Below are positions 1 to 64,000 of a stretch of DNA of 64,000 bases, in pieces. Position numbers and translations under genes: made by a program. The notes below the pieces were generated by a model. That model was not told where the DNA came from. It ran no database searches and was given only the letters and a program-made list of their open reading frames with translations. Source of the stretch: a virus; IMG/VR virus record IMGVR_UViG_3300024496_000013, positions 1 to 64,000 of that record, one strand, 5' to 3'. Numbering within the stretch: position 1 is the stretch's first letter; the number at the start of each line of letters is the position of its first letter.

Positions 1-1
1 T

Positions 2-61
2 ATTTCAAAATTGAAAACCGACGTAATAGATTCAACGAAAGGCCTATTGGACGACAAATGA
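2..61 (+). CDS. C-terminal end of an upstream gene (partial)
   Basis: One frame is open from the left window edge to a TGA at 59-61, encoding a short tail that ends in KGLLDDK. The stop overlaps the thyX start as ATGA, a common arrangement for coupled phage genes. The fragment is too short to identify. The thyX frame itself is also open to the window edge, so the choice of frame rests only on the ATGA overlap. Confidence 0.3.
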   Translation: MSKLKTDVIDSTKGLLDDK

Positions 62-726
62 ATGTTAAACTGGTTTCCTATTCTCAACCAACAGCAGAGT
101 TTGCGAACATGGGCATCTCGGATGCGCAGGAACTCATTGCGTACTGCGCCCGTGTGTCCAACCCAAGCAATCAATTTAACACCGAGACATCAGAAAAACT
201 CATCAGATACTTGGTCAAACACGCACACTGGAGCCCACTCGAAATGGTCTCAGCCTGCGTTGAAATCACAACCACCCGGGACATTGCCAGACAGATCTTG
301 CGACACAGAAGTTTCAGTTTCCAAGAATTCAGTCAACGCTATGCTGACCCAACTAAAGATCTTAAATTCGTTACAAGAGAAGCTAGACTCCAAGACGACA
401 AAAACAGACAGAATAGTATCGAAGCAGATGATCCAGAGTTACAAGCATGGTGGGATGCCAAACAAAAATGGGTCATTGAACAAGCTCGCATAGCCTACGA
501 AGAAGCTATCAATAAGGGCATGGCAAAAGAACAGGCTAGAGCAGTATTGCCAGAAGGTCTGATTGAAAGTAGGCTATATATGAATGGAACCTTGCGCAGT
601 TGGGTACATTTTATAGAATTGCGTTCAGGTAACGGAACTCAAAAAGAACATAGAGAAATAGCCAAAATGTGTGCTCAGGTTATTGCTCAAGTGTTTCCAA
701 TGAGTGTACAATATATACAAGATTAA
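58..726 (+). CDS. thyX: Flavin-dependent thymidylate synthase ThyX
   Basis: ThyX makes dTMP from dUMP with methylene-tetrahydrofolate, FAD and NADPH, supplying thymidine for phage DNA synthesis. The 222-residue protein has the family's usual length. It carries the ThyX signature RHRxxSxQExSxRY at about residues 82-95 (RHRSFSFQEFSQRY), which binds dUMP and the flavin. The ATG at 58 overlaps the stop of a possible upstream gene as ATGA. The next gene follows after 19 bases, so the two are probably co-transcribed. ThyX is a frequent nucleotide-metabolism gene in aquatic T4-like phages. The identification is secure; its exact N-terminus is less so, because the frame remains open upstream. Confidence 0.95.
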   Translation: MNVKLVSYSQPTAEFANMGISDAQELIAYCARVSNPSNQFNTETSEKLIRYLVKHAHWSPLEMVSACVEITTTRDIARQILRHRSFSFQEFSQRYADPTKDLKFVTREARLQDDKNRQNSIEADDPELQAWWDAKQKWVIEQARIAYEEAINKGMAKEQARAVLPEGLIESRLYMNGTLRSWVHFIELRSGNGTQKEHREIAKMCAQVIAQVFPMSVQYIQD

Positions 727-745
727 CTTTAAGGAGAATATCTCT

Positions 746-1423
746 ATGTTAGCAACAGGTACATATAGAAGTGCGGATGCCATTAACTCTGCTATGTTGA
801 GAGTCTACAATCACATGCTCAGTGCTGTTGTGATTTCTGGACTGACTGCCGCAGGTGTTGCCAGTTCACCCGCATTATTGTCTTTCTTTTTTACAGGCCC
901 AATGATGTGGGTTACACTATTCCTGCCGTTGGTTTGTATCTTAGGATTTGCCTTTGCTCAAGAAAATTTGAGCAAGACAGGACTACAACTATTCCTAATG
1001 GCATTTGCTGCTCTTATGGGGCTTAGCCTTAGTGCTATGTTTGCTGTGTTCACTTTAGGTTCAGTAGTCAGCGCATTTTTAGGATCGGCGGTTCTGTTTG
1101 GTACCATGAGCTTTTATGGTTACTTTACTAAACGCAGTTTAGAAAGTTTAGGCCAGTTTATGTTTATTGGTTTGATCGCTATCGTTATCGCAAGCATTGT
1201 CAATATCTTTATCGGTTCATCAGTAATGACCATGGTGATTTCAGCATTGGCAATCATTATATTCTTAGGTTTAACAGCCTATGACACACAACAAATTCGT
1301 GAAATGGTAACTATTGATTCCGACACCGGACGAGAAGAAGTATTAGGTGCGTTGACACTATACATGGACTTTATCAATCTGTTTATCAATCTATTACAGA
1401 TTATTGGTGTTAAACGGGATTAA
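746..1423 (+). CDS. Bax inhibitor-1 / YccA-YbhL family membrane protein
   Basis: A 225-residue, very hydrophobic protein with about seven predicted membrane segments. The ATG at 746 was chosen because it follows an AAGGAG ribosome-binding site; the frame is open from 704 but that start has none. The C-terminal part shows the family's TAYDTQ motif and the closing pattern YMDFINLFINLLQIIG. Bacterial relatives include YccA, which binds and inhibits the membrane protease FtsH, and YbhL; other members are proposed ion channels. A phage copy could modulate FtsH or membrane stability, but that is inference. It ends tail-to-tail with the radical SAM gene, overlapping it by 14 bases. Confidence 0.85.
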   Translation: MLATGTYRSADAINSAMLRVYNHMLSAVVISGLTAAGVASSPALLSFFFTGPMMWVTLFLPLVCILGFAFAQENLSKTGLQLFLMAFAALMGLSLSAMFAVFTLGSVVSAFLGSAVLFGTMSFYGYFTKRSLESLGQFMFIGLIAIVIASIVNIFIGSSVMTMVISALAIIIFLGLTAYDTQQIREMVTIDSDTGREEVLGALTLYMDFINLFINLLQIIGVKRD

Positions 1424-2837
1424 GTTTTTTACAGTAAAAATAAAATTCTGCCAATTCGGGGAACGTTTCTAAAAAATTCGTTCCCCGTCTCTTATCATGT
1501 TCATCGACAAAGGCTACAAAATCTTTTCTATTTCTATCCTGTAGTCCATCCATTCTGCTACTGAATATAGAATATAGACGTTCTAGTTTCTGTATCTCGC
1601 TTTTATAAAATCCGACAGAATTGTCACCTTTAGAAACAGTATTAGCTTTCATAAAAGCAATTTGTTCTTTGATCATAGACATGATATCTTTGGTCAAGAT
1701 ACCTACTGTTTGATGAGGAGGATTATTCAAATATGGTATGTCTAGATTAACAGGATGGGTGCCTATATCAATATTAAAGACTTTGTTTAGTACTCTTTCG
1801 TACCATTTTGGTTTTCCATATTTTTCATTAAGATAAAGGATATCTTTTAGAAACTCTGTATAACTAGTAACAGACAGAGCATTATAAGTGCTCATTATTC
1901 CTATCTTGGCTCTGGGAACTTCTGTTAGATACTTTTCACAATTAGACAACCACTTGGCGTAATCTAATCCGAAACGAATATACTCTGCTTGTTTGCCATG
2001 TGCTTCACAGCTAGTATAAACAAGAATAGATTTTACAGATTTTGATATCTGTATCTTTTTAAGTTTTTCTATAAACTTATCAAACAGGTCATCAGGTACA
2101 CAAAAATTCGAATTGATGTTTAATTCTAGATTCTTATTAGGATTTTCCAGTATATGATCTAACACTCTGAAAGTATGCTTGCTAAGGAGAGGTTCGCCTC
2201 CAGTGATACGGAATGTGTGTAGAGTTGGGTATAATTCAGGCCACCATTGCCAAAATGCTTCAACATATGGATTATATTCTCTTTCAGGATGTGGCATCTT
2301 GTTCTGTATCTGTACCCATTCTAGATTATTAAATCTCATAGAAGTAGGATACGGACCAAACTCTTTTATCTCTTCCATCCACTTGCTGCTAACATCCGGA
2401 GAGCAATACGAACACTTAAAATTACAAACATTTGAAAAAGAAATTTCTAGATAACTAGGATTTACGTTACCATCTGATCCGGCTGCTAGATATTCTTTCA
2501 ATCTATCTTTAGACCAGGGTTCGTAACTTTTTAATATCCTATCGCTGAGTGTATGACCACTGTCCTCAGCTTTCCAACAATAATCACATTCGCTAGGGCG
2601 AGATCCATCTAGCATCTGTTTACGCAACAGTTTTTTGTATCCTGTATTATGTAATGCGCTGGGGTTTTCTTTTATTTCTTCTATAGGGATGACATGAGTT
2701 CTAGGGTGATGGCAACTGTGCGTATGCCCTACACCAAGATGTATAGTTACCTGGCTCCATTTGGCCGTACAGAAGCTAGGACTAATCTTGTCCATTTCTT
2801 TCTTATATTCTAGACGTTCTTTAGTCCAACTGTTCAT
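1410..2837 (-). CDS. Radical SAM protein with auxiliary cysteine pairs (twitch/SPASM-like)
   Basis: The 475-residue protein has the radical SAM cluster motif CxxxCxxC (CNFKCSYC, C138, C142, C145), followed by a GGE-type motif (TGGEPLL) near residue 215. This pair binds the [4Fe-4S] cluster and S-adenosylmethionine and starts 5'-deoxyadenosyl radical chemistry. Further cysteines at about 23, 42, 84 and 87 lie in the N-terminal part (SECDYCWK), suggesting an additional metal site. Proteins of this layout occur in cyanophage-like T4 relatives, usually of unknown substrate. It is the last gene of the minus-strand glycosyltransferase-like cluster and overlaps the preceding gene by 17 bases. Peptide or sugar modification is possible; the substrate cannot be read from the sequence. 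Confidence 0.85.
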   Translation of the reverse strand: MNSWTKERLEYKKEMDKISPSFCTAKWSQVTIHLGVGHTHSCHHPRTHVIPIEEIKENPSALHNTGYKKLLRKQMLDGSRPSECDYCWKAEDSGHTLSDRILKSYEPWSKDRLKEYLAAGSDGNVNPSYLEISFSNVCNFKCSYCSPDVSSKWMEEIKEFGPYPTSMRFNNLEWVQIQNKMPHPEREYNPYVEAFWQWWPELYPTLHTFRITGGEPLLSKHTFRVLDHILENPNKNLELNINSNFCVPDDLFDKFIEKLKKIQISKSVKSILVYTSCEAHGKQAEYIRFGLDYAKWLSNCEKYLTEVPRAKIGIMSTYNALSVTSYTEFLKDILYLNEKYGKPKWYERVLNKVFNIDIGTHPVNLDIPYLNNPPHQTVGILTKDIMSMIKEQIAFMKANTVSKGDNSVGFYKSEIQKLERLYSIFSSRMDGLQDRNRKDFVAFVDEHDKRRGTNFLETFPELAEFYFYCKKLNPV

Positions 2838-3495
2838 ATTGATTTTTTAACCACACAAAATCATTTATTTTTTTAAGTGCTTCTTGATTGTCTTTGTTTT
2901 CTCGACCAAACTGTTCGCCTGCTCTAGCACCTTTAAGAGATTCATAAGCAAAAGGAGAATCGTTAGATTCAGTACACCAAATTTTTAATCGTGCTTCGTC
3001 TGTTTTTATATTTCTATTCTTGATAGTGCCCGATGCTAATTTGACACACTCCCTAAATGCTGTTCTCCAAGCATGGAATGCTGTGCTGTTATAAGCATGA
3101 TAATTCAACACATGTTCTACTATCTTTATTCGGCCATAAAAACTGGTACTGAAATCTATGCGTTCTTGATCATCGAACAGAGTTTTATCAAATATTTTTA
3201 TTCCGCCGTGACCGTATTCCAACCCATTTATAGGATTTCTTGCTCTAAAAATATAGATGTATCCTCTTTCTTGTGTTTTCTTGTAGACATCAAAAAGATT
3301 AAAATCATCCAAGAGAACAGCATCTCCATCTATAAGCATAAATTGATTAGTGTCAGAGATATTAGCACAGTGCTTATGAGACTGTGCTATAGACATTTTG
3401 GTGTCTATTTTTTTAAGATCTTTTATCTTTTCTTTTGCCAGCTGAAAGTTTTTTTCTGCGTTTGGCTCATCATATGCTAGGAAAAATTTTTCCAT
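2821..3495 (-). CDS. Glycosyltransferase-like protein (DGD motif), paralogue 1
   Basis: This 224-residue protein begins with FFLAYDEPNAEKN and has a LIDGDA motif (D56-G-D58), the acidic pair typical of GT-A glycosyltransferases that bind a metal and nucleotide sugar. A later YGHGGIKIF segment is also found in the next gene's product (YDEPNAE, DGD, YGNGGLKIW), so the two are paralogues. It overlaps genes on both sides, as in a tightly coupled operon. It probably modifies a sugar on phage DNA, a virion protein or the host surface; the target is unknown. The family assignment is by motif only. Confidence 0.65.
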   Translation of the reverse strand: MEKFFLAYDEPNAEKNFQLAKEKIKDLKKIDTKMSIAQSHKHCANISDTNQFMLIDGDAVLLDDFNLFDVYKKTQERGYIYIFRARNPINGLEYGHGGIKIFDKTLFDDQERIDFSTSFYGRIKIVEHVLNYHAYNSTAFHAWRTAFRECVKLASGTIKNRNIKTDEARLKIWCTESNDSPFAYESLKGARAGEQFGRENKDNQEALKKINDFVWLKNQYEQLD

Positions 3496-4397
3496 ATTGG
3501 ACTCTTATTGTAATAGGTCTGTCCTAACGAAATAGATTCAGAATAAAGATCTAATATGTATTCGCTTTGATCTTTATCAAAATAGGCCCAGTTTAAACCT
3601 AGTTCTAATTTTATTTTTTCACCTAGTGATTTTATTTCTTCTACAAGACCCTTGTCGTTATCATCAACATAGGGTTTCACATACTGACCATAGATTCCCT
3701 GTAATATGTCAAAGTCTCTAACTTCACGATAGTCCCAATCTGTACAATAGGCTAACCATGTACCTAATCTCGCACCATATATAGCATAAAGCCCATTATT
3801 AACGTGAGCCCCTACAGAACTCCAAATACGAAGTCTATGTATGTTGTGCCAGTAGATTTCTTTCGTGATTAAAGACTTGTGTACTTTTACACCGTTCTTG
3901 GTCAACATCTTTACTCCTTCGCGGAAGCCGGCACGCCAGGCCTGTAAAGGAGTAGCATTTATTATAGTGTCGCTGAATACTGATGGAAAGTTCATATAAC
4001 CTTTTTCCCAACAGAAATCAACTTGTGCGTTTTCTGATTCAGCAGCTTCATGCGTTTTCATCTGCTCTATGAAAGATTTTTTCCATATTTTTAAACCACC
4101 GTTGCCATAACTTAGATGATTAATATTGTTTTGACCGCACCAGCTATACACTTCTATAGCAGGTAGTTCCTCAAAGGCAATATCAAAAAAAGCTGGTCGT
4201 ACTTGATTATCACCATCAACAGTTACTAACCACTCTGTGTTAGATAATTTTGCTGCTGCTTTATGAGCATTATCACTGCCTTTGACTCCGTGTACACGTT
4301 GAGCCCAGGGTGCCTTAGATAGCAGGTCAGCCCAATTTATTTCAGCATTAGGCTCATCATAGGAAATAAAAATAATATCTAGATCTGAAACTTTCAT
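3477..4397 (-). CDS. Glycosyltransferase-like protein (DGD motif), paralogue 2
   Basis: The ATG at 4397 was chosen because it overlaps the upstream stop as ATGA; an in-frame ATG lies 15 bases further upstream at 4412. The 306-residue product starts MKVSDLDIIFISYDEPNAE and has a VTVDGDN motif at about residues 59-64, then YGNGGLKIW. These are the same landmarks as in the neighbouring 224-residue paralogue, in the same order. The DGD pair suggests a GT-A type nucleotide-sugar enzyme. Compared with its neighbour it has a longer C-terminal part of unknown function. Acceptor and sugar cannot be predicted. Confidence 0.65.
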   Translation of the reverse strand: MKVSDLDIIFISYDEPNAEINWADLLSKAPWAQRVHGVKGSDNAHKAAAKLSNTEWLVTVDGDNQVRPAFFDIAFEELPAIEVYSWCGQNNINHLSYGNGGLKIWKKSFIEQMKTHEAAESENAQVDFCWEKGYMNFPSVFSDTIINATPLQAWRAGFREGVKMLTKNGVKVHKSLITKEIYWHNIHRLRIWSSVGAHVNNGLYAIYGARLGTWLAYCTDWDYREVRDFDILQGIYGQYVKPYVDDNDKGLVEEIKSLGEKIKLELGLNWAYFDKDQSEYILDLYSESISLGQTYYNKSPIWKNFS

Positions 4398-4978
4398 TTT
4401 ATAGTGTAACAAGCTGAAATAAAAATCTTTCTATAATACAGACTAAAATCATTGGCAAACAATTTAGTAGGATTCATGTCTGTTATCATAAATTCTTTTT
4501 CATTGTTTTCATCAAACTCATCAAAATTACAATTAAAAGTCTGATAGTGTGCGTTAATATCTCCCTTGCCGGTAAGATGTAAATCGAAACTATTCTTAGA
4601 AGGATCTGCTTTAGCAGATGGCGGTCCATTGTATTTTACGATCATACGAGGTGAATGATCTCTAGTAAAAACAGTGACTACTAGATCAGTAGTTTGATTG
4701 TTCCTAGCTGGGGAAAACGGTAATTGAATGAATTGATTAAAATCAGGATCATTGTCTAAAGTTTCTTCTATGCTATAGATCCTTATACTATTACCGTCAA
4801 TATTAACTTTATAGTTGTGTATATTTTTAACACCTCGAGATATTTCGTCAAACAATGGCTGGTATTCGTCAGGAACTGTGATTACCTGTAGAGTGGGATC
4901 ATTGCTTTTAACAATAACAGATTTACTACCTCCTACTATATCCCCGGTAGTAGTTCTTACTACGATGTTATGTAACAT
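4394..4978 (-). CDS. Hypothetical protein in glycosyltransferase cluster
   Basis: I do not recognise this 194-residue protein. It has no membrane segment, no cysteine-rich motif and no obvious catalytic signature, and it reads as a mixed, beta-rich soluble protein. It lies between two glycosyltransferase-like genes, overlapping one by 4 bases and the other by 11, so it is almost certainly translated as part of that cluster. It may be an accessory or acceptor protein for the modification pathway, which is inferred from position alone. Confidence 0.6.
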   Translation of the reverse strand: MLHNIVVRTTTGDIVGGSKSVIVKSNDPTLQVITVPDEYQPLFDEISRGVKNIHNYKVNIDGNSIRIYSIEETLDNDPDFNQFIQLPFSPARNNQTTDLVVTVFTRDHSPRMIVKYNGPPSAKADPSKNSFDLHLTGKGDINAHYQTFNCNFDEFDENNEKEFMITDMNPTKLFANDFSLYYRKIFISACYTIK

Positions 4979-5828
4979 TTTTAAAATTCTCCATCATGAT
5001 GTTATGATAGTTACTTATCATATCCTGTGTGAACAGATCTTTTTGACTGTAATGTATGATATCAGTTTGATTAAAACTACCTATCTTAAATCGATTCAGC
5101 TTGTCAAAGTAATAACCAACTTCTTTGCCCATTTTTTGTACATTGGTTTTGAACCCTTGTATCCTAGGTTTTAGATGTACAAATCGAGGAAATTCTAAAT
5201 CATATGAAATAGTATCTTCTAAATCTAATATCTTTGCTGCTAAAGAAAATGCTTCATCTGTGCCTACAACTTCTGGTATATCTTTATCAAGGAAATAATT
5301 TTTAAATTCAGTTGGATAATCTATGATATATCGACCCATGTTGAAAAATTTTTCAACAATTAATGATGTCTTATCAAAAAATGTATACGCCGAATATAGG
5401 ATAGGCAATTGATTTTTTTCATATGTTTGTCTATAAAAATTATCAGTAACAATATCGTCTCTAAATGTCTTTACCTTATTAGTCACATAAATTTCTGTAT
5501 TAGAATTTATAAAATAATCAATCCAATGACTAGTATCTCTGACCATCAACATATCAGCATCAAGACAGACTGTGTATCGCCAAGGGCTTAACTGATCCAT
5601 ATATGATCTACCATCCCAGTGCTGTTTTTTATCCCAGAATATAACTTGATTAAACACAGGACTAGAACTAATGACTGGTATCGTTTCCTTATCATCTGTT
5701 ATTAATGCTACTTTATCGTATCCTTGTTTCTGTGTGGCTTTTATAGATAAAGCCAACAAGTAGGCCATCGACAGATATTCATTGGTGCTAGATTTAGAAA
5801 TGACTACAAGATATCCAAAATCTTTCAT
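4968..5828 (-). CDS. Glycosyltransferase-like protein (DAD motif)
   Basis: The 286-residue protein has a VCLDADMLM segment (D90-A-D92) after a beta strand. This is the DxD signature of GT-A enzymes and resembles GT8-like nucleotide-sugar transferases. The N-terminus (GYLVVISKSSTNEYLSMAY) fits the start of a Rossmann-like nucleotide-binding fold. A later VGTDEAFSLAA segment fits a GT8-type acceptor-side acidic motif. It overlaps both neighbours and pairs with the next gene, which has a similar layout. Donor and acceptor are unknown. Confidence 0.65.
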   Translation of the reverse strand: MKDFGYLVVISKSSTNEYLSMAYLLALSIKATQKQGYDKVALITDDKETIPVISSSPVFNQVIFWDKKQHWDGRSYMDQLSPWRYTVCLDADMLMVRDTSHWIDYFINSNTEIYVTNKVKTFRDDIVTDNFYRQTYEKNQLPILYSAYTFFDKTSLIVEKFFNMGRYIIDYPTEFKNYFLDKDIPEVVGTDEAFSLAAKILDLEDTISYDLEFPRFVHLKPRIQGFKTNVQKMGKEVGYYFDKLNRFKIGSFNQTDIIHYSQKDLFTQDMISNYHNIMMENFKNVT

Positions 5829-6640
5829 AGAGATAGAATCTCCTTTTCAAACTTTAGAATGTCTTGTTTTTTCATAATATGAATAGAAGAATTTTTTATC
5901 GATAGCAGAGCAGTTTTATCAAATGCGTCTACAGAAAAATGTAATCCGTGTTCGTTAACATTTATTAATGTGTCAGTTTTTGTCATCCATATGATAGACG
6001 GCAATAAATTCGCACCTTCAACAAATCCATTATAAATGTGATTGGCTAATGTAAAAGCTATATCATTCCTAAAAATCCTAGGATTAAATTTATGTATATC
6101 ACTAACAAATCGATATTCTGTTTTGATGTACTTCATTGTATCGAACACTAATTTTGCTGCCTGATTTTTTGTAAACATCATAGCAGTAGCCCATCTCAAT
6201 CGCATAGCAGTATCAGATACACGTAGGTCTTCCGGGTGTAATTTATTACCTATAAAATCTATCATACTGTCAGTGATCATAAAATCTTCATCATACTCCC
6301 AATAGTGAGAATACTGATCATCGAATATTAAAAGGTCACTATCTATCAATAGAGTTCTATCGTATGGTGTAAGTTCAAAAGCCAACTGCCTAGAATCATT
6401 TAGGAAAAGCTCAGACTTTCCTTCATATATTCTATAATTATTTTTTTGAGGAGAATCTATTTCTATAATATTATCAAATATAGAATCATCAAAAGTAGAA
6501 TTTTCTCTACTTTCTTTGTCGGTGATCAAAGATACCGGCACTGATAATTTTTTCATAGCTAATTTCGCCGATATTTCAGCTAGCTTTAGATAATCTATAG
6601 ATTGATTATTGTGTCCAAATATCAATATGCCTTTGTTCAT
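5825..6640 (-). CDS. Glycosyltransferase-like protein (DSD motif)
   Basis: A 271-residue protein starting MNKGILIFGHNNQSIDYLK with a LLIDSDLLI motif (D100-S-D102), the probable metal and nucleotide-sugar binding DxD of a GT-A fold. It resembles the 286-residue neighbour in length and motif position and overlaps it by 4 bases. It also overlaps the preceding small gene by 4 bases. Sequence similarity to known enzymes was judged only by eye, so the specific family is uncertain. Confidence 0.6.
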   Translation of the reverse strand: MNKGILIFGHNNQSIDYLKLAEISAKLAMKKLSVPVSLITDKESRENSTFDDSIFDNIIEIDSPQKNNYRIYEGKSELFLNDSRQLAFELTPYDRTLLIDSDLLIFDDQYSHYWEYDEDFMITDSMIDFIGNKLHPEDLRVSDTAMRLRWATAMMFTKNQAAKLVFDTMKYIKTEYRFVSDIHKFNPRIFRNDIAFTLANHIYNGFVEGANLLPSIIWMTKTDTLINVNEHGLHFSVDAFDKTALLSIKNSSIHIMKKQDILKFEKEILSL

Positions 6641-6993
6641 TCTTTAGGCATCACTCTTAATATATTATTTTTTTGATTTTTTAGATCTTCATAACCTGCT
6701 TGATAAAACCCCACAGCAGACCAATATCTGTCTTTTATTAGATTTTCAAAATCTTTAAGATCCGGTATCACTATAGGATTTCCATTTGAATCTATAAGGA
6801 TAACGTCTCGAATTTTTCCTTCAATGATTAGAGACCTTACAAAAACTAAAAGATGGCTGTCTATCTTGAACAGACCTCCTTGATAGCCAAATGTAGTGTC
6901 AGCTGAAAATTTTTCAGCAAGATATTTTTTTTGAGTCTTAATGCTCAACATCTTGTTTGAAAAATCTATAGCATTTTGTAGATTTTCGTTCAT
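6637..6993 (-). CDS. Hypothetical protein, first gene of the glycosyltransferase cluster
   Basis: This 118-residue soluble protein is not recognised. It has an N-terminal helical part and a central beta-rich stretch (DVILIDSNGNPIVIP). Its ATG directly abuts the T-tract of the terminator at 6994-7031. The only Shine-Dalgarno-like sequence, AGGGG, lies inside the terminator's 3' arm, which suggests its translation is gated by that hairpin. It overlaps the next gene by 4 bases (ATGA type). Confidence 0.6.
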   Translation of the reverse strand: MNENLQNAIDFSNKMLSIKTQKKYLAEKFSADTTFGYQGGLFKIDSHLLVFVRSLIIEGKIRDVILIDSNGNPIVIPDLKDFENLIKDRYWSAVGFYQAGYEDLKNQKNNILRVMPKE

Positions 6994-7031
6994 AAAAAAA
7001 CCCCTAGCTTTGTATATATGCTAAGGGTTTT
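6994..7031 (-). terminator. Rho-independent terminator that also masks a ribosome-binding site
   Basis: On the minus strand, AAAACCCTTAGC and GCTAGGGGTTTT form a 12-bp stem (one T-G wobble) with an 11-nt loop, followed by an unbroken run of seven T. It terminates leftward transcription of the fibre/baseplate block after the gene at 7051-8397. The T-run touches the start codon of the next gene (ATG at 6991-6993), and the AGGGG in the 3' arm is the only candidate Shine-Dalgarno for that gene. Confidence 0.9.
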
Positions 7032-7050
7032 GCTGATCTGTAAGTCTTGA

Positions 7051-8397
7051 TTACGAAAATACTGAGCCACCGGATCCATTGCTGAAACTAATTTGCGAAT
7101 TAGTCCAAGGTACTACGTAAGGATCTGATTGTAGTGTTATACTGCCAACGGTGTAATATAATGTCAAATTCAATTGGAATCTAGCTGTCACGTTTGGAGA
7201 GAATTGGTTCACGTGTCCGTTGTATAGATCGATCAAAATACCAATTTTCTTTTGTGTATATGCTCTGTGTTTAATACCTATATAGTTAGTAGTATAACTG
7301 GTTGTAGTAGATGTCACTTGATTGATATAACCAAGGTTACCATATGTAGCTGCGGTGGCATTGTATGCTCCTGCCGAAGTCCAAGGTGCGCTTGCCGGTT
7401 GCCCATACGCTCCAGTCTGGCCGTAAGGTCCTACTCCTGATGCTGTATAGCCCATGCCTGCTTTGTTATAGGCACCATAGTTAATACCTCCTGTGCCAAA
7501 TAAAGACTTGGCTAAATTTTGCCAATCTTGGTTTTGAGAGGCGGCGCTTGCCGGACCATTGGTAATATTTGTTACTACTAGGTTAAGATTAAAAAATCCC
7601 CCAGTATTAAAATACTGTACGAAATCATAATTAGTCGGAAAGTCGATGATCGTTTCAACGCTCATAAGACCGTTACCCCAAGGATTGGTCGCACCATCTC
7701 TAACAGGAGCAACGTTCCAACCAAAATAAAATGCGTCTTGCATGATAAACTTGTAAGTGTTTACATCATTTACTCTGTTGTAAAATGGAAGATAGATATC
7801 ATGTAAAATAGGATCTCCACGAACAGGTTGAGGACAATGACTTGTTACACCTGTCGTAGGCCATGCGTTACCTATTTGCGGATCATTAGCTAAATCACTG
7901 CCAGTCACATGCTTCCATGCTTTATTAAGATCTATCCTTAAATTATTGAACTGATTAGCAGAAATAACAAACTGTGATATAGCACCAGTACCGCCTGCCC
8001 ATCCACTAGGATAACCATTGGATACTCTGCTATCCACATTAACCAGCGAAAATACTGTAGGACTAATTATTTGATTGACTACAAAATAATTACCGTTCAG
8101 AGGAGTTGCTCCCCAAGATACATTGCTTATATTATCAATGTAAATTTGTTCACCTGCTACTAAGTTATGATTAGCAGTTGTAGTAATTTGGCAGGGATTG
8201 GTATTCGATATGCTAGCTATAGTTCTGTTAAATGGATATGCCAAAGATGCTAGGCTACTTAAAGGTAATCCATATCCAGTTCCTTTTATATACACATTCG
8301 GTGCGGAAGTCTGAAGAGGCCCAACCAATGTGGCTATTGTGCTATAAAGAGCATTGTAATCACTATATCTAACTGGATCATACTGGTTTGCTGGCAT
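7051..8397 (-). CDS. Putative tail-fibre tip or adhesin-like virion protein
   Basis: The 448-residue protein ends the long fibre/baseplate block and is followed by a strong terminator. It begins MPANQYDPVRYSDYNALY and has a segment of the type NHNLVAGEQIYIDNI followed by NGNYFVV and TVFSL. That pattern occurs in phage structural proteins as a small beta domain. The middle is rich in Gly, Ala, Tyr and Gln (residues about 300-350, for example GAYGQPASA), and the C-terminal part is beta-rich. Position next to five fibre-like proteins and composition point to an exposed virion protein that may contact the host. There is no recognised enzymatic motif. Confidence 0.6.
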   Translation of the reverse strand: MPANQYDPVRYSDYNALYSTIATLVGPLQTSAPNVYIKGTGYGLPLSSLASLAYPFNRTIASISNTNPCQITTTANHNLVAGEQIYIDNISNVSWGATPLNGNYFVVNQIISPTVFSLVNVDSRVSNGYPSGWAGGTGAISQFVISANQFNNLRIDLNKAWKHVTGSDLANDPQIGNAWPTTGVTSHCPQPVRGDPILHDIYLPFYNRVNDVNTYKFIMQDAFYFGWNVAPVRDGATNPWGNGLMSVETIIDFPTNYDFVQYFNTGGFFNLNLVVTNITNGPASAASQNQDWQNLAKSLFGTGGINYGAYNKAGMGYTASGVGPYGQTGAYGQPASAPWTSAGAYNATAATYGNLGYINQVTSTTTSYTTNYIGIKHRAYTQKKIGILIDLYNGHVNQFSPNVTARFQLNLTLYYTVGSITLQSDPYVVPWTNSQISFSNGSGGSVFS

Positions 8398-8407
8398 CTG
8401 TCTTACC

Positions 8408-10210
8408 TTATAAAATTATGGCTTCTACTATTTTTATTATTTCTCTATCATCCGAAGCTAATGCTATAGCGAAATTATCTAGTCTATCTGTAGCTGCTCG
8501 AGCTGTACCATCGGCAGCAGCTACTAATCTTTGACCTTTCTTGATCGGACCAACTACTTTAACTGGTACTCTTCCTTTTAATGCTACCGGCTGTCCTTCA
8601 GCTTCACTGTTCATCAGATAAGCTGGATTTTGTGAAATAACTCCTATAGCTCTATCACCGTCTTGGCAAGCAGTAACTTCGTATTCTCCTCCTACAACCA
8701 TCACTGTGCCTACTTCATATTCTTTGTCAGTTTTATATATCTCAGCTAAATCGGCATAGTTAGCACTACTGGCTGTACCATTGAAAAACCTACCGTTAAC
8801 ATCACCGGAAGCAGTTCTTATTACTAGCGTATCACCGGTCTTGTTAACATCTGCTTGTCTGCCATTTACTGTTTGTGTATCTTTAGCTTGACCGTCAAAT
8901 AATACAGCCTTGATCGCTCCCGAGGCGCTTCTTATTGGAATAGAAATAACTCCAGGATTAGCAATATCTAAAGGATCATATGTTCCTAACTTGCTAGCAT
9001 TTACCGCAGATGTTGCTTGACCACTTAACGATCCTGTAAACTGTCCATAGAAATTGTCTGCTGTAAATGATCTAGTAGTGGCATTATACGCGGTAGTGCC
9101 AGCTGCGTTATTGATATTTCCGGTATGTGTGCCAGTAGTGTTGCCTGTAACATTACCTGTTAGATTACCAAAAAGAGACTGAGCATAGATATTTTTCCAA
9201 TGTCTTGACGAAGCTCCAAGATTGATAGTTTCGGTATTTGCTGGGAATATCGCTTTGGCTGTAGTAATATCGTTAGTATCATACTGCTGCCTAGAGAAAA
9301 TCATCATGTCATCTCTATCAGTAACTGAAGCAGCATTGCTGATACGGAACAGTATTACACCGTTATTTTGATTTTCTATAGTTGGTTGGTTAGCTGTATT
9401 GATATAGATACGCAGATCTTTTCTTACAGTTAGATCACCAAGACCAACAGTTAGACCTGCGCCAGAGAATGACACAGGATCGGCACCAGTGAATTGTTGT
9501 GCTGTACCTCCTGTGCTTCTAATAAAATCTTCTACTGGATGACCACCTAGTCTTTCTGAATTACTAGCGGTACCCCAGAATCTATAACCCGAACTGTCAC
9601 TAACTCCTGTATCTGATACAGAATTTAGTGTAACACCTTTCTTAATCTGCCTACCAGCTTCTGAAAAACCTGCGATACTATTAGTAGAAGATAAAGTAAA
9701 ATCGGGATCATTACTAAAAACAGCAGTAGTAAGGCCGCCGACCACAGCTTTCAATATAACATGGCTGGTATTATTAACGTCTTTAACTACCTGTGTAACA
9801 ATCTGTGATGTACCAAAACCTGGTGCGCTCTGTGGTCCAATAAGCACAAAGCTAGATCCGTTCCATGCGCTCAGCTGATTTGTATTAGTATCAAACCAAA
9901 GATCTCCTTGTGAAAGCCCTGCTGGCGGACTGCTGGCTATTTCAGCACCACTTGCTGACTTAAACTTAGATCCATCATAAAACTTTAATTTCTTTGAGCT
10001 AGAATCATACCATATCTGACCGCTTACTGGCTTGCTAGGCTGTACAGTATTAGCGAAATTTTCCAATAGATATAGGAAATTTTCGTTTTGTATCTGCCCG
10101 TAGCCAGTATAATTCTTACCTACGAATTTTAAATCCGTAGATGTATCAATAGAACCATCTTCTACATTAGTTAGAAAAGTTCCGTTATATCTATCTACTC
10201 TGTAAGTCAT
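8408..10210 (-). CDS. Tail-fibre-like protein, paralogue A
   Basis: This 600-residue protein opens with the N-terminal module shared by five genes here. Landmarks are RYNGTF, then FVGKNYTGYGQIQNENF, LLENFA, a GQIWYD strand and a GDLWFD strand, over about 135 residues. The middle contains low-complexity beta repeats (GNLTGNVTGNTTGTHTGN). The C-terminal domain from about residue 488 starts YADLAEIYKTDKEYEVGTVM and includes AIGVISQNPAYLMN, a domain found at the ends of aquatic phage fibres. The gene lies 28 bases after its upstream neighbour and has a late promoter element at 10229-10236. The shared module probably attaches the fibre to the baseplate. Confidence 0.75.
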   Translation of the reverse strand: MTYRVDRYNGTFLTNVEDGSIDTSTDLKFVGKNYTGYGQIQNENFLYLLENFANTVQPSKPVSGQIWYDSSSKKLKFYDGSKFKSASGAEIASSPPAGLSQGDLWFDTNTNQLSAWNGSSFVLIGPQSAPGFGTSQIVTQVVKDVNNTSHVILKAVVGGLTTAVFSNDPDFTLSSTNSIAGFSEAGRQIKKGVTLNSVSDTGVSDSSGYRFWGTASNSERLGGHPVEDFIRSTGGTAQQFTGADPVSFSGAGLTVGLGDLTVRKDLRIYINTANQPTIENQNNGVILFRISNAASVTDRDDMMIFSRQQYDTNDITTAKAIFPANTETINLGASSRHWKNIYAQSLFGNLTGNVTGNTTGTHTGNINNAAGTTAYNATTRSFTADNFYGQFTGSLSGQATSAVNASKLGTYDPLDIANPGVISIPIRSASGAIKAVLFDGQAKDTQTVNGRQADVNKTGDTLVIRTASGDVNGRFFNGTASSANYADLAEIYKTDKEYEVGTVMVVGGEYEVTACQDGDRAIGVISQNPAYLMNSEAEGQPVALKGRVPVKVVGPIKKGQRLVAAADGTARAATDRLDNFAIALASDDREIIKIVEAIIL

Positions 10211-10228
10211 CTTAGCTCCAGTTCCCTG

Positions 10229-10236
10229 TATTTATT
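10229..10236 (-). promoter_or_regulatory. T4-type late promoter (AATAAATA)
   Basis: The minus strand reads AATAAATA 18 bases upstream of the fibre gene that starts at 10210, followed by a GGAG ribosome-binding site. It matches the T4 late consensus TATAAATA at seven of eight positions and lies in the short gap between two genes. Confidence 0.65.
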
Positions 10237-10238
10237 CG

Positions 10239-10706
10239 TTAGAGTTTTTGCTTTTGAGCTAAGATAGCTTGCTCTTGATCTTCATTTATCCATGTATAGG
10301 CATCCGGGTTTGACGCATATGCCTGTACCTGTTCTGCGTGTTGATTTCTAGCAGCATCAATAAACTCTTTCATAGCTATAAATTCGTCTGTTTTTACAGC
10401 TGAATTCTTATCTAACATATCTATAATAATATTCAGCTGCTTGTGTATAGGGTATTCTTTCAAAACAGTGACGTTTGTGTTATATTTTACATAAGATTCT
10501 GTAAGGACTGGTTTATCAGACCGAGATCTTACTTCACCTGTGCTGTAATCGCCATACCAATAATCACCAGCTTCGTCATCTATTTCTACAGTCTTGATAA
10601 GAAACTTATCTAGATTTAACTGCGACGAATCTGTATCTTGTGGAATTTCTCCTATTAGAGTTCCTGTACTTTTTATAAACAATAAATTTCTTTCTACTTT
10701 TGCCAT
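10239..10706 (-). CDS. Putative fibre accessory or assembly protein
   Basis: A 155-residue protein with an N-terminal beta-rich half (GDYWYGDYSTGEVRSRSD) and a helical, glutamine-rich C-terminal half (residues about 95-155, with YPIHKQLNIIIDML and NQHAEQVQAY). The C-terminal half resembles small phage tail-assembly proteins carried next to fibre genes. It sits between two fibre paralogues and directly downstream of the 2OG oxygenase gene. A role in fibre folding or attachment is inferred; it could also be a small virion protein. Confidence 0.5.
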   Translation of the reverse strand: MAKVERNLLFIKSTGTLIGEIPQDTDSSQLNLDKFLIKTVEIDDEAGDYWYGDYSTGEVRSRSDKPVLTESYVKYNTNVTVLKEYPIHKQLNIIIDMLDKNSAVKTDEFIAMKEFIDAARNQHAEQVQAYASNPDAYTWINEDQEQAILAQKQKL

Positions 10707-10707
10707 A

Positions 10708-11205
10708 TTATCCTACCTTCCCCCATGCTAGAACAAGGCTGTATTTAGGCCTTTCATCTTGTTCAATTGTTGTCACTTCGTGCTCTAAGTGTATTGGCAT
10801 GTCTAACAATGCGCCCGGTTCTTCTTCTACTACGAAACCGTTACCATCTTTATCATACCATTTGAAATGAGGACGATCGCTCCTCAAAAAAACTAATTTA
10901 AATTTCCAATAACCCCCAACGCTGTCTTTATGTCTTAGCAAATAATCACCGGGATCATATCTATTAATAGTGTAACTGGTCACAAAACGTCGATCATCTG
11001 GTATGGTTTTAAATATAGCATCTTTAAGATCGCTATCCATATTAAAATAGAACAAACTCTTTAGCTGGCTATTTCCATATTGTGTGACAAAATTATGAGC
11101 CTCATCTTTTTCCCTTACAGAGAAACGATCTCTGTGCCTTTCAGCCAGTTCTATGATTTCGTCAACATTAGTGATATAGTTTTTAATCATATTAACCTGA
11201 GACAT
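10708..11205 (-). CDS. 2-oxoglutarate/Fe(II)-dependent dioxygenase
   Basis: The 165-residue protein has the metal triad of the 2OG-Fe(II) oxygenase family: H92-x-D94 (LLRHKDS) and distal H142 (LEHEVT). R152 (DERPKYSLVLAW) fits the 2-oxoglutarate-binding arginine. Relatives hydroxylate prolyl, lysyl or other side chains, and members are common in aquatic T4-like phages. It is embedded between fibre genes, overlapping the upstream fibre gene by 14 bases. It may therefore hydroxylate a fibre protein, an inference from position. The substrate is not evident. Confidence 0.85.
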   Translation of the reverse strand: MSQVNMIKNYITNVDEIIELAERHRDRFSVREKDEAHNFVTQYGNSQLKSLFYFNMDSDLKDAIFKTIPDDRRFVTSYTINRYDPGDYLLRHKDSVGGYWKFKLVFLRSDRPHFKWYDKDGNGFVVEEEPGALLDMPIHLEHEVTTIEQDERPKYSLVLAWGKVG

Positions 11206-12973
11206 ATTCCCAACTCGTTTGTGTACTGTTTATTCTATAGATCAAAAGATTGTTTCTTGTAGGATTTTGTATAGTTGTAGTCACTGTAACACTTGAAACA
11301 TAATTGATAGAAATCCATCTAGATGTTGAAGTAGCAACTGTCGATGATACATTCTGTATCGTACTTGCGATATGTGCTACTTTGTATGAAGGAAACGAAG
11401 TAGGCGGACATAGTTCGTTAAGGACAGATACTACTGAGCCAGCGGCTACACCTGTTATATCAAGTCCTCTAGTATCTAAGCTGAAAAACAATGGTATCTG
11501 AGATACTTGGGCATCAACATAACCTTTGTTAGCTGCGTGTAAACTATTAGTAGGAGCACCAGGTAAAGTGATAGCACCAGTCATCACACCACCGGATTTA
11601 GGTAAAGCATACGGATCGATGATATCGATATTAGCTGTACCGTCGAATAATACTCCGTTGATGTATTTTCCGTTAATTAACCTAGATGCTGTATCAGCAT
11701 TTCCGACTAATGAACCATAAAACTGTTTGGTACCATTGTTAAAAGCCATGCTATCATCGTTGGCGTAGAGATCTCCCTTAACATCACCTACCAATTTATC
11801 TATTAATGTAAGAGTATTAGCATTGATATTTGTGATATTGGCATTTAATGATGATACTGTGTTAGTAGTTGCATCAAAAATCAGTGTATTATCAGCAGCT
11901 CTTACATTACCTTTATGGGTTCCTACTGTTGTACCTGTAAATTGTTTAAGTACATTGTCTATCATCAATGTAGCATCACTGGCATATACATTACCTGTGA
12001 TGTTACCAGTTACTTCACCATATATGTTAGCTGCGAATAGATTCCTATATTTGAATAAAGAAGTACCTATATCGTAGGCGTTGTTTCTACCAGGAGTTAA
12101 CCCTGCGGCAGAAAATACAACAACATCATTATTATCAGTACCAACTGTGATACGAACTTTGATATTATTACCAAGTGTGTTTTGTAGTACAGGAACATTG
12201 GTATTTTCGACAAATACCTTTAAATCAGCATCATTACCTACTGTGAAACCAGCATCATCGAAGGTAGATCCTGATCCTGTTCTCAACACAAAATCAGCGA
12301 TAGGATGTCCTGCTAATTTGATAGAATCACTAGATGTACCCCAAAATCTAAAATTAGAAGTAGTTACTCCACTTATTGGTGTATCTTTGATCGTGATACC
12401 TTGGTTTATGCGTGAAAATCCCGGAATAACTGTAATGTTACCAATATCAAACGTATCATTGCTCATGATACCTATAACATTACTATCTGATATAATTTTA
12501 ATAACAGGATGCGCTGTATTTCCATTGTCTCTAATAACATCAGATCTCAGTCTAGTTTCACCAAAACCGGGTGCTTGATCCGGACCAATAAGGACATAAT
12601 TAGCACCATCCCAAACATTCATCTGTTTGTTAGTTTCATCAAACCACAAAGCACCTTTATCTACTGCTGTTAGCCCTAAAGGTGCAGTAGTGCTGCTGTT
12701 CGAAATAGGCATCGTTCTCCACGCTGCGCTAGAATCATAAAATTTTATCTTGTTTGTGGATTCGTCATACCAGATCTGTCCAATAACCGGACGCCTTGGT
12801 TGTGTTGTACCTCTAAAATTTTCTAGTAGATGTAGAAAGTTTTCATTTTCTATCGTACCATATCCAGCATAGTTCTTTCCAATAAATTTAATATCACTAG
12901 AAGAACTATCGACAGATTGATCTTTTACTTCTACAAAAAATGTTCCGTTATATCTATAAACTTGATATGCCAT
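11192..12973 (-). CDS. Tail-fibre-like protein, paralogue B
   Basis: This 593-residue protein has the shared fibre N-terminal module: YRYNGTFFVEVKD, FIGKNYAGYGTIENENF, GQIWYDEST and GALWFDETN. A repeat-rich shaft follows with many Asn, Thr and Gly. Near residue 480 a NKGYVDAQVS motif marks a known fibre-repeat type and precedes a distinct beta C-terminal domain of about 100 residues. That domain shares features with the C-terminus of paralogue D. It overlaps the 2OG oxygenase gene by 14 bases, so translation is probably coupled. It has no collar domain, unlike paralogues C and E. Confidence 0.75.
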   Translation of the reverse strand: MAYQVYRYNGTFFVEVKDQSVDSSSSDIKFIGKNYAGYGTIENENFLHLLENFRGTTQPRRPVIGQIWYDESTNKIKFYDSSAAWRTMPISNSSTTAPLGLTAVDKGALWFDETNKQMNVWDGANYVLIGPDQAPGFGETRLRSDVIRDNGNTAHPVIKIISDSNVIGIMSNDTFDIGNITVIPGFSRINQGITIKDTPISGVTTSNFRFWGTSSDSIKLAGHPIADFVLRTGSGSTFDDAGFTVGNDADLKVFVENTNVPVLQNTLGNNIKVRITVGTDNNDVVVFSAAGLTPGRNNAYDIGTSLFKYRNLFAANIYGEVTGNITGNVYASDATLMIDNVLKQFTGTTVGTHKGNVRAADNTLIFDATTNTVSSLNANITNINANTLTLIDKLVGDVKGDLYANDDSMAFNNGTKQFYGSLVGNADTASRLINGKYINGVLFDGTANIDIIDPYALPKSGGVMTGAITLPGAPTNSLHAANKGYVDAQVSQIPLFFSLDTRGLDITGVAAGSVVSVLNELCPPTSFPSYKVAHIASTIQNVSSTVATSTSRWISINYVSSVTVTTTIQNPTRNNLLIYRINSTQTSWEYVSG

Positions 12974-12984
12974 CTGTCGCTCCG

Positions 12985-14805
12985 TTATGTCTTAATACAT
13001 GGTAGCAATGCTACGTTTCTTGGTCTTGTTTCTGTGTTGCCACCCGGCTCAGTCCTGCCTAAGGCATAACGAGCTCCGTAATCTGCGTCTTCGTCATACA
13101 TGAAATACTGATCATCTGGATAAGGATAGTTTTTATTACCATTTCTATCTGTCCAATCTGATGCTCCATCATCTTCAAACCCATATACATCTTTGAAATC
13201 GTGTGTATGTGGTCCCACATCTGCGGACTGTCTTGTACCTAACACTCGACCAGTGTCTACTCCACGTCCTATGTCTAACCCTCTAATAAACTCACCACGT
13301 AGATCTGGAAGGTTAAAGGTGTTTACACCGTCGCCCGATCCCCATATGGTACTAATAGCTGCGAATAAATTAGGATAATCGGTCCTAGATACTGCGGTAC
13401 CATCACAGATCAACCACCCAGTTGGCGGAACTGCCATAGCAAAATATGCCACTTGACCAGTAGTACCATTAGGTGCGCTGATCCAAGTGCCGCCTGTAGA
13501 AGTTAAAACATTTCCCTGTGTCCCTGGGGCTACAAAATTAACATTACCGGCCCCTGCGCCTAGTAAAACATTGCCTGTAGTTAATGAACTTCTTCCAGTT
13601 CCGCCATGGGGTACTGATAGTATATTTGTAACTTGATTGCTAAGGTCTATGACAGGTGTGCCCCACACTGGAGGTTGATTAGCTCCTTGGGATTTTAAAA
13701 TATATCCTATCGTGCCTGCTGATCCATTAGTTACTAATTGGTCGCTTATCGTTATAGAAGTAAATGTTGCTGTACTAGGAGTTATATTTCCCACCACACC
13801 GTTGTGCTGACCTGTAGTATTACCTGTTAGATTACCTTGTACATCTCCTTGTAGATCACCAGTAAATCCAAGACTAGCAGATACACTAGTACCGGTTACA
13901 GCACCTTGTACTGGTCCATAATGTGTACCTGTGGTATTACCTGTTAGATCTGCGGTTATCCTGCTAGCAGAAAAATTACCTAGAGAATCTCTAGACACTA
14001 TCGTGTCATCTACATTGTTTGCTGTGGCATTGATAGACCAAGTAATTTCTGAACTACCATCAAATCTAGAACCCTGTATAAATTGACTAGCGTTGATACC
14101 GTATGGTGTTAGAGCTTTGATCGTTATGTTTGCGGTGCCATCAAATGCTACACCATTAATATTTTTAGGTGCTGCTAATTTAGTAGCGGTATCAGCATTA
14201 CCGACAACGTCGCCGCGCAATTTACTTGAAGAACTGACTGTTATACCCTTACTCAACTGATCGAATCCAGGTACAGCATCTAATGCGTTGATGGTAAAAT
14301 CTCTTTCTGCTGTTATCGCTACCACTGTATCATTTAATGTAGACAAAATAACTGGATGATATGATCCAGTAGTATCTCTTAATTTTGTAGATATATTTCT
14401 TGTTTTTCCGTAACCTGCGACACTTTCTGCTCCAACAAAAACAAATTGAGTTCCGTCATAGACATAAAATTTATTGTCTGTTGTATCTAACCATCCATCG
14501 CCGGGCGCAGCTTCTGTTGGTTCTGTTGCGCTGATAACGGTATTACCAACTATAGTCCAAGTAGGACCTGTGTTTACCCTCAGTCTCTTAGTCGATGCAT
14601 CGTACCAAATTTGTCCTACTAGTGCCTTTGGTGGAGCATTATTTCCTGCGAAGTTTTCTAACAGGAATACAAAATTTTCATTTTGTATTTCTCCATACCC
14701 GGCAAAGTTTTTACCTATAAGGCCAATGCTGGTACTTCGATCTAATGTACCATCATCTAGTTGGACTAGTTTATCTCCGTTGTATTTGTTAATCTGATAT
14801 GCCAT
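12985..14805 (-). CDS. Tail-fibre-like protein with tail-collar domain, paralogue C
   Basis: The 606-residue protein starts with the shared fibre module (KYNGDKLVQLDDG, LIGKNFAGYGEIQNENF, GQIWYDAST). A shaft of TGNTTGTH-type repeats follows. At about residues 445-515 is a phage tail-collar domain recognised by PPTGWLICDG and FNLPDLRGEFIRG. The end is a short Gly/Thr-rich tail with ETRPRNVALLPCIKT, as in gp12-like short tail fibres. The collar domain is the trimeric knob fold of short tail fibres. This is the second candidate receptor-contacting tip in the block after the 448-residue adhesin-like protein. Confidence 0.8.
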   Translation of the reverse strand: MAYQINKYNGDKLVQLDDGTLDRSTSIGLIGKNFAGYGEIQNENFVFLLENFAGNNAPPKALVGQIWYDASTKRLRVNTGPTWTIVGNTVISATEPTEAAPGDGWLDTTDNKFYVYDGTQFVFVGAESVAGYGKTRNISTKLRDTTGSYHPVILSTLNDTVVAITAERDFTINALDAVPGFDQLSKGITVSSSSKLRGDVVGNADTATKLAAPKNINGVAFDGTANITIKALTPYGINASQFIQGSRFDGSSEITWSINATANNVDDTIVSRDSLGNFSASRITADLTGNTTGTHYGPVQGAVTGTSVSASLGFTGDLQGDVQGNLTGNTTGQHNGVVGNITPSTATFTSITISDQLVTNGSAGTIGYILKSQGANQPPVWGTPVIDLSNQVTNILSVPHGGTGRSSLTTGNVLLGAGAGNVNFVAPGTQGNVLTSTGGTWISAPNGTTGQVAYFAMAVPPTGWLICDGTAVSRTDYPNLFAAISTIWGSGDGVNTFNLPDLRGEFIRGLDIGRGVDTGRVLGTRQSADVGPHTHDFKDVYGFEDDGASDWTDRNGNKNYPYPDDQYFMYDEDADYGARYALGRTEPGGNTETRPRNVALLPCIKT

Positions 14806-14825
14806 TTCGTTCGCCCGTTTTTATT

Positions 14826-16802
14826 TTAAGTCCTATCAAAAGTTGAGATAGCTAAATCGTAAGGATTAGGTTCTTCAACTAGAGGAGTTAACTGAGTCCA
14901 AGTAAGTGATCCGCCCGGAGCCGAAAGTTGGAACTCCCAGTAACCTCTTACAATGTACATTCTTGGTGGTTGTTTATTTTCTGGAACAGTACCAGATGCT
15001 GAACTGCCTGATACTCCAAGCGTCACCGGTACCGATGAAACATTTTCTAAGTAGTATCTATAAGTGGCTATTCTAGCTATAGTACCCGGATCATACTCTG
15101 CCGGAGGTGCTATCTGTGCTAAAATACTAGCCATCTTGGTCTGTGTTATCACAGTTTCAGGTGTTGGATAGCCTCCAAAAATATCAGTTATATCCATCGA
15201 CAATGGTATGTTTCTTGTTCTTACAAGATTATTAACGTATTTTTTATTTGTGGCTTCTGACAGTTCTGTCGAACTTAGCAATGAAGAAGATTCTGTTGTC
15301 TGTCTAGTACCTACACTATCTTCATTAGTGTTATGTATGCCCACTATCTTCACATTAGAACCAATAACGTTGATATCACCTAACGGTTCTATTTCTAGAT
15401 TAGTTGGAACAGCCGGATCGTTATTTGAGTATAATCCTGTTCTTCCGTTATTGGCTATCCTATTATTGTTTAAAGTGATATTGTCTATTACAGCCTGTAT
15501 CTGAGCACCAAAATTAGATAGACCAGGAGCATTAATAACAGCAGAAGTTAGTGTTATGCCGGCGCCTGTATCTTCAATAATCGGAATGCCGTTGATACTA
15601 ATAGTTCTATTAGAACCATTTACACTAATATTTTCACTAAAATTCCAAGTATCAGTAAGATTATCCCATAGTATTGTATGGTTTGTTGTACCTTTTAAAA
15701 TTAGACCACCGCCATCGGCATAAGCATCTGTGGATACTCCTCCAGACACATTAGCTAATTCTATATTCCTATCATCTACTTTTAATGTTGTACTTTCAAC
15801 TGTGGTAGTTGTACCTTGTACATCAAGATTTCCAACTATGGTAACATTACCACCTATAGTGGTAATACTCGATGGGTTACCTGGCATTAACTCTAAAGTA
15901 TCTACGTTGCCAGATACAAAAGTATTGTATGGTTGTATTTCTATAAAAGAAATGTTACTATTGTTCTTGTTTAATTTTACAGAAAACTTTTTATTATTGG
16001 CAATGTTTCTAATATAGATATCACCGAAGCCGTCAACTCCTAATTGACCTTGCGGACCATCACCCCATCTTATTCCGCCATTATTACTGACTGTTAATAC
16101 TTCTGTAAAAATATTACCTTGATCTTTTCTAGCAAAATAGATAGAATTGATATTACCAAGAGAATCAGAATTAGAAGCGGTTCCATGCCATTTTACATCC
16201 GAGTTAATCGGGTTGAAACCAATCTTAACTGATGTTTGATTAGCACCGGTGCTATCTTTAAAATTGGGAATTTGATTTCTAGTAGTAAATTCTGTACTAC
16301 TGAAAAATCCCTGTAATGAATTTGAAACATATACAGCAGCTATAGTTCTGTTTCTTCTAGACGAATCTTCAATAGTTTCTATTTTTACACCACTTAAACT
16401 CTGAGCGGTGCTATAAGCTGGGCCTATCAAAACATCGGCCAATCCGGTAAAGAAATATAGTTGATTGTCACTAGTGTTGTACCAAAAGTCACCTGTACCA
16501 ACATCTAACGGCCTTGCCGCAGAAAGTGCTGTGCTACCTACTGAACGCCATTGAGTTCCTGAGTAAACTTTTATTCTATTTTCAGTAGTGTCATACCATA
16601 ACTGCCCTATCAACGGTGATGCAGGCGAAGATCCTGCGCTGGCAAAATTTTCTAAAATTTGTACAAAATTTTCGTTGATGTACTGACCAAAGCCGCTGAA
16701 ATTTTTTCCTACCAATGTAATAGAAGTTGACGCAGTATCTATCTGCCCGTCAGCTACTGTTGCTATCGTCGTTCCGTCTGTTTTAGTTAAGATGTATGAC
16801 AT
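14826..16802 (-). CDS. Tail-fibre-like protein, paralogue D
   Basis: A 658-residue protein with the shared N-terminal module (LTKTDGTTIATV, LVGKNFSGFGQYINENF, GQLWYDTTE, GDFWYNTSD). The shaft is beta-rich with Asn/Ile/Gly repeats. A NKKYVNNLV motif near residue 520 is followed by a C-terminal domain (ITDIFGGYPTPE, MYIVRGYWEFQLS). Its order resembles that of paralogue B, suggesting the two share a tip type. It is separated by 20 bases from paralogue C and by 2 bases from paralogue E, so all are probably on one transcript. Confidence 0.75.
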   Translation of the reverse strand: MSYILTKTDGTTIATVADGQIDTASTSITLVGKNFSGFGQYINENFVQILENFASAGSSPASPLIGQLWYDTTENRIKVYSGTQWRSVGSTALSAARPLDVGTGDFWYNTSDNQLYFFTGLADVLIGPAYSTAQSLSGVKIETIEDSSRRNRTIAAVYVSNSLQGFFSSTEFTTRNQIPNFKDSTGANQTSVKIGFNPINSDVKWHGTASNSDSLGNINSIYFARKDQGNIFTEVLTVSNNGGIRWGDGPQGQLGVDGFGDIYIRNIANNKKFSVKLNKNNSNISFIEIQPYNTFVSGNVDTLELMPGNPSSITTIGGNVTIVGNLDVQGTTTTVESTTLKVDDRNIELANVSGGVSTDAYADGGGLILKGTTNHTILWDNLTDTWNFSENISVNGSNRTISINGIPIIEDTGAGITLTSAVINAPGLSNFGAQIQAVIDNITLNNNRIANNGRTGLYSNNDPAVPTNLEIEPLGDINVIGSNVKIVGIHNTNEDSVGTRQTTESSSLLSSTELSEATNKKYVNNLVRTRNIPLSMDITDIFGGYPTPETVITQTKMASILAQIAPPAEYDPGTIARIATYRYYLENVSSVPVTLGVSGSSASGTVPENKQPPRMYIVRGYWEFQLSAPGGSLTWTQLTPLVEEPNPYDLAISTFDRT

Positions 16803-16804
16803 TA

Positions 16805-18997
16805 TTATTGAGTTCCATCGTTACTTGGTCTACCAGATCTAATAATATAATTCATAGTCATGAATGGATTCATTACGTTAAATGGTCTACCTATTTGTGA
16901 ATCAACCAAACCAGAAACACGTTTATCTTCATTAGCAATTCTTACTAGTCCAGTAGATGCCATAGCTTGGCCGCCGCCAATAACTGTGCCTGCTTTGATC
17001 CTTGAGTTTGCTTGTCCCGAACCACCAATTAATGTAGTTGGTCCAAAATCTGTCGGAACCGATGTGTTTTCGTTAATAACATAAAATTGCGATCCCGAAG
17101 TTTGGTTGTCTGCTCTTCTTCCTTTTAAATCATGGTCATGATCTGGAATATTATATGGTTCTATGACATACTGATCTTTACCACTAGTGCCTCCTAGAAC
17201 ACTAGCTTTAGAATCGTTGACTAGAGGAGTAACCAAAGCACCGCCACCAGCACTAGGGCTGCTAGTACCGCCCGGATAAGGTACAGTCAGCGCATTATAC
17301 ATATCCTGCTTACCTAACACTAATCTTCCACGAAGATCCGGCAATCTAAAAGTATTTCCTTTTGGCGATCCTAGCAGCGGAGTAGTACCGTTGTATATGG
17401 TTCCTACTACAGCAGCTAAATCTCTATATCTATATTCTTCTACTTCTGATCCGTCGCAGAACAAATAACCTGTTGGACAAACTGGTCCAGCAAATGCTAA
17501 TATTGTTCCAATAGGCACGTTAGCATCTCCTAAGAATGTGTCTCTAGTGATTTTTCTTAGACCTTGACCTGCTCTATAAATCAACATTTCGTCGTTGACT
17601 TGATAATTTCCTACAGATGCCTTATTAGAAATAATGTCAGATGTTAGTGTAGTTGTAAAGACTTTATTAAGGTTACCTGTACCGTTAAATGCCACAACGT
17701 TACTAGACACGTCACCTTCCAATTTAAAATTAGTAGCCGATCTTAAGCTGGTAGCTGAATTTGAGTTTCCATCGATATTACCACTAACTGTACCTGTAAT
17801 TGTATCAGCTACTACATTTCTAGCATAAATGGTAGCATATCTATTAGTCGCTTCACCTATTGTTTCTGATGCTGTACGTGGTTTGATGGATTTTGTTCTA
17901 AGTGTACCGTTTTGTATTTCAACATCACCACCTACCCAAATGTTTTTCTTAACTGCCATACCACCCAGTGTCTGTATAGATCCACTGTCAAGATTAGTAG
18001 CATCTATTTCAGAACCGTTAGTGATAGTGCCTACTAGATTAAAATCTCCTACAAGATCTAATTGCTTTGTAGGATTAAGATTATTAATACCTACTCTATT
18101 TTCTACCACACGTACAATAGGTGTTCCAACACCAAAAGATCCTGTTCTACTAGGCTGTATGTCTATGCTGGCACCGGGTGTAGCATTATAGATTACAGCA
18201 TTAGCCGATGTTACACTGATGTTTAAATTACCATTAGCACCAACGTATATACCCGCATCATCTCTAACGTTAAACTGTGCTTGTACAGTTTGAATAGTAT
18301 CTGTTCTAACAAAACTTGTAGCCGGAACTATAGTGGTTCCGTATAAAAGACTATCGGCGCTAGTAGCTGTACCAACGAATCTAGGAGACACAGTAGTACT
18401 AGATATATCAGTTCTAGTTGTTAGATTGACACCAGTTTGTATACTGGTAAAGCCCTGTATGGTAACTTTAGGTGTAAAGGTATCTTTACTGATGATAGCA
18501 ACAGGAATATCGTCTGTATACATGACCACAACTGATCTAGGATTGTTGTCAATATCAAATAAACTTTCAACTTGCGGTCCAGTTTTAGTTCCTGAACTGT
18601 ATTGAGGTCCCACCAAAACCCAGGATGTACCTGCCCACAGATATAATTGTTGTGTACTGGCGTTTACCCATAGATCACCAATAGTAGCACCGGATGGTTC
18701 ATTGACTGCTGTCTGGATGTTACTAGTTGATTTCCAGCTAATACCATCAAATACAAATAATTTATTGTTACCGGAATCATACCAAAGCTGTCCTGTAACA
18801 GCTTTAGCTACATCTGGAGCACTATCGCTAGCAAAATTTTCTAATAAGTGTAATAGGTCTTCTGAAATAATCTTGGCGTACCCGACTTGGTTCCTACCAG
18901 GAAAAGACAAGCTAGTATCTTGATTAGTAGTATTATCTTGTACTACCAATGGCTCAGGATGTAGCGTGGAATTTGTGAAATTTACGTTATATGACAT
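16805..18997 (-). CDS. Tail-fibre-like protein with tail-collar domain, paralogue E
   Basis: The 730-residue protein is the longest of the five paralogues. It has a diverged start, then the shared FPGRNQVGYAKIISEDLLHL, GQLWYD and GDLWVN landmarks. A shaft of repeated short strands leads to a tail-collar domain at about residues 490-560 (CPTGYLFCDG, FRLPDLRGRLVLG). After the collar are Gly-rich segments and a conserved-looking NPFMTMNYIIRSG end, as in short tail fibres with a collar tip. It is the closest of the five to the baseplate genes. Confidence 0.8.
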   Translation of the reverse strand: MSYNVNFTNSTLHPEPLVVQDNTTNQDTSLSFPGRNQVGYAKIISEDLLHLLENFASDSAPDVAKAVTGQLWYDSGNNKLFVFDGISWKSTSNIQTAVNEPSGATIGDLWVNASTQQLYLWAGTSWVLVGPQYSSGTKTGPQVESLFDIDNNPRSVVVMYTDDIPVAIISKDTFTPKVTIQGFTSIQTGVNLTTRTDISSTTVSPRFVGTATSADSLLYGTTIVPATSFVRTDTIQTVQAQFNVRDDAGIYVGANGNLNISVTSANAVIYNATPGASIDIQPSRTGSFGVGTPIVRVVENRVGINNLNPTKQLDLVGDFNLVGTITNGSEIDATNLDSGSIQTLGGMAVKKNIWVGGDVEIQNGTLRTKSIKPRTASETIGEATNRYATIYARNVVADTITGTVSGNIDGNSNSATSLRSATNFKLEGDVSSNVVAFNGTGNLNKVFTTTLTSDIISNKASVGNYQVNDEMLIYRAGQGLRKITRDTFLGDANVPIGTILAFAGPVCPTGYLFCDGSEVEEYRYRDLAAVVGTIYNGTTPLLGSPKGNTFRLPDLRGRLVLGKQDMYNALTVPYPGGTSSPSAGGGALVTPLVNDSKASVLGGTSGKDQYVIEPYNIPDHDHDLKGRRADNQTSGSQFYVINENTSVPTDFGPTTLIGGSGQANSRIKAGTVIGGGQAMASTGLVRIANEDKRVSGLVDSQIGRPFNVMNPFMTMNYIIRSGRPSNDGTQ

Positions 18998-19000
18998 TTA

Positions 19001-19648
19001 TCAAACTCCAGTAAACCCAGTCAAGCTCTGTATCCTTATCGTGTAATCGATCTGGATCAATCTGTTTAAAGATTTCTGAACAGGATGGAAGACCACGTGT
19101 GTTAACAGTTTTCCGGTAGAAGATTTTAATCCTAGTTCATCAAAGACATAATCACCGTTCATGTCTACAGAATTGTCAAATGCTTCTTGTCCACTAGGCT
19201 CTCCGTAATCTAGCAAACATTTGATAACAATATCTGTATATGTTGCTCCACTGACATGGTTAATTTCCATATAATTTCTTGCTGTATCAGTGTTCAAAGG
19301 AGAATTTTGATCTACTACTTTGTTGTATGTCTGATAATACAAGCTGGAATTGATACCATTTGTGTTTGGTGTTAGATAAGTTATCAGCCCTGTGCTGTCA
19401 ACTACTGTGCCACCGTTACCAAAAACCATTTCGGAAATCCAGCCTTGACCCTGATTTGATAGACTGTTAGCAAGAGCAACACTCATATTTTCGTAATGGA
19501 TAGCGTTTGGCTTATCCCTGAACACTTCTCCAGTGCTAGGATCCCAAATTTTTATATGTCCTCTGATGTCAAAACCGCAAATTTCGTTGGGTTTTTTATG
19601 ATTTTGATCTGTTTTATTTTCAGGCATTTTTTCCGATTCCGTGTTCAT
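19001..19648 (-). CDS. Virion structural protein, baseplate-associated (unidentified)
   Basis: A 215-residue protein between the fibre paralogues and the giant protein; I cannot assign it to a named T4 gene. It starts with a charged, Lys/Glu/Asn-rich stretch, then GFDIRGHIKIWDP and a beta-rich remainder ending in DYTIRIQSLTGFTGV. The ATG at 19648 lies only 4 bases after a late promoter element. The in-frame ATG at 19627, preceded by a GGAA sequence, is an equally good start and gives 208 residues. A baseplate or fibre-attachment role is inferred from position. Confidence 0.6.
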   Translation of the reverse strand: MNTESEKMPENKTDQNHKKPNEICGFDIRGHIKIWDPSTGEVFRDKPNAIHYENMSVALANSLSNQGQGWISEMVFGNGGTVVDSTGLITYLTPNTNGINSSLYYQTYNKVVDQNSPLNTDTARNYMEINHVSGATYTDIVIKCLLDYGEPSGQEAFDNSVDMNGDYVFDELGLKSSTGKLLTHVVFHPVQKSLNRLIQIDYTIRIQSLTGFTGV

Positions 19649-19652
19649 ATGT

Positions 19653-19660
19653 TATTTATT
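19653..19660 (-). promoter_or_regulatory. T4-type late promoter (AATAAATA) abutting a start codon
   Basis: The minus strand reads AATAAATA, then four bases, then ATG. The element lies in the stop region of the giant gene. It resembles the arrangement at 57928-57935. If transcription starts about 6 bases downstream, as in T4, the mRNA would begin at or inside the first ATG. Confidence 0.55.
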
Positions 19661-22600
19661 ATGGCAAATTTGTAGTCTTCTGCTGTAGGAACGTCACTAT
19701 CGAAGTTTTGCTATTGCTTAATCCTTCTCCGGTAGTAGCTGAACTGTTACCAACATCATACCATAGCTTGCCGGTTCTCTTAACCACTGTGATCCTAGTT
19801 GCTGCTTCTACAGCCGAAGTTAATCTTATATATGGCGTTGATCCATCTACAGAAAATTCAGCTTCTACTAGCACATCGCCCGCAGGGCTATGTGAACCTA
19901 CAGTTTGATCGTATACGTAGACAGGATCTTTGTTCAATCTGCGTCCAGCCACAAATACTTCGATAGTATCGCATGGTCCGTACTCTTCAGGTATACTGTC
20001 TACCGGCCATTCTTTCCTGTATCCTGTTCCATCTACAGCAGATTTAGCAGGAATAAAAGTTAATGGCCCAATAAGCAAAGAAGTTCCGTCTGATACAAAA
20101 TCTTCTTTTTCTTGAGAATCCTTGTAAGGAATAGCTTCTGTATAACCTGTGATTACTACTTCAGTTCCCGCACTAAACAATGGCGTTACAGAAGTACCAA
20201 ACATACCTCTTCTTAATCCCGTTAGACGATTACCATCTATAGCTAGATATTGTATTTTTTCTCCGCCTATAGTCACTATACCCGGCTGATCAAATTTGGG
20301 TACAGGAAGTGCTGTAGCATCTGTCAGTGTCATAGATTCGTCATAGTAATTTAAATTTTCTACCAATTTGATGTTAGACAATGAGTATCTGCTGTAATAA
20401 TTTTTGTTCAACACATCTTTAAATATTTCAAACGATACCGGTTCACGATAAATCATATCAGATCCGCTGATTATTTCCACTACATCAGTAGAGGTTGTAA
20501 TAAATGAAGGATTGAATATAATTTCGTTTCTATTTCTTGATAGATAGTAATCTATATCCTGTGTAGCTCTTTCACCATTTACATATACCCATACATAAGA
20601 AACTCCTAAAACAGGTTTTTCTAGAGAATAAGCTAATTCGCCACCTTTAAAGATGTCTCTGGTTAGATCCATCGTAGTATACTGTTCAAACCACTTGACG
20701 TTTAAAACATCACCTAATTGTAGATTTAAATCTGTCCTAAAAACAATATTGTTATTTTTGATTTCATAGTTGCTATTAGAATAATCTTCTATCCTAATAA
20801 TATCTCCTATGTCATATTTTCCAAACAGAGTCACTGTGTTGTCTTCAGCTGTGAACCCATAATCGATACCAAATATCAATAAATTGTCATTTACAAAAAC
20901 TTTAACTTGGCTATCGATAATATCTCCTGGGTTTCTAAAAGGATCTAAACCTATCTTTATAGAATCGTTACCTGAATAGATTTCTATAACAGTATCAACA
21001 GTGGTTAGTAAGTTACCGTTTCTTTCTACAAGAACGTTACTTGTAGGTGATCCTCCTAGATTGATAAATGATTCTAAAGGATATATTCTTTGTACGATAT
21101 CAGTTACTGTTATAGTTTGATCATTGACTTTGATCAAAGGAGAATATGATCCCGATTCAGCAGATAGAACAACGATAGAAATCTTTCTGTTAACTTCCGG
21201 AGGATTACCAAACTCTACTAGAGTTTGATCTAGATCATTTACCTGTCCTTTGCTGTTAACGAATCCGGCATCAACGATCTGTCCATCAACAGTAGCATAG
21301 ATAGATCCAGTTTCAAAATATGATGCTCCTGTTAGATAATATCTTGTTAGTCCGTCTGCTATAAATTCTTTATAGTCAAGAATTTCTGTACCACCTAACG
21401 CCATGGATACAACTTCTATTGTAGAACCAGCAGGTGGTAAAACTCCGACGAATCTAACTTGATTAGTTTCAAAAGATATTGTATAATCTAGGCCGTTATC
21501 TTTTTTGACTTTATCGACATAAACTGTAACAGATTTTCTCTCAGTTACTTTCTGACCTATTTCATAGAGATCTGTCTGACCGTCTCCAAAATAAATTCTA
21601 GTTAATAGCGCAGGAGCTCCTGCTCTATCAGTATGGAACACTTTGATACTAAGTGTATCTAAAACCTGTCCCGGAACATTTTCCTCTGGAGCAGGTACTT
21701 GTTCTGGACTGATAAATTTTTGTCCGTCTAATACTATCTCAGAAGCAGTTTTACCTGTCGCTGTAGAGTATGCTCCACCTATATTTGTTAGATCCCCGCC
21801 AGATATAGCCGTATCGATATTTCTACCTACTAGTGCTACAGTACCATCACTTTCGATCGGTCTGAATATCAGTGTATCATCTTTATCGATTTGTACTCCC
21901 GGAGGAATCGTTACAGCTATAGTAGATCCATCACCAACAAATGTCTGCATCACAGCATGTTCGGGAGCTTCTTTCAAGCCGTTTATCTGTATCGTGCTTC
22001 CATCATAATAGTCAAAGAAAGGATCGTCTAATCTGACAGAATTGTATTCTAATTTCTTTCTTAGATAGATTGTTATTTCTTTACCTAGAGGTGGCGGTTC
22101 AGGTAGATAGAATGTTCTATTAACACCATCAGCTGCTACATAAAAATCAGTGTTCATGTCGCCGGAGCTGTCCCATCCTTCTAATCCCCATGGCACAGCA
22201 TCCCAACCAGCACCTACATCAAACATTGATCCTTGTACTATAACTCCGCCAAAGTCTATGCCGGTGACTAGCTGTGAATAATCGCTGATTATTTCGCCAT
22301 CTATTGTGTTCTTTTCTACACCTAACATACCAGATGTTGGTTGATAATACTTGTCTATCCTATTAAGAGCATCAAGTATTTCGTCATTCTTTTCGTAATG
22401 AACTGTAACTGTAGCACCCTGTGGCGGAGCTGCGTTCAATAATAATTGACCAGTAAGAACTTCCGTTCCAGAAATATTTGTCTTGAAAATCTTGATCAAA
22501 TATTGGCTGTTTAACAACTTGGCACCGTCTGTGCCTGCTGCTGTATTAGGATGTTTTAAAAATACAGCAATCTTAGATTTGTCTGTAGTGGGTGGATACT

Positions 22601-25600
22601 TTAGTGTGAAAGTATTTTTAGTACCAGGACATACAAATGATTCTGTTTCTAAGAAATTGTTTCCTAGATTTTTAAACTTCGGAGTCTTTGAATATCTATC
22701 AAACTTGATAGACATATCAAATGTACGAGCTTTAGATTGTCCTATGATGGCTACAGCTTTAGCAGAATTTTCTATCACTGTACCAACACCGCCAACTAAT
22801 GTTACTGTAGGAGCAGAAGTATATCCTGATCCATGCTTGATCATTCTTATATGTGTTACTACGCCGCTAGAAACAAATGCTTGTGCTTCTGCTCCATTAC
22901 CACCACCGCCTTCGATGACTACCTTAGGTACGCTGGTATAGTTCTTTCCGCTGTATGTCAATACGATGTCTTTGACTACAAAAGCATGATTGTCTTTCCA
23001 GAATTTCCAAGGGTACTGATCGATTTCCAATCTTGTAGAATCAACAGGAACTATGCTTTGTGAATTAATATCAAAGACTGGAGGTAAATCAAAATCACTA
23101 ATCGGTGAAGATGCTAGCTCTTGCCCTAAGTACCTACTGGTATATTTTCTAATTTTGGTTCTATAAGGTTTAACTTCTTCGATATATTTCTGATAGCTAG
23201 AAAGATTATCGCTCTTATAGTTGATCCTATTGCTAAAATAACCAACGTTGTGTGTTGCGTTCAAGAAACTGGTCTTGAATGCCCAATCGACATAAAGTTG
23301 TTCGCTGAATATGTAATGTATAGAAACAAAGAACAACTTGTTCCATTCGTTACTAAGTTCATCGATGAATATATTTTCTTTTACCGCTTTTAGAATATTT
23401 CTAAACTCGATAGAGAACGAAGTATCATATTTGTTACTATCATAGCTTTGAGTTAAATCGTATCCTGTAGATTCCGCAGCAGTATTGTAGAACTTATTAA
23501 CTATCTGGATAGTTCCATTTTTACGACCAACTAAACGATATTTGTTTTGTAAATCAGTAGCTATCGGATCGACTGTTTCAAAAACTGCCCAACCGCCAGA
23601 ACCATATTCATCCACTCTTACTAGATCTCCTATCTCTACAGTCAGACCTGATTCTCTATAAAGTCCAGGAATAGTATATTTGATTCTAGAAGTATTGCTA
23701 AATCCCGACTTCCAATAGTCGACAGGAATCCAGAATTTAGTGGTATCATATGCTTGTGTTGCTGTCTTATAAAATGTTTCTGTTTTATCATCCCAACTAT
23801 AGATAGCCCAATAGCCGTTTGAGTTCACATCGCTTTCGATCAATACAGAAAACGGTCTAACATTTAGTCTAGCATTGATATACTTGGTGCCGCTATTTTC
23901 AATGATGACACCAGTCACCACGCCTAATTTATTAATAACTGTTTTAATCTTTGCGCCGGTGCCTGACCCATCTATTTCGACATAAGGTGGTACTCTATAT
24001 CCTCGACCACCATCTATAACATCAACAGAAGTTATTTTTCCGTTAGCTATATTAGCTGACAACAAAGCCGGTTTTATTTTAGCAGTAGCTATAGTAGATA
24101 ATTCTTTATAGCTGGCAAAAGATTGATCATACAGATTTAAATTAGATTTAGGTAATGGTGCTGTTAAATTTAAATATTCATAAGAAATAGAATCTGCCAA
24201 TGGATAACGAGAAAGTATATTGTTAATATAATCTACTGTTATCTGTACCGCTTTATTTCTGTTAATAAACATAGACTGTCTAGGTCTATTGGCTATTCCG
24301 TATTTTGATTTTTCTGGAAGATCTTTATCAGGAACTGATCTACCTAGAATATCTTCACCAACAAGACTGTCGATCCACTTTCTTTCTATATCTTCAACAG
24401 GATATTCATCAGAACCTTCTGTCAACAGAGTATATTCGTTGTGGACTAGATTTATGTTTTTATCAGTTTTATAGAATTGTATATTCAATAAAAATTCATC
24501 AGTATTGATAGAACCTTGTAAGTTATACAAAGAAATTTTATCAACATCAGTTATAGCAGCAAACGGAATTCCTGCTGTCGTTGGATTAGCAATGTAATTT
24601 GCTATAACTCCTGCGCTATTTGTTTTAGTAGAATTATTAGGCAGAGTATTTTTGCTTCTTACCCAATAATAGTAAACATTATATAATACTTCGCCGGTTA
24701 TTGAGTCTAGTTTTTGCTTGTAAGAATAGTTTGAATCATCAGGATACAATGGTGTCCCGCTGATACCTTCTTCAAAACCAGCAGTAGTGCCAGTCATAGC
24801 TGCCCACTCGCTAGGCCTATAAATGGTTTCTACCCATTCGTAAACATCGATGCTAGCACCATATGCTAGTGAACCCCAATTAGCTGTCTTATAAACAAAA
24901 TCATTTTGTTCATAATCAAGATACTTTGCGGTAGATGTTCTCCACCATATCTTACCAACATTATCATCCATCCATGCTTGGCCGGCGTCGATAGCATTAT
25001 CAACAGTACCAGTAGAATAAACAGCAGGATCATAAGATGTTTTATAATCTATATCTTGATCAGCTATAGAAAGTATCTTTCCTTTAAATGGATCTATTAT
25101 ATCAAGGTCAGCAATCTTGCGATTATTAACAGCATCGTATATGGCTAGATTTTTTAATTTGTCTATATCTATGCCGTTTGTTTGCTGCCTAATCACTGTC
25201 CAAGGTTTTACTCCTGCTTTCTTAGTAAATTTTTGTATCCTACCAATCCTAGTAGTAGCAAAAGCAGGATCTAATGATAGATATTTTGGTGATCCAACAA
25301 TGATCGAATCATTGGATGCTGAAAGAGACTTACCAAAGTCTTCATTGGTGTTAAGGCCTTCATCAAATATTTCTGAAAGAACAAACTTACCTACATACTT
25401 GTCAAACACATAGACTTTACCAGTTTTTCCTTGTGAATCTTTGAAGTTGGTAACAAAACGATCAAATCTAGTATCATTAGCATCAAATGTTGTAGTTTTA
25501 TAACTTTCAGCACCTTCAGCTGAAATAGCTATAGTTTGATTATCAGGAGTGATACAGATATTTGAACCGAATCTTTCGTTAGGATCTAGTTGACCGCTAT

Positions 25601-28600
25601 CTAGTTTTTGTATCAGTTTATATGTTCCGTTTTTGTTTTCAAATACGAATGTAGCTCCCTGGTCTACTCCTTTGAAGTTAGAAGCAGGAGCAGTAACAAA
25701 CATATTTGTGGATTCAGAACTTAATAGAATCTTGTAACCAAATTGATCGCCTGCGGAGATTTCTGTACTGTCAGTAAGATAAGAATTAACATTAACAGAA
25801 TCTATATGTTGAGAAAGTTTATATGTGTTATTGCTATCTCTATCATAGATAAACACCGCACCAGTCCTTGGCTGCTCTTCAGGATATTCTATAGACCAAA
25901 TCGAAGGATTACCTTCCGGTATAGTTCCTTTATCAGAATCTGCTGCCAATGTATAGTAGCTGTCGTTTCTCCTAACAGTATCTCCTTTGAGATATATTTG
26001 ATAGGATTTCCAGACACCTTTATACGAATCAAATGTCAGGCTATCTGCGTTAGGTGCTCCAATTATTAACTTGCTGCCATCGGCATTAAAACTTAATGAA
26101 TATCCATACGATGAACCTATTTTAATATTTTCTACATCATCAGTCGGTTTGATACCAGTTTGTATAGTAGATCCGTCATCTGGGGTAGCTGCTGTTACTG
26201 GCAGCATACCTGTATTCAATGAATCAATAGCTTCCCAATAGACTGTAGAATCACCAGTAATAACTCCGGGAGTTTCTGTGTTAGGTGATATATCTGATAG
26301 AGCTTTGTAATAATTGTTTGTGTGCCAAACAACTGTACCTGCCGGATAGAATTTGGTGCTGTCAAATATTCCAACAAAACCTTCATCTTGGAAATGCGTC
26401 CATTCGATTCCGTTAAATTTATAAAGATATACTCTACCAGTATCGTCTAGAGATCCCGGAGCACCAACTGCCATATAATAAGTTTCAGGAACAGCACCAA
26501 TCGAAGTTCCTAAAATCCTAATTTGATCTCCTACATTATAGCGTAAACCTTTAACACCAACGGTAGCTGAATATGAACCTTCTGCCCTCGTCAATGTAAA
26601 GATAGCACCATTACCCGGCTCGCTGATATCTTCACCAACAACATCGTTATATTGTGCTTCGCCGGAAGATGCTATGCCACTCCAAGAAATTCCTGGTACC
26701 GCTGTACCAAAGAAACTAAAATCAGATATAGAAGTATCTGTAGCTGATGTTACAGCATCGACTCTTATAGTTAAATCATTAGCTGGTGAATATCCGCCTA
26801 GTTCAGTTCCGGGAATAGTTATTATTGTACCTGGAGTATAAGTAACTCGCAACCCTGTAGTAATTGCTCTATCTCTCCAAGGCAGAGCATTTGAAGCAAA
26901 ATTAGATCCAGTAACTGGTTCCCAGAAATCAGTATCTGTAGGTAAGATAGGATTATGTGTTTCGTAATACTGTTCATCAGGTGGTGCTATCCCAGTAACT
27001 ATAGCAGTCACTTTAAAATAGCCTACAGGTAGTACTGGATTATATTGATAATAAACTATATCACCTGGATAATATGTAGTGTTGATATCCCAGGCACCTC
27101 GTTCAATTCTAGTATCTCTAATACAGGCATAGTATCTACCGTTATAACTAACAATGCTTCTTGCTGTATATCCCTGACCACTGTTTGTCAAATTAACATC
27201 AACATACAAATCCCTAAGTTTTGAAATTTGAAATACCGCTTGTTCAGATACGAGATTTGATTCTATACCGGTCACATTATTATATGTTTCCGATCCTAAA
27301 ATTTCACCTAAAGAATTTACTGCGTTGACTGTTACAATAAGATCATTTGTAGGTGTTACTCCACCAAGGCGACTACCAACTATCTTGATCCTGTCACCGA
27401 CCGCGTATCTTGTGCCACCGTTTCTAACTGTTACAACATATCTATTCAATGCTCTGTTGATGTCAAACGAAGCATTAGAACCGGGTTCGCTGACATCTAT
27501 ACCACTGATGTTTTCAAATATAGCATTATTAAGACCACTGACTCCCGATGCTGTTACTCCGAGGATTCCTCCTTCGGCATCTACAGTTGTGACCGTCAAT
27601 GTAACATCACCACTAGTTCCTTCAATTCCAGCTACTTTAGCTATAGATATACCAGAAGCAAAGTATTCACCGTGTCCCGGGCGAGGACTTATAATGGTAT
27701 CTCGTAAAACATATTGTCCTTCGGAATATTCAAAGATATCGATAGCACCTTGATTTCTATAACCTTGATTTATATCATAGATAGATTTGCCTAATGGGTT
27801 GGCTTTATGAATTACAGCTGGTTCCCAATCTTGAGAATTAAGATTTATCGTACTACCATCACCGTAAATAGATCTAACCGCTCTCCATAGTTTGCCAGCA
27901 TAAAGAACAGTGTCGTCTTGCTGATAGGTAGCATTTGGATCAAATGTTTCTCTATAATTACTAGGCACATAAGAAACGTTAGGTGAGCCTATCATCAACC
28001 AGCGACCATCTTCGCTAGTTGTCATTACTGTAGCATAAGAACCCAGATATGTGCTTTGAAGACCAGAATTAGGTACTAATACCTGTAACGGTATCAAGCC
28101 ACCCTGGCCCTGAGAATATACTATAACTGCCGACTCTCTAGTAACATCACCAGAAGTAACAACTGCGCCAGGGTTACCAACAATAGTGTTTCCTCTGCTG
28201 GCTAGATAGATCACACTGGCTCCTGTACCTGTCGGGAAAGCGATACCGTATTCGGATATCTGTGTAGGATTATATTGTTTCTGTCTATTCAATACTTGCC
28301 AATATCCATCTCCACTATCATCTAACCATATCTTAGATCCTACCGGTAATAAAGCAATTTTCTTAGATGTAAGATAAGATTGATCATCAATCCTTACTGT
28401 TTCAAATGTAGAGATATAACAGAAACTACTTTGATCTATAACAGGTTCTTTAGTAGTACCTGCTACAGCTATGATAATCGTCTTAGGATTAACTCCGGCT
28501 ACCTGATAAAAACCTGTTAGGTTTTCTATGTTAGTCAATCCAATAATATCGCCTACTTTAAAATTGTGTACAATATTAGTGATTAACGAAACAAATCCTG

Positions 28601-31600
28601 TTTCGACTGCTACTGCTTTACCTACTAAGATTGATGTTATAGTATATCTATATACATCCCAGCCTGTTGGTAGGGAGGTCAACCATACTAACGAACCTTC
28701 TTTAAATATTGTTATATCAAGACTGTATAATTCGTCAAGTGTAGTAACTGTAAAATCGACGTCGGCAGGATTTACATACCCCGCAGACATATTGTTTATA
28801 GGATAGTATTTTGTAGGAAATTTAAATTTCCTAGATCCTATCTTATAATCAGAGTCTTTTACCAATACAGATGTTTGATACTGCTTAATATCTATTCCTG
28901 TTGTATCTAATAACACAGGTTGCGGATTGATATTGATATTTTCTTTTTTGATCGAAACTTCTATTTCATTAGACTGATCAATACCACCTAGTCTACCTAC
29001 AAGAAATGCCCATTCTTCATCAAGAACGACAGCATCTGCTTCGATAGCACTCACCTTGTCAAATATCTTAGTGATAGAATTTGCTGTACCTTTTTCTCTT
29101 ATGAAGCCTTGGTATAATCTAAATTGAGTTACTTCATCTTCTGCTATATCCTGTAGGTATTCTCTTTGTTGATACCCAATAGAGTGTTGTGCTAACTTTT
29201 TCTGTTCGTTATCGATACCGATATAGTCTAGTTCGAAATAATCTTCTATTTGATTGATTTTATAATCAAAATTAGATACTAGACCTTTCTGAGGAAGATT
29301 ATCTAATCTTTCCCAATTATTAGAATTAAATTCAACGGAACCTTTTTGAAACTTCAAGCTGGTATAGTAAAACTGTTTGTATTGTACTATATCTCCTAAT
29401 CTATAATCAGTAAACGGTTTCCAAGTTTCTATATTAACATCGTCATAGATGAATCCCGGACTTGTGTAGTCACCATCCCAGTCGGTGGTACGGAAACCTG
29501 CGACTTTGATTCTTTCTTGTCGATATCCTGGTGCCTTATCAAATATAACATCACCAAACACAGTTCTATCATTGAATACAACTACGTGTTCTTTGGTCAC
29601 ATAATTGATTTTAGCAAAATAAATTCCGTCTGTGCTATCAAGAGGTGTTAGTATAAACTTGTTAAATGTCCTATAAACCTGTATGTCCTTAGGTTGTATT
29701 TTTGTCCCGTCACTTCTTTGTATATTATAATCATAAAAATTATCAAGTAGATTATCAGCGACTCGACCAACTTTTTCTATAGTGATCGCAGACGCAGACG
29801 GGCTTAGTGAAATGATAGAACCATTGGCCCAATTATGAGTAGTCCAGAACATGAATTCTTTGCAACTAGTTTCCCAATCATTGGGTACTTGTAAATCTGT
29901 ATTAAAAGATTCAAATACCATTCCCTGGTCTTTGAGATATTCTCCATAACCAAGAAGGAAATCTACTACAGACTGTAAATCAGCGAATACAGTATTATAT
30001 GGCAGCACAGCCGGCTGATACTTAGAAAATTTACTTCTGTTAATAGCTGTAATCGATCCAACTATGGGAACCGACAGTATAGATACCCAAAGAGAACTTT
30101 CAAAATTTTCTGAGCTAGTATGAGCCTGTCTAGATCTGTAAAATTTACTTTGATATCTAATCAATGTTCCTGATGGATAGTATTGATTAGCAGTCCACTC
30201 TACAAAAGTTTCGCTAACACCGCCTACAGAAAATACAGGATCACTAGCTGTAGTCAATGGATGATAATATGTAAAAGCAGAAACTAATGTGTCATAGCCT
30301 GTGAGTTTCCAACCCGAAGATGTTTTTTCGATAATTACAGCCGAATAAGAAACAGTTTCTACTGGTGTGCTAACATTAAAAAATATCTCATAATCTTCAG
30401 AAGGAACAAAAATTCCTGAAGTTTTAGATTGAGGACTCTTGCTATCTAACAAATACTTCTGTTGATTTTTATCTACGAACCCACCTATCTTGTTAGATAA
30501 TTTTACTTTAAAATTATCAGAATTAAATTTTGAAGCTAATTCTACAGATGCTACAGAATTAGATTTTAGATAATCAACGACATAATTTACGAGACCTTTT
30601 GGTTTTGTAACATCTAGTGTTGATTGATAAACTTCATCTAAACTAAGGAATTTTCCTGTAGACGTAGACACCATTTGATCCATATCATTTTTAGTCAACA
30701 GCGTTCTGTCAAAATTCAATGATACAGTCTGTAATGGTCGTAATAAAATAATTGCTTGTAATAGAGCGAAAGGATATCTGCCACTTTTTCTCCAAGCAGA
30801 TTCAGCCGGACCTATGTCGCCAAATACAAATGCTTCGGCAGGCTGTATGATAGCATAATTTATAATCGATCCAGATGACACAGGATCTAATAATCTACCC
30901 TCATCGTCAACTGGAAGATAAGAAAGCAAGTTTGGTCTCTTGAATCTAATATGAGTACCTGCTCTATTACCTTGTCTAATTACACCGTCTCTTATATCTT
31001 CCCACAACAATAAGTTTCCACTAGTGTACGGTGCTGGACCATACTCTTCTTCCCACCATGTTGGTTTTTCACTAAAACCTAGCATTTCCCATGGTCGAGT
31101 ATGAGGAGCATCAGTATCATATAGATAGATATAAATGCCTCGCCAGTATGCTGGCATTTTTTCAGTTCGAGTTATATCTGTGGCTTTAGAAAAGCTATAG
31201 GTGTACTGATTTTCGCTTTCAAAATAGTTATTAGCATAAGGATCTATTCCTAATGGATTAGCCCATCTTAAAAATTCTTGATTTAATACACTGTCTAATT
31301 GTGCTTTAGTGAATTCACCAGTCTTTCCATAACCGCCCAAAAGATTATCAAGATCTAAGAAATCAGGATTGTATTGAATCTTGATATTGTTATAAATTCT
31401 TTTTTCTAATTCTAAAAGTAGTTCATCTCTGAAATCATCATAAGCTACTATAATACTACCGTCATGCCCTCTTATCACTCTAGTAGGTTCTAGATATGTG
31501 TCGTCGAGATAAATCTCAGGTGTAAATTTTTTATATAATCCTAATTTAGTAGGAGTCATCGGCATAAAATTAAATGCCGTTGTATAATATTCTTTTATCT

Positions 31601-34484
31601 GTATCTGATCATTTTCTACTAAGTCTATCAGTAAACGAACAAACCCAAATGTAGAATCAAATTCATAATCTCTACCAACTAAAAGCTGTACGTTGTTGCG
31701 ATAAACATAAACAGCTTTTAATGATTCAGTAGATAAGTCAAATTTCTGAGAAAGAGCAAAAACTTTTATACCTTCGTCTTCTACAGTATAATCGATAGAA
31801 TTATACGCACCGCTACCAATCATGTCTGAATTAGCAAAAGGCGAATTACTATTTTTTGATTTGCTAATATGATCGATGATCTGATCAACAAATTTTACTG
31901 TATCTAGTTCAAACGGTAATTCTACAGCTAAATTTAAAAATTCTGATTTATATTTGTCATATTCTAAAGCAGCATAAGAAATAGCCTTGATTACATTAAT
32001 CTGTCTATCACAGACCAAAGGTAATGATATAGAAGGTACTCCAGAATGTTTTATAAATCTTCTACCGTAATAGAGGTAATCATCTATATCTCTAAGATTG
32101 CTTATACCAGGAAATTGTCCAGAAAAATCTCTAGATAATTCTACCATAGATCTTAGATGATCATTAACCTGGCCTAAAGTGAATTGTGCTACATCTTCAT
32201 TAAGTGGATTTCTTTCTAATGGCAACGGAAATTCATAAAAACCTAAATTAGGTTCAGCATCAGAATAAACTTTAATCATCAGTACATCATTTACAGCAAA
32301 CTCTCTGATAAATGTAAAAGTTCTTTTATCGTTGATGACAGTATCTGTGTACGAATCTTTGATTAAATCTCCGTTGAGATAGAAGAGAATTTTTTCTCTA
32401 GTAACTTGATCCCAAAAAACAGCATCAAACTCCACTGTGTTTGTAACTTCAGTAAAGGTATGAGTCTGTATTACTGCCTGACAATAATCTTCATCAAACA
32501 ATGACCAAGAATTCTTATGTACCCAACTGCCTAGCTCTTTTAACAGTCTGTAATAACCAAAATTTATATTTCTTGTTACGACTGTTGGTCCGGACTGATA
32601 GGTAAAGTTCTGTGTTTCAAAATCAAAATCAAAAAGTATATCGCCAGTATTATTGATATTAAGGTAACTGACTGCGAATCCTAATTCTTTGTCCACTACT
32701 CCCGCAGGATCAACTTTGTAACTTATCAATCTAGTTCCTTGGAAACTAGATGTTACATATTTTTGTGTATCTGAAAGGCTGACATTATCGCTATCAAATA
32801 TATCGAATAATGGTGCTTGGTTGACTGCTAGTTTTTCCTGGCTCTTCTTCCATACTGTTCCATCAAAATGATACATCTTGCCGGCATTTGTTTTGCCTTT
32901 AGTAACGATAAGACATTCTCCAGCTAGTGTTTCACTGTCATCTGCTTCTACTAGATTTATTTGTTTTCTGTTAACTGTGTTAGTGCTAGTCTGGATCGTG
33001 ACAAATTTAACAACATAGATCTTGTTATTGACCATATTGTCGTTGTCTGCTGTAAACAGAACTCTAGCTCCTTCAAACAACGGCACATTGTCGATATTAT
33101 ATCCAGCAGTGCCTTCTATAGTAGAAAACACATCAGTGGTAAAATCATCGATTAGATCTACGCTGTTCTTGGCTTTAGAACCATGGTTGAAAAGCTGTAG
33201 ATTAGTTTGGAATTCTATGATAGGACGTTTAGCTCTGCTGTCTTCAGCTAATCCCGCCGTGGTGCCATTTAATTGGGCAGAATATTCTATGACACTTCTA
33301 TGGAACCAACGATTGTAACGACTCCATGGATTCTTATCCAAGCTGGCACGATTGATGGTTATATAATCTTTTTTAGACGGATAGGTAGAAGCATCATCGA
33401 ATGGTTCTGTGTCAAAAGGCTGATCGTCAAACACCAATGCTCCGTAAGGATTTGGTATGGGAGGTAACTCTAAATCTGACAAATTAATCAGTTTGATACC
33501 TGTGCCTACTCCTTCTACTATCCAATAACCTTTTCTGTAGATTTCCGGAGAAGTTTTGCCTACAAATTCTACTCGTAGTCCATTGGTAAATTTTACACCG
33601 TTGCTGCTTTGATAATTGAGCTTACCGATAATATCTTTTTCTACATCGAGATATGTATTATCTAATACGTTAGCTATCCTAAAAGAACCTATACGGTTGA
33701 TATTAGTTCCACTTTGATAGTAGAGCATGTCTGGTGCATCATTAGGAACTTTAAATGTGATTTTGCCAACTTCAATGCCGTTATTAGTAACACCCTTGTT
33801 GTAATCTGATGGTGTTCCTAGCAGTGTTGTAAGATAATCGATCGTGTCTGAAGTTCTAATATGGAAACCGTCGCCTGGACAATTAACATTAAATTCATAT
33901 GTCTGCCCTCGATACAAAGTTATCGCAGGATTTCTTTTTAATCCGTCAGGAAAAAATAACCATTCATTCTGTCCTTCGGTTACTACTTTGTATGAAGATA
34001 CTACTGATTGTTCTTGTCCTAATACCTGTACAGGATCTGGTCCGGCAGGAAGCCAATAGTATTCTCTATAATTAACAAACTTGTCTAGGTCGAGAGGTGG
34101 AGTCCATGTATAGTGCTGCTGACCTGTAGTTAGATCATCTCTTTCATTTTTGTTATTAAAAAATTTTAATTGATTTTTTAGATCTACATAATCAAAAAGA
34201 TTTTTAGGTTTTTTATTTTCATCGTAGATCACTACGCCGGGTTCAAATTGATAAGCGTGTCTTAGGCTTTGAGCGACATCTAAGTAAACGTCACTAGTAT
34301 TATATGTGCGACCATAATTGCGCCCAATGTAACCGTTTAATCTATCTAAGGTACCTGGCTGTATTAAAGGATCTAAAGTAGCTGACAAAAATTTGTCATT
34401 AGACGAAGACCTAAAAATTTCAGGTAATAGTTCTACGGTCCTCCTTAGAGGTAAACCACTTTGTTTAAAAACTTTTTTATCCAT
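19659..34484 (-). CDS. Giant multidomain baseplate/tail protein (4941 residues), gp7-position
   Basis: This gene takes up nearly a quarter of the window. The N-terminus (LPEIFRSSSNDKFLSATLD, residues about 17-35) resembles large baseplate proteins of aquatic T4-like phages. It sits downstream of gp6, where T4 has gp7 (about 1030 residues). Visible modules: a cupredoxin-like segment at about 190-275 (FNVNCPGDGFHIRTS, then VPNDAPDMLYYQS) without obvious copper ligands; at least five short carbohydrate-module-like repeats (near 1435, 1690, 2200, 2710 and 2830; pattern Y..GD.V.Y....Y); FG-GAP-like beta-propeller repeats at about 2800-3060 (IIGAPN, FVTAPAS, IIVGSPKYL); three YxVGDxIxIxG repeats; and Gly-rich GSGYTSAPTV repeats near 3500 and 3890. 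It is intact, with no frameshift seen. A glycan-binding baseplate arm is inferred. Confidence 0.7.
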   Translation of the reverse strand: MDKKVFKQSGLPLRRTVELLPEIFRSSSNDKFLSATLDPLIQPGTLDRLNGYIGRNYGRTYNTSDVYLDVAQSLRHAYQFEPGVVIYDENKKPKNLFDYVDLKNQLKFFNNKNERDDLTTGQQHYTWTPPLDLDKFVNYREYYWLPAGPDPVQVLGQEQSVVSSYKVVTEGQNEWLFFPDGLKRNPAITLYRGQTYEFNVNCPGDGFHIRTSDTIDYLTTLLGTPSDYNKGVTNNGIEVGKITFKVPNDAPDMLYYQSGTNINRIGSFRIANVLDNTYLDVEKDIIGKLNYQSSNGVKFTNGLRVEFVGKTSPEIYRKGYWIVEGVGTGIKLINLSDLELPPIPNPYGALVFDDQPFDTEPFDDASTYPSKKDYITINRASLDKNPWSRYNRWFHRSVIEYSAQLNGTTAGLAEDSRAKRPIIEFQTNLQLFNHGSKAKNSVDLIDDFTTDVFSTIEGTAGYNIDNVPLFEGARVLFTADNDNMVNNKIYVVKFVTIQTSTNTVNRKQINLVEADDSETLAGECLIVTKGKTNAGKMYHFDGTVWKKSQEKLAVNQAPLFDIFDSDNVSLSDTQKYVTSSFQGTRLISYKVDPAGVVDKELGFAVSYLNINNTGDILFDFDFETQNFTYQSGPTVVTRNINFGYYRLLKELGSWVHKNSWSLFDEDYCQAVIQTHTFTEVTNTVEFDAVFWDQVTREKILFYLNGDLIKDSYTDTVINDKRTFTFIREFAVNDVLMIKVYSDAEPNLGFYEFPLPLERNPLNEDVAQFTLGQVNDHLRSMVELSRDFSGQFPGISNLRDIDDYLYYGRRFIKHSGVPSISLPLVCDRQINVIKAISYAALEYDKYKSEFLNLAVELPFELDTVKFVDQIIDHISKSKNSNSPFANSDMIGSGAYNSIDYTVEDEGIKVFALSQKFDLSTESLKAVYVYRNNVQLLVGRDYEFDSTFGFVRLLIDLVENDQIQIKEYYTTAFNFMPMTPTKLGLYKKFTPEIYLDDTYLEPTRVIRGHDGSIIVAYDDFRDELLLELEKRIYNNIKIQYNPDFLDLDNLLGGYGKTGEFTKAQLDSVLNQEFLRWANPLGIDPYANNYFESENQYTYSFSKATDITRTEKMPAYWRGIYIYLYDTDAPHTRPWEMLGFSEKPTWWEEEYGPAPYTSGNLLLWEDIRDGVIRQGNRAGTHIRFKRPNLLSYLPVDDEGRLLDPVSSGSIINYAIIQPAEAFVFGDIGPAESAWRKSGRYPFALLQAIILLRPLQTVSLNFDRTLLTKNDMDQMVSTSTGKFLSLDEVYQSTLDVTKPKGLVNYVVDYLKSNSVASVELASKFNSDNFKVKLSNKIGGFVDKNQQKYLLDSKSPQSKTSGIFVPSEDYEIFFNVSTPVETVSYSAVIIEKTSSGWKLTGYDTLVSAFTYYHPLTTASDPVFSVGGVSETFVEWTANQYYPSGTLIRYQSKFYRSRQAHTSSENFESSLWVSILSVPIVGSITAINRSKFSKYQPAVLPYNTVFADLQSVVDFLLGYGEYLKDQGMVFESFNTDLQVPNDWETSCKEFMFWTTHNWANGSIISLSPSASAITIEKVGRVADNLLDNFYDYNIQRSDGTKIQPKDIQVYRTFNKFILTPLDSTDGIYFAKINYVTKEHVVVFNDRTVFGDVIFDKAPGYRQERIKVAGFRTTDWDGDYTSPGFIYDDVNIETWKPFTDYRLGDIVQYKQFYYTSLKFQKGSVEFNSNNWERLDNLPQKGLVSNFDYKINQIEDYFELDYIGIDNEQKKLAQHSIGYQQREYLQDIAEDEVTQFRLYQGFIREKGTANSITKIFDKVSAIEADAVVLDEEWAFLVGRLGGIDQSNEIEVSIKKENININPQPVLLDTTGIDIKQYQTSVLVKDSDYKIGSRKFKFPTKYYPINNMSAGYVNPADVDFTVTTLDELYSLDITIFKEGSLVWLTSLPTGWDVYRYTITSILVGKAVAVETGFVSLITNIVHNFKVGDIIGLTNIENLTGFYQVAGVNPKTIIIAVAGTTKEPVIDQSSFCYISTFETVRIDDQSYLTSKKIALLPVGSKIWLDDSGDGYWQVLNRQKQYNPTQISEYGIAFPTGTGASVIYLASRGNTIVGNPGAVVTSGDVTRESAVIVYSQGQGGLIPLQVLVPNSGLQSTYLGSYATVMTTSEDGRWLMIGSPNVSYVPSNYRETFDPNATYQQDDTVLYAGKLWRAVRSIYGDGSTINLNSQDWEPAVIHKANPLGKSIYDINQGYRNQGAIDIFEYSEGQYVLRDTIISPRPGHGEYFASGISIAKVAGIEGTSGDVTLTVTTVDAEGGILGVTASGVSGLNNAIFENISGIDVSEPGSNASFDINRALNRYVVTVRNGGTRYAVGDRIKIVGSRLGGVTPTNDLIVTVNAVNSLGEILGSETYNNVTGIESNLVSEQAVFQISKLRDLYVDVNLTNSGQGYTARSIVSYNGRYYACIRDTRIERGAWDINTTYYPGDIVYYQYNPVLPVGYFKVTAIVTGIAPPDEQYYETHNPILPTDTDFWEPVTGSNFASNALPWRDRAITTGLRVTYTPGTIITIPGTELGGYSPANDLTIRVDAVTSATDTSISDFSFFGTAVPGISWSGIASSGEAQYNDVVGEDISEPGNGAIFTLTRAEGSYSATVGVKGLRYNVGDQIRILGTSIGAVPETYYMAVGAPGSLDDTGRVYLYKFNGIEWTHFQDEGFVGIFDSTKFYPAGTVVWHTNNYYKALSDISPNTETPGVITGDSTVYWEAIDSLNTGMLPVTAATPDDGSTIQTGIKPTDDVENIKIGSSYGYSLSFNADGSKLIIGAPNADSLTFDSYKGVWKSYQIYLKGDTVRRNDSYYTLAADSDKGTIPEGNPSIWSIEYPEEQPRTGAVFIYDRDSNNTYKLSQHIDSVNVNSYLTDSTEISAGDQFGYKILLSSESTNMFVTAPASNFKGVDQGATFVFENKNGTYKLIQKLDSGQLDPNERFGSNICITPDNQTIAISAEGAESYKTTTFDANDTRFDRFVTNFKDSQGKTGKVYVFDKYVGKFVLSEIFDEGLNTNEDFGKSLSASNDSIIVGSPKYLSLDPAFATTRIGRIQKFTKKAGVKPWTVIRQQTNGIDIDKLKNLAIYDAVNNRKIADLDIIDPFKGKILSIADQDIDYKTSYDPAVYSTGTVDNAIDAGQAWMDDNVGKIWWRTSTAKYLDYEQNDFVYKTANWGSLAYGASIDVYEWVETIYRPSEWAAMTGTTAGFEEGISGTPLYPDDSNYSYKQKLDSITGEVLYNVYYYWVRSKNTLPNNSTKTNSAGVIANYIANPTTAGIPFAAITDVDKISLYNLQGSINTDEFLLNIQFYKTDKNINLVHNEYTLLTEGSDEYPVEDIERKWIDSLVGEDILGRSVPDKDLPEKSKYGIANRPRQSMFINRNKAVQITVDYINNILSRYPLADSISYEYLNLTAPLPKSNLNLYDQSFASYKELSTIATAKIKPALLSANIANGKITSVDVIDGGRGYRVPPYVEIDGSGTGAKIKTVINKLGVVTGVIIENSGTKYINARLNVRPFSVLIESDVNSNGYWAIYSWDDKTETFYKTATQAYDTTKFWIPVDYWKSGFSNTSRIKYTIPGLYRESGLTVEIGDLVRVDEYGSGGWAVFETVDPIATDLQNKYRLVGRKNGTIQIVNKFYNTAAESTGYDLTQSYDSNKYDTSFSIEFRNILKAVKENIFIDELSNEWNKLFFVSIHYIFSEQLYVDWAFKTSFLNATHNVGYFSNRINYKSDNLSSYQKYIEEVKPYRTKIRKYTSRYLGQELASSPISDFDLPPVFDINSQSIVPVDSTRLEIDQYPWKFWKDNHAFVVKDIVLTYSGKNYTSVPKVVIEGGGGNGAEAQAFVSSGVVTHIRMIKHGSGYTSAPTVTLVGGVGTVIENSAKAVAIIGQSKARTFDMSIKFDRYSKTPKFKNLGNNFLETESFVCPGTKNTFTLKYPPTTDKSKIAVFLKHPNTAAGTDGAKLLNSQYLIKIFKTNISGTEVLTGQLLLNAAPPQGATVTVHYEKNDEILDALNRIDKYYQPTSGMLGVEKNTIDGEIISDYSQLVTGIDFGGVIVQGSMFDVGAGWDAVPWGLEGWDSSGDMNTDFYVAADGVNRTFYLPEPPPLGKEITIYLRKKLEYNSVRLDDPFFDYYDGSTIQINGLKEAPEHAVMQTFVGDGSTIAVTIPPGVQIDKDDTLIFRPIESDGTVALVGRNIDTAISGGDLTNIGGAYSTATGKTASEIVLDGQKFISPEQVPAPEENVPGQVLDTLSIKVFHTDRAGAPALLTRIYFGDGQTDLYEIGQKVTERKSVTVYVDKVKKDNGLDYTISFETNQVRFVGVLPPAGSTIEVVSMALGGTEILDYKEFIADGLTRYYLTGASYFETGSIYATVDGQIVDAGFVNSKGQVNDLDQTLVEFGNPPEVNRKISIVVLSAESGSYSPLIKVNDQTITVTDIVQRIYPLESFINLGGSPTSNVLVERNGNLLTTVDTVIEIYSGNDSIKIGLDPFRNPGDIIDSQVKVFVNDNLLIFGIDYGFTAEDNTVTLFGKYDIGDIIRIEDYSNSNYEIKNNNIVFRTDLNLQLGDVLNVKWFEQYTTMDLTRDIFKGGELAYSLEKPVLGVSYVWVYVNGERATQDIDYYLSRNRNEIIFNPSFITTSTDVVEIISGSDMIYREPVSFEIFKDVLNKNYYSRYSLSNIKLVENLNYYDESMTLTDATALPVPKFDQPGIVTIGGEKIQYLAIDGNRLTGLRRGMFGTSVTPLFSAGTEVVITGYTEAIPYKDSQEKEDFVSDGTSLLIGPLTFIPAKSAVDGTGYRKEWPVDSIPEEYGPCDTIEVFVAGRRLNKDPVYVYDQTVGSHSPAGDVLVEAEFSVDGSTPYIRLTSAVEAATRITVVKRTGKLWYDVGNSSATTGEGLSNSKTSIVTFLQQKTTNLP

Positions 34485-34486
34485 TA

Positions 34487-37400
34487 TTAAATGCTCGTGC
34501 TAGTTACGATCGACGACGTTGTAAGTTTAAGATCTGAAGCTGTTATATTAGTTAGTATATCAATGGTATCCACAGTTACAGCACTGACTAACAGTTCATC
34601 GGGTTTACTTTGTATTTCTAAAAGACTGCCAAATGCCTGCGTTGTTTGTACAGGAACTATTACCATGTTGCTGATGTCTGGTGAATTTTCTTTAACCACA
34701 TATGTGATTAACTCACTTGCGTGGAATCTATCACCAAAATCAAAATTCTGTACATCAAAGAAATCAGAAATAGCATTGACAATTCTAACTTTAAGATCAT
34801 TATCGTTGATACTTCTGTTAGGATTTTTTACAACCTTAATCCTTGCTTGGAATTCTGCTCTTGCCTTAGATCCAAATAACGGAAAATAGCTCACAGGATG
34901 ATATACTATTTCGTCACTGATAGCCTTGATAGGAGCTAGATTATTACCAAATTCTACTCTTAAAGCTTCTGCGGTCGGTGCTTGTGGCTCTGTAGCGATA
35001 GCACCTTTCAACCAAAGTCTATAGTTGTTGTCGTAATTTCTTGTCAATAGATAAACATCAATGATATTGGTCACAGAAGGATCTATTCTTCTTCCTTCAC
35101 CAGAAGTGTGAATATACTGGAACTTTAAATCGCTGCGTCCTACATATCCCACATACGAAGGTTCTAAAATAAAGGTATTGGTTACCAAATCTACTCGCTT
35201 GACAAAATTTTCTAACTGATCATAAAAATATATCAATTGATTGTGAGCATAATCATTTACTGCTGTATTAGCTTCTTTGTCTCGTACCAATATGTAATCG
35301 TTCTTGTTTGGCACAAACACGTAAGTTTTAGCACCAAATTCATCAACATCCTCTTTAAAGAATACATATTTGGTAGTATTATTGGTTCCCACTATTTCAT
35401 CAAAAGCATCAGGATTATCTATGACTCCGTCATCGTTAGAATCAATAAAACTGATCTTGATCGAGTCATTGGCTTGATATCCATCATCATAGCGCACACT
35501 ATCCGAAACAGTAAATGAAACGTCTTCTTTGATAGTCTGTTTAGAATCAACTATAGATAATACATCAGCAAGAGTAAACTGAGGTTTATTAGTCTTTAAA
35601 GCTAGGATAGCATTAGCCACTTCTAATGATCCTACATTCAATGCCACCGGTGCTGTGTTTACTGATAATACCTTGACAGCATCTTTGATAACTGTTCTTG
35701 TTTTGCTATCATAGATTTTTTGATTCTTATCAAAATAAAATCTATTTTGTTCAACACTGGTGAAAACATAATCTGTTCCTCTCAGTCTTACTTTGTAAGT
35801 TTCACCATCAAAAATAAATGCTATCAACCAAGAAGCATCTAGGCTCTTGTTGGTAGAATCGCCTGCTTGACCTAGATTAAAATTACTAGTTTGATCTATG
35901 TTACTAGCTGTTACTATCGCCCAAGAATTGGTTGTTCTTACATATCTTATACCAAAAGTTTGATTTAGGAAACAGAGGTTGATTATTTCTGATTCTATAT
36001 CGCTGGTAAATTTATTATCAAATTTAGGAACTACCTGCGATGGTACAGCACCTGTAGGAATAACCGAGCTGACTGTAATCGGGCCTCTGCCTGTTGATAA
36101 ATTACCTTTACCTGCGTTTGTGCCATCACCTACAACCTGTACAACTTTGGCCCAGATATATGTCTTATGATCAGTATTCATGGGATCATAATCAACGACT
36201 TTGCCTTTGTAAAATGCTTTCGTGCTGCTAGGTGGTACAAATTTAATTAGAGCATTTACTGTTAGATATTTTAAGTTACTGGTAGTATAAGATCCTACAC
36301 GTATAGGAAAACTGTCAAATGCGTTGCCAAAATAACCCGTACTTGATCCAGTATCTGCTGTGCTCTGTAACCATTTAACGTTAACGTCTGAAAGGAAAAT
36401 TTTATCAAAGTTAGTAAGATAAAAATTATAAGTTTGAAAATCAGCTACTGCTGGTTCTATGACATCCTTGATATAATTCAACAAAATAGTTTTATTAGAA
36501 AGTGTAAAACTAAAAGTTCTTTCGTTGTCATATCGATAGATGATTCCGTCGTCGGCAAATACATTTACACCACTGTACTTTCCGCTAGCATCAATGATAT
36601 CAAAATTCCTGCTTATACCGCTGCTACTTCTGTTGATCGATTTTACCTTGAGAATATCTTGGCTGCTAGATAGCGGAGCTAGATTATAATCTTCTCCTGT
36701 GATCATTCTATTCTGTGTATAATAGACAGCAGGAGCATTAGCACGGATAGTGTCCATGTCTTCAGATGCGGCGCTGTTATCCACGCTGTAATAGAGGCTA
36801 CAGGTCACTGTCAAGGTTTCAGCAGTACCTCTAGAACTAGTATAAGGAATTGATAAAGTTACTCCTCGTAATTCGTTAGGAGAAATAATATATCTTAAAC
36901 CATTGCTGACTCTATAATAAATCTTAAAAGAACCTCTAGGCAAATTGCCATACACACCGTCAGCAAATAAAAGATCTACCTGATCATTATTTTTTGTAAT
37001 AGCAGAATAGATATTCTTGACGCCGTTGCTAACACTATTATAAACAATATTGTTGCCTGTCAAAGAAGAAACCTGTGTCCATTTTTCTCCTTGATTTCCT
37101 GCGGCATCGACAGCATATAGCCAAAGGTCATCATTGTTAATACCATTGGTAGTGATATTGATTATTTCGTTAACTGTCGGCTGTGTGATCGTAAAATCAG
37201 CCGTAGTCATGCTACCTTGCTTGAACAGTAAGAAAAATCCAGTATTGCTGCTAGCATTACCTTTTCCGTCTTGTCTGTAGACAAAACCTAACTTATTGCC
37301 CGGAATAGGATCTTCTTCATAGATATAATCTTTTCCGATTATGCTAGTACTAACCAATTCAAAATTCATAGAACGGCCGCCTGCTACCTTACTAAAAGTA

Positions 37401-37996
37401 TAGATAGGAACCCCGGTATTTGAAGCATTAAATCTGTACTGATCGGTAGTGATACCGTCGATAGAAGCAGTGCCTTGACTCTTGCCAAATTCAGTAGTAG
37501 ACGGCATAGCAGCATTTAAAACAGCGATAAACTGTTGATACCAATTGGTATTTGTAGGATCATTCCATATCACGGTCTGTTTAGCAAGATTGATACCGTT
37601 GGCATCTGTAAGTGTTTCTGTAGTAGAAACCGTGTCAAATTTTAGTAGCCCCTGGGCAGCTTTATTTCTCTTGGCATTATAAGATAACATACGTGCCAAC
37701 CTTAACACGCTGTCTTTTCTGCTGGCTAATTCTATGAAATTTTCTCTAGATGCTAAATCAATACGGAACGCAAGATTTTGTCCCAAGAAGGCGATAAGAT
37801 CAATTAAGGCGACATATTCGCTAGACTCAATATAATCGTTAAAATCTTCAGCATAGTTTTCTCTCAGATAAGCGGTCATTACCCTTCTGAGATTTTCAAA
37901 ATCGTAACTGGTAAAATCAGCATTTTTGAAAGTTTGGTAAATCCTCTTCCAATCTTCTGCCAATATTAAATTATTTTGTCTAGCTGTGGTTGTCAT
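34487..37996 (-). CDS. 6: Baseplate wedge protein gp6-like
   Basis: The 1169-residue protein opens with a region typical of T4 gp6, including ALIDLIAFLGQNLAFRID and NFIELASRKDSVLRLARML. This part (about residues 60-115) belongs to the gp6/baseplate-J type fold that forms the baseplate's inner ring. T4 gp6 has 660 residues, so this version is much longer, with added beta-rich domains in the middle and C-terminal thirds. gp25 follows in the T4-like neighbourhood. A late promoter element lies at 38016-38023 upstream. It is a core wedge component joining gp7-like, gp25 and gp53 proteins. Confidence 0.85.
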   Translation of the reverse strand: MTTTARQNNLILAEDWKRIYQTFKNADFTSYDFENLRRVMTAYLRENYAEDFNDYIESSEYVALIDLIAFLGQNLAFRIDLASRENFIELASRKDSVLRLARMLSYNAKRNKAAQGLLKFDTVSTTETLTDANGINLAKQTVIWNDPTNTNWYQQFIAVLNAAMPSTTEFGKSQGTASIDGITTDQYRFNASNTGVPIYTFSKVAGGRSMNFELVSTSIIGKDYIYEEDPIPGNKLGFVYRQDGKGNASSNTGFFLLFKQGSMTTADFTITQPTVNEIINITTNGINNDDLWLYAVDAAGNQGEKWTQVSSLTGNNIVYNSVSNGVKNIYSAITKNNDQVDLLFADGVYGNLPRGSFKIYYRVSNGLRYIISPNELRGVTLSIPYTSSRGTAETLTVTCSLYYSVDNSAASEDMDTIRANAPAVYYTQNRMITGEDYNLAPLSSSQDILKVKSINRSSSGISRNFDIIDASGKYSGVNVFADDGIIYRYDNERTFSFTLSNKTILLNYIKDVIEPAVADFQTYNFYLTNFDKIFLSDVNVKWLQSTADTGSSTGYFGNAFDSFPIRVGSYTTSNLKYLTVNALIKFVPPSSTKAFYKGKVVDYDPMNTDHKTYIWAKVVQVVGDGTNAGKGNLSTGRGPITVSSVIPTGAVPSQVVPKFDNKFTSDIESEIINLCFLNQTFGIRYVRTTNSWAIVTASNIDQTSNFNLGQAGDSTNKSLDASWLIAFIFDGETYKVRLRGTDYVFTSVEQNRFYFDKNQKIYDSKTRTVIKDAVKVLSVNTAPVALNVGSLEVANAILALKTNKPQFTLADVLSIVDSKQTIKEDVSFTVSDSVRYDDGYQANDSIKISFIDSNDDGVIDNPDAFDEIVGTNNTTKYVFFKEDVDEFGAKTYVFVPNKNDYILVRDKEANTAVNDYAHNQLIYFYDQLENFVKRVDLVTNTFILEPSYVGYVGRSDLKFQYIHTSGEGRRIDPSVTNIIDVYLLTRNYDNNYRLWLKGAIATEPQAPTAEALRVEFGNNLAPIKAISDEIVYHPVSYFPLFGSKARAEFQARIKVVKNPNRSINDNDLKVRIVNAISDFFDVQNFDFGDRFHASELITYVVKENSPDISNMVIVPVQTTQAFGSLLEIQSKPDELLVSAVTVDTIDILTNITASDLKLTTSSIVTSTSI

Positions 37997-38015
37997 GAAT
38001 TAGCATCCTATCTTA

Positions 38016-38023
38016 TATTTATT
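38016..38023 (-). promoter_or_regulatory. T4-type late promoter (AATAAATA)
   Basis: The minus strand reads AATAAATA followed by TAAG, 19 bases upstream of the gp6 start, in the 51-base gap after gp25. An AGGA sequence lies between it and the ATG. It probably drives gp6 and the giant gene during late infection. Confidence 0.7.
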
Positions 38024-38047
38024 TGGTTTTAAAAACTGCGCATATTA

Positions 38048-38497
38048 TCATTGAGCAGTAGTTTTACTTTCTTTCCTATTATCAAAATCAATAGCTATTT
38101 TTTCCGATAGGTTAAATTCAACATAAAAGAGATCAACCATGACTCGTATACCATATTGTGTAGTATCTACAGTCACATTCTGTACATTAACTCTGGGATC
38201 TCTGTTGACTATCTCTGTCACATCGTCGCTGATAGCTTGTATATTCACACCTGTCAAAGGTTCGTAGATCATGTTCCAGATAATAGTTCCAAAATCCGGA
38301 TTCATCAGTTTTTCGCCTTTCCTAATATTGAAATGATTGAGCAGATCCTGTTTAACCAAGTCCATATCGTGCTGTTTCCAGCCAGTGGCTACACTATACG
38401 AATTAAAGCCCTTGTAGGCAAAAATATCTTGATCTAGATTGCCAGCCTGTGCCTGAGCAGTGGCTACCTGTGTTACGTTGTATATTCTGACTGTCAT
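38048..38497 (-). CDS. 25: Baseplate wedge protein gp25-like
   Basis: The 149-residue product has the gp25 (GPW/gp25 family) core at about residues 45-105, including NIRKGEKLMNPDFGTIIW and a DDVTEIVNRDPRV motif. T4 gp25 has about 130 residues and seeds sheath assembly by mimicking a sheath domain. It overlaps the spike gene by 4 bases (ATGA type) and precedes gp6. There is no peptidoglycan-lytic motif. Confidence 0.92.
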   Translation of the reverse strand: MTVRIYNVTQVATAQAQAGNLDQDIFAYKGFNSYSVATGWKQHDMDLVKQDLLNHFNIRKGEKLMNPDFGTIIWNMIYEPLTGVNIQAISDDVTEIVNRDPRVNVQNVTVDTTQYGIRVMVDLFYVEFNLSEKIAIDFDNRKESKTTAQ

Positions 38498-40128
38498 GCT
38501 GTTTGAGTTCCTGTATCTTTTTGTTCTCTATCGGTCTTTTCCGGTGTTGCTTTAGTAGGATCGACGTTTTCGTGGCCGCCCCAGGGTTCATGCATCGGTA
38601 TCCTGCGCATGATACTTTTCTTCGGCTCTACGTTTTGATATTGTGTAGCTTTAAAATCCTGCCTTGGGTTAGTAGAAGGATTATCAAAAGTAGGCAATGT
38701 TTCGGGCTTCGATTCTATAGAGCCTGCCGGTGTAGCAGGAATAGCAGGAATAGAATTCATGTAGATCTTGTCAGCTGTTTCAATATGATTGCCTGTGGTC
38801 AATAGGTTGAGATTACCTCCGCTAGTGGTCAAAAACATATTATCGCTACTGGTCATATTGACACCCTTGGCATTCAGTTTCATAGCACCAGATGCGTTTA
38901 TTTCATAATCTTTATATCCAAATTTACTAGCACCGTCTACTGTAGTTTCACTATTTCCTTTGATATAGATCTTGTTGTCTGTGCCCACTATTAATGTGTT
39001 TTCTTTACCTGTTTCTGTTTGCATTTTTTCGGCAGCTTTGATATTGATATTGCGTCCTGCTTCAATATTGATATCTCTATCCGCACAGAAATTAAAATCG
39101 TTTTCAGAATGAATGCTGACACTATCTCCGGCATAGATATCTATCTTACCATTGCTGCTCATTTCTATCCACGATGTGCCCGATCCGTGACCAATGTAGA
39201 TCAAGTCTTCGGAATTGTGTAACAGTATCTGGTGTCCTGTCCTAGTACGCACACGGAAGTATTCGCTGATAGGAATCCTAACATCTCCGCCTTCATTAGC
39301 AGGAACATACTCCGGCGGGCCTTCGCCTGCTGGTTTCTTTCTAACATATCGTTCGTCGCCGTCATCCATGACGAACTGAAATCCTCCAACTCTACTCACA
39401 TATGTTGGCTGAGAAATATCTTCGCTTTCACCTATTCTAGCTTTTTTAGCTCCAGATCTTTTATCTAAAGGACCCGGTGTAGATATCCCATAAACATTAG
39501 ATGGCGCACTTCTACGCATAGTAGATGTAGTAGGACCGCGGAAATAATCTTTGATTAAACCTTGGTTTAGAAAAACACCTGCCATCGGATGTACTGGTTT
39601 AGCTACTTTATCTACATCTGTGCTAGTTCTATCTTTGTTTGTCGATCTGTTCATTTCGCCTGTAGGCAACGCTAGTCCAGAACCATATTTGGCTTTATCT
39701 TCAGGACTCATATCAGTTGCCGAAGAAGCTGCGATACCCGGGACCATATGATTGACATATGTATCAGGTACACATCCTAACCAATAACCTTCTCCTGTTT
39801 CTTCAACAAATATACAGAGAACAGTGACTCCAACATCTGGCGGGACAAAGCTCATTCCATAACTTTTTTGTGTATCTTGGAAAGCTGCTGCGTTTCCAGA
39901 ATTACTGCCAGTGAAGCCCACATTAGTTGCGCCAAAGAAAGGTGGACAATATTTTACGATAATATTTTGCCCAGTCTTACCATAACTAGAACTGTTTTGT
40001 CCTATGAGGCTGACTAGTAGTCCTCCCATAAATGTAGTATCAGCATGACCTACTACTTTTGCTAACCTAGGGCCAGAAAGTTTGCCTGCTGTGGCTACGT
40101 TAGGATTGGTCTGATAGACTCTTGGCAT
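38494..40128 (-). CDS. 5: Baseplate hub spike protein gp5-like, without lysozyme domain
   Basis: The 544-residue protein has an N-terminal OB-fold-like region (residues about 20-140, with GGLLVSLIGQNSSSYGKT and YWLGCVPDTYVNHMVPG). A C-terminal beta-helix needle follows, with repeats such as DRDINIEAGRNINIKAAEKM, like T4 gp5 and VgrG. T4 gp5 carries a lysozyme between these parts. Here the intervening stretch (about 140-340) is Gly/Ser/Pro-rich and shows no lysozyme signature that I can see. It therefore probably punctures the envelope mechanically. A short Pro/Thr/Glu-rich tail ends the protein. Confidence 0.8.
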   Translation of the reverse strand: MPRVYQTNPNVATAGKLSGPRLAKVVGHADTTFMGGLLVSLIGQNSSSYGKTGQNIIVKYCPPFFGATNVGFTGSNSGNAAAFQDTQKSYGMSFVPPDVGVTVLCIFVEETGEGYWLGCVPDTYVNHMVPGIAASSATDMSPEDKAKYGSGLALPTGEMNRSTNKDRTSTDVDKVAKPVHPMAGVFLNQGLIKDYFRGPTTSTMRRSAPSNVYGISTPGPLDKRSGAKKARIGESEDISQPTYVSRVGGFQFVMDDGDERYVRKKPAGEGPPEYVPANEGGDVRIPISEYFRVRTRTGHQILLHNSEDLIYIGHGSGTSWIEMSSNGKIDIYAGDSVSIHSENDFNFCADRDINIEAGRNINIKAAEKMQTETGKENTLIVGTDNKIYIKGNSETTVDGASKFGYKDYEINASGAMKLNAKGVNMTSSDNMFLTTSGGNLNLLTTGNHIETADKIYMNSIPAIPATPAGSIESKPETLPTFDNPSTNPRQDFKATQYQNVEPKKSIMRRIPMHEPWGGHENVDPTKATPEKTDREQKDTGTQTA

Positions 40129-40130
40129 TA

Positions 40131-42257
40131 TTAATTGCCTCCACTTGCTGTTGGACCTTCTGGTACTGTATCACCTTGCGGATCTTCTCCCTGTTTCTTA
40201 GGTAGACCGGCACCCGGTGCTAAAGAAGCATCTGTTCTTGTAGCATTAATAGCATCGCTAACTTGGCCTTTATCTCTCATTAATCTTAATTTGTTTGTAT
40301 ACATACCGTCTTTGAAAATAGCATAACTCTTTGTTATTCTAAAAAATCCGCTGAAAGGACTATCCGATGCTCCGCTGTTGGGGAAAGGATAAGTCGCTTG
40401 TCCTCTACGAGGAGCATCGTTTGGTGTTTTAAATCTTATATAAATCCTAACTTCTTGAGAATTATAAGCTGCTGCTCCATCTGAATTGATGCCGTCTCCT
40501 TGTTTCGCAGGAAAATAACCACCGTATCCTTCATCACTAAAATAATACGGATCTCCATATATTTCGAGATCAGCAGTCAGTTGATCATAAGTGTCTATTA
40601 AATTTTTCTGCATCTGTCTTGCTACTAATACTTCAGGACTATCGGCTGCTGCGCCTGAATTTGGTGCCGGCACTGCCGAAGGATCTAAATTTGCTGGTGC
40701 TGAGCTAGTAGCACTTGTTGTCACTGCTCCACTGACTCCTGAACTATCTTGTCTTATAACAGTAACAGGTGTAGATGCGTTAGCTGCGGATGGGTTTGAT
40801 CCAGAAGCATATTCTGGAACCCCTGTGAATATAGTTTGGTAATAGGTGTTATCTAGAGTTATATTCCAACTGATGATATCATCGTTTTGTCCTGTATAGA
40901 GAAAATCGTATTTCTTTCTTACTAGAGTCGGATCTAATCCTTCGGCTGGTACAGCAGGATTTTTTACCATAGCAGCATTTACTCTATAAGGCATGACATA
41001 ATAATAAAAGGTCTTACCTAATTGTCCGCCACGTTTAGCATCCGGACCTAATTCAGGTTTTGGTTTCACAACAGCTCTAATAGTGAACCAATTGATGAAA
41101 CCATTTTCTACTTTTTCAAAGGCTTTAGCACAAAACTCGCTGTTTAATACTATCTCTCTCACACAGGCTGTGATGGTTCTTAAACCTGAGCTTTCATCAG
41201 CAGTACCTACTGTAAATGTAAAACTTTTTTGTTTCTTGTCTCCAGAATTTACTGCGTCTCTAGAACTAGCAGCATCTCTATCTTGTTGACTTACTCTCGT
41301 TGCGTCACTGGCAAATGGTCTGCTGCCTGTATTTTCTGAAAAAGCAAAAGCAGAATCGGCCATCGCAGCCCAACGCGGAAGACTTTCATGATTTCCATCA
41401 TTAAATTCACCATCTACACATTTTATAACAAAATTATCTGTCTGGCCTATAACTCCTTTTTCTTTTAATTCTATAAAAATGTCATCTAGTAATTTTGAAA
41501 GAGAACCTTCGATAGGATCCTCACCCCCTAATGCTTCTTCTACAGTTTTACCAAAAGGTGCTACTGTATTTTTTAATGAATTGTTTACATTATTAAAAGC
41601 TTCTTGGCCGGCCGGCATTCCTTTGACTTTATAGATTGTACCGCTATCTGTATATGTAAAACTTATTTCCGTAAAACTAAACGGCAAATATCTAGTAGCT
41701 GCTGGTATCTTAGCACTGTTTCCTTCCGCTGTCCAGCCAACATATTCTAGTTTTAAAACATATCTAGCATCTGTAGTATAATTTCCCCATCCTGCTTTTA
41801 ACGATGCTACCTGTAAAGTTTGTAAAAACAAACCCATACTATAAGGTTCATAAATGTCAAATTTAAAATTAGCTACAGGTTCGATACCGCTAGAATTTGT
41901 TATCTGCATAAATTCAACATTGTTAATGAAGAATTCTGTTTTGCCATAATAGTTTCCTACTCTCTTGTTGTTGTCTCTACCACCTTCTGACAACATGATA
42001 TAAGTTAACGATCCGCCCTCTTTTCTATAACTTGTAGGATCGTTTAATTGAGCAGGAGTTAAACAAGCTATGCTGAACAGATATGTATAACTGGCATATT
42101 TTTTTAAAGGATTAGGTATTAGATTAGGAAACAGACTATCGGGGTTTGTAGAACTGCTAGGCGTGACAGCAACTGTCGCTGCGTTAGACGTCGCTGTAAC
42201 TCGTACTACATTAGAAGACGAAACAAATGTCTGAGGTAGAGTTGAGCCTTCTGCCAT
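40131..42257 (-). CDS. Virion structural protein, probable baseplate hub component
   Basis: The 708-residue protein lies between gp5-like and gp53-like genes. It begins with an Ala/Ser/Thr-rich leader followed by SLFPNLIPNPLKKYASYTYL, and contains YYGKTEFFINNVEF and FKFDIYEPYSMGLFLQTLQ. Pro/Ala/Ser-rich linkers lie near residues 490-550. Its position next to the spike suggests a hub protein (T4 gp27-like in role), but I see no diagnostic gp27 motif. It is common as an unnamed structural protein in cyanophage-like T4 relatives. Confidence 0.6.
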   Translation of the reverse strand: MAEGSTLPQTFVSSSNVVRVTATSNAATVAVTPSSSTNPDSLFPNLIPNPLKKYASYTYLFSIACLTPAQLNDPTSYRKEGGSLTYIMLSEGGRDNNKRVGNYYGKTEFFINNVEFMQITNSSGIEPVANFKFDIYEPYSMGLFLQTLQVASLKAGWGNYTTDARYVLKLEYVGWTAEGNSAKIPAATRYLPFSFTEISFTYTDSGTIYKVKGMPAGQEAFNNVNNSLKNTVAPFGKTVEEALGGEDPIEGSLSKLLDDIFIELKEKGVIGQTDNFVIKCVDGEFNDGNHESLPRWAAMADSAFAFSENTGSRPFASDATRVSQQDRDAASSRDAVNSGDKKQKSFTFTVGTADESSGLRTITACVREIVLNSEFCAKAFEKVENGFINWFTIRAVVKPKPELGPDAKRGGQLGKTFYYYVMPYRVNAAMVKNPAVPAEGLDPTLVRKKYDFLYTGQNDDIISWNITLDNTYYQTIFTGVPEYASGSNPSAANASTPVTVIRQDSSGVSGAVTTSATSSAPANLDPSAVPAPNSGAAADSPEVLVARQMQKNLIDTYDQLTADLEIYGDPYYFSDEGYGGYFPAKQGDGINSDGAAAYNSQEVRIYIRFKTPNDAPRRGQATYPFPNSGASDSPFSGFFRITKSYAIFKDGMYTNKLRLMRDKGQVSDAINATRTDASLAPGAGLPKKQGEDPQGDTVPEGPTASGGN

Positions 42258-42258
42258 A

Positions 42259-42561
42259 TTATAATCCTAAATATCTTAACAGGTCAGTTTTTTTTGGTAT
42301 AGAAATCACTGTTCCAGTTTCAAAATCGTAAACAGGATCTTTTAGGACATCCATATTTCTCTGAGCAAACACCCACCATAAAGCAGCGTCACCATATAGA
42401 TCATAAGCTAGTAGATCCGGTCTATGATCATATTGACTACCGATAGAATACTTAACATCCGAATCAGCTGCCGGTATCTGCCTGATAGTCAATGTATCAA
42501 GATAATTGTTTACTATCTTGGTCGTATACCAAGGTGAAGTTCTAGTGTAGGTAGCAGTCAT
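42259..42561 (-). CDS. 53: Baseplate wedge protein gp53-like
   Basis: A compact 100-residue protein with the gp53 hallmark segment YDHRPDLLAYDLYGDAALWW followed by VFAQRN and a LysM-like end (PVYDFETGTVISIP). T4 gp53 has 196 residues, so this is the short form. In T4, gp53 helps close wedges into the hexagonal baseplate. It overlaps the upstream gp48-like gene by one base. Confidence 0.85.
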   Translation of the reverse strand: MTATYTRTSPWYTTKIVNNYLDTLTIRQIPAADSDVKYSIGSQYDHRPDLLAYDLYGDAALWWVFAQRNMDVLKDPVYDFETGTVISIPKKTDLLRYLGL

Positions 42562-43619
42562 TATAGAATTCCTTGAGCGGTTCCGCTAACATAATCTGCT
42601 ATAGAAAATTCTCGCAGTTGAGCTCTGTTATAAACAGGCGATACTATAACAGTAATCGAATTAGTCATTGGTACCCAATGTGGGGTTCCTCCCACGACAA
42701 TCTTTTTATAGTTGGCATCTTTAGGCATTTCTGTACTAAAACTTTTAATCACTACAGGAACATTGTTAAAGAAATATGTACCGTATCCGGATAAAGTACA
42801 AACAATAGGTGGATTTCCAGCTGGTGTACTTTTTCCATAAAACATCTTAGTAGCACCTCTTAAAAATGCTACCACTGCTACAAAATATTTGGCATCGTCA
42901 TCATTTTGTACTGCGAAATCTCCAGTGATTGTTATATCTTCTACGTTGCTGTTTTTATAAGATTGTACAGCAAAGTTATTATGCATCGGCTCTGTCGTGT
43001 TATAGTTTGCTTTATGTGTGACCATAACAGACGGTGTAAAAGGAAAAATCATACCATTGGTTTTTTTCAACGGCTCTAATATGTCAGGTGTGGCACCATT
43101 GCCTAATAAGGCAAAATTAGTATTCAATCTCACACGCCAATCGTTAGGATTGGCAGGACTTGCTATCGTAGAAAATGCTGTAGTAGCCCCATCGAATATG
43201 TTAGAAAAATCTGGCAAGCTGAATCTTATATTTCTGATAGATTCTACCAAATCAAAACCTGCTTTGGCAATACCTGCTGCGGTCTGTGCTAGACCTGTTA
43301 CCGCGTTACCGATAGCTTGAGGTAGCTGCATCAATGCTGCCGCAGCTCCTAGTACTCCGAGAGCTTTGTCTAGACCAGTTAGATTCAGACTAGGCAATCT
43401 TAGTCCGCCGCCACCGCCGCTGCCGCTGCCACCACCATTAAGTGAACTGCCAGCCAGGCCACCTAGCTGATTAGCATAGTTTATATTGCTAGAGTACAAA
43501 TACTCCTTAGGAGCACTGTAACCAGTCAAGAAGCCAGTATAACCTTTATCTGTAGCCGCATAGATCGTCGGTTTAGTTGTGGTTCCTGCTGTCGATTGCG
43601 TTGTTGTAGGTAAAGCCAT
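42561..43619 (-). CDS. 48: Baseplate tail-tube cap protein gp48-like
   Basis: The 352-residue protein starts with a Ser/Thr/Gly-rich region including a run of Gly (about residues 60-72). A hydrophobic Ala-rich helix follows (LGVLGAAAALMQLPQAIGN), then a beta domain with MIFPFTPSVMVTHKANYN, DDAKYFVAVVAFLRGATKMF and a conserved-looking PPIVCTLSGYGTYFF. T4 gp48 is 364 residues and caps the hub before tube polymerisation; length and order fit. gp54 is a possible alternative assignment. A late promoter element lies at 43641-43648 upstream. Confidence 0.7.
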   Translation of the reverse strand: MALPTTTQSTAGTTTKPTIYAATDKGYTGFLTGYSAPKEYLYSSNINYANQLGGLAGSSLNGGGSGSGGGGGLRLPSLNLTGLDKALGVLGAAAALMQLPQAIGNAVTGLAQTAAGIAKAGFDLVESIRNIRFSLPDFSNIFDGATTAFSTIASPANPNDWRVRLNTNFALLGNGATPDILEPLKKTNGMIFPFTPSVMVTHKANYNTTEPMHNNFAVQSYKNSNVEDITITGDFAVQNDDDAKYFVAVVAFLRGATKMFYGKSTPAGNPPIVCTLSGYGTYFFNNVPVVIKSFSTEMPKDANYKKIVVGGTPHWVPMTNSITVIVSPVYNRAQLREFSIADYVSGTAQGIL

Positions 43620-43640
43620 GTCTTTTGGTATCCTTTACTC

Positions 43641-43648
43641 TATTTATT
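43641..43648 (-). promoter_or_regulatory. T4-type late promoter (AATAAATA)
   Basis: The minus strand reads AATAAATA 21 bases upstream of the gp48-like gene. It probably starts the baseplate operon that runs through gp53, the hub proteins and gp25. It lies in the divergent gap shared with the gp55 gene's upstream region. Confidence 0.7.
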
Positions 43649-43660
43649 TCCTTAAAAATG

Positions 43661-43674
43661 TGCTATTATATAAG
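43661..43674 (+). promoter_or_regulatory. Extended -10 sigma70-like promoter for the gp55 gene
   Basis: The sequence TGCTATTATATAAG contains TG-N-TATTAT, an extended -10 element. No good -35 is present. It lies about 25 bases upstream of the gp55 ATG, with a TGAGGA ribosome-binding site in between. An early host-type promoter fits gp55, which must be made before late promoters can work. Confidence 0.45.
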
Positions 43675-43693
43675 TAATTCTGAGGACCATTGA

Positions 43694-44557
43694 ATGACCA
43701 CAACTAAAATAAAATACTTAACTAACAAGGACCTACTCAAAGAAATACACCGAAGCAAAAATACATACTGTTCATATGTAGCACCTGAATTTTCGGACTA
43801 TGATTTAATACTGCCCAGCTTGGAAAAAATCAATATTCGTACTATTGCCGAAGCTAAACGAGTAAGGGCAGCACGTCTATCCAAACAAGCATATGAAAAA
43901 GCAGCTCTAACAGATAAAAAAGCTTCTGCTAAAAACTTTGAAATCGATTATAAAAAGATACTAAAGACCGATGTTGTTTTTAGGATCGTGTCGTGGGAAC
44001 ATATTCCATTGGCACCTGGTCGGAAAAAGACTGTTAAAAATACCGCAGACAGTCACGAAAAAATCAACTTTCCTCCATTCCAACATTGGAAGTTTGATGA
44101 CAATGATAACCTAATCTGCGTAGGCAAAAGCCACTGGATCGGTGGTATGGAAAACGGACACTTTAGCAAAGAACACGGACGCATGACTGATAATCTTGCT
44201 AGGATGTTTATCAAACTCTGCGAGCGTTACGCTACCAGAGGTAATGTCAGAGGATATACCTACAACGATGAAATGCGAGGACAAGCGATCTTACAGCTTA
44301 CTCAAATTGGCCTTCAGTTCGATGAAAGCAAGTCTAATAACCCTTTCGCTTACTATACTGCTGCCGTTACTAACAGTTTTGTACGGATCATTAACATTGA
44401 AAAGCGTAATCAAAATATTAGAGATGACATCCTTGAAATGAATGGTATGAATCCCAGTTGGACCAGACAGAACAGCGGTAAATCAACTAGCGCAGGGCCT
44501 GTTAGTCCTGTAGTGAGCGACGCAAATTTTAACATGGATTGGGGCAGCGACGATTGA
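43694..44557 (+). CDS. 55: Late-transcription sigma factor gp55-like
   Basis: gp55 directs host RNA polymerase to late promoters (TATAAATA in T4). The 287-residue protein starts with a segment like T4 gp55 (KYLTNKDLLKEIHRSK). Its sigma region 2-like core is at about residues 170-245: MTDNLARMFIKLCERY, GYTYNDEMRGQAILQL, KSNNPFAYYTAAVTNSFVRI. T4 gp55 has 185 residues. The extra length is mainly a block of about 110 residues between the N-terminus and the core, with Trp-containing motifs (FPPFQHWKFDDN, GKSHWIGG). That long form also appears in cyanophage-like T4 relatives as I recall. The stop overlaps the -35 of the next promoter. Confidence 0.85.
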   Translation: MTTTKIKYLTNKDLLKEIHRSKNTYCSYVAPEFSDYDLILPSLEKINIRTIAEAKRVRAARLSKQAYEKAALTDKKASAKNFEIDYKKILKTDVVFRIVSWEHIPLAPGRKKTVKNTADSHEKINFPPFQHWKFDDNDNLICVGKSHWIGGMENGHFSKEHGRMTDNLARMFIKLCERYATRGNVRGYTYNDEMRGQAILQLTQIGLQFDESKSNNPFAYYTAAVTNSFVRIINIEKRNQNIRDDILEMNGMNPSWTRQNSGKSTSAGPVSPVVSDANFNMDWGSDD

Positions 44558-44582
44558 CTTTGTCAACGTTGCCGTCTACAAT
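44554..44582 (+). promoter_or_regulatory. Sigma70-type promoter for the gp47-gp46 operon
   Basis: TTGACT, 17 bases, TACAAT: each hexamer matches the sigma70 consensus at five of six positions with ideal spacing. It overlaps the gp55 stop codon and ends 19 bases before the gp47 start. An early or middle promoter fits recombination genes. Confidence 0.8.
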
Positions 44583-44601
44583 TTAATTAGGAGTTTCGTC
44601 G

Positions 44602-45615
44602 ATGGGATTATTCAACAAAGTCGCTTGTTTCACAGATATCCATTTTGGCCTTAAATCAGGTAGCAGGATCCACAACATAGATTGTGAAGATTTTGTCATA
44701 TGGTTCTGTGAAGAAGCTAAAAAAGCAGGAGCTGAAACTTGTATCTTCTTAGGTGACTGGCATCATAACAGGTCAACTACTGATGTCAGCACCATGAACT
44801 ATACAGTTAGCAACATCGAAAGACTGAATGCTAACTTTGAAAAAGTCTATTTCATTTTAGGCAATCACGATCTATTCTACAAAGACAAGCGAGAAATTAA
44901 TTCTATTGAATTCATGCGCCTGTTTCCAAACGTTGTGCCTATCAAGGATCCGCTAACATTAGACGGTGTGACTTTTTTACCATGGTTAGTAGGCGATGAA
45001 TGGCGTACTGTGCCAGATATCAAAAGTCGTTACATTTTTGGACACTTTGAATTGCCATTATTCTATATGAACGCTATGGTACAGATGCCTGATCACGGTC
45101 AATTACAAAGCAACCATTTCGTTAACCAAGAATATGTGTTTAGCGGACATTTTCACAAACGTCAAACACAAGGCAATATTACTTATATTGGTAATGCTTT
45201 TCCACACAACTACGCAGATGCCGGCGATGATGATCGAGGTATGATGTTGTTAGAGTGGGGAGGTGCGCCGGAATATCGAACTTGGCAACAACAGCCTGTT
45301 TACAGACACTACAAACTCAGCCGCATCATAGATTCTCCAGATACACTGTTAAAGTCTAAGATGCACTGTCGTGTTACCATAGACGTTCCTATCACTTTCG
45401 AAGAAGCTAACTTTATCAAAGAAACTTTTATAAAGCAATATGATCTTCGAGAGCTGATGTTGATACCGGAAAAAACAGAAATCGAATCTAGTAATGCTGT
45501 TCCTGTGGATCTACAGTTTGAAAGTGTAGACACTATCGTGATGAATCAGATAACCAGTATAGATTCCGAAACATATGACAAGAAGCTGCTGTTGGAGATC
45601 TACAATAACCTATGA
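44602..45615 (+). CDS. 47: Recombination endonuclease subunit gp47 (Mre11-like)
   Basis: The 337-residue protein is a calcineurin-like metallophosphoesterase with the Mre11 motif series in order: FTDIH (about residues 10-14), GDWHH (near 50), GNHD (near 88), GHFE (near 148) and GHFHKR (near 182). With gp46 it forms the exonuclease that resects DNA ends for T4-type recombination-dependent replication. The ATG at 44602 follows a TAGGAG ribosome-binding site. It overlaps gp46 by 4 bases (ATGA), so both are made together. Confidence 0.95.
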   Translation: MGLFNKVACFTDIHFGLKSGSRIHNIDCEDFVIWFCEEAKKAGAETCIFLGDWHHNRSTTDVSTMNYTVSNIERLNANFEKVYFILGNHDLFYKDKREINSIEFMRLFPNVVPIKDPLTLDGVTFLPWLVGDEWRTVPDIKSRYIFGHFELPLFYMNAMVQMPDHGQLQSNHFVNQEYVFSGHFHKRQTQGNITYIGNAFPHNYADAGDDDRGMMLLEWGGAPEYRTWQQQPVYRHYKLSRIIDSPDTLLKSKMHCRVTIDVPITFEEANFIKETFIKQYDLRELMLIPEKTEIESSNAVPVDLQFESVDTIVMNQITSIDSETYDKKLLLEIYNNL

Positions 45616-47390
45616 TAAAGATCAAGAATTTAACTGTTAAAAACTTTATGAGTGTGGGTAATCAAACCCAAGCTGTGGATTTTGACAAGGGTCTGCTAAC
45701 TTTGGTGCTAGGTGAAAATCTAGATCTCGGCGGCGATGATATAGGAGCCCGCAACGGCACAGGTAAAACTACTATCATCAATGGTTTAAGTTATGCTATC
45801 TATGGACAAGCACTGACAAATATCAAACGTGATAATCTTATCAACAAGATCAATAGCAAAAACATGCTAGTTACTATCACGTTTGACAAGGATGGGCAAG
45901 AATATCATATTGAGCGCGGACGTAAACCCAATCTACTGAAGTTTAGCATTAACGGTCAAGAACAAAACCCAGACGATAAAGACGAAAGTCAAGGCGATTC
46001 TAGAGAAACACAGAAAGAAATCGAAAAAGTAATAGGTATGAGCCACGACATGTTCAAACACATCGTGGCTTTGAATACCTATACCGAGCCTTTCCTTAGC
46101 ATGAAACCCAACGACCAACGTGCTATTATCGAACAGTTGTTAGGAATCACTATCTTGAGCGAAAAAGCCGAACTGTTAAAAGAAGGCATACGCATTTCTA
46201 AAGACATGATCGCTGCCGAAAATACCAAGATAGAAACTATCAAGGTATCTAATGAGCGCATACAGCAAAGTATCGAAGCATTAGAAAGAAAACTCAAACT
46301 ATGGCAAACTAACAAAGATAATTCTATCAATGATCTAGAAAAAGCTATCAAGAAACTTGGTTTGATAGACATCGATCAAGAGATTGAAAATCAAAAAGCA
46401 CTGGCAGAATGGAGCAAGAACAAAAAAGATCTAGACAGTCTCAATTCGCAGATGTCTAGACAGTCTGCGACCAAAGATAGAGAACAGAAAAATCTAGATA
46501 AACTAGAAAGCGAACTGCTGACTTTAGCTGAACACAAATGTCATAGCTGTGGACAAGACATTCATGACGAGAAACACATGGTTATGGTCGAGAAAAAAGC
46601 ACAGCAAGTAGAAGAAAGCCAAGCTGCCGTTGCTGAATCAGAAAAACAAATAGCAGAACTACTAGACGCTATCGCAGAAATAGGCGAGCTAGGAGCAGCA
46701 CCTCTGGTTAATTACGACAATATCGACGATGCTTATAATCACAAGACTACTCTTAGCGGTCTAGAAAAAGATCTAGCAGCCAAACAAGCTGAACAAGATC
46801 CGTATCAAGAACAAATCGATGAACTTAGAAACACAGCGGTACAGGAAATAGACTGGAGCAAGGTCAATGATCTAACCAAAGTCAAAGATCATCAGGAGTT
46901 TTTGTACAAATTACTGACTAACAAAGATAGTTTTGTACGTAAAAAAATCATTGATCAGAATTTAAACTATCTAAACACACGTCTAACTTATTATCTGGAT
47001 AAGATAGGATTGCCACATACTGTGGAATTCCAAAGCGATCTTACTGTGCTTATCACACAACTAGGACAAGATCTAGATTTTGACAATCTAAGCCGAGGAG
47101 AACGCAATAGATTGATCTTGAGCTTGAGCTGGGCGTTCCGTGATGTGTGGGAAAACCTATATCAAAGCATCAATTTACTGTTTATCGACGAAATGATCGA
47201 TTCAGGCATGGATGCTAGTGGTGTAGAATCCAGCATAGCTATCCTAAAGAAGATGACACGTGAACGCGAGAAGAATGTGTTTTTGATCAGCCATAGAGAC
47301 GATCTAACCAGCAGGGTTAATCAGGTGCTCAAGGTCATCAAGGAAAACGGTTTCACTTCATATTCTAACGATGTAGAAATACTACAATGA
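45612..47390 (+). CDS. 46: Recombination endonuclease subunit gp46 (Rad50-like ATPase)
   Basis: The 592-residue SMC-type ATPase has a Walker A GARNGTGKTT at about residues 45-54. Two long coiled-coil arms flank a zinc hook CHSCGQ (C310, C313), and the ABC signature LSRGERNR is at about 493. The Walker B region LLFIDEMIDSG is near 521, and a late HRDD-type switch is near 563. It powers gp47 in end resection and links DNA ends through the hook. All catalytic motifs are intact. It overlaps both gp47 and the next small gene by 4 bases. Confidence 0.96.
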   Translation: MIKIKNLTVKNFMSVGNQTQAVDFDKGLLTLVLGENLDLGGDDIGARNGTGKTTIINGLSYAIYGQALTNIKRDNLINKINSKNMLVTITFDKDGQEYHIERGRKPNLLKFSINGQEQNPDDKDESQGDSRETQKEIEKVIGMSHDMFKHIVALNTYTEPFLSMKPNDQRAIIEQLLGITILSEKAELLKEGIRISKDMIAAENTKIETIKVSNERIQQSIEALERKLKLWQTNKDNSINDLEKAIKKLGLIDIDQEIENQKALAEWSKNKKDLDSLNSQMSRQSATKDREQKNLDKLESELLTLAEHKCHSCGQDIHDEKHMVMVEKKAQQVEESQAAVAESEKQIAELLDAIAEIGELGAAPLVNYDNIDDAYNHKTTLSGLEKDLAAKQAEQDPYQEQIDELRNTAVQEIDWSKVNDLTKVKDHQEFLYKLLTNKDSFVRKKIIDQNLNYLNTRLTYYLDKIGLPHTVEFQSDLTVLITQLGQDLDFDNLSRGERNRLILSLSWAFRDVWENLYQSINLLFIDEMIDSGMDASGVESSIAILKKMTREREKNVFLISHRDDLTSRVNQVLKVIKENGFTSYSNDVEILQ

Positions 47391-47617
47391 GCACAGATAC
47401 GCATGATCGCTTGATCAAAGCCTTCCAGGAATATTTTAAATGGCAGGACAAGTTTGAGTACGGCACAAGCGATGCTGCTGGTATAAAGGCACGATATTGG
47501 TTATCAGAAATACGCAATGAGGCAAGTGTAAGGCGAGTAGAAATACAAAACAAAAGGCAAAACCGTAAGGAATCCAGAAAAGGCAAGCTAGGAAGGCCAC
47601 CGAAAATAACTAAGTGA
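47387..47617 (+). CDS. Small basic protein with C-terminal AT-hook-like motif
   Basis: The 76-residue protein overlaps gp46 by 4 bases. Its N-terminal half is an amphipathic helix region (RLIKAFQEYFKWQDKFEYG). Its C-terminal half is strongly basic and ends in KGKLGRPPKITK, where GRP within a basic stretch resembles an AT-hook that binds the minor groove of AT-rich DNA. Position suggests a role in recombination or replication. The function itself is not recognised. Confidence 0.65.
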   Translation: MSTDTHDRLIKAFQEYFKWQDKFEYGTSDAAGIKARYWLSEIRNEASVRRVEIQNKRQNRKESRKGKLGRPPKITK

Positions 47618-48052
47618 GTGCTTTGGACATATCAAAATCAAATCGTAGAAGAAATACCCGAAGGCTATATTGGCTTTGTTTATCTCATCACGAATCTTAC
47701 TACCGGCCAGAAGTACATAGGCAAGAAACTAGCACAATTTAAACGTACTAAACCTCCTCTCAAAGGCAAAAAACTCAAGCGCAGAAGCACAGTAGAAAGC
47801 GATTGGCGCGATTACTGGGGTTCTAGCGACAGGTTAAACGCAGACGTCCAAGCATTAGGTCCGGAAAACTTCACCAGAGAAATACTTTATTACTGTAAAA
47901 GCAAGGCAGAAATGGGCTATTTAGAGGCAAGAGAGCAGTTTGAACGCCGAGTTTTAGAAACAGATGACTATTATAATGGCATTATAAACGTCAGAGTAGG
48001 CGGCTCAAACATACTTAGGCAGCGTCTTTTAGAGCACGAAAAGGCAAAATAA
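47618..48052 (+). CDS. GIY-YIG-type endonuclease
   Basis: A 144-residue protein starting at GTG 47618, directly after the upstream stop. It has GFVYLI (about 19-24) and KYIGKK (32-37), the two halves of the GIY-YIG motif. YWGSS (67-71) and a glutamate in YLEAREQ (E103), a likely metal ligand, follow. The pattern matches small GIY-YIG nucleases carried by T4-like phages, either mobile or acting in recombination. The stop is immediately followed by the stem-loop region at 48053, which may matter if the nuclease is linked to that RNA. Confidence 0.75.
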   Translation: MLWTYQNQIVEEIPEGYIGFVYLITNLTTGQKYIGKKLAQFKRTKPPLKGKKLKRRSTVESDWRDYWGSSDRLNADVQALGPENFTREILYYCKSKAEMGYLEAREQFERRVLETDDYYNGIINVRVGGSNILRQRLLEHEKAK

Positions 48053-48520
48053 TCGCCAAAAAAACCCGCACCGGTGACTGTTATGGTGCCCAAAATCCGC
48101 TCTGATGTGTGGCGGTAAGGAACTCTACCTTGGCGAAGAGGTACTCAGCAACTATCCTTTACAGGACGTCGATCGCAAAAAAGCCTGCGGTTTTGCTGTT
48201 TGAACGGAGTCAATATAGGCTAAATGAGGGGAGAAAAACCCCACGTATACGCTAGTGATAGCAGATTAGCGTATGCCGCCGTCATGATAAGACGGAGCTC
48301 GAGGTACCGGATGACCGCCTCTGTAATGCTCTACTGCTGTGTGACTGTGCTACTCAGATAATGCTCAGTTTTATTTTTAGCCCGGCGACGGGCTAAGTGT
48401 GACCATACTATCTAGATAATACTTAAATGCTTCGCATCTAAGATTAAATACTATCAGAAGAAATAAAATGTGGCTGAGCGAAAGCGATAGACACAAGTGA
48501 GCGTAGCTCACTTCAAAAAG
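48053..48520 (+). ncRNA. Candidate structured non-coding RNA region
   Basis: No gene is visible in about 470 bases, yet the stretch is full of inverted repeats. TCGCCAA (48053-48059) pairs with TTGGCGA (48130-48136), closing a domain with two inner hairpins (GCACC/GGTGC and CCGCT/GGCGG). Next come GCAAAA/TTTTGC, GGGG/CCCC, and an 8-bp perfect stem ATACGCTA/TAGCGTAT (48247-48274). Further on are CCGTC/GACGG, a GAGG..CCTC hairpin, TAGCCCG-GCGA-CGGGCTA (GNRA loop, 48378-48395), ATGC-TTC-GCAT and AAGTGAGC-GTA-GCTCACTT (48495-48513). The RNA would start right at the nuclease stop and end before a late promoter. The strand is assumed from the flanking genes; class and function are unknown. Confidence 0.55.
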
Positions 48521-48528
48521 AATAAATA
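48521..48528 (+). promoter_or_regulatory. T4-type late promoter (AATAAATA)
   Basis: AATAAATA followed by TAAAA lies 27 bases upstream of the ATG at 48556, immediately after the perfect AAGTGAGC/GCTCACTT hairpin. It would drive late expression of the internal-protein candidate. Confidence 0.7.
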
Positions 48529-48555
48529 TAAAATAGAATTTAGGAAACGTTCACT

Positions 48556-49809
48556 ATGAGAATCAATGATATCTTAATCGAATCACAGGTCAAAGAAGCA
48601 CCACAAGGCATGCTCAAACGAGCTGGACTTGGTATAATGAGTAAATTTGGCAGTGATAAAGCTGCTGGTAAACTAGATACTGGTGCTATCGCTAATGCTC
48701 TAATGAGAGATTTTAACAGATTCCTTGGTGCTACTAAGCTAGAACCTGATGCTGATGCTGTACTACGTTTCCTACAAAGCAAAGGTTATCCATCTGATGG
48801 CGCTAAGATGGTTTTAGACAAAGAAGCTAACTCTGCTACTGGTAACAGAGCTCCGAAAGGTCCTATGGGCGGTGGCATCATGGGCAAGATGAAAGGCGCT
48901 GCTGGCTCTTTAGGCAACAGGCTAAAAGCTAATCCTGAACAGCCACAAGACAGGATTGAGCCAACAGGAGACGACGATGCGACAGCTACAGCTCAACCTA
49001 GCGCATCACAAGCACAACCAACAGCACAACCAACAGCAACAGCACAACCAACAGCAGCAGCACAACCAACAACAAAACCTAGCGCATCACAAACACAAAC
49101 GCCAGCGCAACAGAACACTAATAAAATTGATAAAAAAGCACGTAAAGCCGCAGGTAAAGCTGCTATGGCTACACAGCAGGCTGCAGCTGACGCTCAGAAC
49201 AAACCTGGATGGGCACGGACCGCTGATGATAAGATAAGAATACAGGCCGCAAAAGGTGTTAATGCTAATGCTGCCGGATCTTTTAAGTCAGGAGCAGCTA
49301 AAATCCGTTCTAAAGGTCTAAACATGAGCATGTACACTGAAGAAGCTCTTCCACAAGCTACACTAGACAAAGCATTCATGCAAGCTGCTCATGATGCTGC
49401 CAAGATGGGCTATGGACTAGATCCAAACACAGGTAATATCGTTGACCAAGGTGGTGCCGCACAAGGTCCTATGGGTGGAGGCAATCAAGGTGCTGCCCAG
49501 GGCGGTGGCAGTGCTTGGGACAGTTTTAAACAAGGTGTCGCTGGAGGTCTAACTGGACAGCAAGCAGGCGATGCTTCTGGTGGCGGACAAAGCGGTATAC
49601 AAGGTTCGCTAAACGTCAATGCGTTAACACAGCTATTGCCTAATGTCAATCCAGCTCAATTAAAAATGGCTGTGAGCACGGTCAAGAGCGGTGGACAGTT
49701 AAGTAGGACACATCAAGCAGTGCTAGCATCTGCTATGATCGATCTGATGAAAGCTGATCCTGCTACTACACAAAAAGCATTCACGCTGTTAAAACGAATA
49801 CAGGCTTAA
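48556..49809 (+). CDS. Putative internal head protein with capsid-targeting N-terminus
   Basis: The 417-residue protein begins MRINDILIES. This resembles the T4 capsid-targeting sequence of internal proteins (MKTYQEFIAE) in length, charge pattern and a terminal LxE site, which gp21 protease would cut after E9. A helical domain follows (residues about 10-95), then an Ala/Gln/Pro/Thr-rich linker with repeats of AQPT type (about 140-190). A basic Ala/Lys-rich part and a Gly-rich C-terminal region with a final helical segment complete it. A late promoter lies just upstream. Packaging and injection are inferred from the N-terminus. It ends tail-to-tail with the gp51-like frame, overlapping by 4 bases. 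Confidence 0.65.
   Translation: MRINDILIESQVKEAPQGMLKRAGLGIMSKFGSDKAAGKLDTGAIANALMRDFNRFLGATKLEPDADAVLRFLQSKGYPSDGAKMVLDKEANSATGNRAPKGPMGGGIMGKMKGAAGSLGNRLKANPEQPQDRIEPTGDDDATATAQPSASQAQPTAQPTATAQPTAAAQPTTKPSASQTQTPAQQNTNKIDKKARKAAGKAAMATQQAAADAQNKPGWARTADDKIRIQAAKGVNANAAGSFKSGAAKIRSKGLNMSMYTEEALPQATLDKAFMQAAHDAAKMGYGLDPNTGNIVDQGGAAQGPMGGGNQGAAQGGGSAWDSFKQGVAGGLTGQQAGDASGGGQSGIQGSLNVNALTQLLPNVNPAQLKMAVSTVKSGGQLSRTHQAVLASAMIDLMKADPATTQKAFTLLKRIQA
48997..49092 (+). repeat. In-frame tandem repeat coding AQPT-type linker
   Basis: The 15-base segment CCTAGCGCATCACAA occurs at 48997-49011 and again at 49078-49092. Several copies of a CAACCAACAGCA-type unit lie between them. The array encodes a Gln/Pro/Thr/Ala-rich linker. 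Its length probably varies between relatives by slippage. Confidence 0.85.
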
Positions 49810-50012
49810 AAGAAAGGCAGTCCAGAAGTCTTAGCGATTTCTATATTTTCTTTTACTAACTTCTGTATTATTTCTCTTTCCTCATAGCTGAGGTTCATGG
49901 CTTCGGTATAAGACATTCCTCCACGCAGGTACCATATACATCTAAAAGCTTCAAGTTTAACGTCTTTGGCCTGTTCGTCAAGGGCTTTCGTCTCAGCCAG
50001 GATTTCATCAAT
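49806..50012 (-). CDS. gp51-like hub assembly frame, no canonical start codon
   Basis: On the minus strand a frame encodes 68 residues from an ATT at 50012. It contains EAFRCIWYLRGGMSYTEAMN and ends KTSGLPFF. This resembles the small protein placed after gp26 in cyanophage-like T4 phages, annotated there as gp51, the hub assembly catalyst. The frame is open upstream to 50057, overlapping the end of gp26 in the -1 frame. It has no in-frame ATG, GTG or TTG before a very late internal ATG. The simplest route to expression is the -1 frameshift signal at 49983-50042. It ends 4 bases inside the convergent gene's stop region. Confidence 0.7.
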   Translation of the reverse strand: MDEILAETKALDEQAKDVKLEAFRCIWYLRGGMSYTEAMNLSYEEREIIQKLVKENIEIAKTSGLPFF

Positions 50013-50042
50013 CGTTAACGACGAAAGCCTGAACCGAAAAAA
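49983..50042 (-). promoter_or_regulatory. -1 programmed ribosomal frameshift signal in gp26
   Basis: Reading the minus strand in the gp26 frame, the slippery heptamer T TTT TTC is at 50042-50036, on codons F294-F295. It is followed by a 6-nt spacer (GGTTCA). A perfect 10-bp stem GGCTTTCGTC/GACGAAAGCC (50029-50020 with 49992-49983) with a 27-nt loop comes next. The gp26 stop TAA lies in the loop. A -1 shift enters the gp51-like frame directly and gives a fusion of about 371 residues. All three classic frameshift elements are present at standard spacing. Confidence 0.75.
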
Positions 50043-50920
50043 TCCGAGCTGTCCATGTTAAGATCTACGGACCATTCGTGCTCGCATTTGGAACATTTGG
50101 CTTTAAATGAGCTCATAGTTCCGCTTTCTTTGCTTTTGTTTACAGCATCAGTGATAGATTGGAATATAGATTTATCAGCGTTGGTTAAAAATTCTCTGAT
50201 AAACTCTGGATTATCTGTGCTACCTTCTGTACTTTCGATCTTACTAATACAATTAACAGCAGAATCGATAGTCAAATCAGTGAGCTTGACAAAACTTTCT
50301 TGGAACATCCTAACTTTTTCCTGTTCCTCGATACGATCATCATTGATGATAGAAAATATACGCTGGTGTTCAAATGCTTTTAAGCTGACTTTGGTCAATT
50401 GATTGTAGTCCATAGGACGTAGATGAACCAACATACTATCGCCTATCTCGACAGTTTTATTGAAATTTACTTTGTTAAGACTATCTAACACATTCCTTAG
50501 ATCAACAGCTAGATCATTTACAGTTTCGCATTTAGGACAACCTGCGGTGACATCCATTTCTTCGCCGTAGGTAGCGATACGGATAGCTACTAAGATAGCA
50601 TCAACATCTAAGCTAGGCACTGCCCAACCATCTTTGATGTTAGGTACACAGCTACGTATAACTTCTACAGTAGCAGCACCGTTCATCAGCGCATCTGGTG
50701 TTTTAAACAACAGTTCATCTCGAGCTGTCATAGCAAACACAGGATACTCGTTGTTGATAGTTTTTTCTAAAGCACCTTCTGGGTAAAACTCTCCTTTGCT
50801 AGGCAGCGAAATCCAAATTTTGGGCTGTCGAAAAAATGCTGCTAGAGGATTTTTATCTGTTTTCACAGCAGGTGCTGGCTGCGCAGATGTTGGGTTTAAG
50901 TTGTTGATAAATTCTGCCAT
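50015..50920 (-). CDS. 26: Baseplate hub protein gp26-like with zinc-finger cysteines
   Basis: The 301-residue protein has the gp26-type core: WISLPSKGEFYPEGAL (about 36-51), TARDELLFKTPDALMNG (65-81) and CVPNIKDGWAVPSLDVDAIL (91-110). It has two CxxC pairs, C128/C131 and C276/C279, which probably bind one zinc. In T4, gp26 is a hub assembly factor next to gp51. The last residues are DFFGSGFRR; the two Phe codons form the slippery site for a -1 shift into the gp51-like frame. A late promoter lies at 50953-50960. It is divergent from the tape-measure-like genes. Confidence 0.85.
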   Translation of the reverse strand: MAEFINNLNPTSAQPAPAVKTDKNPLAAFFRQPKIWISLPSKGEFYPEGALEKTINNEYPVFAMTARDELLFKTPDALMNGAATVEVIRSCVPNIKDGWAVPSLDVDAILVAIRIATYGEEMDVTAGCPKCETVNDLAVDLRNVLDSLNKVNFNKTVEIGDSMLVHLRPMDYNQLTKVSLKAFEHQRIFSIINDDRIEEQEKVRMFQESFVKLTDLTIDSAVNCISKIESTEGSTDNPEFIREFLTNADKSIFQSITDAVNKSKESGTMSSFKAKCSKCEHEWSVDLNMDSSDFFGSGFRR

Positions 50921-50930
50921 TTTCTATACC

Positions 50931-50938
50931 TATAAATA
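50931..50938 (+). promoter_or_regulatory. Perfect T4 late promoter (TATAAATA), rightward
   Basis: An exact match to the T4 late consensus. It would start transcription near 50944 and run into the tape-measure-like gene at 50999. It lies 14 bases from an equally perfect leftward copy. Confidence 0.8.
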
Positions 50939-50952
50939 TAATAGTGTTCAGA

Positions 50953-50960
50953 TATTTATA
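50953..50960 (-). promoter_or_regulatory. Perfect T4 late promoter (TATAAATA), leftward
   Basis: The minus strand reads TATAAATA exactly, 32 bases before the gp26 start. Its predicted start site (about 50947) nearly coincides with that of the rightward promoter at 50931-50938, so the two probably cannot be occupied at once. Confidence 0.8.
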
Positions 50961-50998
50961 TGCGTAGATTTCTGGCATTTTCATAATTGGTAGGAAAG

Positions 50999-53509
50999 AT
51001 GGCCATACAAAAAGTACAAATCCTGGGTGGTGAACTAGACGGTGTCGTTATTGAAAACGCTGCCAGCGAAGCTACCTTACAGGAAATTATCAAATCGGTC
51101 AATTCTATCAACAAATCCATGGGCGGCAGTTCTGGTGGCGGTGGAGGCGGTGGTGCTGCTAACAGAGCAGACAATACTGATAAAGCCAAATCTGAATGGG
51201 GTAAAAAACTAGCTAAAGGCATAGGTGCTTTAGCAGGAACTACTACTAATCTCGCTGGCATGATAGCCAGCGGCAGCGACAAGATGAGTGAATATTCAGC
51301 GGCGCTGAATAATGGACTGATCAAGAATTTGCCTTTCGTTGGAGAAACACTTGGTGCTCTAGGAGATGTGTTTGTCCAAGGTGTTAAAGTACTAGAAGGT
51401 TGGAACGATAATCTTAAAAAATCATCGTCATATGGTGCTAATTTTAACAACAGCATCATGGAAATGAGATCAGTAGCAGCCGGTCTTTACCTAGACATGG
51501 ACGGACTTAGTCAATTAATAGCTAAACGCAGCAAAGATTTTGCTATGCTAGGACGAGGAGTCACTGAAGGTGCGAGAGAAGTTTCAGATTTTTCTCGAGA
51601 AGTTTATAAAGGTTCAGGCGGTGTTGGTGAAAGGATGCTTAACTTGGGCAGAACTGTTGACCAACTAGCAGACAACATGACCTCTTGGTATACCATGGTC
51701 AACCGAGGTGTGAGAGACAATAGGATACAAGGACCAGCAGCAGCCCAAGCCTTTGAAAGTTACATGAAAAACATCATGTTGATTTCTAGGATGACTGGAG
51801 AAAGCGTAGAGGATCTACAGGCAAAAGCTGAAAAAGAAAGTCAAAACGCAGCTTTCCAATTAAAATTAAACAGCTTGGCTCCTGAAGCTAGAAACCGTAT
51901 CATGCAACAGATGACCTATTTCCAAAGCATGTATGGCGAAACTGGAGCTGAACTGTTTAGAGCACTGTATCTAGGAGTAGCACCACAGACTGATGCTGCT
52001 CAATTGTTAATGACACTAAATCCTCAACTGGTAGCAGAAGCAAGACGAGGACAAGCTCTAGCTAAATCAGGACTAGATGAAGAAGAATACGGCAAGCGTA
52101 TGAGAAGAAGCAGAGCCGAAAGTCTATTCCAATCTGCTAGACTAGGTAAAGCCAATGACGCACTTTATTCTATGATAGCCAGTGGTGCGCCTGGCATGAA
52201 AGAAATAGGGCAGTCCACGGAAGCATTAAACAGGACTACTCTAAAAATTGCGAACATGAAATCTGTAGATGAGATAGAAGGATTCTTGTTACAGCTTGAA
52301 AATCAAAATAAAGAAGGTGATCCATTAACTAGGATATTAAATGCGTTTGGACTCAGCGCACACGACTTCCAGACAAAAGTGATAGATGTGCTATTGCCGA
52401 TATTAGAAGGTATAGGTAGCGAATTGATCAAAGCTGGTGTAGCTGACAAGATGAAAGAAATGGGCACGACACTAGGCCGATGGGTAGGTGAGTATCTACC
52501 CGATGCTGTAGGATTTTTTGAAGAACTTACAGATGCTAATGGGTGGAAAAGATGGAATGTCAAGATCGAATCATGGTTTAGCACTATAACTGCTTATCTA
52601 AGATATGCTATAAGGAAAGCCTTTGAAAGTCCTGAAGCAGATAATCAACTAAAACAAGAATTAGAAGAAGTACTCAAACAGAAAGAACGTGATCTAGCAG
52701 CTATTCCTAAACCAGCAACACCGATAGCTGACGCAGCAAGACGTGGTTATGCTGCGGCATTAGAAACACAAAGAAGAGAAGCACGTGAAGCAGCCGCTGG
52801 CGGCGGTGCTCCTATTCCCGGAGGACCTGGACCTGCTCCACAAGGTTATACTTATGGTCCTCAGGAAAACATGACCGACGGCAGCAACGGTCGACTACCA
52901 GACAGCGCATTAGCTAGCATAGGACAAGGACGTCATAGATTACAACCAAGCGCGGCTAGAGCTTTTATAGCCATGGCTGATGCTGCTCGTCGAGAAGGTA
53001 TCAATCTAAATGTAACTGATTCATATAGAACATTCGCAGAACAAGTAGACGTTAAAAATAGAAAACCCACACTGGCTGCTCGACCAGGATTTTCTAAACA
53101 TGGTTGGGGATTAGCAACAGATATCAATGTACGTGATCCTAAAGTTTTTGATTGGCTAAAAAGGAATGCTACTAGATTTGGATGGGAAGGGCCTTTACAA
53201 CAACCATACGAACCATGGCATTGGCAATTTAAAGGAATGAGTACTGGTACCTTAGGTACTATGGGAAAATTGTTTGGAGAGTTTGGAGCAGGAACTCCTG
53301 TCGAACTACACGGACGAGAAGCTGTTATCACACCTAGCCAGATGGAAGATATAATCTCAACAGGCGGCAAGGTTAATGTAGGAGAAATGATCAATGATCT
53401 AAATTCTAAGATGAACACTCTTATCAGCATCTATAAAGAAAAAATAGACATTAATAAATCTCACCTAGAAACTTTAAGACATCAATCAGGTAATATGATC
53501 TATGCCTAA
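50999..53509 (+). CDS. Tape-measure-like tail protein with C-terminal M15 peptidase domain
   Basis: The ATG at 50999 was chosen over an upstream in-frame TTG (50987); TAGGA precedes it. The 836-residue product has a hydrophobic, helical N-terminal half with a Gly run and a long coiled-coil-like middle. A VanY-type M15 metallopeptidase domain covers about residues 636-748. Its zinc ligands are H701 (SKHGWGLATD), D708 and H741, and the catalytic E738 lies in EPWHW. A tape-measure-type end follows (FGEFGAGTPVELHGREAVIT). M15 enzymes cut peptide cross-links in peptidoglycan, here probably to let the tail tube pass the wall. It is paralogous to the next gene at both ends. Confidence 0.8.
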   Translation: MAIQKVQILGGELDGVVIENAASEATLQEIIKSVNSINKSMGGSSGGGGGGGAANRADNTDKAKSEWGKKLAKGIGALAGTTTNLAGMIASGSDKMSEYSAALNNGLIKNLPFVGETLGALGDVFVQGVKVLEGWNDNLKKSSSYGANFNNSIMEMRSVAAGLYLDMDGLSQLIAKRSKDFAMLGRGVTEGAREVSDFSREVYKGSGGVGERMLNLGRTVDQLADNMTSWYTMVNRGVRDNRIQGPAAAQAFESYMKNIMLISRMTGESVEDLQAKAEKESQNAAFQLKLNSLAPEARNRIMQQMTYFQSMYGETGAELFRALYLGVAPQTDAAQLLMTLNPQLVAEARRGQALAKSGLDEEEYGKRMRRSRAESLFQSARLGKANDALYSMIASGAPGMKEIGQSTEALNRTTLKIANMKSVDEIEGFLLQLENQNKEGDPLTRILNAFGLSAHDFQTKVIDVLLPILEGIGSELIKAGVADKMKEMGTTLGRWVGEYLPDAVGFFEELTDANGWKRWNVKIESWFSTITAYLRYAIRKAFESPEADNQLKQELEEVLKQKERDLAAIPKPATPIADAARRGYAAALETQRREAREAAAGGGAPIPGGPGPAPQGYTYGPQENMTDGSNGRLPDSALASIGQGRHRLQPSAARAFIAMADAARREGINLNVTDSYRTFAEQVDVKNRKPTLAARPGFSKHGWGLATDINVRDPKVFDWLKRNATRFGWEGPLQQPYEPWHWQFKGMSTGTLGTMGKLFGEFGAGTPVELHGREAVITPSQMEDIISTGGKVNVGEMINDLNSKMNTLISIYKEKIDINKSHLETLRHQSGNMIYA

Positions 53510-56183
53510 TAGCAATGTAGAAATAATCATATCAGGAACCAGAGGCGTTATAGACAACGCAGTTTCTGAAGCCAGCTTACAAGAACTTCTTAAAGCTATA
53601 CAGAAACTTGACAAAAATTCAGGTGGAGAAACTAACAGAGGAAGCACTGCCGGTGCTGCCGCAGCTTACGAAAAAAGCTCAAGCGAAATAGCGGATTCTA
53701 TATCAAAATTAGACAGCAAAGCTGCTAATGCTATCAAAAAAAGCGTAGACATGTTCAAAGGTGCTATGGACAGAAACACTAATACTTTTAGTGATTTTGC
53801 CAGAGTAATGAACGATACTTTTATCAAGAAAGTTCCGTTAGTTGGCGGGCTAGTTGGAGGTTTCCTTGATATATTTGTGATGACCACAGCGGTAGTAGAA
53901 GGTTGGAACTCGACTCTTAAAAAGACTTCTGCTGTTGGTGCTAACTTTGGTAATAGTGCGTTGGCTCTACGTCATGCTGCTGCTAATGCCAGGATGGATT
54001 TAGATGAATTTGCTAATCTGGTAGTTTCTAATGCTCAAGGGTTATCTCTATTATCTGGAGATGTTAGATCAGGCGCTGAACGCCTATCTATGAGTTTTGA
54101 AAATCTATATAATGGAACTAGTGGTGCTAGAGAAAGACTGTTACAGCTGGGAATAAATCAAGAAGAATCTGGAGATATGTTTGCTAAATGGTTGATAATG
54201 ACCAATCAGGGCAATCAAGAAAATACACAGAGGACAGCTAATCTTAACAAAGCGTTTGTTGGTTATATAGAAAACCTAGATGCGCTAGCATCTATGTCAG
54301 GAGTTGACAGAAAATCTCTAGCTCAAAAAGTAGCAGCAGTTGAACAAGATGTGATCTATCAAAGATCATTGGCAAAATTAGATCCACAAGAACAAGGCAA
54401 GATGAGAACTAGACTGACTAGGATGATAGCTCTGTTTGGAGACCAAGGTGCCGACTTACACAAAGCACAGGCGGCAAACACTACACCAGTCACGCAAGGT
54501 GCTTTCCAAATATTGGGATTAGCACAGGGTATGAGACAGGTTCTAGAAGAAGATCTAAGACAGGCTAGAGATCATAATGTAACCGAAGAAGAATACAACA
54601 AAGGTGAATCTGAAAGAACTTTTAAATTGTATCGAGTAGGATTACAGCATTTTAAAAACAACAGGTCGTTCTTTATGGCCACACTGGCCACAGCTGAAGG
54701 TCAACGACAATTAGGCCCTGGCATGACTAAAATGTTACAAGATCTTCTTAGTTTTGGTGATATCAGCAAGATGACTGATGCTGAACTTAGGAAAGCTATA
54801 GAAGACAGTAGAAATAAAAAAAACAAATACGAAGGTATAACAAAAATCCTAGATACATTTAGTTTAGCATTCAAAGATGCTAGGAAAAACTTTTTTGACA
54901 CATTGATACCTGTATTAAAAGGTATGGGAGAAGCATTAAAACCTCTACCTGCTTTATTAAAACAAGCAGGTGAAGATCTTTCTAAATGGATCAAAGATGT
55001 TGCTATGCCCGCTATGACTGCTGTATATGATAATATGTTTAGCGAAGAAGGCAGGAACAAGATATTTGTACATCTCGAAGGCTGGGCAAGATTGATGTAT
55101 GTAGAAATAAAAAGGCTTATATCTGATTTTCTTGTAGCCCAAGGAGCTCCAGACAGTGTCGTAAGTTTATTTTTAGGAAAATATGACGATAATTTACGAA
55201 GAGCTCAAATGAAAAATGCGTTAGGAAGAGCAGCAGCCGGAGGCGGCATGACTTCTTCTGGAGGAGCTACAACAATACAAAGAGATGCTGGTTCTGTGAT
55301 AGCACCAGACGCATCAACTGAATCAGAAACTATGACAATAGCTAACACTATTGGTGTTAATACTCAACAATTTGTCGCTCCGTCTGCTGGTGGCAAGATG
55401 ACCGGTACATATCTTACACAAGATCAAACTAGAGAACTGGTGGTGCCCGGCGCTTCTGAGTTTGGATCTGCTACGGTTCCATTAGAAAATTCCACAAGAA
55501 GATGGGAATTCGCTAAAGGTCATGAACCATTTGGTGCTCCATTTAATGGTTTGATCACTGTAGCTGACATCGAAAAACAAATTGTAGAATTATGGGATGA
55601 AAAAGCTAATTCCGGAGAAGGTATAACTCTAAGGATTTCGGGATTTGATAAAGAAAAAAGTAAAGCTATTTTTGATGCTATACGAGGAAAACCAGTAACT
55701 GCTGGACAGACTATAGGTATAGGACCAAACAACCTGTTAACAGGGTCTTGGTTTAGTTATCTAACACCTAATACTGTACAAGTACAAGGATTTAGAGGAA
55801 AACCAGAAAATGAAAGGACGTTTGATCCTAGAATATTTTTTCCAGGTGAAGGACCAAAAGCAAATAATCCAGCAGCATCGACTCGAGCAGCTCCGGGAGC
55901 ACCGCCCGCTTCTCGTGCGTATGGATCTCTAGGTGCTACAGGCAAGCTGTTTGAAGAATTTGGAGCAGGTACAAAAGCGATTCTACATGGCAGAGAAGCT
56001 GTAGTTACACCTCAACAGCTGGAAGGAATAGTTAATAGCAAAGATCAAATCGAGATGGTACAATTCATTTCTAGTTTAAATACTAATATGGCCAATCTTC
56101 TAGAAATAGCCAGACAAGAACTATATATAGATCAAAACAAAGCACATGTTCAAAAAGGAGTTAAAATGCCTTACATGGCATAA
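53502..56183 (+). CDS. Second tape-measure-like tail protein with possible dead M23 domain
   Basis: The 893-residue protein overlaps the preceding gene by 8 bases and shares its ends: VSEASLQELLKAIQK at the start and FEEFGAGTKAILHGREAVVT near the C-terminus. The middle is helical. At about residues 655-760 a beta segment (GHEPFGAPFNGLITV, then GKPVTAGQTIGIG and LTGSWFSYL) follows the order of M23/LytM peptidases. It lacks the HxH and HxxxD zinc ligands, so it would be catalytically inactive. The M23 reading is tentative. The two genes may make a paired tape measure or two tail-lumen proteins. Confidence 0.7.
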   Translation: MPNSNVEIIISGTRGVIDNAVSEASLQELLKAIQKLDKNSGGETNRGSTAGAAAAYEKSSSEIADSISKLDSKAANAIKKSVDMFKGAMDRNTNTFSDFARVMNDTFIKKVPLVGGLVGGFLDIFVMTTAVVEGWNSTLKKTSAVGANFGNSALALRHAAANARMDLDEFANLVVSNAQGLSLLSGDVRSGAERLSMSFENLYNGTSGARERLLQLGINQEESGDMFAKWLIMTNQGNQENTQRTANLNKAFVGYIENLDALASMSGVDRKSLAQKVAAVEQDVIYQRSLAKLDPQEQGKMRTRLTRMIALFGDQGADLHKAQAANTTPVTQGAFQILGLAQGMRQVLEEDLRQARDHNVTEEEYNKGESERTFKLYRVGLQHFKNNRSFFMATLATAEGQRQLGPGMTKMLQDLLSFGDISKMTDAELRKAIEDSRNKKNKYEGITKILDTFSLAFKDARKNFFDTLIPVLKGMGEALKPLPALLKQAGEDLSKWIKDVAMPAMTAVYDNMFSEEGRNKIFVHLEGWARLMYVEIKRLISDFLVAQGAPDSVVSLFLGKYDDNLRRAQMKNALGRAAAGGGMTSSGGATTIQRDAGSVIAPDASTESETMTIANTIGVNTQQFVAPSAGGKMTGTYLTQDQTRELVVPGASEFGSATVPLENSTRRWEFAKGHEPFGAPFNGLITVADIEKQIVELWDEKANSGEGITLRISGFDKEKSKAIFDAIRGKPVTAGQTIGIGPNNLLTGSWFSYLTPNTVQVQGFRGKPENERTFDPRIFFPGEGPKANNPAASTRAAPGAPPASRAYGSLGATGKLFEEFGAGTKAILHGREAVVTPQQLEGIVNSKDQIEMVQFISSLNTNMANLLEIARQELYIDQNKAHVQKGVKMPYMA

Positions 56184-56195
56184 TTGGAGAATACA

Positions 56196-57929
56196 GTGAG
56201 CTGGAAAAAATATTTTACACCCGTTACAGTTGGAGCGCAAACAGGGACATTCAGCCCACTGGGCAATGGTTCTCGTCCGGGTCCAGCCAAAGTAAATTAT
56301 AGTTCTTACCTGCCCGACGTCTACGCAGGTACACCTAATCGTACAGAACGTTATATGCAATATGACACTATGGACATGGATTCAGAAGTCAACGCAGCGT
56401 TAGATATTCTAGCAGAGTTTTGTACGCAGGACAACAGAGACAACTATACAGGATTCCAATTCCAGTTTAAAGGCACACCTACAGCCACTGAAGTCAAGAT
56501 ATTAAAAGACAGTTTACAAAAATGGCACAAACAGAATCAGTTCGATACTAGACTGTTTAGGATCATTAGAAATATATTCAAATACGGTGATGCGTTCTTT
56601 GTACGTGATCCAGAAACTAAAAAATGGTTTTATGTAGATCCAGGTAAAGTTACCAAGATCATCGTCAACGAAAGCGAAGGCAAAAAACCAGAACAGTATG
56701 TTGTTAGAGATTTTAATCTCAACTTTAAGCATCTCGTAGCTACAAACATAAGCCCTAACACTAGCAACACACCCGCAGGCACAGCCAACTATATCAGCGG
56801 TGGCGCACTAGGAAGAGGCATGGTAGGAGCAGCACCTACACAGACTGGCAGCAGATTCAGCGTAAATCAAAACGAAATCGCTATAGATGCTGAACATGTT
56901 ATACACATCAGCTTATCAGAAGGACTAGATAACAACTATCCATTTGGCAACAGCCTGTTAGAATCTGTATTCAAAGTCTACAAGCAAAAAGAATTGCTTG
57001 AAGATGCTATCGTTATCTATCGTATACAACGTGCTCCGGAACGTCGTGTGTTTTATGTAGACGTTGGTAACATGCCCGCACACATGGCCATGAGCTTTGT
57101 TGAGCGTGTGAAAAATGAAATCAATCAACGTCGTATACCTAGCCAAGCAGGCGGCGGACAGAACATCATAGATGCTAGCTATAATCCGTTGAGCATCTCT
57201 GAAGACTACTTCTTTCCCCAGACCGCAGAAGGTCGAGGATCAAAAGTAGATGTTCTACCAGGTGGTACTAATCTAGGCGAAATCGACGATCTACGCTACT
57301 TTACTAATAAACTATTCCGTGCTTTGCGCATACCTAGCAGCTACTTGCCAACCATGCCTGACGACAGTCAAGCACAGCATGTGGATGGCAAAGTAGGCAC
57401 AGCCTACATTCAAGAACTGCGTTTTAACAAATATTGCGAACGTCTACAGAGCCTGATGATCGGAGAGTTTGATCTAGAATACAAGAGATGGTTGATAGAT
57501 CAAGGCATCAATATTGACAATTCTCTGTTTGAACTTAAATTTAATCCTCCACAAAACTTCGCAGCTTATCGTCAGAGCGAACTGGACAACGCTAGAGTAC
57601 AGACGTTTGCTGCTTTACAAGAAGTGCCTTACCTCAGCAAGCGTTTCTCTATGAAACGTTTCTTAGGATTGAGCCAAGAAGAGATCGTAGAAAACGAACG
57701 TATGTGGAAAGAAGAAAATGGTTCTACTGTAGCAGCAGCTCTAAACGCAGCAGCAGAATTGCGTGGAGTAGGAGTTACACCGGACGGTATTTCAGGCGAT
57801 CTAGGCGATCAAACAGCAGAAGCACCAGAAGATATGGCAGCGGCTGCTGAACCAGGAACCTCAGAAGCACCAGAAACAGCAGCAGCTACAGCAGCACCGC
57901 CAGCACCACCGACTCAGCAGACTATCTAA
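56196..57929 (+). CDS. 20: Portal vertex protein gp20
   Basis: The start is GTG at 56196, preceded by GGAG 6 bases upstream; an in-frame TTG at 56184 is the alternative. The 577-residue product has the T4 portal hallmarks: DMDSEVNAALDILAEFC near 60, LFRIIRNIFKYGDAFFVRD near 125-145 and the conserved EDYFFPQTAEGRGSKVDVLP near 335. The C-terminal 60 residues are Ala/Pro/Glu-rich. Twelve copies form the DNA entry ring that nucleates prohead assembly. It starts the head operon, followed by core and capsid genes in T4 order. Confidence 0.95.
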   Translation: MSWKKYFTPVTVGAQTGTFSPLGNGSRPGPAKVNYSSYLPDVYAGTPNRTERYMQYDTMDMDSEVNAALDILAEFCTQDNRDNYTGFQFQFKGTPTATEVKILKDSLQKWHKQNQFDTRLFRIIRNIFKYGDAFFVRDPETKKWFYVDPGKVTKIIVNESEGKKPEQYVVRDFNLNFKHLVATNISPNTSNTPAGTANYISGGALGRGMVGAAPTQTGSRFSVNQNEIAIDAEHVIHISLSEGLDNNYPFGNSLLESVFKVYKQKELLEDAIVIYRIQRAPERRVFYVDVGNMPAHMAMSFVERVKNEINQRRIPSQAGGGQNIIDASYNPLSISEDYFFPQTAEGRGSKVDVLPGGTNLGEIDDLRYFTNKLFRALRIPSSYLPTMPDDSQAQHVDGKVGTAYIQELRFNKYCERLQSLMIGEFDLEYKRWLIDQGINIDNSLFELKFNPPQNFAAYRQSELDNARVQTFAALQEVPYLSKRFSMKRFLGLSQEEIVENERMWKEENGSTVAAALNAAAELRGVGVTPDGISGDLGDQTAEAPEDMAAAAEPGTSEAPETAAATAAPPAPPTQQTI

Positions 57930-57935
57930 TAAATA
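57928..57935 (+). promoter_or_regulatory. T4-type late promoter (AATAAATA) abutting a start codon
   Basis: AATAAATA overlaps the portal stop codon and ends 4 bases before the ATG at 57940. No ribosome-binding site separates them, so the transcript may be leaderless or mainly serve downstream genes. Confidence 0.5.
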
Positions 57936-57939
57936 CAAG

Positions 57940-58188
57940 ATGAAACTTTACGAATTCTTCTATTTCAACGACCAACAAAACGAGTACGTAGACGACAAAC
58001 GCTACGAAAATCGTGCTGATACCAGTGTCTTAAGAAAAGACGACACACGTAAGATTTCATTGACTCTTCGACAAATCAATCAGCTTCGCAAGCAAAGCGA
58101 AGCCCATCAGTTCGAACAGGCTGCTGAGCTAGAATTTATACAGCAGATGTATGGACAGAAACCTGAAGCAGAACAGCCCGCAGCCTAA
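57940..58188 (+). CDS. Small prohead-region protein (unidentified)
   Basis: The 82-residue, charged, helical protein starts MKLYEFFYFNDQQNEYVDD and ends in a Glu/Gln/Ala-rich tail. It lies between the portal and the core protein, where T4 has gp67 and gp68. I do not recognise a family. It has no Shine-Dalgarno: the ATG follows a late promoter element by 4 bases. It overlaps the next gene by 38 bases. Confidence 0.55.
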   Translation: MKLYEFFYFNDQQNEYVDDKRYENRADTSVLRKDDTRKISLTLRQINQLRKQSEAHQFEQAAELEFIQQMYGQKPEAEQPAA

Positions 58189-58780
58189 TAACACAGCATT
58201 TGTACTCGGTAACGGACGCAGTAGACTGCGTGTAAATCTTGCTGAGATGAAAAAATGGGGCAAGATCTACGGCTGTAACGCACTATATCGAGAATTTGAT
58301 CCAGACTTTCTAGTGGCAGTAGATGTCAAAATGATCAAAGAAATAGTAGCCGCGGGCTATCAATACAAGCGTCCTGTATGGACTAATCCTAATAAAGAAG
58401 TGTTAAATGAGCAGGGTATAAACTTTTTTAACCCTCATAAAGGTTGGAGCTCAGGTCCTACAGCACTTTGGTTAGCTGCTAGCCACGGCATAACCAACAT
58501 CTATATTCTGGGTTTTGACTATCAAGGAATAGATCAAAAATTCAATAATGTATACGCAGACACTCCAAATTACAAGTGTAGCAGCGAACCTGCTACCTAT
58601 TTTGGCAACTGGAGCAATCAAACTGAACGTGTGATCAAGGAAAATCAAAAAGTAATATTTACAAGGGTAGCAGAAAAAGATGCTTTCTGCCCTAAGAATC
58701 TGTCTGATATAACAGGCAATCTCCGACATATCAATTTTGAACAGTTCGAAGAGGATTTTCCTGGTTGCGTATTTAAATAA
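58151..58780 (+). CDS. Rossmann-like MptE/DUF115-type protein, function unclear
   Basis: The 209-residue protein has TAFVLGNGRSRL near the N-terminus (a nucleotide-binding-like loop), then IYGCNALYREFDPDFLVAVD. A central WSSGPTALWLAASHGITNIY and YILGFDYQG follow. This order recalls the DUF115/MptE-like fold related to glycan or pterin pyrophosphokinases. It is unusual inside a head operon. The start (ATG 58151) overlaps the previous gene by 38 bases, and no later ATG precedes the conserved part. A role in virion modification is only a guess. Confidence 0.55.
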   Translation: MDRNLKQNSPQPNNTAFVLGNGRSRLRVNLAEMKKWGKIYGCNALYREFDPDFLVAVDVKMIKEIVAAGYQYKRPVWTNPNKEVLNEQGINFFNPHKGWSSGPTALWLAASHGITNIYILGFDYQGIDQKFNNVYADTPNYKCSSEPATYFGNWSNQTERVIKENQKVIFTRVAEKDAFCPKNLSDITGNLRHINFEQFEEDFPGCVFK

Positions 58781-58829
58781 TCAAAATTGATCAAAAAAGC
58801 ATCATTTAATACCCAAATATTATCTTAGC

Positions 58830-58837
58830 ATTAAATA
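58830..58837 (+). promoter_or_regulatory. Possible degenerate late promoter (ATTAAATA)
   Basis: ATTAAATA lies 36 bases upstream of the gp67-like gene in a 93-base gap and matches the late consensus at six of eight positions. No other element is evident in the gap except a strong AGGAGG ribosome-binding site near 58861. Confidence 0.3.
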
Positions 58838-58873
58838 TATTCGACAGCCCCACAATATTCAGGAGGAATTAAC

Positions 58874-59770
58874 ATGGCAGACAAGAATAAAATCGCAGAA
58901 ATGCTAGAGCATATCGTAAACAACGATACCGCTAAAGCAGAAGAAATCTTCCACAACTACGTAGTGGAAAAATCCCGTGAAATTTACGAAAATCTAATCG
59001 AAAGCGAATTAGAAGAAGAAGATCTAGGCGAAGAAGACGACGAAGAAAATGATGACATGGATGAGTCATTTGAAGACGTCGAAATGGGCGAAGCTGATGA
59101 TGAAACTGACGACATGATCGACGATATGGAAGGCGATGATGAAGGCGGTGAAGAAGGCGAAGAAAACCCATTCGGTGACGAAGAAGGCGAAGAAGGCCAT
59201 GACGAAGATGCTGAAGCAACCAAGGGCGATATCAAAGACCTAGCTTCTGCTATCGACGAACTACAAGCAGCTTTTGACCAATTCCTACAAGGCGAACAGC
59301 ATGAAGAAGAAACAGGCGAACCAGGTGACCACGCAGGACACATGGACGCTGCTGCTGACGCACTAGATGGTTCAGAAGAATTTGAAACAGTCGAAGACCT
59401 AGACACAGTACGTGAATACGTAGAAAAAGTTGGTAACGATTGGGACAAAAACAATCAGAAAGGCGAAGGCAAGGCCGTAGGCGCACAGTCTGGTTCAGTA
59501 ACAGGTGCTACAAATACCAAGAGCACAGTAGCTGGCAAGAATGACATGGGCGGAACAACTGCTAACATCGCAAAAGGCGGCGAAGGCGGTGGTTCAGAAA
59601 CAGGTCTAAGCAAGAACAAGCCACAAGACATGAACACAGGTAACATCAATGTTCCTGGTGGAAAAGCAGGCAGTGCTTTTTCTAAGAAAGAACCAGGACA
59701 TGGCGCAGAAAAGAAAGGTTCAGGCGAATCAGCTGATAACACAGCAAGTCTTTTCCGCGGTAAGAAGTAA
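58874..59770 (+). CDS. 67: Prohead core protein, gp67-like
   Basis: The 298-residue protein has a short helical start (EMLEHIVNNDTAKAEEIFHN) like T4 gp67, then a very acidic Asp/Glu block at residues about 45-120. A less acidic helix (about 120-150) and a Gly/Ser/Lys-rich C-terminal third follow. T4 gp67 has 80 residues, so this is a much longer form. LIES near residue 41 fits the gp21 cleavage rule (L/I-x-E). Translation starts after a perfect AGGAGG ribosome-binding site. It probably forms part of the scaffolding core that is later cut and expelled. Confidence 0.75.
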   Translation: MADKNKIAEMLEHIVNNDTAKAEEIFHNYVVEKSREIYENLIESELEEEDLGEEDDEENDDMDESFEDVEMGEADDETDDMIDDMEGDDEGGEEGEENPFGDEEGEEGHDEDAEATKGDIKDLASAIDELQAAFDQFLQGEQHEEETGEPGDHAGHMDAAADALDGSEEFETVEDLDTVREYVEKVGNDWDKNNQKGEGKAVGAQSGSVTGATNTKSTVAGKNDMGGTTANIAKGGEGGGSETGLSKNKPQDMNTGNINVPGGKAGSAFSKKEPGHGAEKKGSGESADNTASLFRGKK

Positions 59771-59784
59771 TCGGAGCCCTTTAG

Positions 59785-60417
59785 GTGAAAAACTACCTTA
59801 GAGAAAATCTGAGTTTCGACCAAGCGCAATTGGTTCTTGAAAGTTCCGAGGAAGGGGATAGAAAGACCCTGCATCTCCACGGTATCTGTATCCAAGGTGA
59901 TATCAGAAACCAGAATCAGCGTGTTTATCCCTCTACTGAAATTGCTCGGGCTGTCAAAACTATCAACGAACAGATTGCGGGTGGATATTCAGTTCTAGGG
60001 GAAGTGGATCATCCTGCTGATCTACGCATAAATTTGGACCGTGTTAGTCACATGATCACTAAGATGTGGATGGACGGCCCAAATGGTTACGGTAAGATAA
60101 AAATACTTCCAACTCCTATGGGACAATTAATTCAAACCATGTTGGAGAACGGAGTGAAACTAGGCGTATCAAGCAGGGGTTCCGGTAACGTTTCAGAAGA
60201 TGGCAGCGGTAAGGTTTCTGATTTTGAAATCATTACCGTTGACATTGTCGCACAACCAAGCGCCCCGGGAGCGTATCCCACACCAGTTTACGAAGCATTA
60301 ATGAACACAACAGGCGGTTATAAGGCATTGAATATAGCAAGGGAAGTCCAAGGCGATCCTAAGGCACAGAAATACGTAGCAGAGAGCTTGATGAGAATCA
60401 TCAAGACCCTCAAATAA
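59785..60417 (+). CDS. 21: Prohead maturation protease gp21
   Basis: The 210-residue serine protease cleaves scaffold, core and capsid proteins during head maturation. Catalytic landmarks are H76 in EVDHP, S129 or S130 in GVSSRG and an Asp in TVDIV (D153). The start is GTG at 59785. The fold relates to herpesvirus assemblins. The expected targets here are gp67-like, gp22, gp23 and the internal-protein candidate, all with (L/I)xE sites. It lies 14 bases after the core gene. Confidence 0.92.
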   Translation: MKNYLRENLSFDQAQLVLESSEEGDRKTLHLHGICIQGDIRNQNQRVYPSTEIARAVKTINEQIAGGYSVLGEVDHPADLRINLDRVSHMITKMWMDGPNGYGKIKILPTPMGQLIQTMLENGVKLGVSSRGSGNVSEDGSGKVSDFEIITVDIVAQPSAPGAYPTPVYEALMNTTGGYKALNIAREVQGDPKAQKYVAESLMRIIKTLK

Positions 60418-60433
60418 TTTGTAGGAGAATCAC

Positions 60434-61525
60434 ATGCTAGATATAGTAAAACAATTATTCGAAAACAATGTGATTTCCGAAGAGATCAAGTCGGAAATTG
60501 AATCCGCTTGGCAAACAAAGATTCAAGAAAATCGCGATGAAGTTACAGCTACACTTCGTGAAGAGTTCGCACAAAAGTACGAACACGATAAGGGCGTGAT
60601 GGTTGAAGCTATTGACAAAATGATCAGTGATCGTCTACAAGGTGAGCTCGAAGAGCTTGCTGAAGACAGAAATCAATTAGTCGAAGCCAAAGCCAAGTAC
60701 GCTAAGAAAATGAAAGATGATGCTAAGAAGATGGAGAGCTTTGTGCTTTCTAGACTCGCTGGCGAACTTTCAGAACTACACGAAGATCGCAAGTCTGTAG
60801 CAGAAAATTTTGCTAAACTAGAAACGTTCATTGTTAACGCTCTAGCTAAAGAAATTGCTGAATTCCACACTGACAAGAAAGACCTAGCAGAAACAAAAGT
60901 CAAACTAGTCCGTGAAGCCAAAGCAAAATTTGAACAAGTCAAGTCTGATTTCGTTAAGAAGGCTACCAAAGTCGTTGAAGCTACTGTTACCAACAAGCTA
61001 GCTTCAGAGATGAGCCAACTGAAAGAAGACATCGAAGTCGCTCGCAAGAATGATTTCGGTCGCAGAATCTTCGAAGCTTATGCTAGCGAATATGCTTCTA
61101 GCCACTTAAATGAGAAGTCTGAAACTTCAAAACTACTTCGTGTAGTTAGGGAGAAAGAAGCTGCTCTAGCAGAGGCTAAGAAAGCCATTGATGATAAGCA
61201 GTCCGTTGTCGAAAGCAAGGACCGCGAAATTCGTATCATGAAAGATACGGTACAACGTAGAGAAATTATGAGCGAACTGTTAAGCCCACTCGCCGGAGAG
61301 AAGAAAACGGTGATGAGCGAACTGCTTGAATCCGTTCAAACAGAAAAACTCCGTGGTGCATTTGACAAGTATCTCCCAGCCGTTATGGCCGGCGAGGCTC
61401 CTAAAAAGAAGGCAATTACAGAAGGCATTGAAGTTACAGGCAACAAGCAGGCTACTACAGTCAGCGGAGAAGAAAAGACCGCTGAGATTTTTACCATCCG
61501 CAAGCTCGCGGGACTTAAAGTTTAA
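60434..61525 (+). CDS. 22: Prohead scaffold protein gp22
   Basis: The 363-residue, strongly charged protein is almost entirely alpha-helical coiled coil, with repeated Leu/Lys/Glu segments such as LSELHEDRKSVAENFAKLE. This is as expected for the T4 scaffolding core protein. The C-terminal part (about 320-363) is less charged and ends with FTIRKLAGLKV. Many LxE sites would allow digestion by gp21. It follows gp21 by 16 bases with a GGAG ribosome-binding site and precedes gp23. Confidence 0.9.
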   Translation: MLDIVKQLFENNVISEEIKSEIESAWQTKIQENRDEVTATLREEFAQKYEHDKGVMVEAIDKMISDRLQGELEELAEDRNQLVEAKAKYAKKMKDDAKKMESFVLSRLAGELSELHEDRKSVAENFAKLETFIVNALAKEIAEFHTDKKDLAETKVKLVREAKAKFEQVKSDFVKKATKVVEATVTNKLASEMSQLKEDIEVARKNDFGRRIFEAYASEYASSHLNEKSETSKLLRVVREKEAALAEAKKAIDDKQSVVESKDREIRIMKDTVQRREIMSELLSPLAGEKKTVMSELLESVQTEKLRGAFDKYLPAVMAGEAPKKKAITEGIEVTGNKQATTVSGEEKTAEIFTIRKLAGLKV

Positions 61526-61536
61526 GGAGAACAATA

Positions 61537-62715
61537 ATGTCAGAACTATTAGAGTCACGCTGGCAGGAAACCAAAGAGGCACTACTTGAAGGCCTTCAAG
61601 GAACTCGTCGTACGGTGATGGCAACAACTCTGGAAAATACCCGCAAGTATTTGTCGGAGTCAGCCACCGCTGGTGCTACTTCTGCCGGTAACGTCGCAAC
61701 CCTAAATCGTGTGATCCTTCCAGTGATCAGACGTGTAATGCCAACTGTCATCGCAAATGAACTAGTTGGTGTACAACCAATGACTGGTCCAGTTGGTCAA
61801 ATCCACACCCTACGTGTTCGCTATGCGGACAGCGCAGGTGGTGTAACAGCTGGTGAAGAAGCATTGAGCCCATTCAAGATCGCTGCTTCATATTCTGGTA
61901 ATGCTGCTGGTTCTTCATCAACAGCCGCCGCAGGTGCTACAACAGCAGCACTAGAAGGCGTTGCTGGTAAGAAGATGAGCATCCAAATCTTGAAGCAAAC
62001 AGTAGAAGCAAAGACCCGCAAGCTATCAGCTCGTTGGACTTTTGAAGCTGCTCAAGATGCACAAGCCCAACAAGGCATTGACATCGAAGCAGAAATCATG
62101 GCTGCTTTGGCTCAAGAAATCACTGCTGAAATCGACCAAGAAGTTCTAGGTTCACTACGTAACCTAGCTGGTACAGGATCAGAAACATACGACCAGACCG
62201 CTGTGTCAGGTACTGCTACATTCGTTGGTGACGAACATGCTGCCCTAGCTGTTCTAATCAATCGTCAAGCAAACCTAATCGCTCAGCGTACACGTCGTGG
62301 TGCTGGTAACTACGCTGTAGTTTCACCATTCGCACTAACAATCCTACAGAGCGCAACAACTTCTGCTTTTGCTCGCACTACAGAAGGCACATTCGAAGCT
62401 CCAACAAACACCAAGTTCGTTGGTACTTTGAACAGCGCAATGAAAGTGTACGTAGACGCCTATGCTGCTAACAACGCACCTGTGCTAGTTGGCTACAAGG
62501 GCTCAAGTGAAAGTGATGCTCCAGCATTCTACTGCCCATACATCCCATTGATGTCAAGTGGTGTTGTGCTTGATCCAACAACTTTCGAACCAGTCGTGAG
62601 CTTCATGACAAGATATGGCTATGTTGAACTAAGCAACACAGCATCATCTCTTGGTAATGCTGCTGACTACTTGGCTCGTGTTGAAATCACAGACACAAGC
62701 GTAAGCTTCAAGTAA
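61537..62715 (+). CDS. 23: Major capsid protein gp23
   Basis: The 392-residue protein forms the hexameric shell. The mature core starts near residue 42 and includes NRVILPVIRRVMPTVIANEL, PVGQIHTLRVRYAD and a C-terminal ARVEITDTSVSFK. The N-terminal propeptide has LSE at residues 39-41, matching the gp21 cleavage rule, so the predicted cut is after E41 (after E65 in T4). T4 gp23 has 521 residues; this shorter form is usual for aquatic T4-like phages. AAGGAG lies before the ATG. A strong terminator follows. Confidence 0.96.
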   Translation: MSELLESRWQETKEALLEGLQGTRRTVMATTLENTRKYLSESATAGATSAGNVATLNRVILPVIRRVMPTVIANELVGVQPMTGPVGQIHTLRVRYADSAGGVTAGEEALSPFKIAASYSGNAAGSSSTAAAGATTAALEGVAGKKMSIQILKQTVEAKTRKLSARWTFEAAQDAQAQQGIDIEAEIMAALAQEITAEIDQEVLGSLRNLAGTGSETYDQTAVSGTATFVGDEHAALAVLINRQANLIAQRTRRGAGNYAVVSPFALTILQSATTSAFARTTEGTFEAPTNTKFVGTLNSAMKVYVDAYAANNAPVLVGYKGSSESDAPAFYCPYIPLMSSGVVLDPTTFEPVVSFMTRYGYVELSNTASSLGNAADYLARVEITDTSVSFK

Positions 62716-62720
62716 TCAAA

Positions 62721-62764
62721 AACAGATTCGTCTGTTCGAAAGGCCCTACGGGGCCTTTCTTTTT
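62721..62764 (+). terminator. Double hairpin terminator after gp23
   Basis: Two stems with UNCG tetraloops: AACAGA-TTCG-TCTGTT (62721-62736), then GAAAGGCCC-TACG-GGGCCTTTC (62738-62759) followed by five T. The second is a classical rho-independent terminator. The first may stabilise the gp23 mRNA 3' end. Confidence 0.93.
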
Positions 62765-62766
62765 GA

Positions 62767-62774
62767 CTTAAATA
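62767..62774 (+). promoter_or_regulatory. Possible degenerate late promoter (CTTAAATA)
   Basis: CTTAAATA lies right after the terminator and 5 bases before the ATG at 62780. It matches the late consensus at six of eight positions and repeats the start-abutting arrangement seen at 57928 and 19653. Confidence 0.35.
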
Positions 62775-62779
62775 TTGAT

Positions 62780-63334
62780 ATGGAACAAATTACTACCTGG
62801 AAAACTCCGATAGCTGTACAAGAGATAGTCGTTGACGACGGAATATCTTGGGATCTATCTGCTTTTAATAATCTCGACAAACTAGATTTTAAACAGATTA
62901 AAACACACGAACCGTTACAGGGCATTTCTAATACTACGTTTAATAGAGATGGCATGACTATAATGGAAACAAACAAATTGGTTTTTACTGGTTTTAATTT
63001 TTCTGTCACAGGTAATATACTAGGAATAGAATTAGAAATAAAAGGTCAGCGTTATTCTAGAGTTACTGATCAGATCGTACAGTTACACCTAAATGAACGC
63101 ATAGGTCAAAACATGAAGCAGTTATCAGATATAAATGAAAATTATTTTTCCTATGGTGGCCCTACTGATCTTTGGCAGGATCAAAATCATCTTAGCAATC
63201 TTACAGCAGCTAAAATTAATGATCCATTATTTGGAATCATGCTACAATTTAGAAGCCATCCGCATTTTCCTCATAGAGACACAGCTTATGTCGACCAACT
63301 GAGAATGCGTGTTTACTATGACGACGGCGCTTGA
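62780..63334 (+). CDS. Virion structural protein (unidentified)
   Basis: The 184-residue protein starts MEQITTWKTPIAVQEIVVDD and is beta-rich, with a GFNFSVTGNILGIELEIKG segment (about 73-91) and a final VDQLRMRVYYDDGA. It lies just after gp23's terminator, a slot that holds small neck or tail-sheath-adjacent genes in related phages. I do not recognise the family. It overlaps the next gene by 17 bases. Confidence 0.6.
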   Translation: MEQITTWKTPIAVQEIVVDDGISWDLSAFNNLDKLDFKQIKTHEPLQGISNTTFNRDGMTIMETNKLVFTGFNFSVTGNILGIELEIKGQRYSRVTDQIVQLHLNERIGQNMKQLSDINENYFSYGGPTDLWQDQNHLSNLTAAKINDPLFGIMLQFRSHPHFPHRDTAYVDQLRMRVYYDDGA

Positions 63335-63593
63335 TCAACCAAGAGATTTTAAAGAAATAAGAGATCGTATAAACGACTGGCGCAGACGCTTTCCTATGTT
63401 TAACCATGATGTTAAACGGATAGAACGAATAGTAGAAAATCATATACAAGAATACAGCACAGCGTTAGTCTATTATAGACAGACCAAGCAGAAAAAATAT
63501 CTAGAACAAGCACAAAATCACATAGATGAGATAGACAGAGTGATTAATACTGTGGAAAAAGTACAGTTGATAGCATTGTTAGCCCGTAGATAA
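63318..63593 (+). CDS. Small helical protein (unidentified)
   Basis: The ATG at 63318 gives a 91-residue product; an in-frame GTG at 63309 is an alternative. The protein is alpha-helical and highly charged (RDRINDWRRRFPMFNHDVKR, VYYRQTKQKKYLEQAQNH), with no known motif. It overlaps the previous gene by 17 bases, so translation is probably coupled. It could be a small virion or assembly protein. Confidence 0.55.
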   Translation: MTTALDQPRDFKEIRDRINDWRRRFPMFNHDVKRIERIVENHIQEYSTALVYYRQTKQKKYLEQAQNHIDEIDRVINTVEKVQLIALLARR

Positions 63594-63596
63594 ATA
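63589..63596 (+). promoter_or_regulatory. T4-type late promoter (GATAAATA)
   Basis: GATAAATA overlaps the stop codon of the preceding gene, 67 bases before the ATG at 63664, with a AAGGAG ribosome-binding site downstream. It matches the consensus at six of eight positions, with the ATAAATA core complete. Confidence 0.55.
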
Positions 63597-63663
63597 AAGT
63601 ATCTAAGTTTATTATGCGGCACCCACCGCGTAGACCTAGAACGTCAACATAAGGAGAAAACAA

Positions 63664-64000
63664 ATGGGACGTCCAGTAAAAAAGATTAATTTTGGTACAG
63701 CGGCAGGATCAGATTCAGGTATTTTGGTATCTGCTATGAAAACTAGCACAGCTCGTACTAGCTACATCGTAGCACAACGTGGTTCAAACAAATACGATGT
63801 ATACAATGCTACAGACGGTACATTCCGTGTAACACTAGCAGAAGGTACAAGTTTTGCTGCCGACACAGCAGGAACAGCAGTCATGGTAGGTTACAGAGAT
63901 CCGGGTAATGATGCTACAAGAGTTACTATAAAGAAACTAACAGCTCGCATCATGACAGGTTTTGATGGCACACGCTACAGATGGGCACTAGTAAATGATT
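63664..64000 (+). CDS. Small virion protein (partial, runs off the window)
   Basis: An open frame begins at ATG 63664 after a strong AAGGAG site and runs through the window end. The first 112 residues start MGRPVKKINFGTAAGSDSG and are beta-rich (SYIVAQRGSNKYDVYN, VMVGYRDPGNDATRVTIKKL). A Lys/Arg start followed by small beta strands is typical of small, abundant virion proteins in aquatic T4-like phages. No family is assigned. Confidence 0.65.
   Translation, partial: MGRPVKKINFGTAAGSDSGILVSAMKTSTARTSYIVAQRGSNKYDVYNATDGTFRVTLAEGTSFAADTAGTAVMVGYRDPGNDATRVTIKKLTARIMTGFDGTRYRWALVND

Follow-up and report, generated by a model that had tools for sequence, protein, structure and literature searches.

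A conserved slippery heptamer at the end of gp26 points to a probable programmed −1 frameshift and a putative lambda G/GT-like chaperone pair in relatives of phage T4

Behind the gp26 homologue of a jumbo T4-like phage lies a gp51-like reading frame in the −1 phase whose head offers no start codon. We examined the locus in a window of 64,000 nucleotides (positions 1 to 64,000 of IMG/VR record IMGVR_UViG_3300024496_000013), and "the window" below means this whole stretch. The preliminary description of this DNA had proposed a −1 ribosomal frameshift that joins the gp51-like tail to gp26, with a role similar to that of lambda G/GT. Xu, Hendrix and Duda reportedly described the lambda gpG/gpGT tail assembly chaperones, together with their counterparts, in 2004. 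The elements of the locus are as follows.

50015..50920, minus strand: gp26 homologue (301-residue zero-frame product, putative short chaperone form); PF12322 T4_baseplate, 6.1e-17; phrog_150 baseplate hub, 6.4e-23
50036..50042, minus strand: slippery heptamer T_TTT_TTC (codons GAT TTT TTC); T_TTT_TTY in 112/112 distinct relative junctions
50030..50035, minus strand: spacer GGTTCA, 6 nt; window sequence
50020..50029, minus strand: 5′ arm of a 10-bp stem, GGCTTTCGTC, pairing perfectly with GACGAAAGCC; loop 27 nt
50015..50017, minus strand: gp26 stop codon TAA, in the loop of the stem; window sequence
49983..49992, minus strand: 3′ arm of the 10-bp stem, GACGAAAGCC; stem retained in relative L005, where one pair differs by a compensatory change
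49806..50036, minus strand: −1 frame tail, gp51-like, 76 residues after the slip plus stop; dN 0.26 and dS 1.56 against L005; helical in the AF2 model

The in-frame T TTT TTC that had been noticed near the end of gp26 is indeed present at 50042-50036 on the minus strand and has the canonical X_XXY_YYZ form. Its codons GAT TTT TTC specify gp26 residues 293-295 of 301, and its phase is that required for a simultaneous −1 slip. A canonical −1 signal also includes a stem or pseudoknot about 5-9 nt downstream of the heptamer. The window has such a structure, a 10-bp stem after a 6-nt spacer, which is not universal among relatives; its coordinates agree with the earlier account of the spacer, the perfect pairing and a 27-nt loop holding the gp26 stop, and the fusion anticipated at about 371 residues comes to exactly that length (295 + 76). 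Taking 41 ORFs of the window as genes, we counted 98 in-frame X_XXY_YYZ heptamers in 20,638 codons, and just one of them, at the gp26 end, is T_TTT_TTC. Two other ORFs, 3477-4412 and 6637-6993, also carry a heptamer near the end, followed by a −1 frame exceeding 200 codons; in each case that frame is merely the next overlapping ORF.

Judged from the sequence, a programmed −1 ribosomal frameshift at the end of gp26 very probably yields a minor, long form of gp26. Most ribosomes would read gp26 to its TAA and produce the 301-residue protein, while a fraction would slip back one base on U_UUU_UUC, with both tRNA-Phe re-pairing in the −1 frame. In this lineage the stem-loop 6 nt downstream would aid the slip, and the slipped ribosomes would make a 371-residue fusion ending in the helical gp51-like tail. 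Together the two forms would serve as chaperones of tail assembly in the manner of lambda gpG/gpGT, with the tape measure protein coated by the part common to both and tail tube subunits recruited by the long, rare form. The site, the conservation of its phase, the coding nature of the −1 tail, the single gp26-family gene in the searched records and the homology to T4 gp26 are supported directly; the occurrence of frameshifting, its efficiency and the chaperone role we infer.

We compared the junction with those of relatives. A protein search returned 65 phage records with a gp26 relative, all less than 60% identical to the window gp26, of which 13 were fetched; 4 of 11 records were fetched from one further search and 8 of 701 matches from another. 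IMG/VR was scanned with six gp26 queries, giving loci L001-L019, L040-L119 and L120-L197, of which the cyanophage-type loci L040-L119 are the best 80 of 276 matches. We call "jumbo-type" the loci found via the window or a jumbo-phage gp26 and "cyanophage-type" those found via the gp26 of S-PM2; the hosts are mostly not known. In 107 jumbo-type and 80 cyanophage-type loci, gp26 was followed to its stop by a single script; 10 of the jumbo-type loci come from annotated records and the others from IMG/VR, where many repeat one contig. Distinctness was judged over 150 nt by a length-safe rule, giving 55 jumbo-type and 57 cyanophage-type junctions; this set leaves out T4, six records whose tail is in the +1 frame, and LR756511, which are distant or off-pattern. 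Since the 112 junctions are related to each other, conservation is stated as counts and no probability is quoted.

Each of the 55 distinct jumbo-type junctions has T_TTT_TTY (53 TTC, 2 TTT) in one and the same phase, and each of the 57 distinct cyanophage-type junctions, drawn from the best 80 of 276 matches, has T_TTT_TTC in that phase. The distance from the heptamer to the gp26 stop is 10-40 nt in the jumbo-type and exactly 10 nt in 57/57 cyanophage-type junctions (best 80 of 276). The −1 frame runs on beyond the gp26 stop in 112/112; it closes after at least 45 codons in 110 and is still open at the contig end in two. Aligning the junction across relatives had been suggested as a check on heptamer and stem alike: the heptamer is kept (55/55 jumbo-type and 57/57 cyanophage-type, the latter from the best 80 of 276), whereas the stem is not a conserved part. 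The same heptamer counts lend support to the initial proposal of a gp26-gp51 fusion with a lambda-like role.

The −1 frame of the window is open from 50057 to a stop at 49808-49806 (minus strand) and has no ATG, GTG or TTG within its first 40 codons after the slip. Its in-frame ATGs lie only deep inside, at 49916 and 49898. The frame had been presented as a start-less one of 68 residues; the start-less head holds over those 40 codons, while the length is corrected to 70 codons past the gp26 stop. When the window sequence (L001) is compared with L005, the −1 frame past codon 15 gives a dN of 0.26 against a dS of 1.56, and the other two frames lack such a contrast. Over 154 pairs of 70-97% identity, third positions account for 1960 of 3065 substitutions in jumbo-type and 1204 of 1980 in cyanophage-type tails. 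By these substitution patterns, the −1 tail is protein-coding and under purifying selection. The AlphaFold model of the tail is helical throughout (mean pLDDT 89.0).

A coding tail might be made as a separate small protein, gp51 being translated by termination-reinitiation or internal initiation after the gp26 stop, with the T-run conserved as the coding of two phenylalanines (FF). An ATG does occur within the first 13 post-slip codons in 36/57 cyanophage-type (best 80 of 276) and 17/55 jumbo-type junctions, which leaves room for separate initiation at these junctions; the annotation of S-PM2 starts gp51 at an ATG of this kind. The window, however, has no start codon over the 40 codons noted above, and 20/55 jumbo-type and 13/57 cyanophage-type junctions (best 80 of 276) have no ATG, GTG or TTG in the first 13. 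In favour of the frameshift, F294 and F295 are among just 13 invariant columns in 17 jumbo-type gp26 proteins, whose identity to the window falls to 27%. Coding for FF does not need the exact heptamer with a T before it, and within the window FF is written in varied ways (TTT TTT 14 times, TTC TTT 12, TTT TTC 7, TTC TTC once). The base preceding FF is nonetheless T in 112/112 junctions, across nine codons (GAT, AAT, AGT, ACT, CGT, CAT, TAT, GCT and TCT), the background use of T-ending codons for those residues being 0.29-0.85 in the window ORFs. We therefore regard a separately initiated gp51 as improbable.

Slippage of RNA polymerase on the T-run, which would change the frame in the mRNA itself, is less probable still. 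The run is homopolymeric, and it reaches seven T in XacN1, RAS14 and pf16; its phase is, however, fixed to the reading frame in 112/112 junctions, with exactly six T in 110/112. This fixed phase argues against transcriptional slippage, since a slipping polymerase is indifferent to phase, and the stems, where present, lie at the spacing of ribosomal frameshift signals. Six T is also short for slippage by RNA polymerase. A sequencing or assembly error or a decaying gene, common causes of split reading frames, can practically be dismissed, because the junction is identical in four IMG/VR contigs (L001-L004, perhaps related samples), which makes a sequencing slip unlikely, the same arrangement occurs in ten annotated jumbo phage records, and the tail has the low dN relative to dS given above.

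In locus L001, whose sequence here is that of the window, the 70 nt downstream of the heptamer have a folding energy of −21.1 kcal/mol (z −2.0). The region ranks within the best 0.8% of the folding windows taken over gp26 and the tail. In L005, whose arms GGCTTTCGAC/GTCGAAAGCC differ from GGCTTTCGTC/GACGAAAGCC by one compensatory pair, the corresponding fold is better than that of all its windows. A universal stem is ruled out, as only 18/55 jumbo-type and 21/48 cyanophage-type segments rank within the top 5% of folds at the locus they come from; the fold is worse than the median in 14/55 and 4/48, respectively (cyanophage-type segments from the best 80 of 276 in both counts). In many of the other jumbo-type relatives the stem is a different one and is shifted, its 5′ arm lying 3-6 nt beyond the heptamer. 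This shifted stem, scored in 35 loci, has a covariation score of 0.277, against 0.157 when shuffled and at most 0.140 when slid; its number of double-change pairs was matched by 31/500 shuffles. RaK2/CBB-type phages are mostly without a convincing stem. For the cyanophage stems, the covariation score is above shuffles (0/500 reach it) and the count of double-change pairs is not (452/500 and 160/500 reach it).

The cyanophage-type loci L040-L119 contain no fewer than three different stems at overlapping places, namely AAGTATGGCTC/GAGTCATACTT, AGCCCTC/GAGGGCT and a long TTGTTYTATAATA stem. This would fit repeated replacement of the helper structure next to an unchanging slip site. Because of these different stems, we do not claim a pooled cyanophage structure. 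From the sequences compared, the stem looks like a lineage-specific helper and the heptamer like the constant part of the signal.

The −1 tail, searched as a single sequence, had no PHROG match (phrog_634 or the C-terminal part of phrog_150), whereas S-PM2 gp51 matches phrog_634 at 1.9e-27. Profiles of the tail aligned weakly with cyanophage gp51 by hhalign (32%, 4.8e-4). Fusion profiles aligned through the junction with the cyanophage fusion (96.7%, 4e-10) and with RaK2/CBB-type phages (100%, 1.3e-65), and their link to T4 gp51 was weak (30%, 5.5e-4); five divergent jumbo sequences were left out of the fusion profiles. None of the ten jumbo phage records inspected annotates the fusion. The tail appears there as a shortened "hypothetical protein" or "predicted ORF" in eight records and as nothing in two; with the fusion unannotated, the long chaperone is missing from these annotated proteomes. 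The stop of the window tail overlaps that of the convergent plus-strand gene 48556-49809 (at 49806-49809), a tail-to-tail arrangement with no spacer.

T_TTT_TTY with a −1 tail was also found in five of the eight further records (drawn from 701 matches), namely pf16, ACP17, VH7D, OLIVR6 and P19, and two of these, VH7D and P19, belong to the Straboviridae. LR756511 has TTTTTTC in frame about 70 nt before the stop, with the −1 tail open. In the Ackermannviridae VP-1 (L213) and Kevin (L215), gp26 ends in GTTTTTC or GGTTTTC with the −1 tail open and with no strict in-frame X_XXY_YYZ; these T-rich ends resemble the GTTTTT motif published for other myovirus families. In Stenotrophomonas phage IME-SM1 (L211, 1471-2313), the annotated frame of the gp26 end disagrees with relatives, and the gp51-like tail lies +1 to the annotation.

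The family assignment of gp26 is clear, with 62.5 bits against PF12322 (curated cut-off 24.5), and its AlphaFold (AF2) model has a mean pLDDT of 86.6. One PF12322 gene is present in the 150,707-base record of the window and one in each of six other contigs of 129-289 kb, which are fragments and hence no proof of absence. Direct comparison was less informative: none of three BLASTP pairings of the window gp26 or its tail with T4 gp26 or gp51 was significant, Foldseek of gp26 and the tail against the PDB gave no match at E<=0.001, and NCBIfam gave no match for the window proteins. A profile search of PDB sequences returned 11 weak matches (best E 0.037), none of them a phage chaperone. The gp26 fold aligns with the HK97 tail assembly chaperone 2ob9_A at rank 13 (Z 5.3, rmsd 4.9, 99/107 residues), a score in the ambiguous range; the BFVD matches are T4-like baseplate hub proteins and add no function. 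Passages of PMC3004832 list gp26 and gp51 among the T4 hub assembly chaperones. A chaperone role for the short and long forms of gp26 is proposed from the homology to gp26/gp51, the lambda parallel and the weak match to the HK97 2ob9 fold. The best reading is that gp26/gp51 form the lambda G/GT-like tail-assembly-chaperone pair of these phages, made through programmed −1 frameshifting.

Like lambda gpG/gpGT, the window locus has a −1 slip site near the end of the upstream gene that would add a C-terminal tail from another frame. Unlike in lambda, the slip site is U_UUU_UUC, the protein belongs to PF12322 (gp26) and the gene is divergent from tape-measure-like genes; gp26 is likened to gpG by arrangement and is not filed as a homologue. 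In lambda, according to passages of PMC5009743, the short chaperone form is in excess and the short:long ratio is crucial for tail assembly. The same source (Atkins et al. 2016, PMC5009743) says, in one passage, that G-T frameshifting is conserved among long-tailed phages "except T4". That cyanophage-type, jumbo-type and some Straboviridae phages all carry the slip site suggests a lambda-like arrangement retained among both close and remote relatives of T4, which makes the role of gp26/gp51 in T4 hub and tail assembly approachable as a ratio problem.

T4 itself departs from this pattern. Its gp26 and gp51 are of the same family as the window gp26, both matching PF12322, and are paralogues (BLASTP 2e-6); the long form is a separate in-frame gene 51, where in the window one gene plus a frameshift would serve. 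T4 gp26 ends without a slip heptamer, reading GAG TTC TTT GAG TTA CTA TAA, and gene 25 occupies the −1 frame that follows. T4 gp51 spans positions 13-280 of the 282 of phrog_150, tail included, and the small gp51 of S-PM2 matches positions 240-281. As T4 gp51 reaches the region matched by S-PM2 gp51, it looks, from these alignments, like a second, in-frame copy of gp26 plus the tail. This agrees with a passage of PMC3037559 in which cyanophage gp51 has only about 20% of the usual length and is without the first ~200 residues. S-PM2 (Kyanoviridae) resembles the window in having TCT TTT TTC GCA, then a stop, with gp51 in the −1 frame; the stem sequences and the gene order differ, and many cyanophages have an ATG just after the gp26 stop.

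A third arrangement, with the tail in the +1 frame, occurs in six distant records (L029, L031, L034, L035, L036 and L037): Mel-JY01, LR756508 (uncultured phage), Flavobacterium immuto, RM378, SP-15 and GXN1. Their gp26 ends are mostly T-rich, for example TTT TTT TGG, TTT TTT CAC and TTC TTT CGT, a composition that suggests +1 or −2 shifting. In a tree of 32 gp26/gp51 proteins, T4 gp26 and gp51 group together (0.85) inside frameshifting lineages, and five +1 members form a group (0.74); with moderate support and a midpoint root, the order of events that we read from this tree is an indirect one. We hold with moderate confidence that this is one orthologous chaperone gene whose decoding mode changed more than once: the −1 slip at U_UUU_UUY is widespread and probably ancestral in gp26 of the T4 superfamily, the SP-15, GXN1, immuto, RM378 and Mel-JY01 lineages arrive at that same tail through +1 (or −2) shifting, and T4 lost the slip, its long form being hard-wired by duplication into gp51. 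If true, the exception of T4 to G/GT frameshifting is a secondary loss, and the slip site kept in many T4 relatives may explain why T4 has two separate genes.

The T4-like chaperone genes were reportedly identified by Vladimirov, Gautam and Davidson in 2022 (Virology 566:9), under a title said to argue for a mechanism other than frameshifting. A passage on that work in the PRFect paper speaks of a short gene plus a longer fusion gene. In passages of PMC12846349 (2025), poly-T slip signals in T4-like chaperone genes are treated as known, citing Vladimirov et al. 2022; with the chaperone genes of that work, this makes the frameshift principle already known. The Vandenendeviridae and Andersonviridae chaperone loci of PMC12846349 share a T-rich slip site with the window, and a passage there reports a conserved GTTTTT with the −1 tail open in every allele checked by the authors. 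The motif is GTTTTT there and T_TTT_TTY here. Within the part of the literature covered, no description of this slip site in jumbo phages or cyanophages appeared, and we do not claim its absence from print. The present comparison contributes the wide distribution of the site, its occurrence in jumbo phages, fusions that annotation misses and three apparent ways of decoding within a single family, all or part of which Vladimirov et al. 2022 may already describe.

Finally, gp26 on the minus strand is divergent from the tape-measure-like gene 50987-53509. The preliminary description had placed it beside two tape-measure-like genes, as counterpart of chaperone pairs that precede tape measures. The adjacency stands; a position upstream in one operon does not, the genes being on the opposite strand, and one of the two products has no tape measure match. 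The product of 50987-53509 matches a tape measure PHROG only at residues 627-753, a stretch that also matches endolysins, and that of 53502-56183 has no PHROG match at E<=0.01. The usual, not strictly defining, G/GT position on the same strand just upstream of the tape measure is thus not found in the window; two distant relatives, SP-15 and Flavobacterium immuto, do have gp26 and the tail ahead of an annotated tape measure gene. The products of 50987-53509 and 53502-56183 are large, adjacent and share a C-terminal motif, HGREAV.TP.Q, and they look paralogous. Elsewhere in the window, 19659-34484 is a single ORF of 4941 codons, nearly one quarter of the whole stretch.
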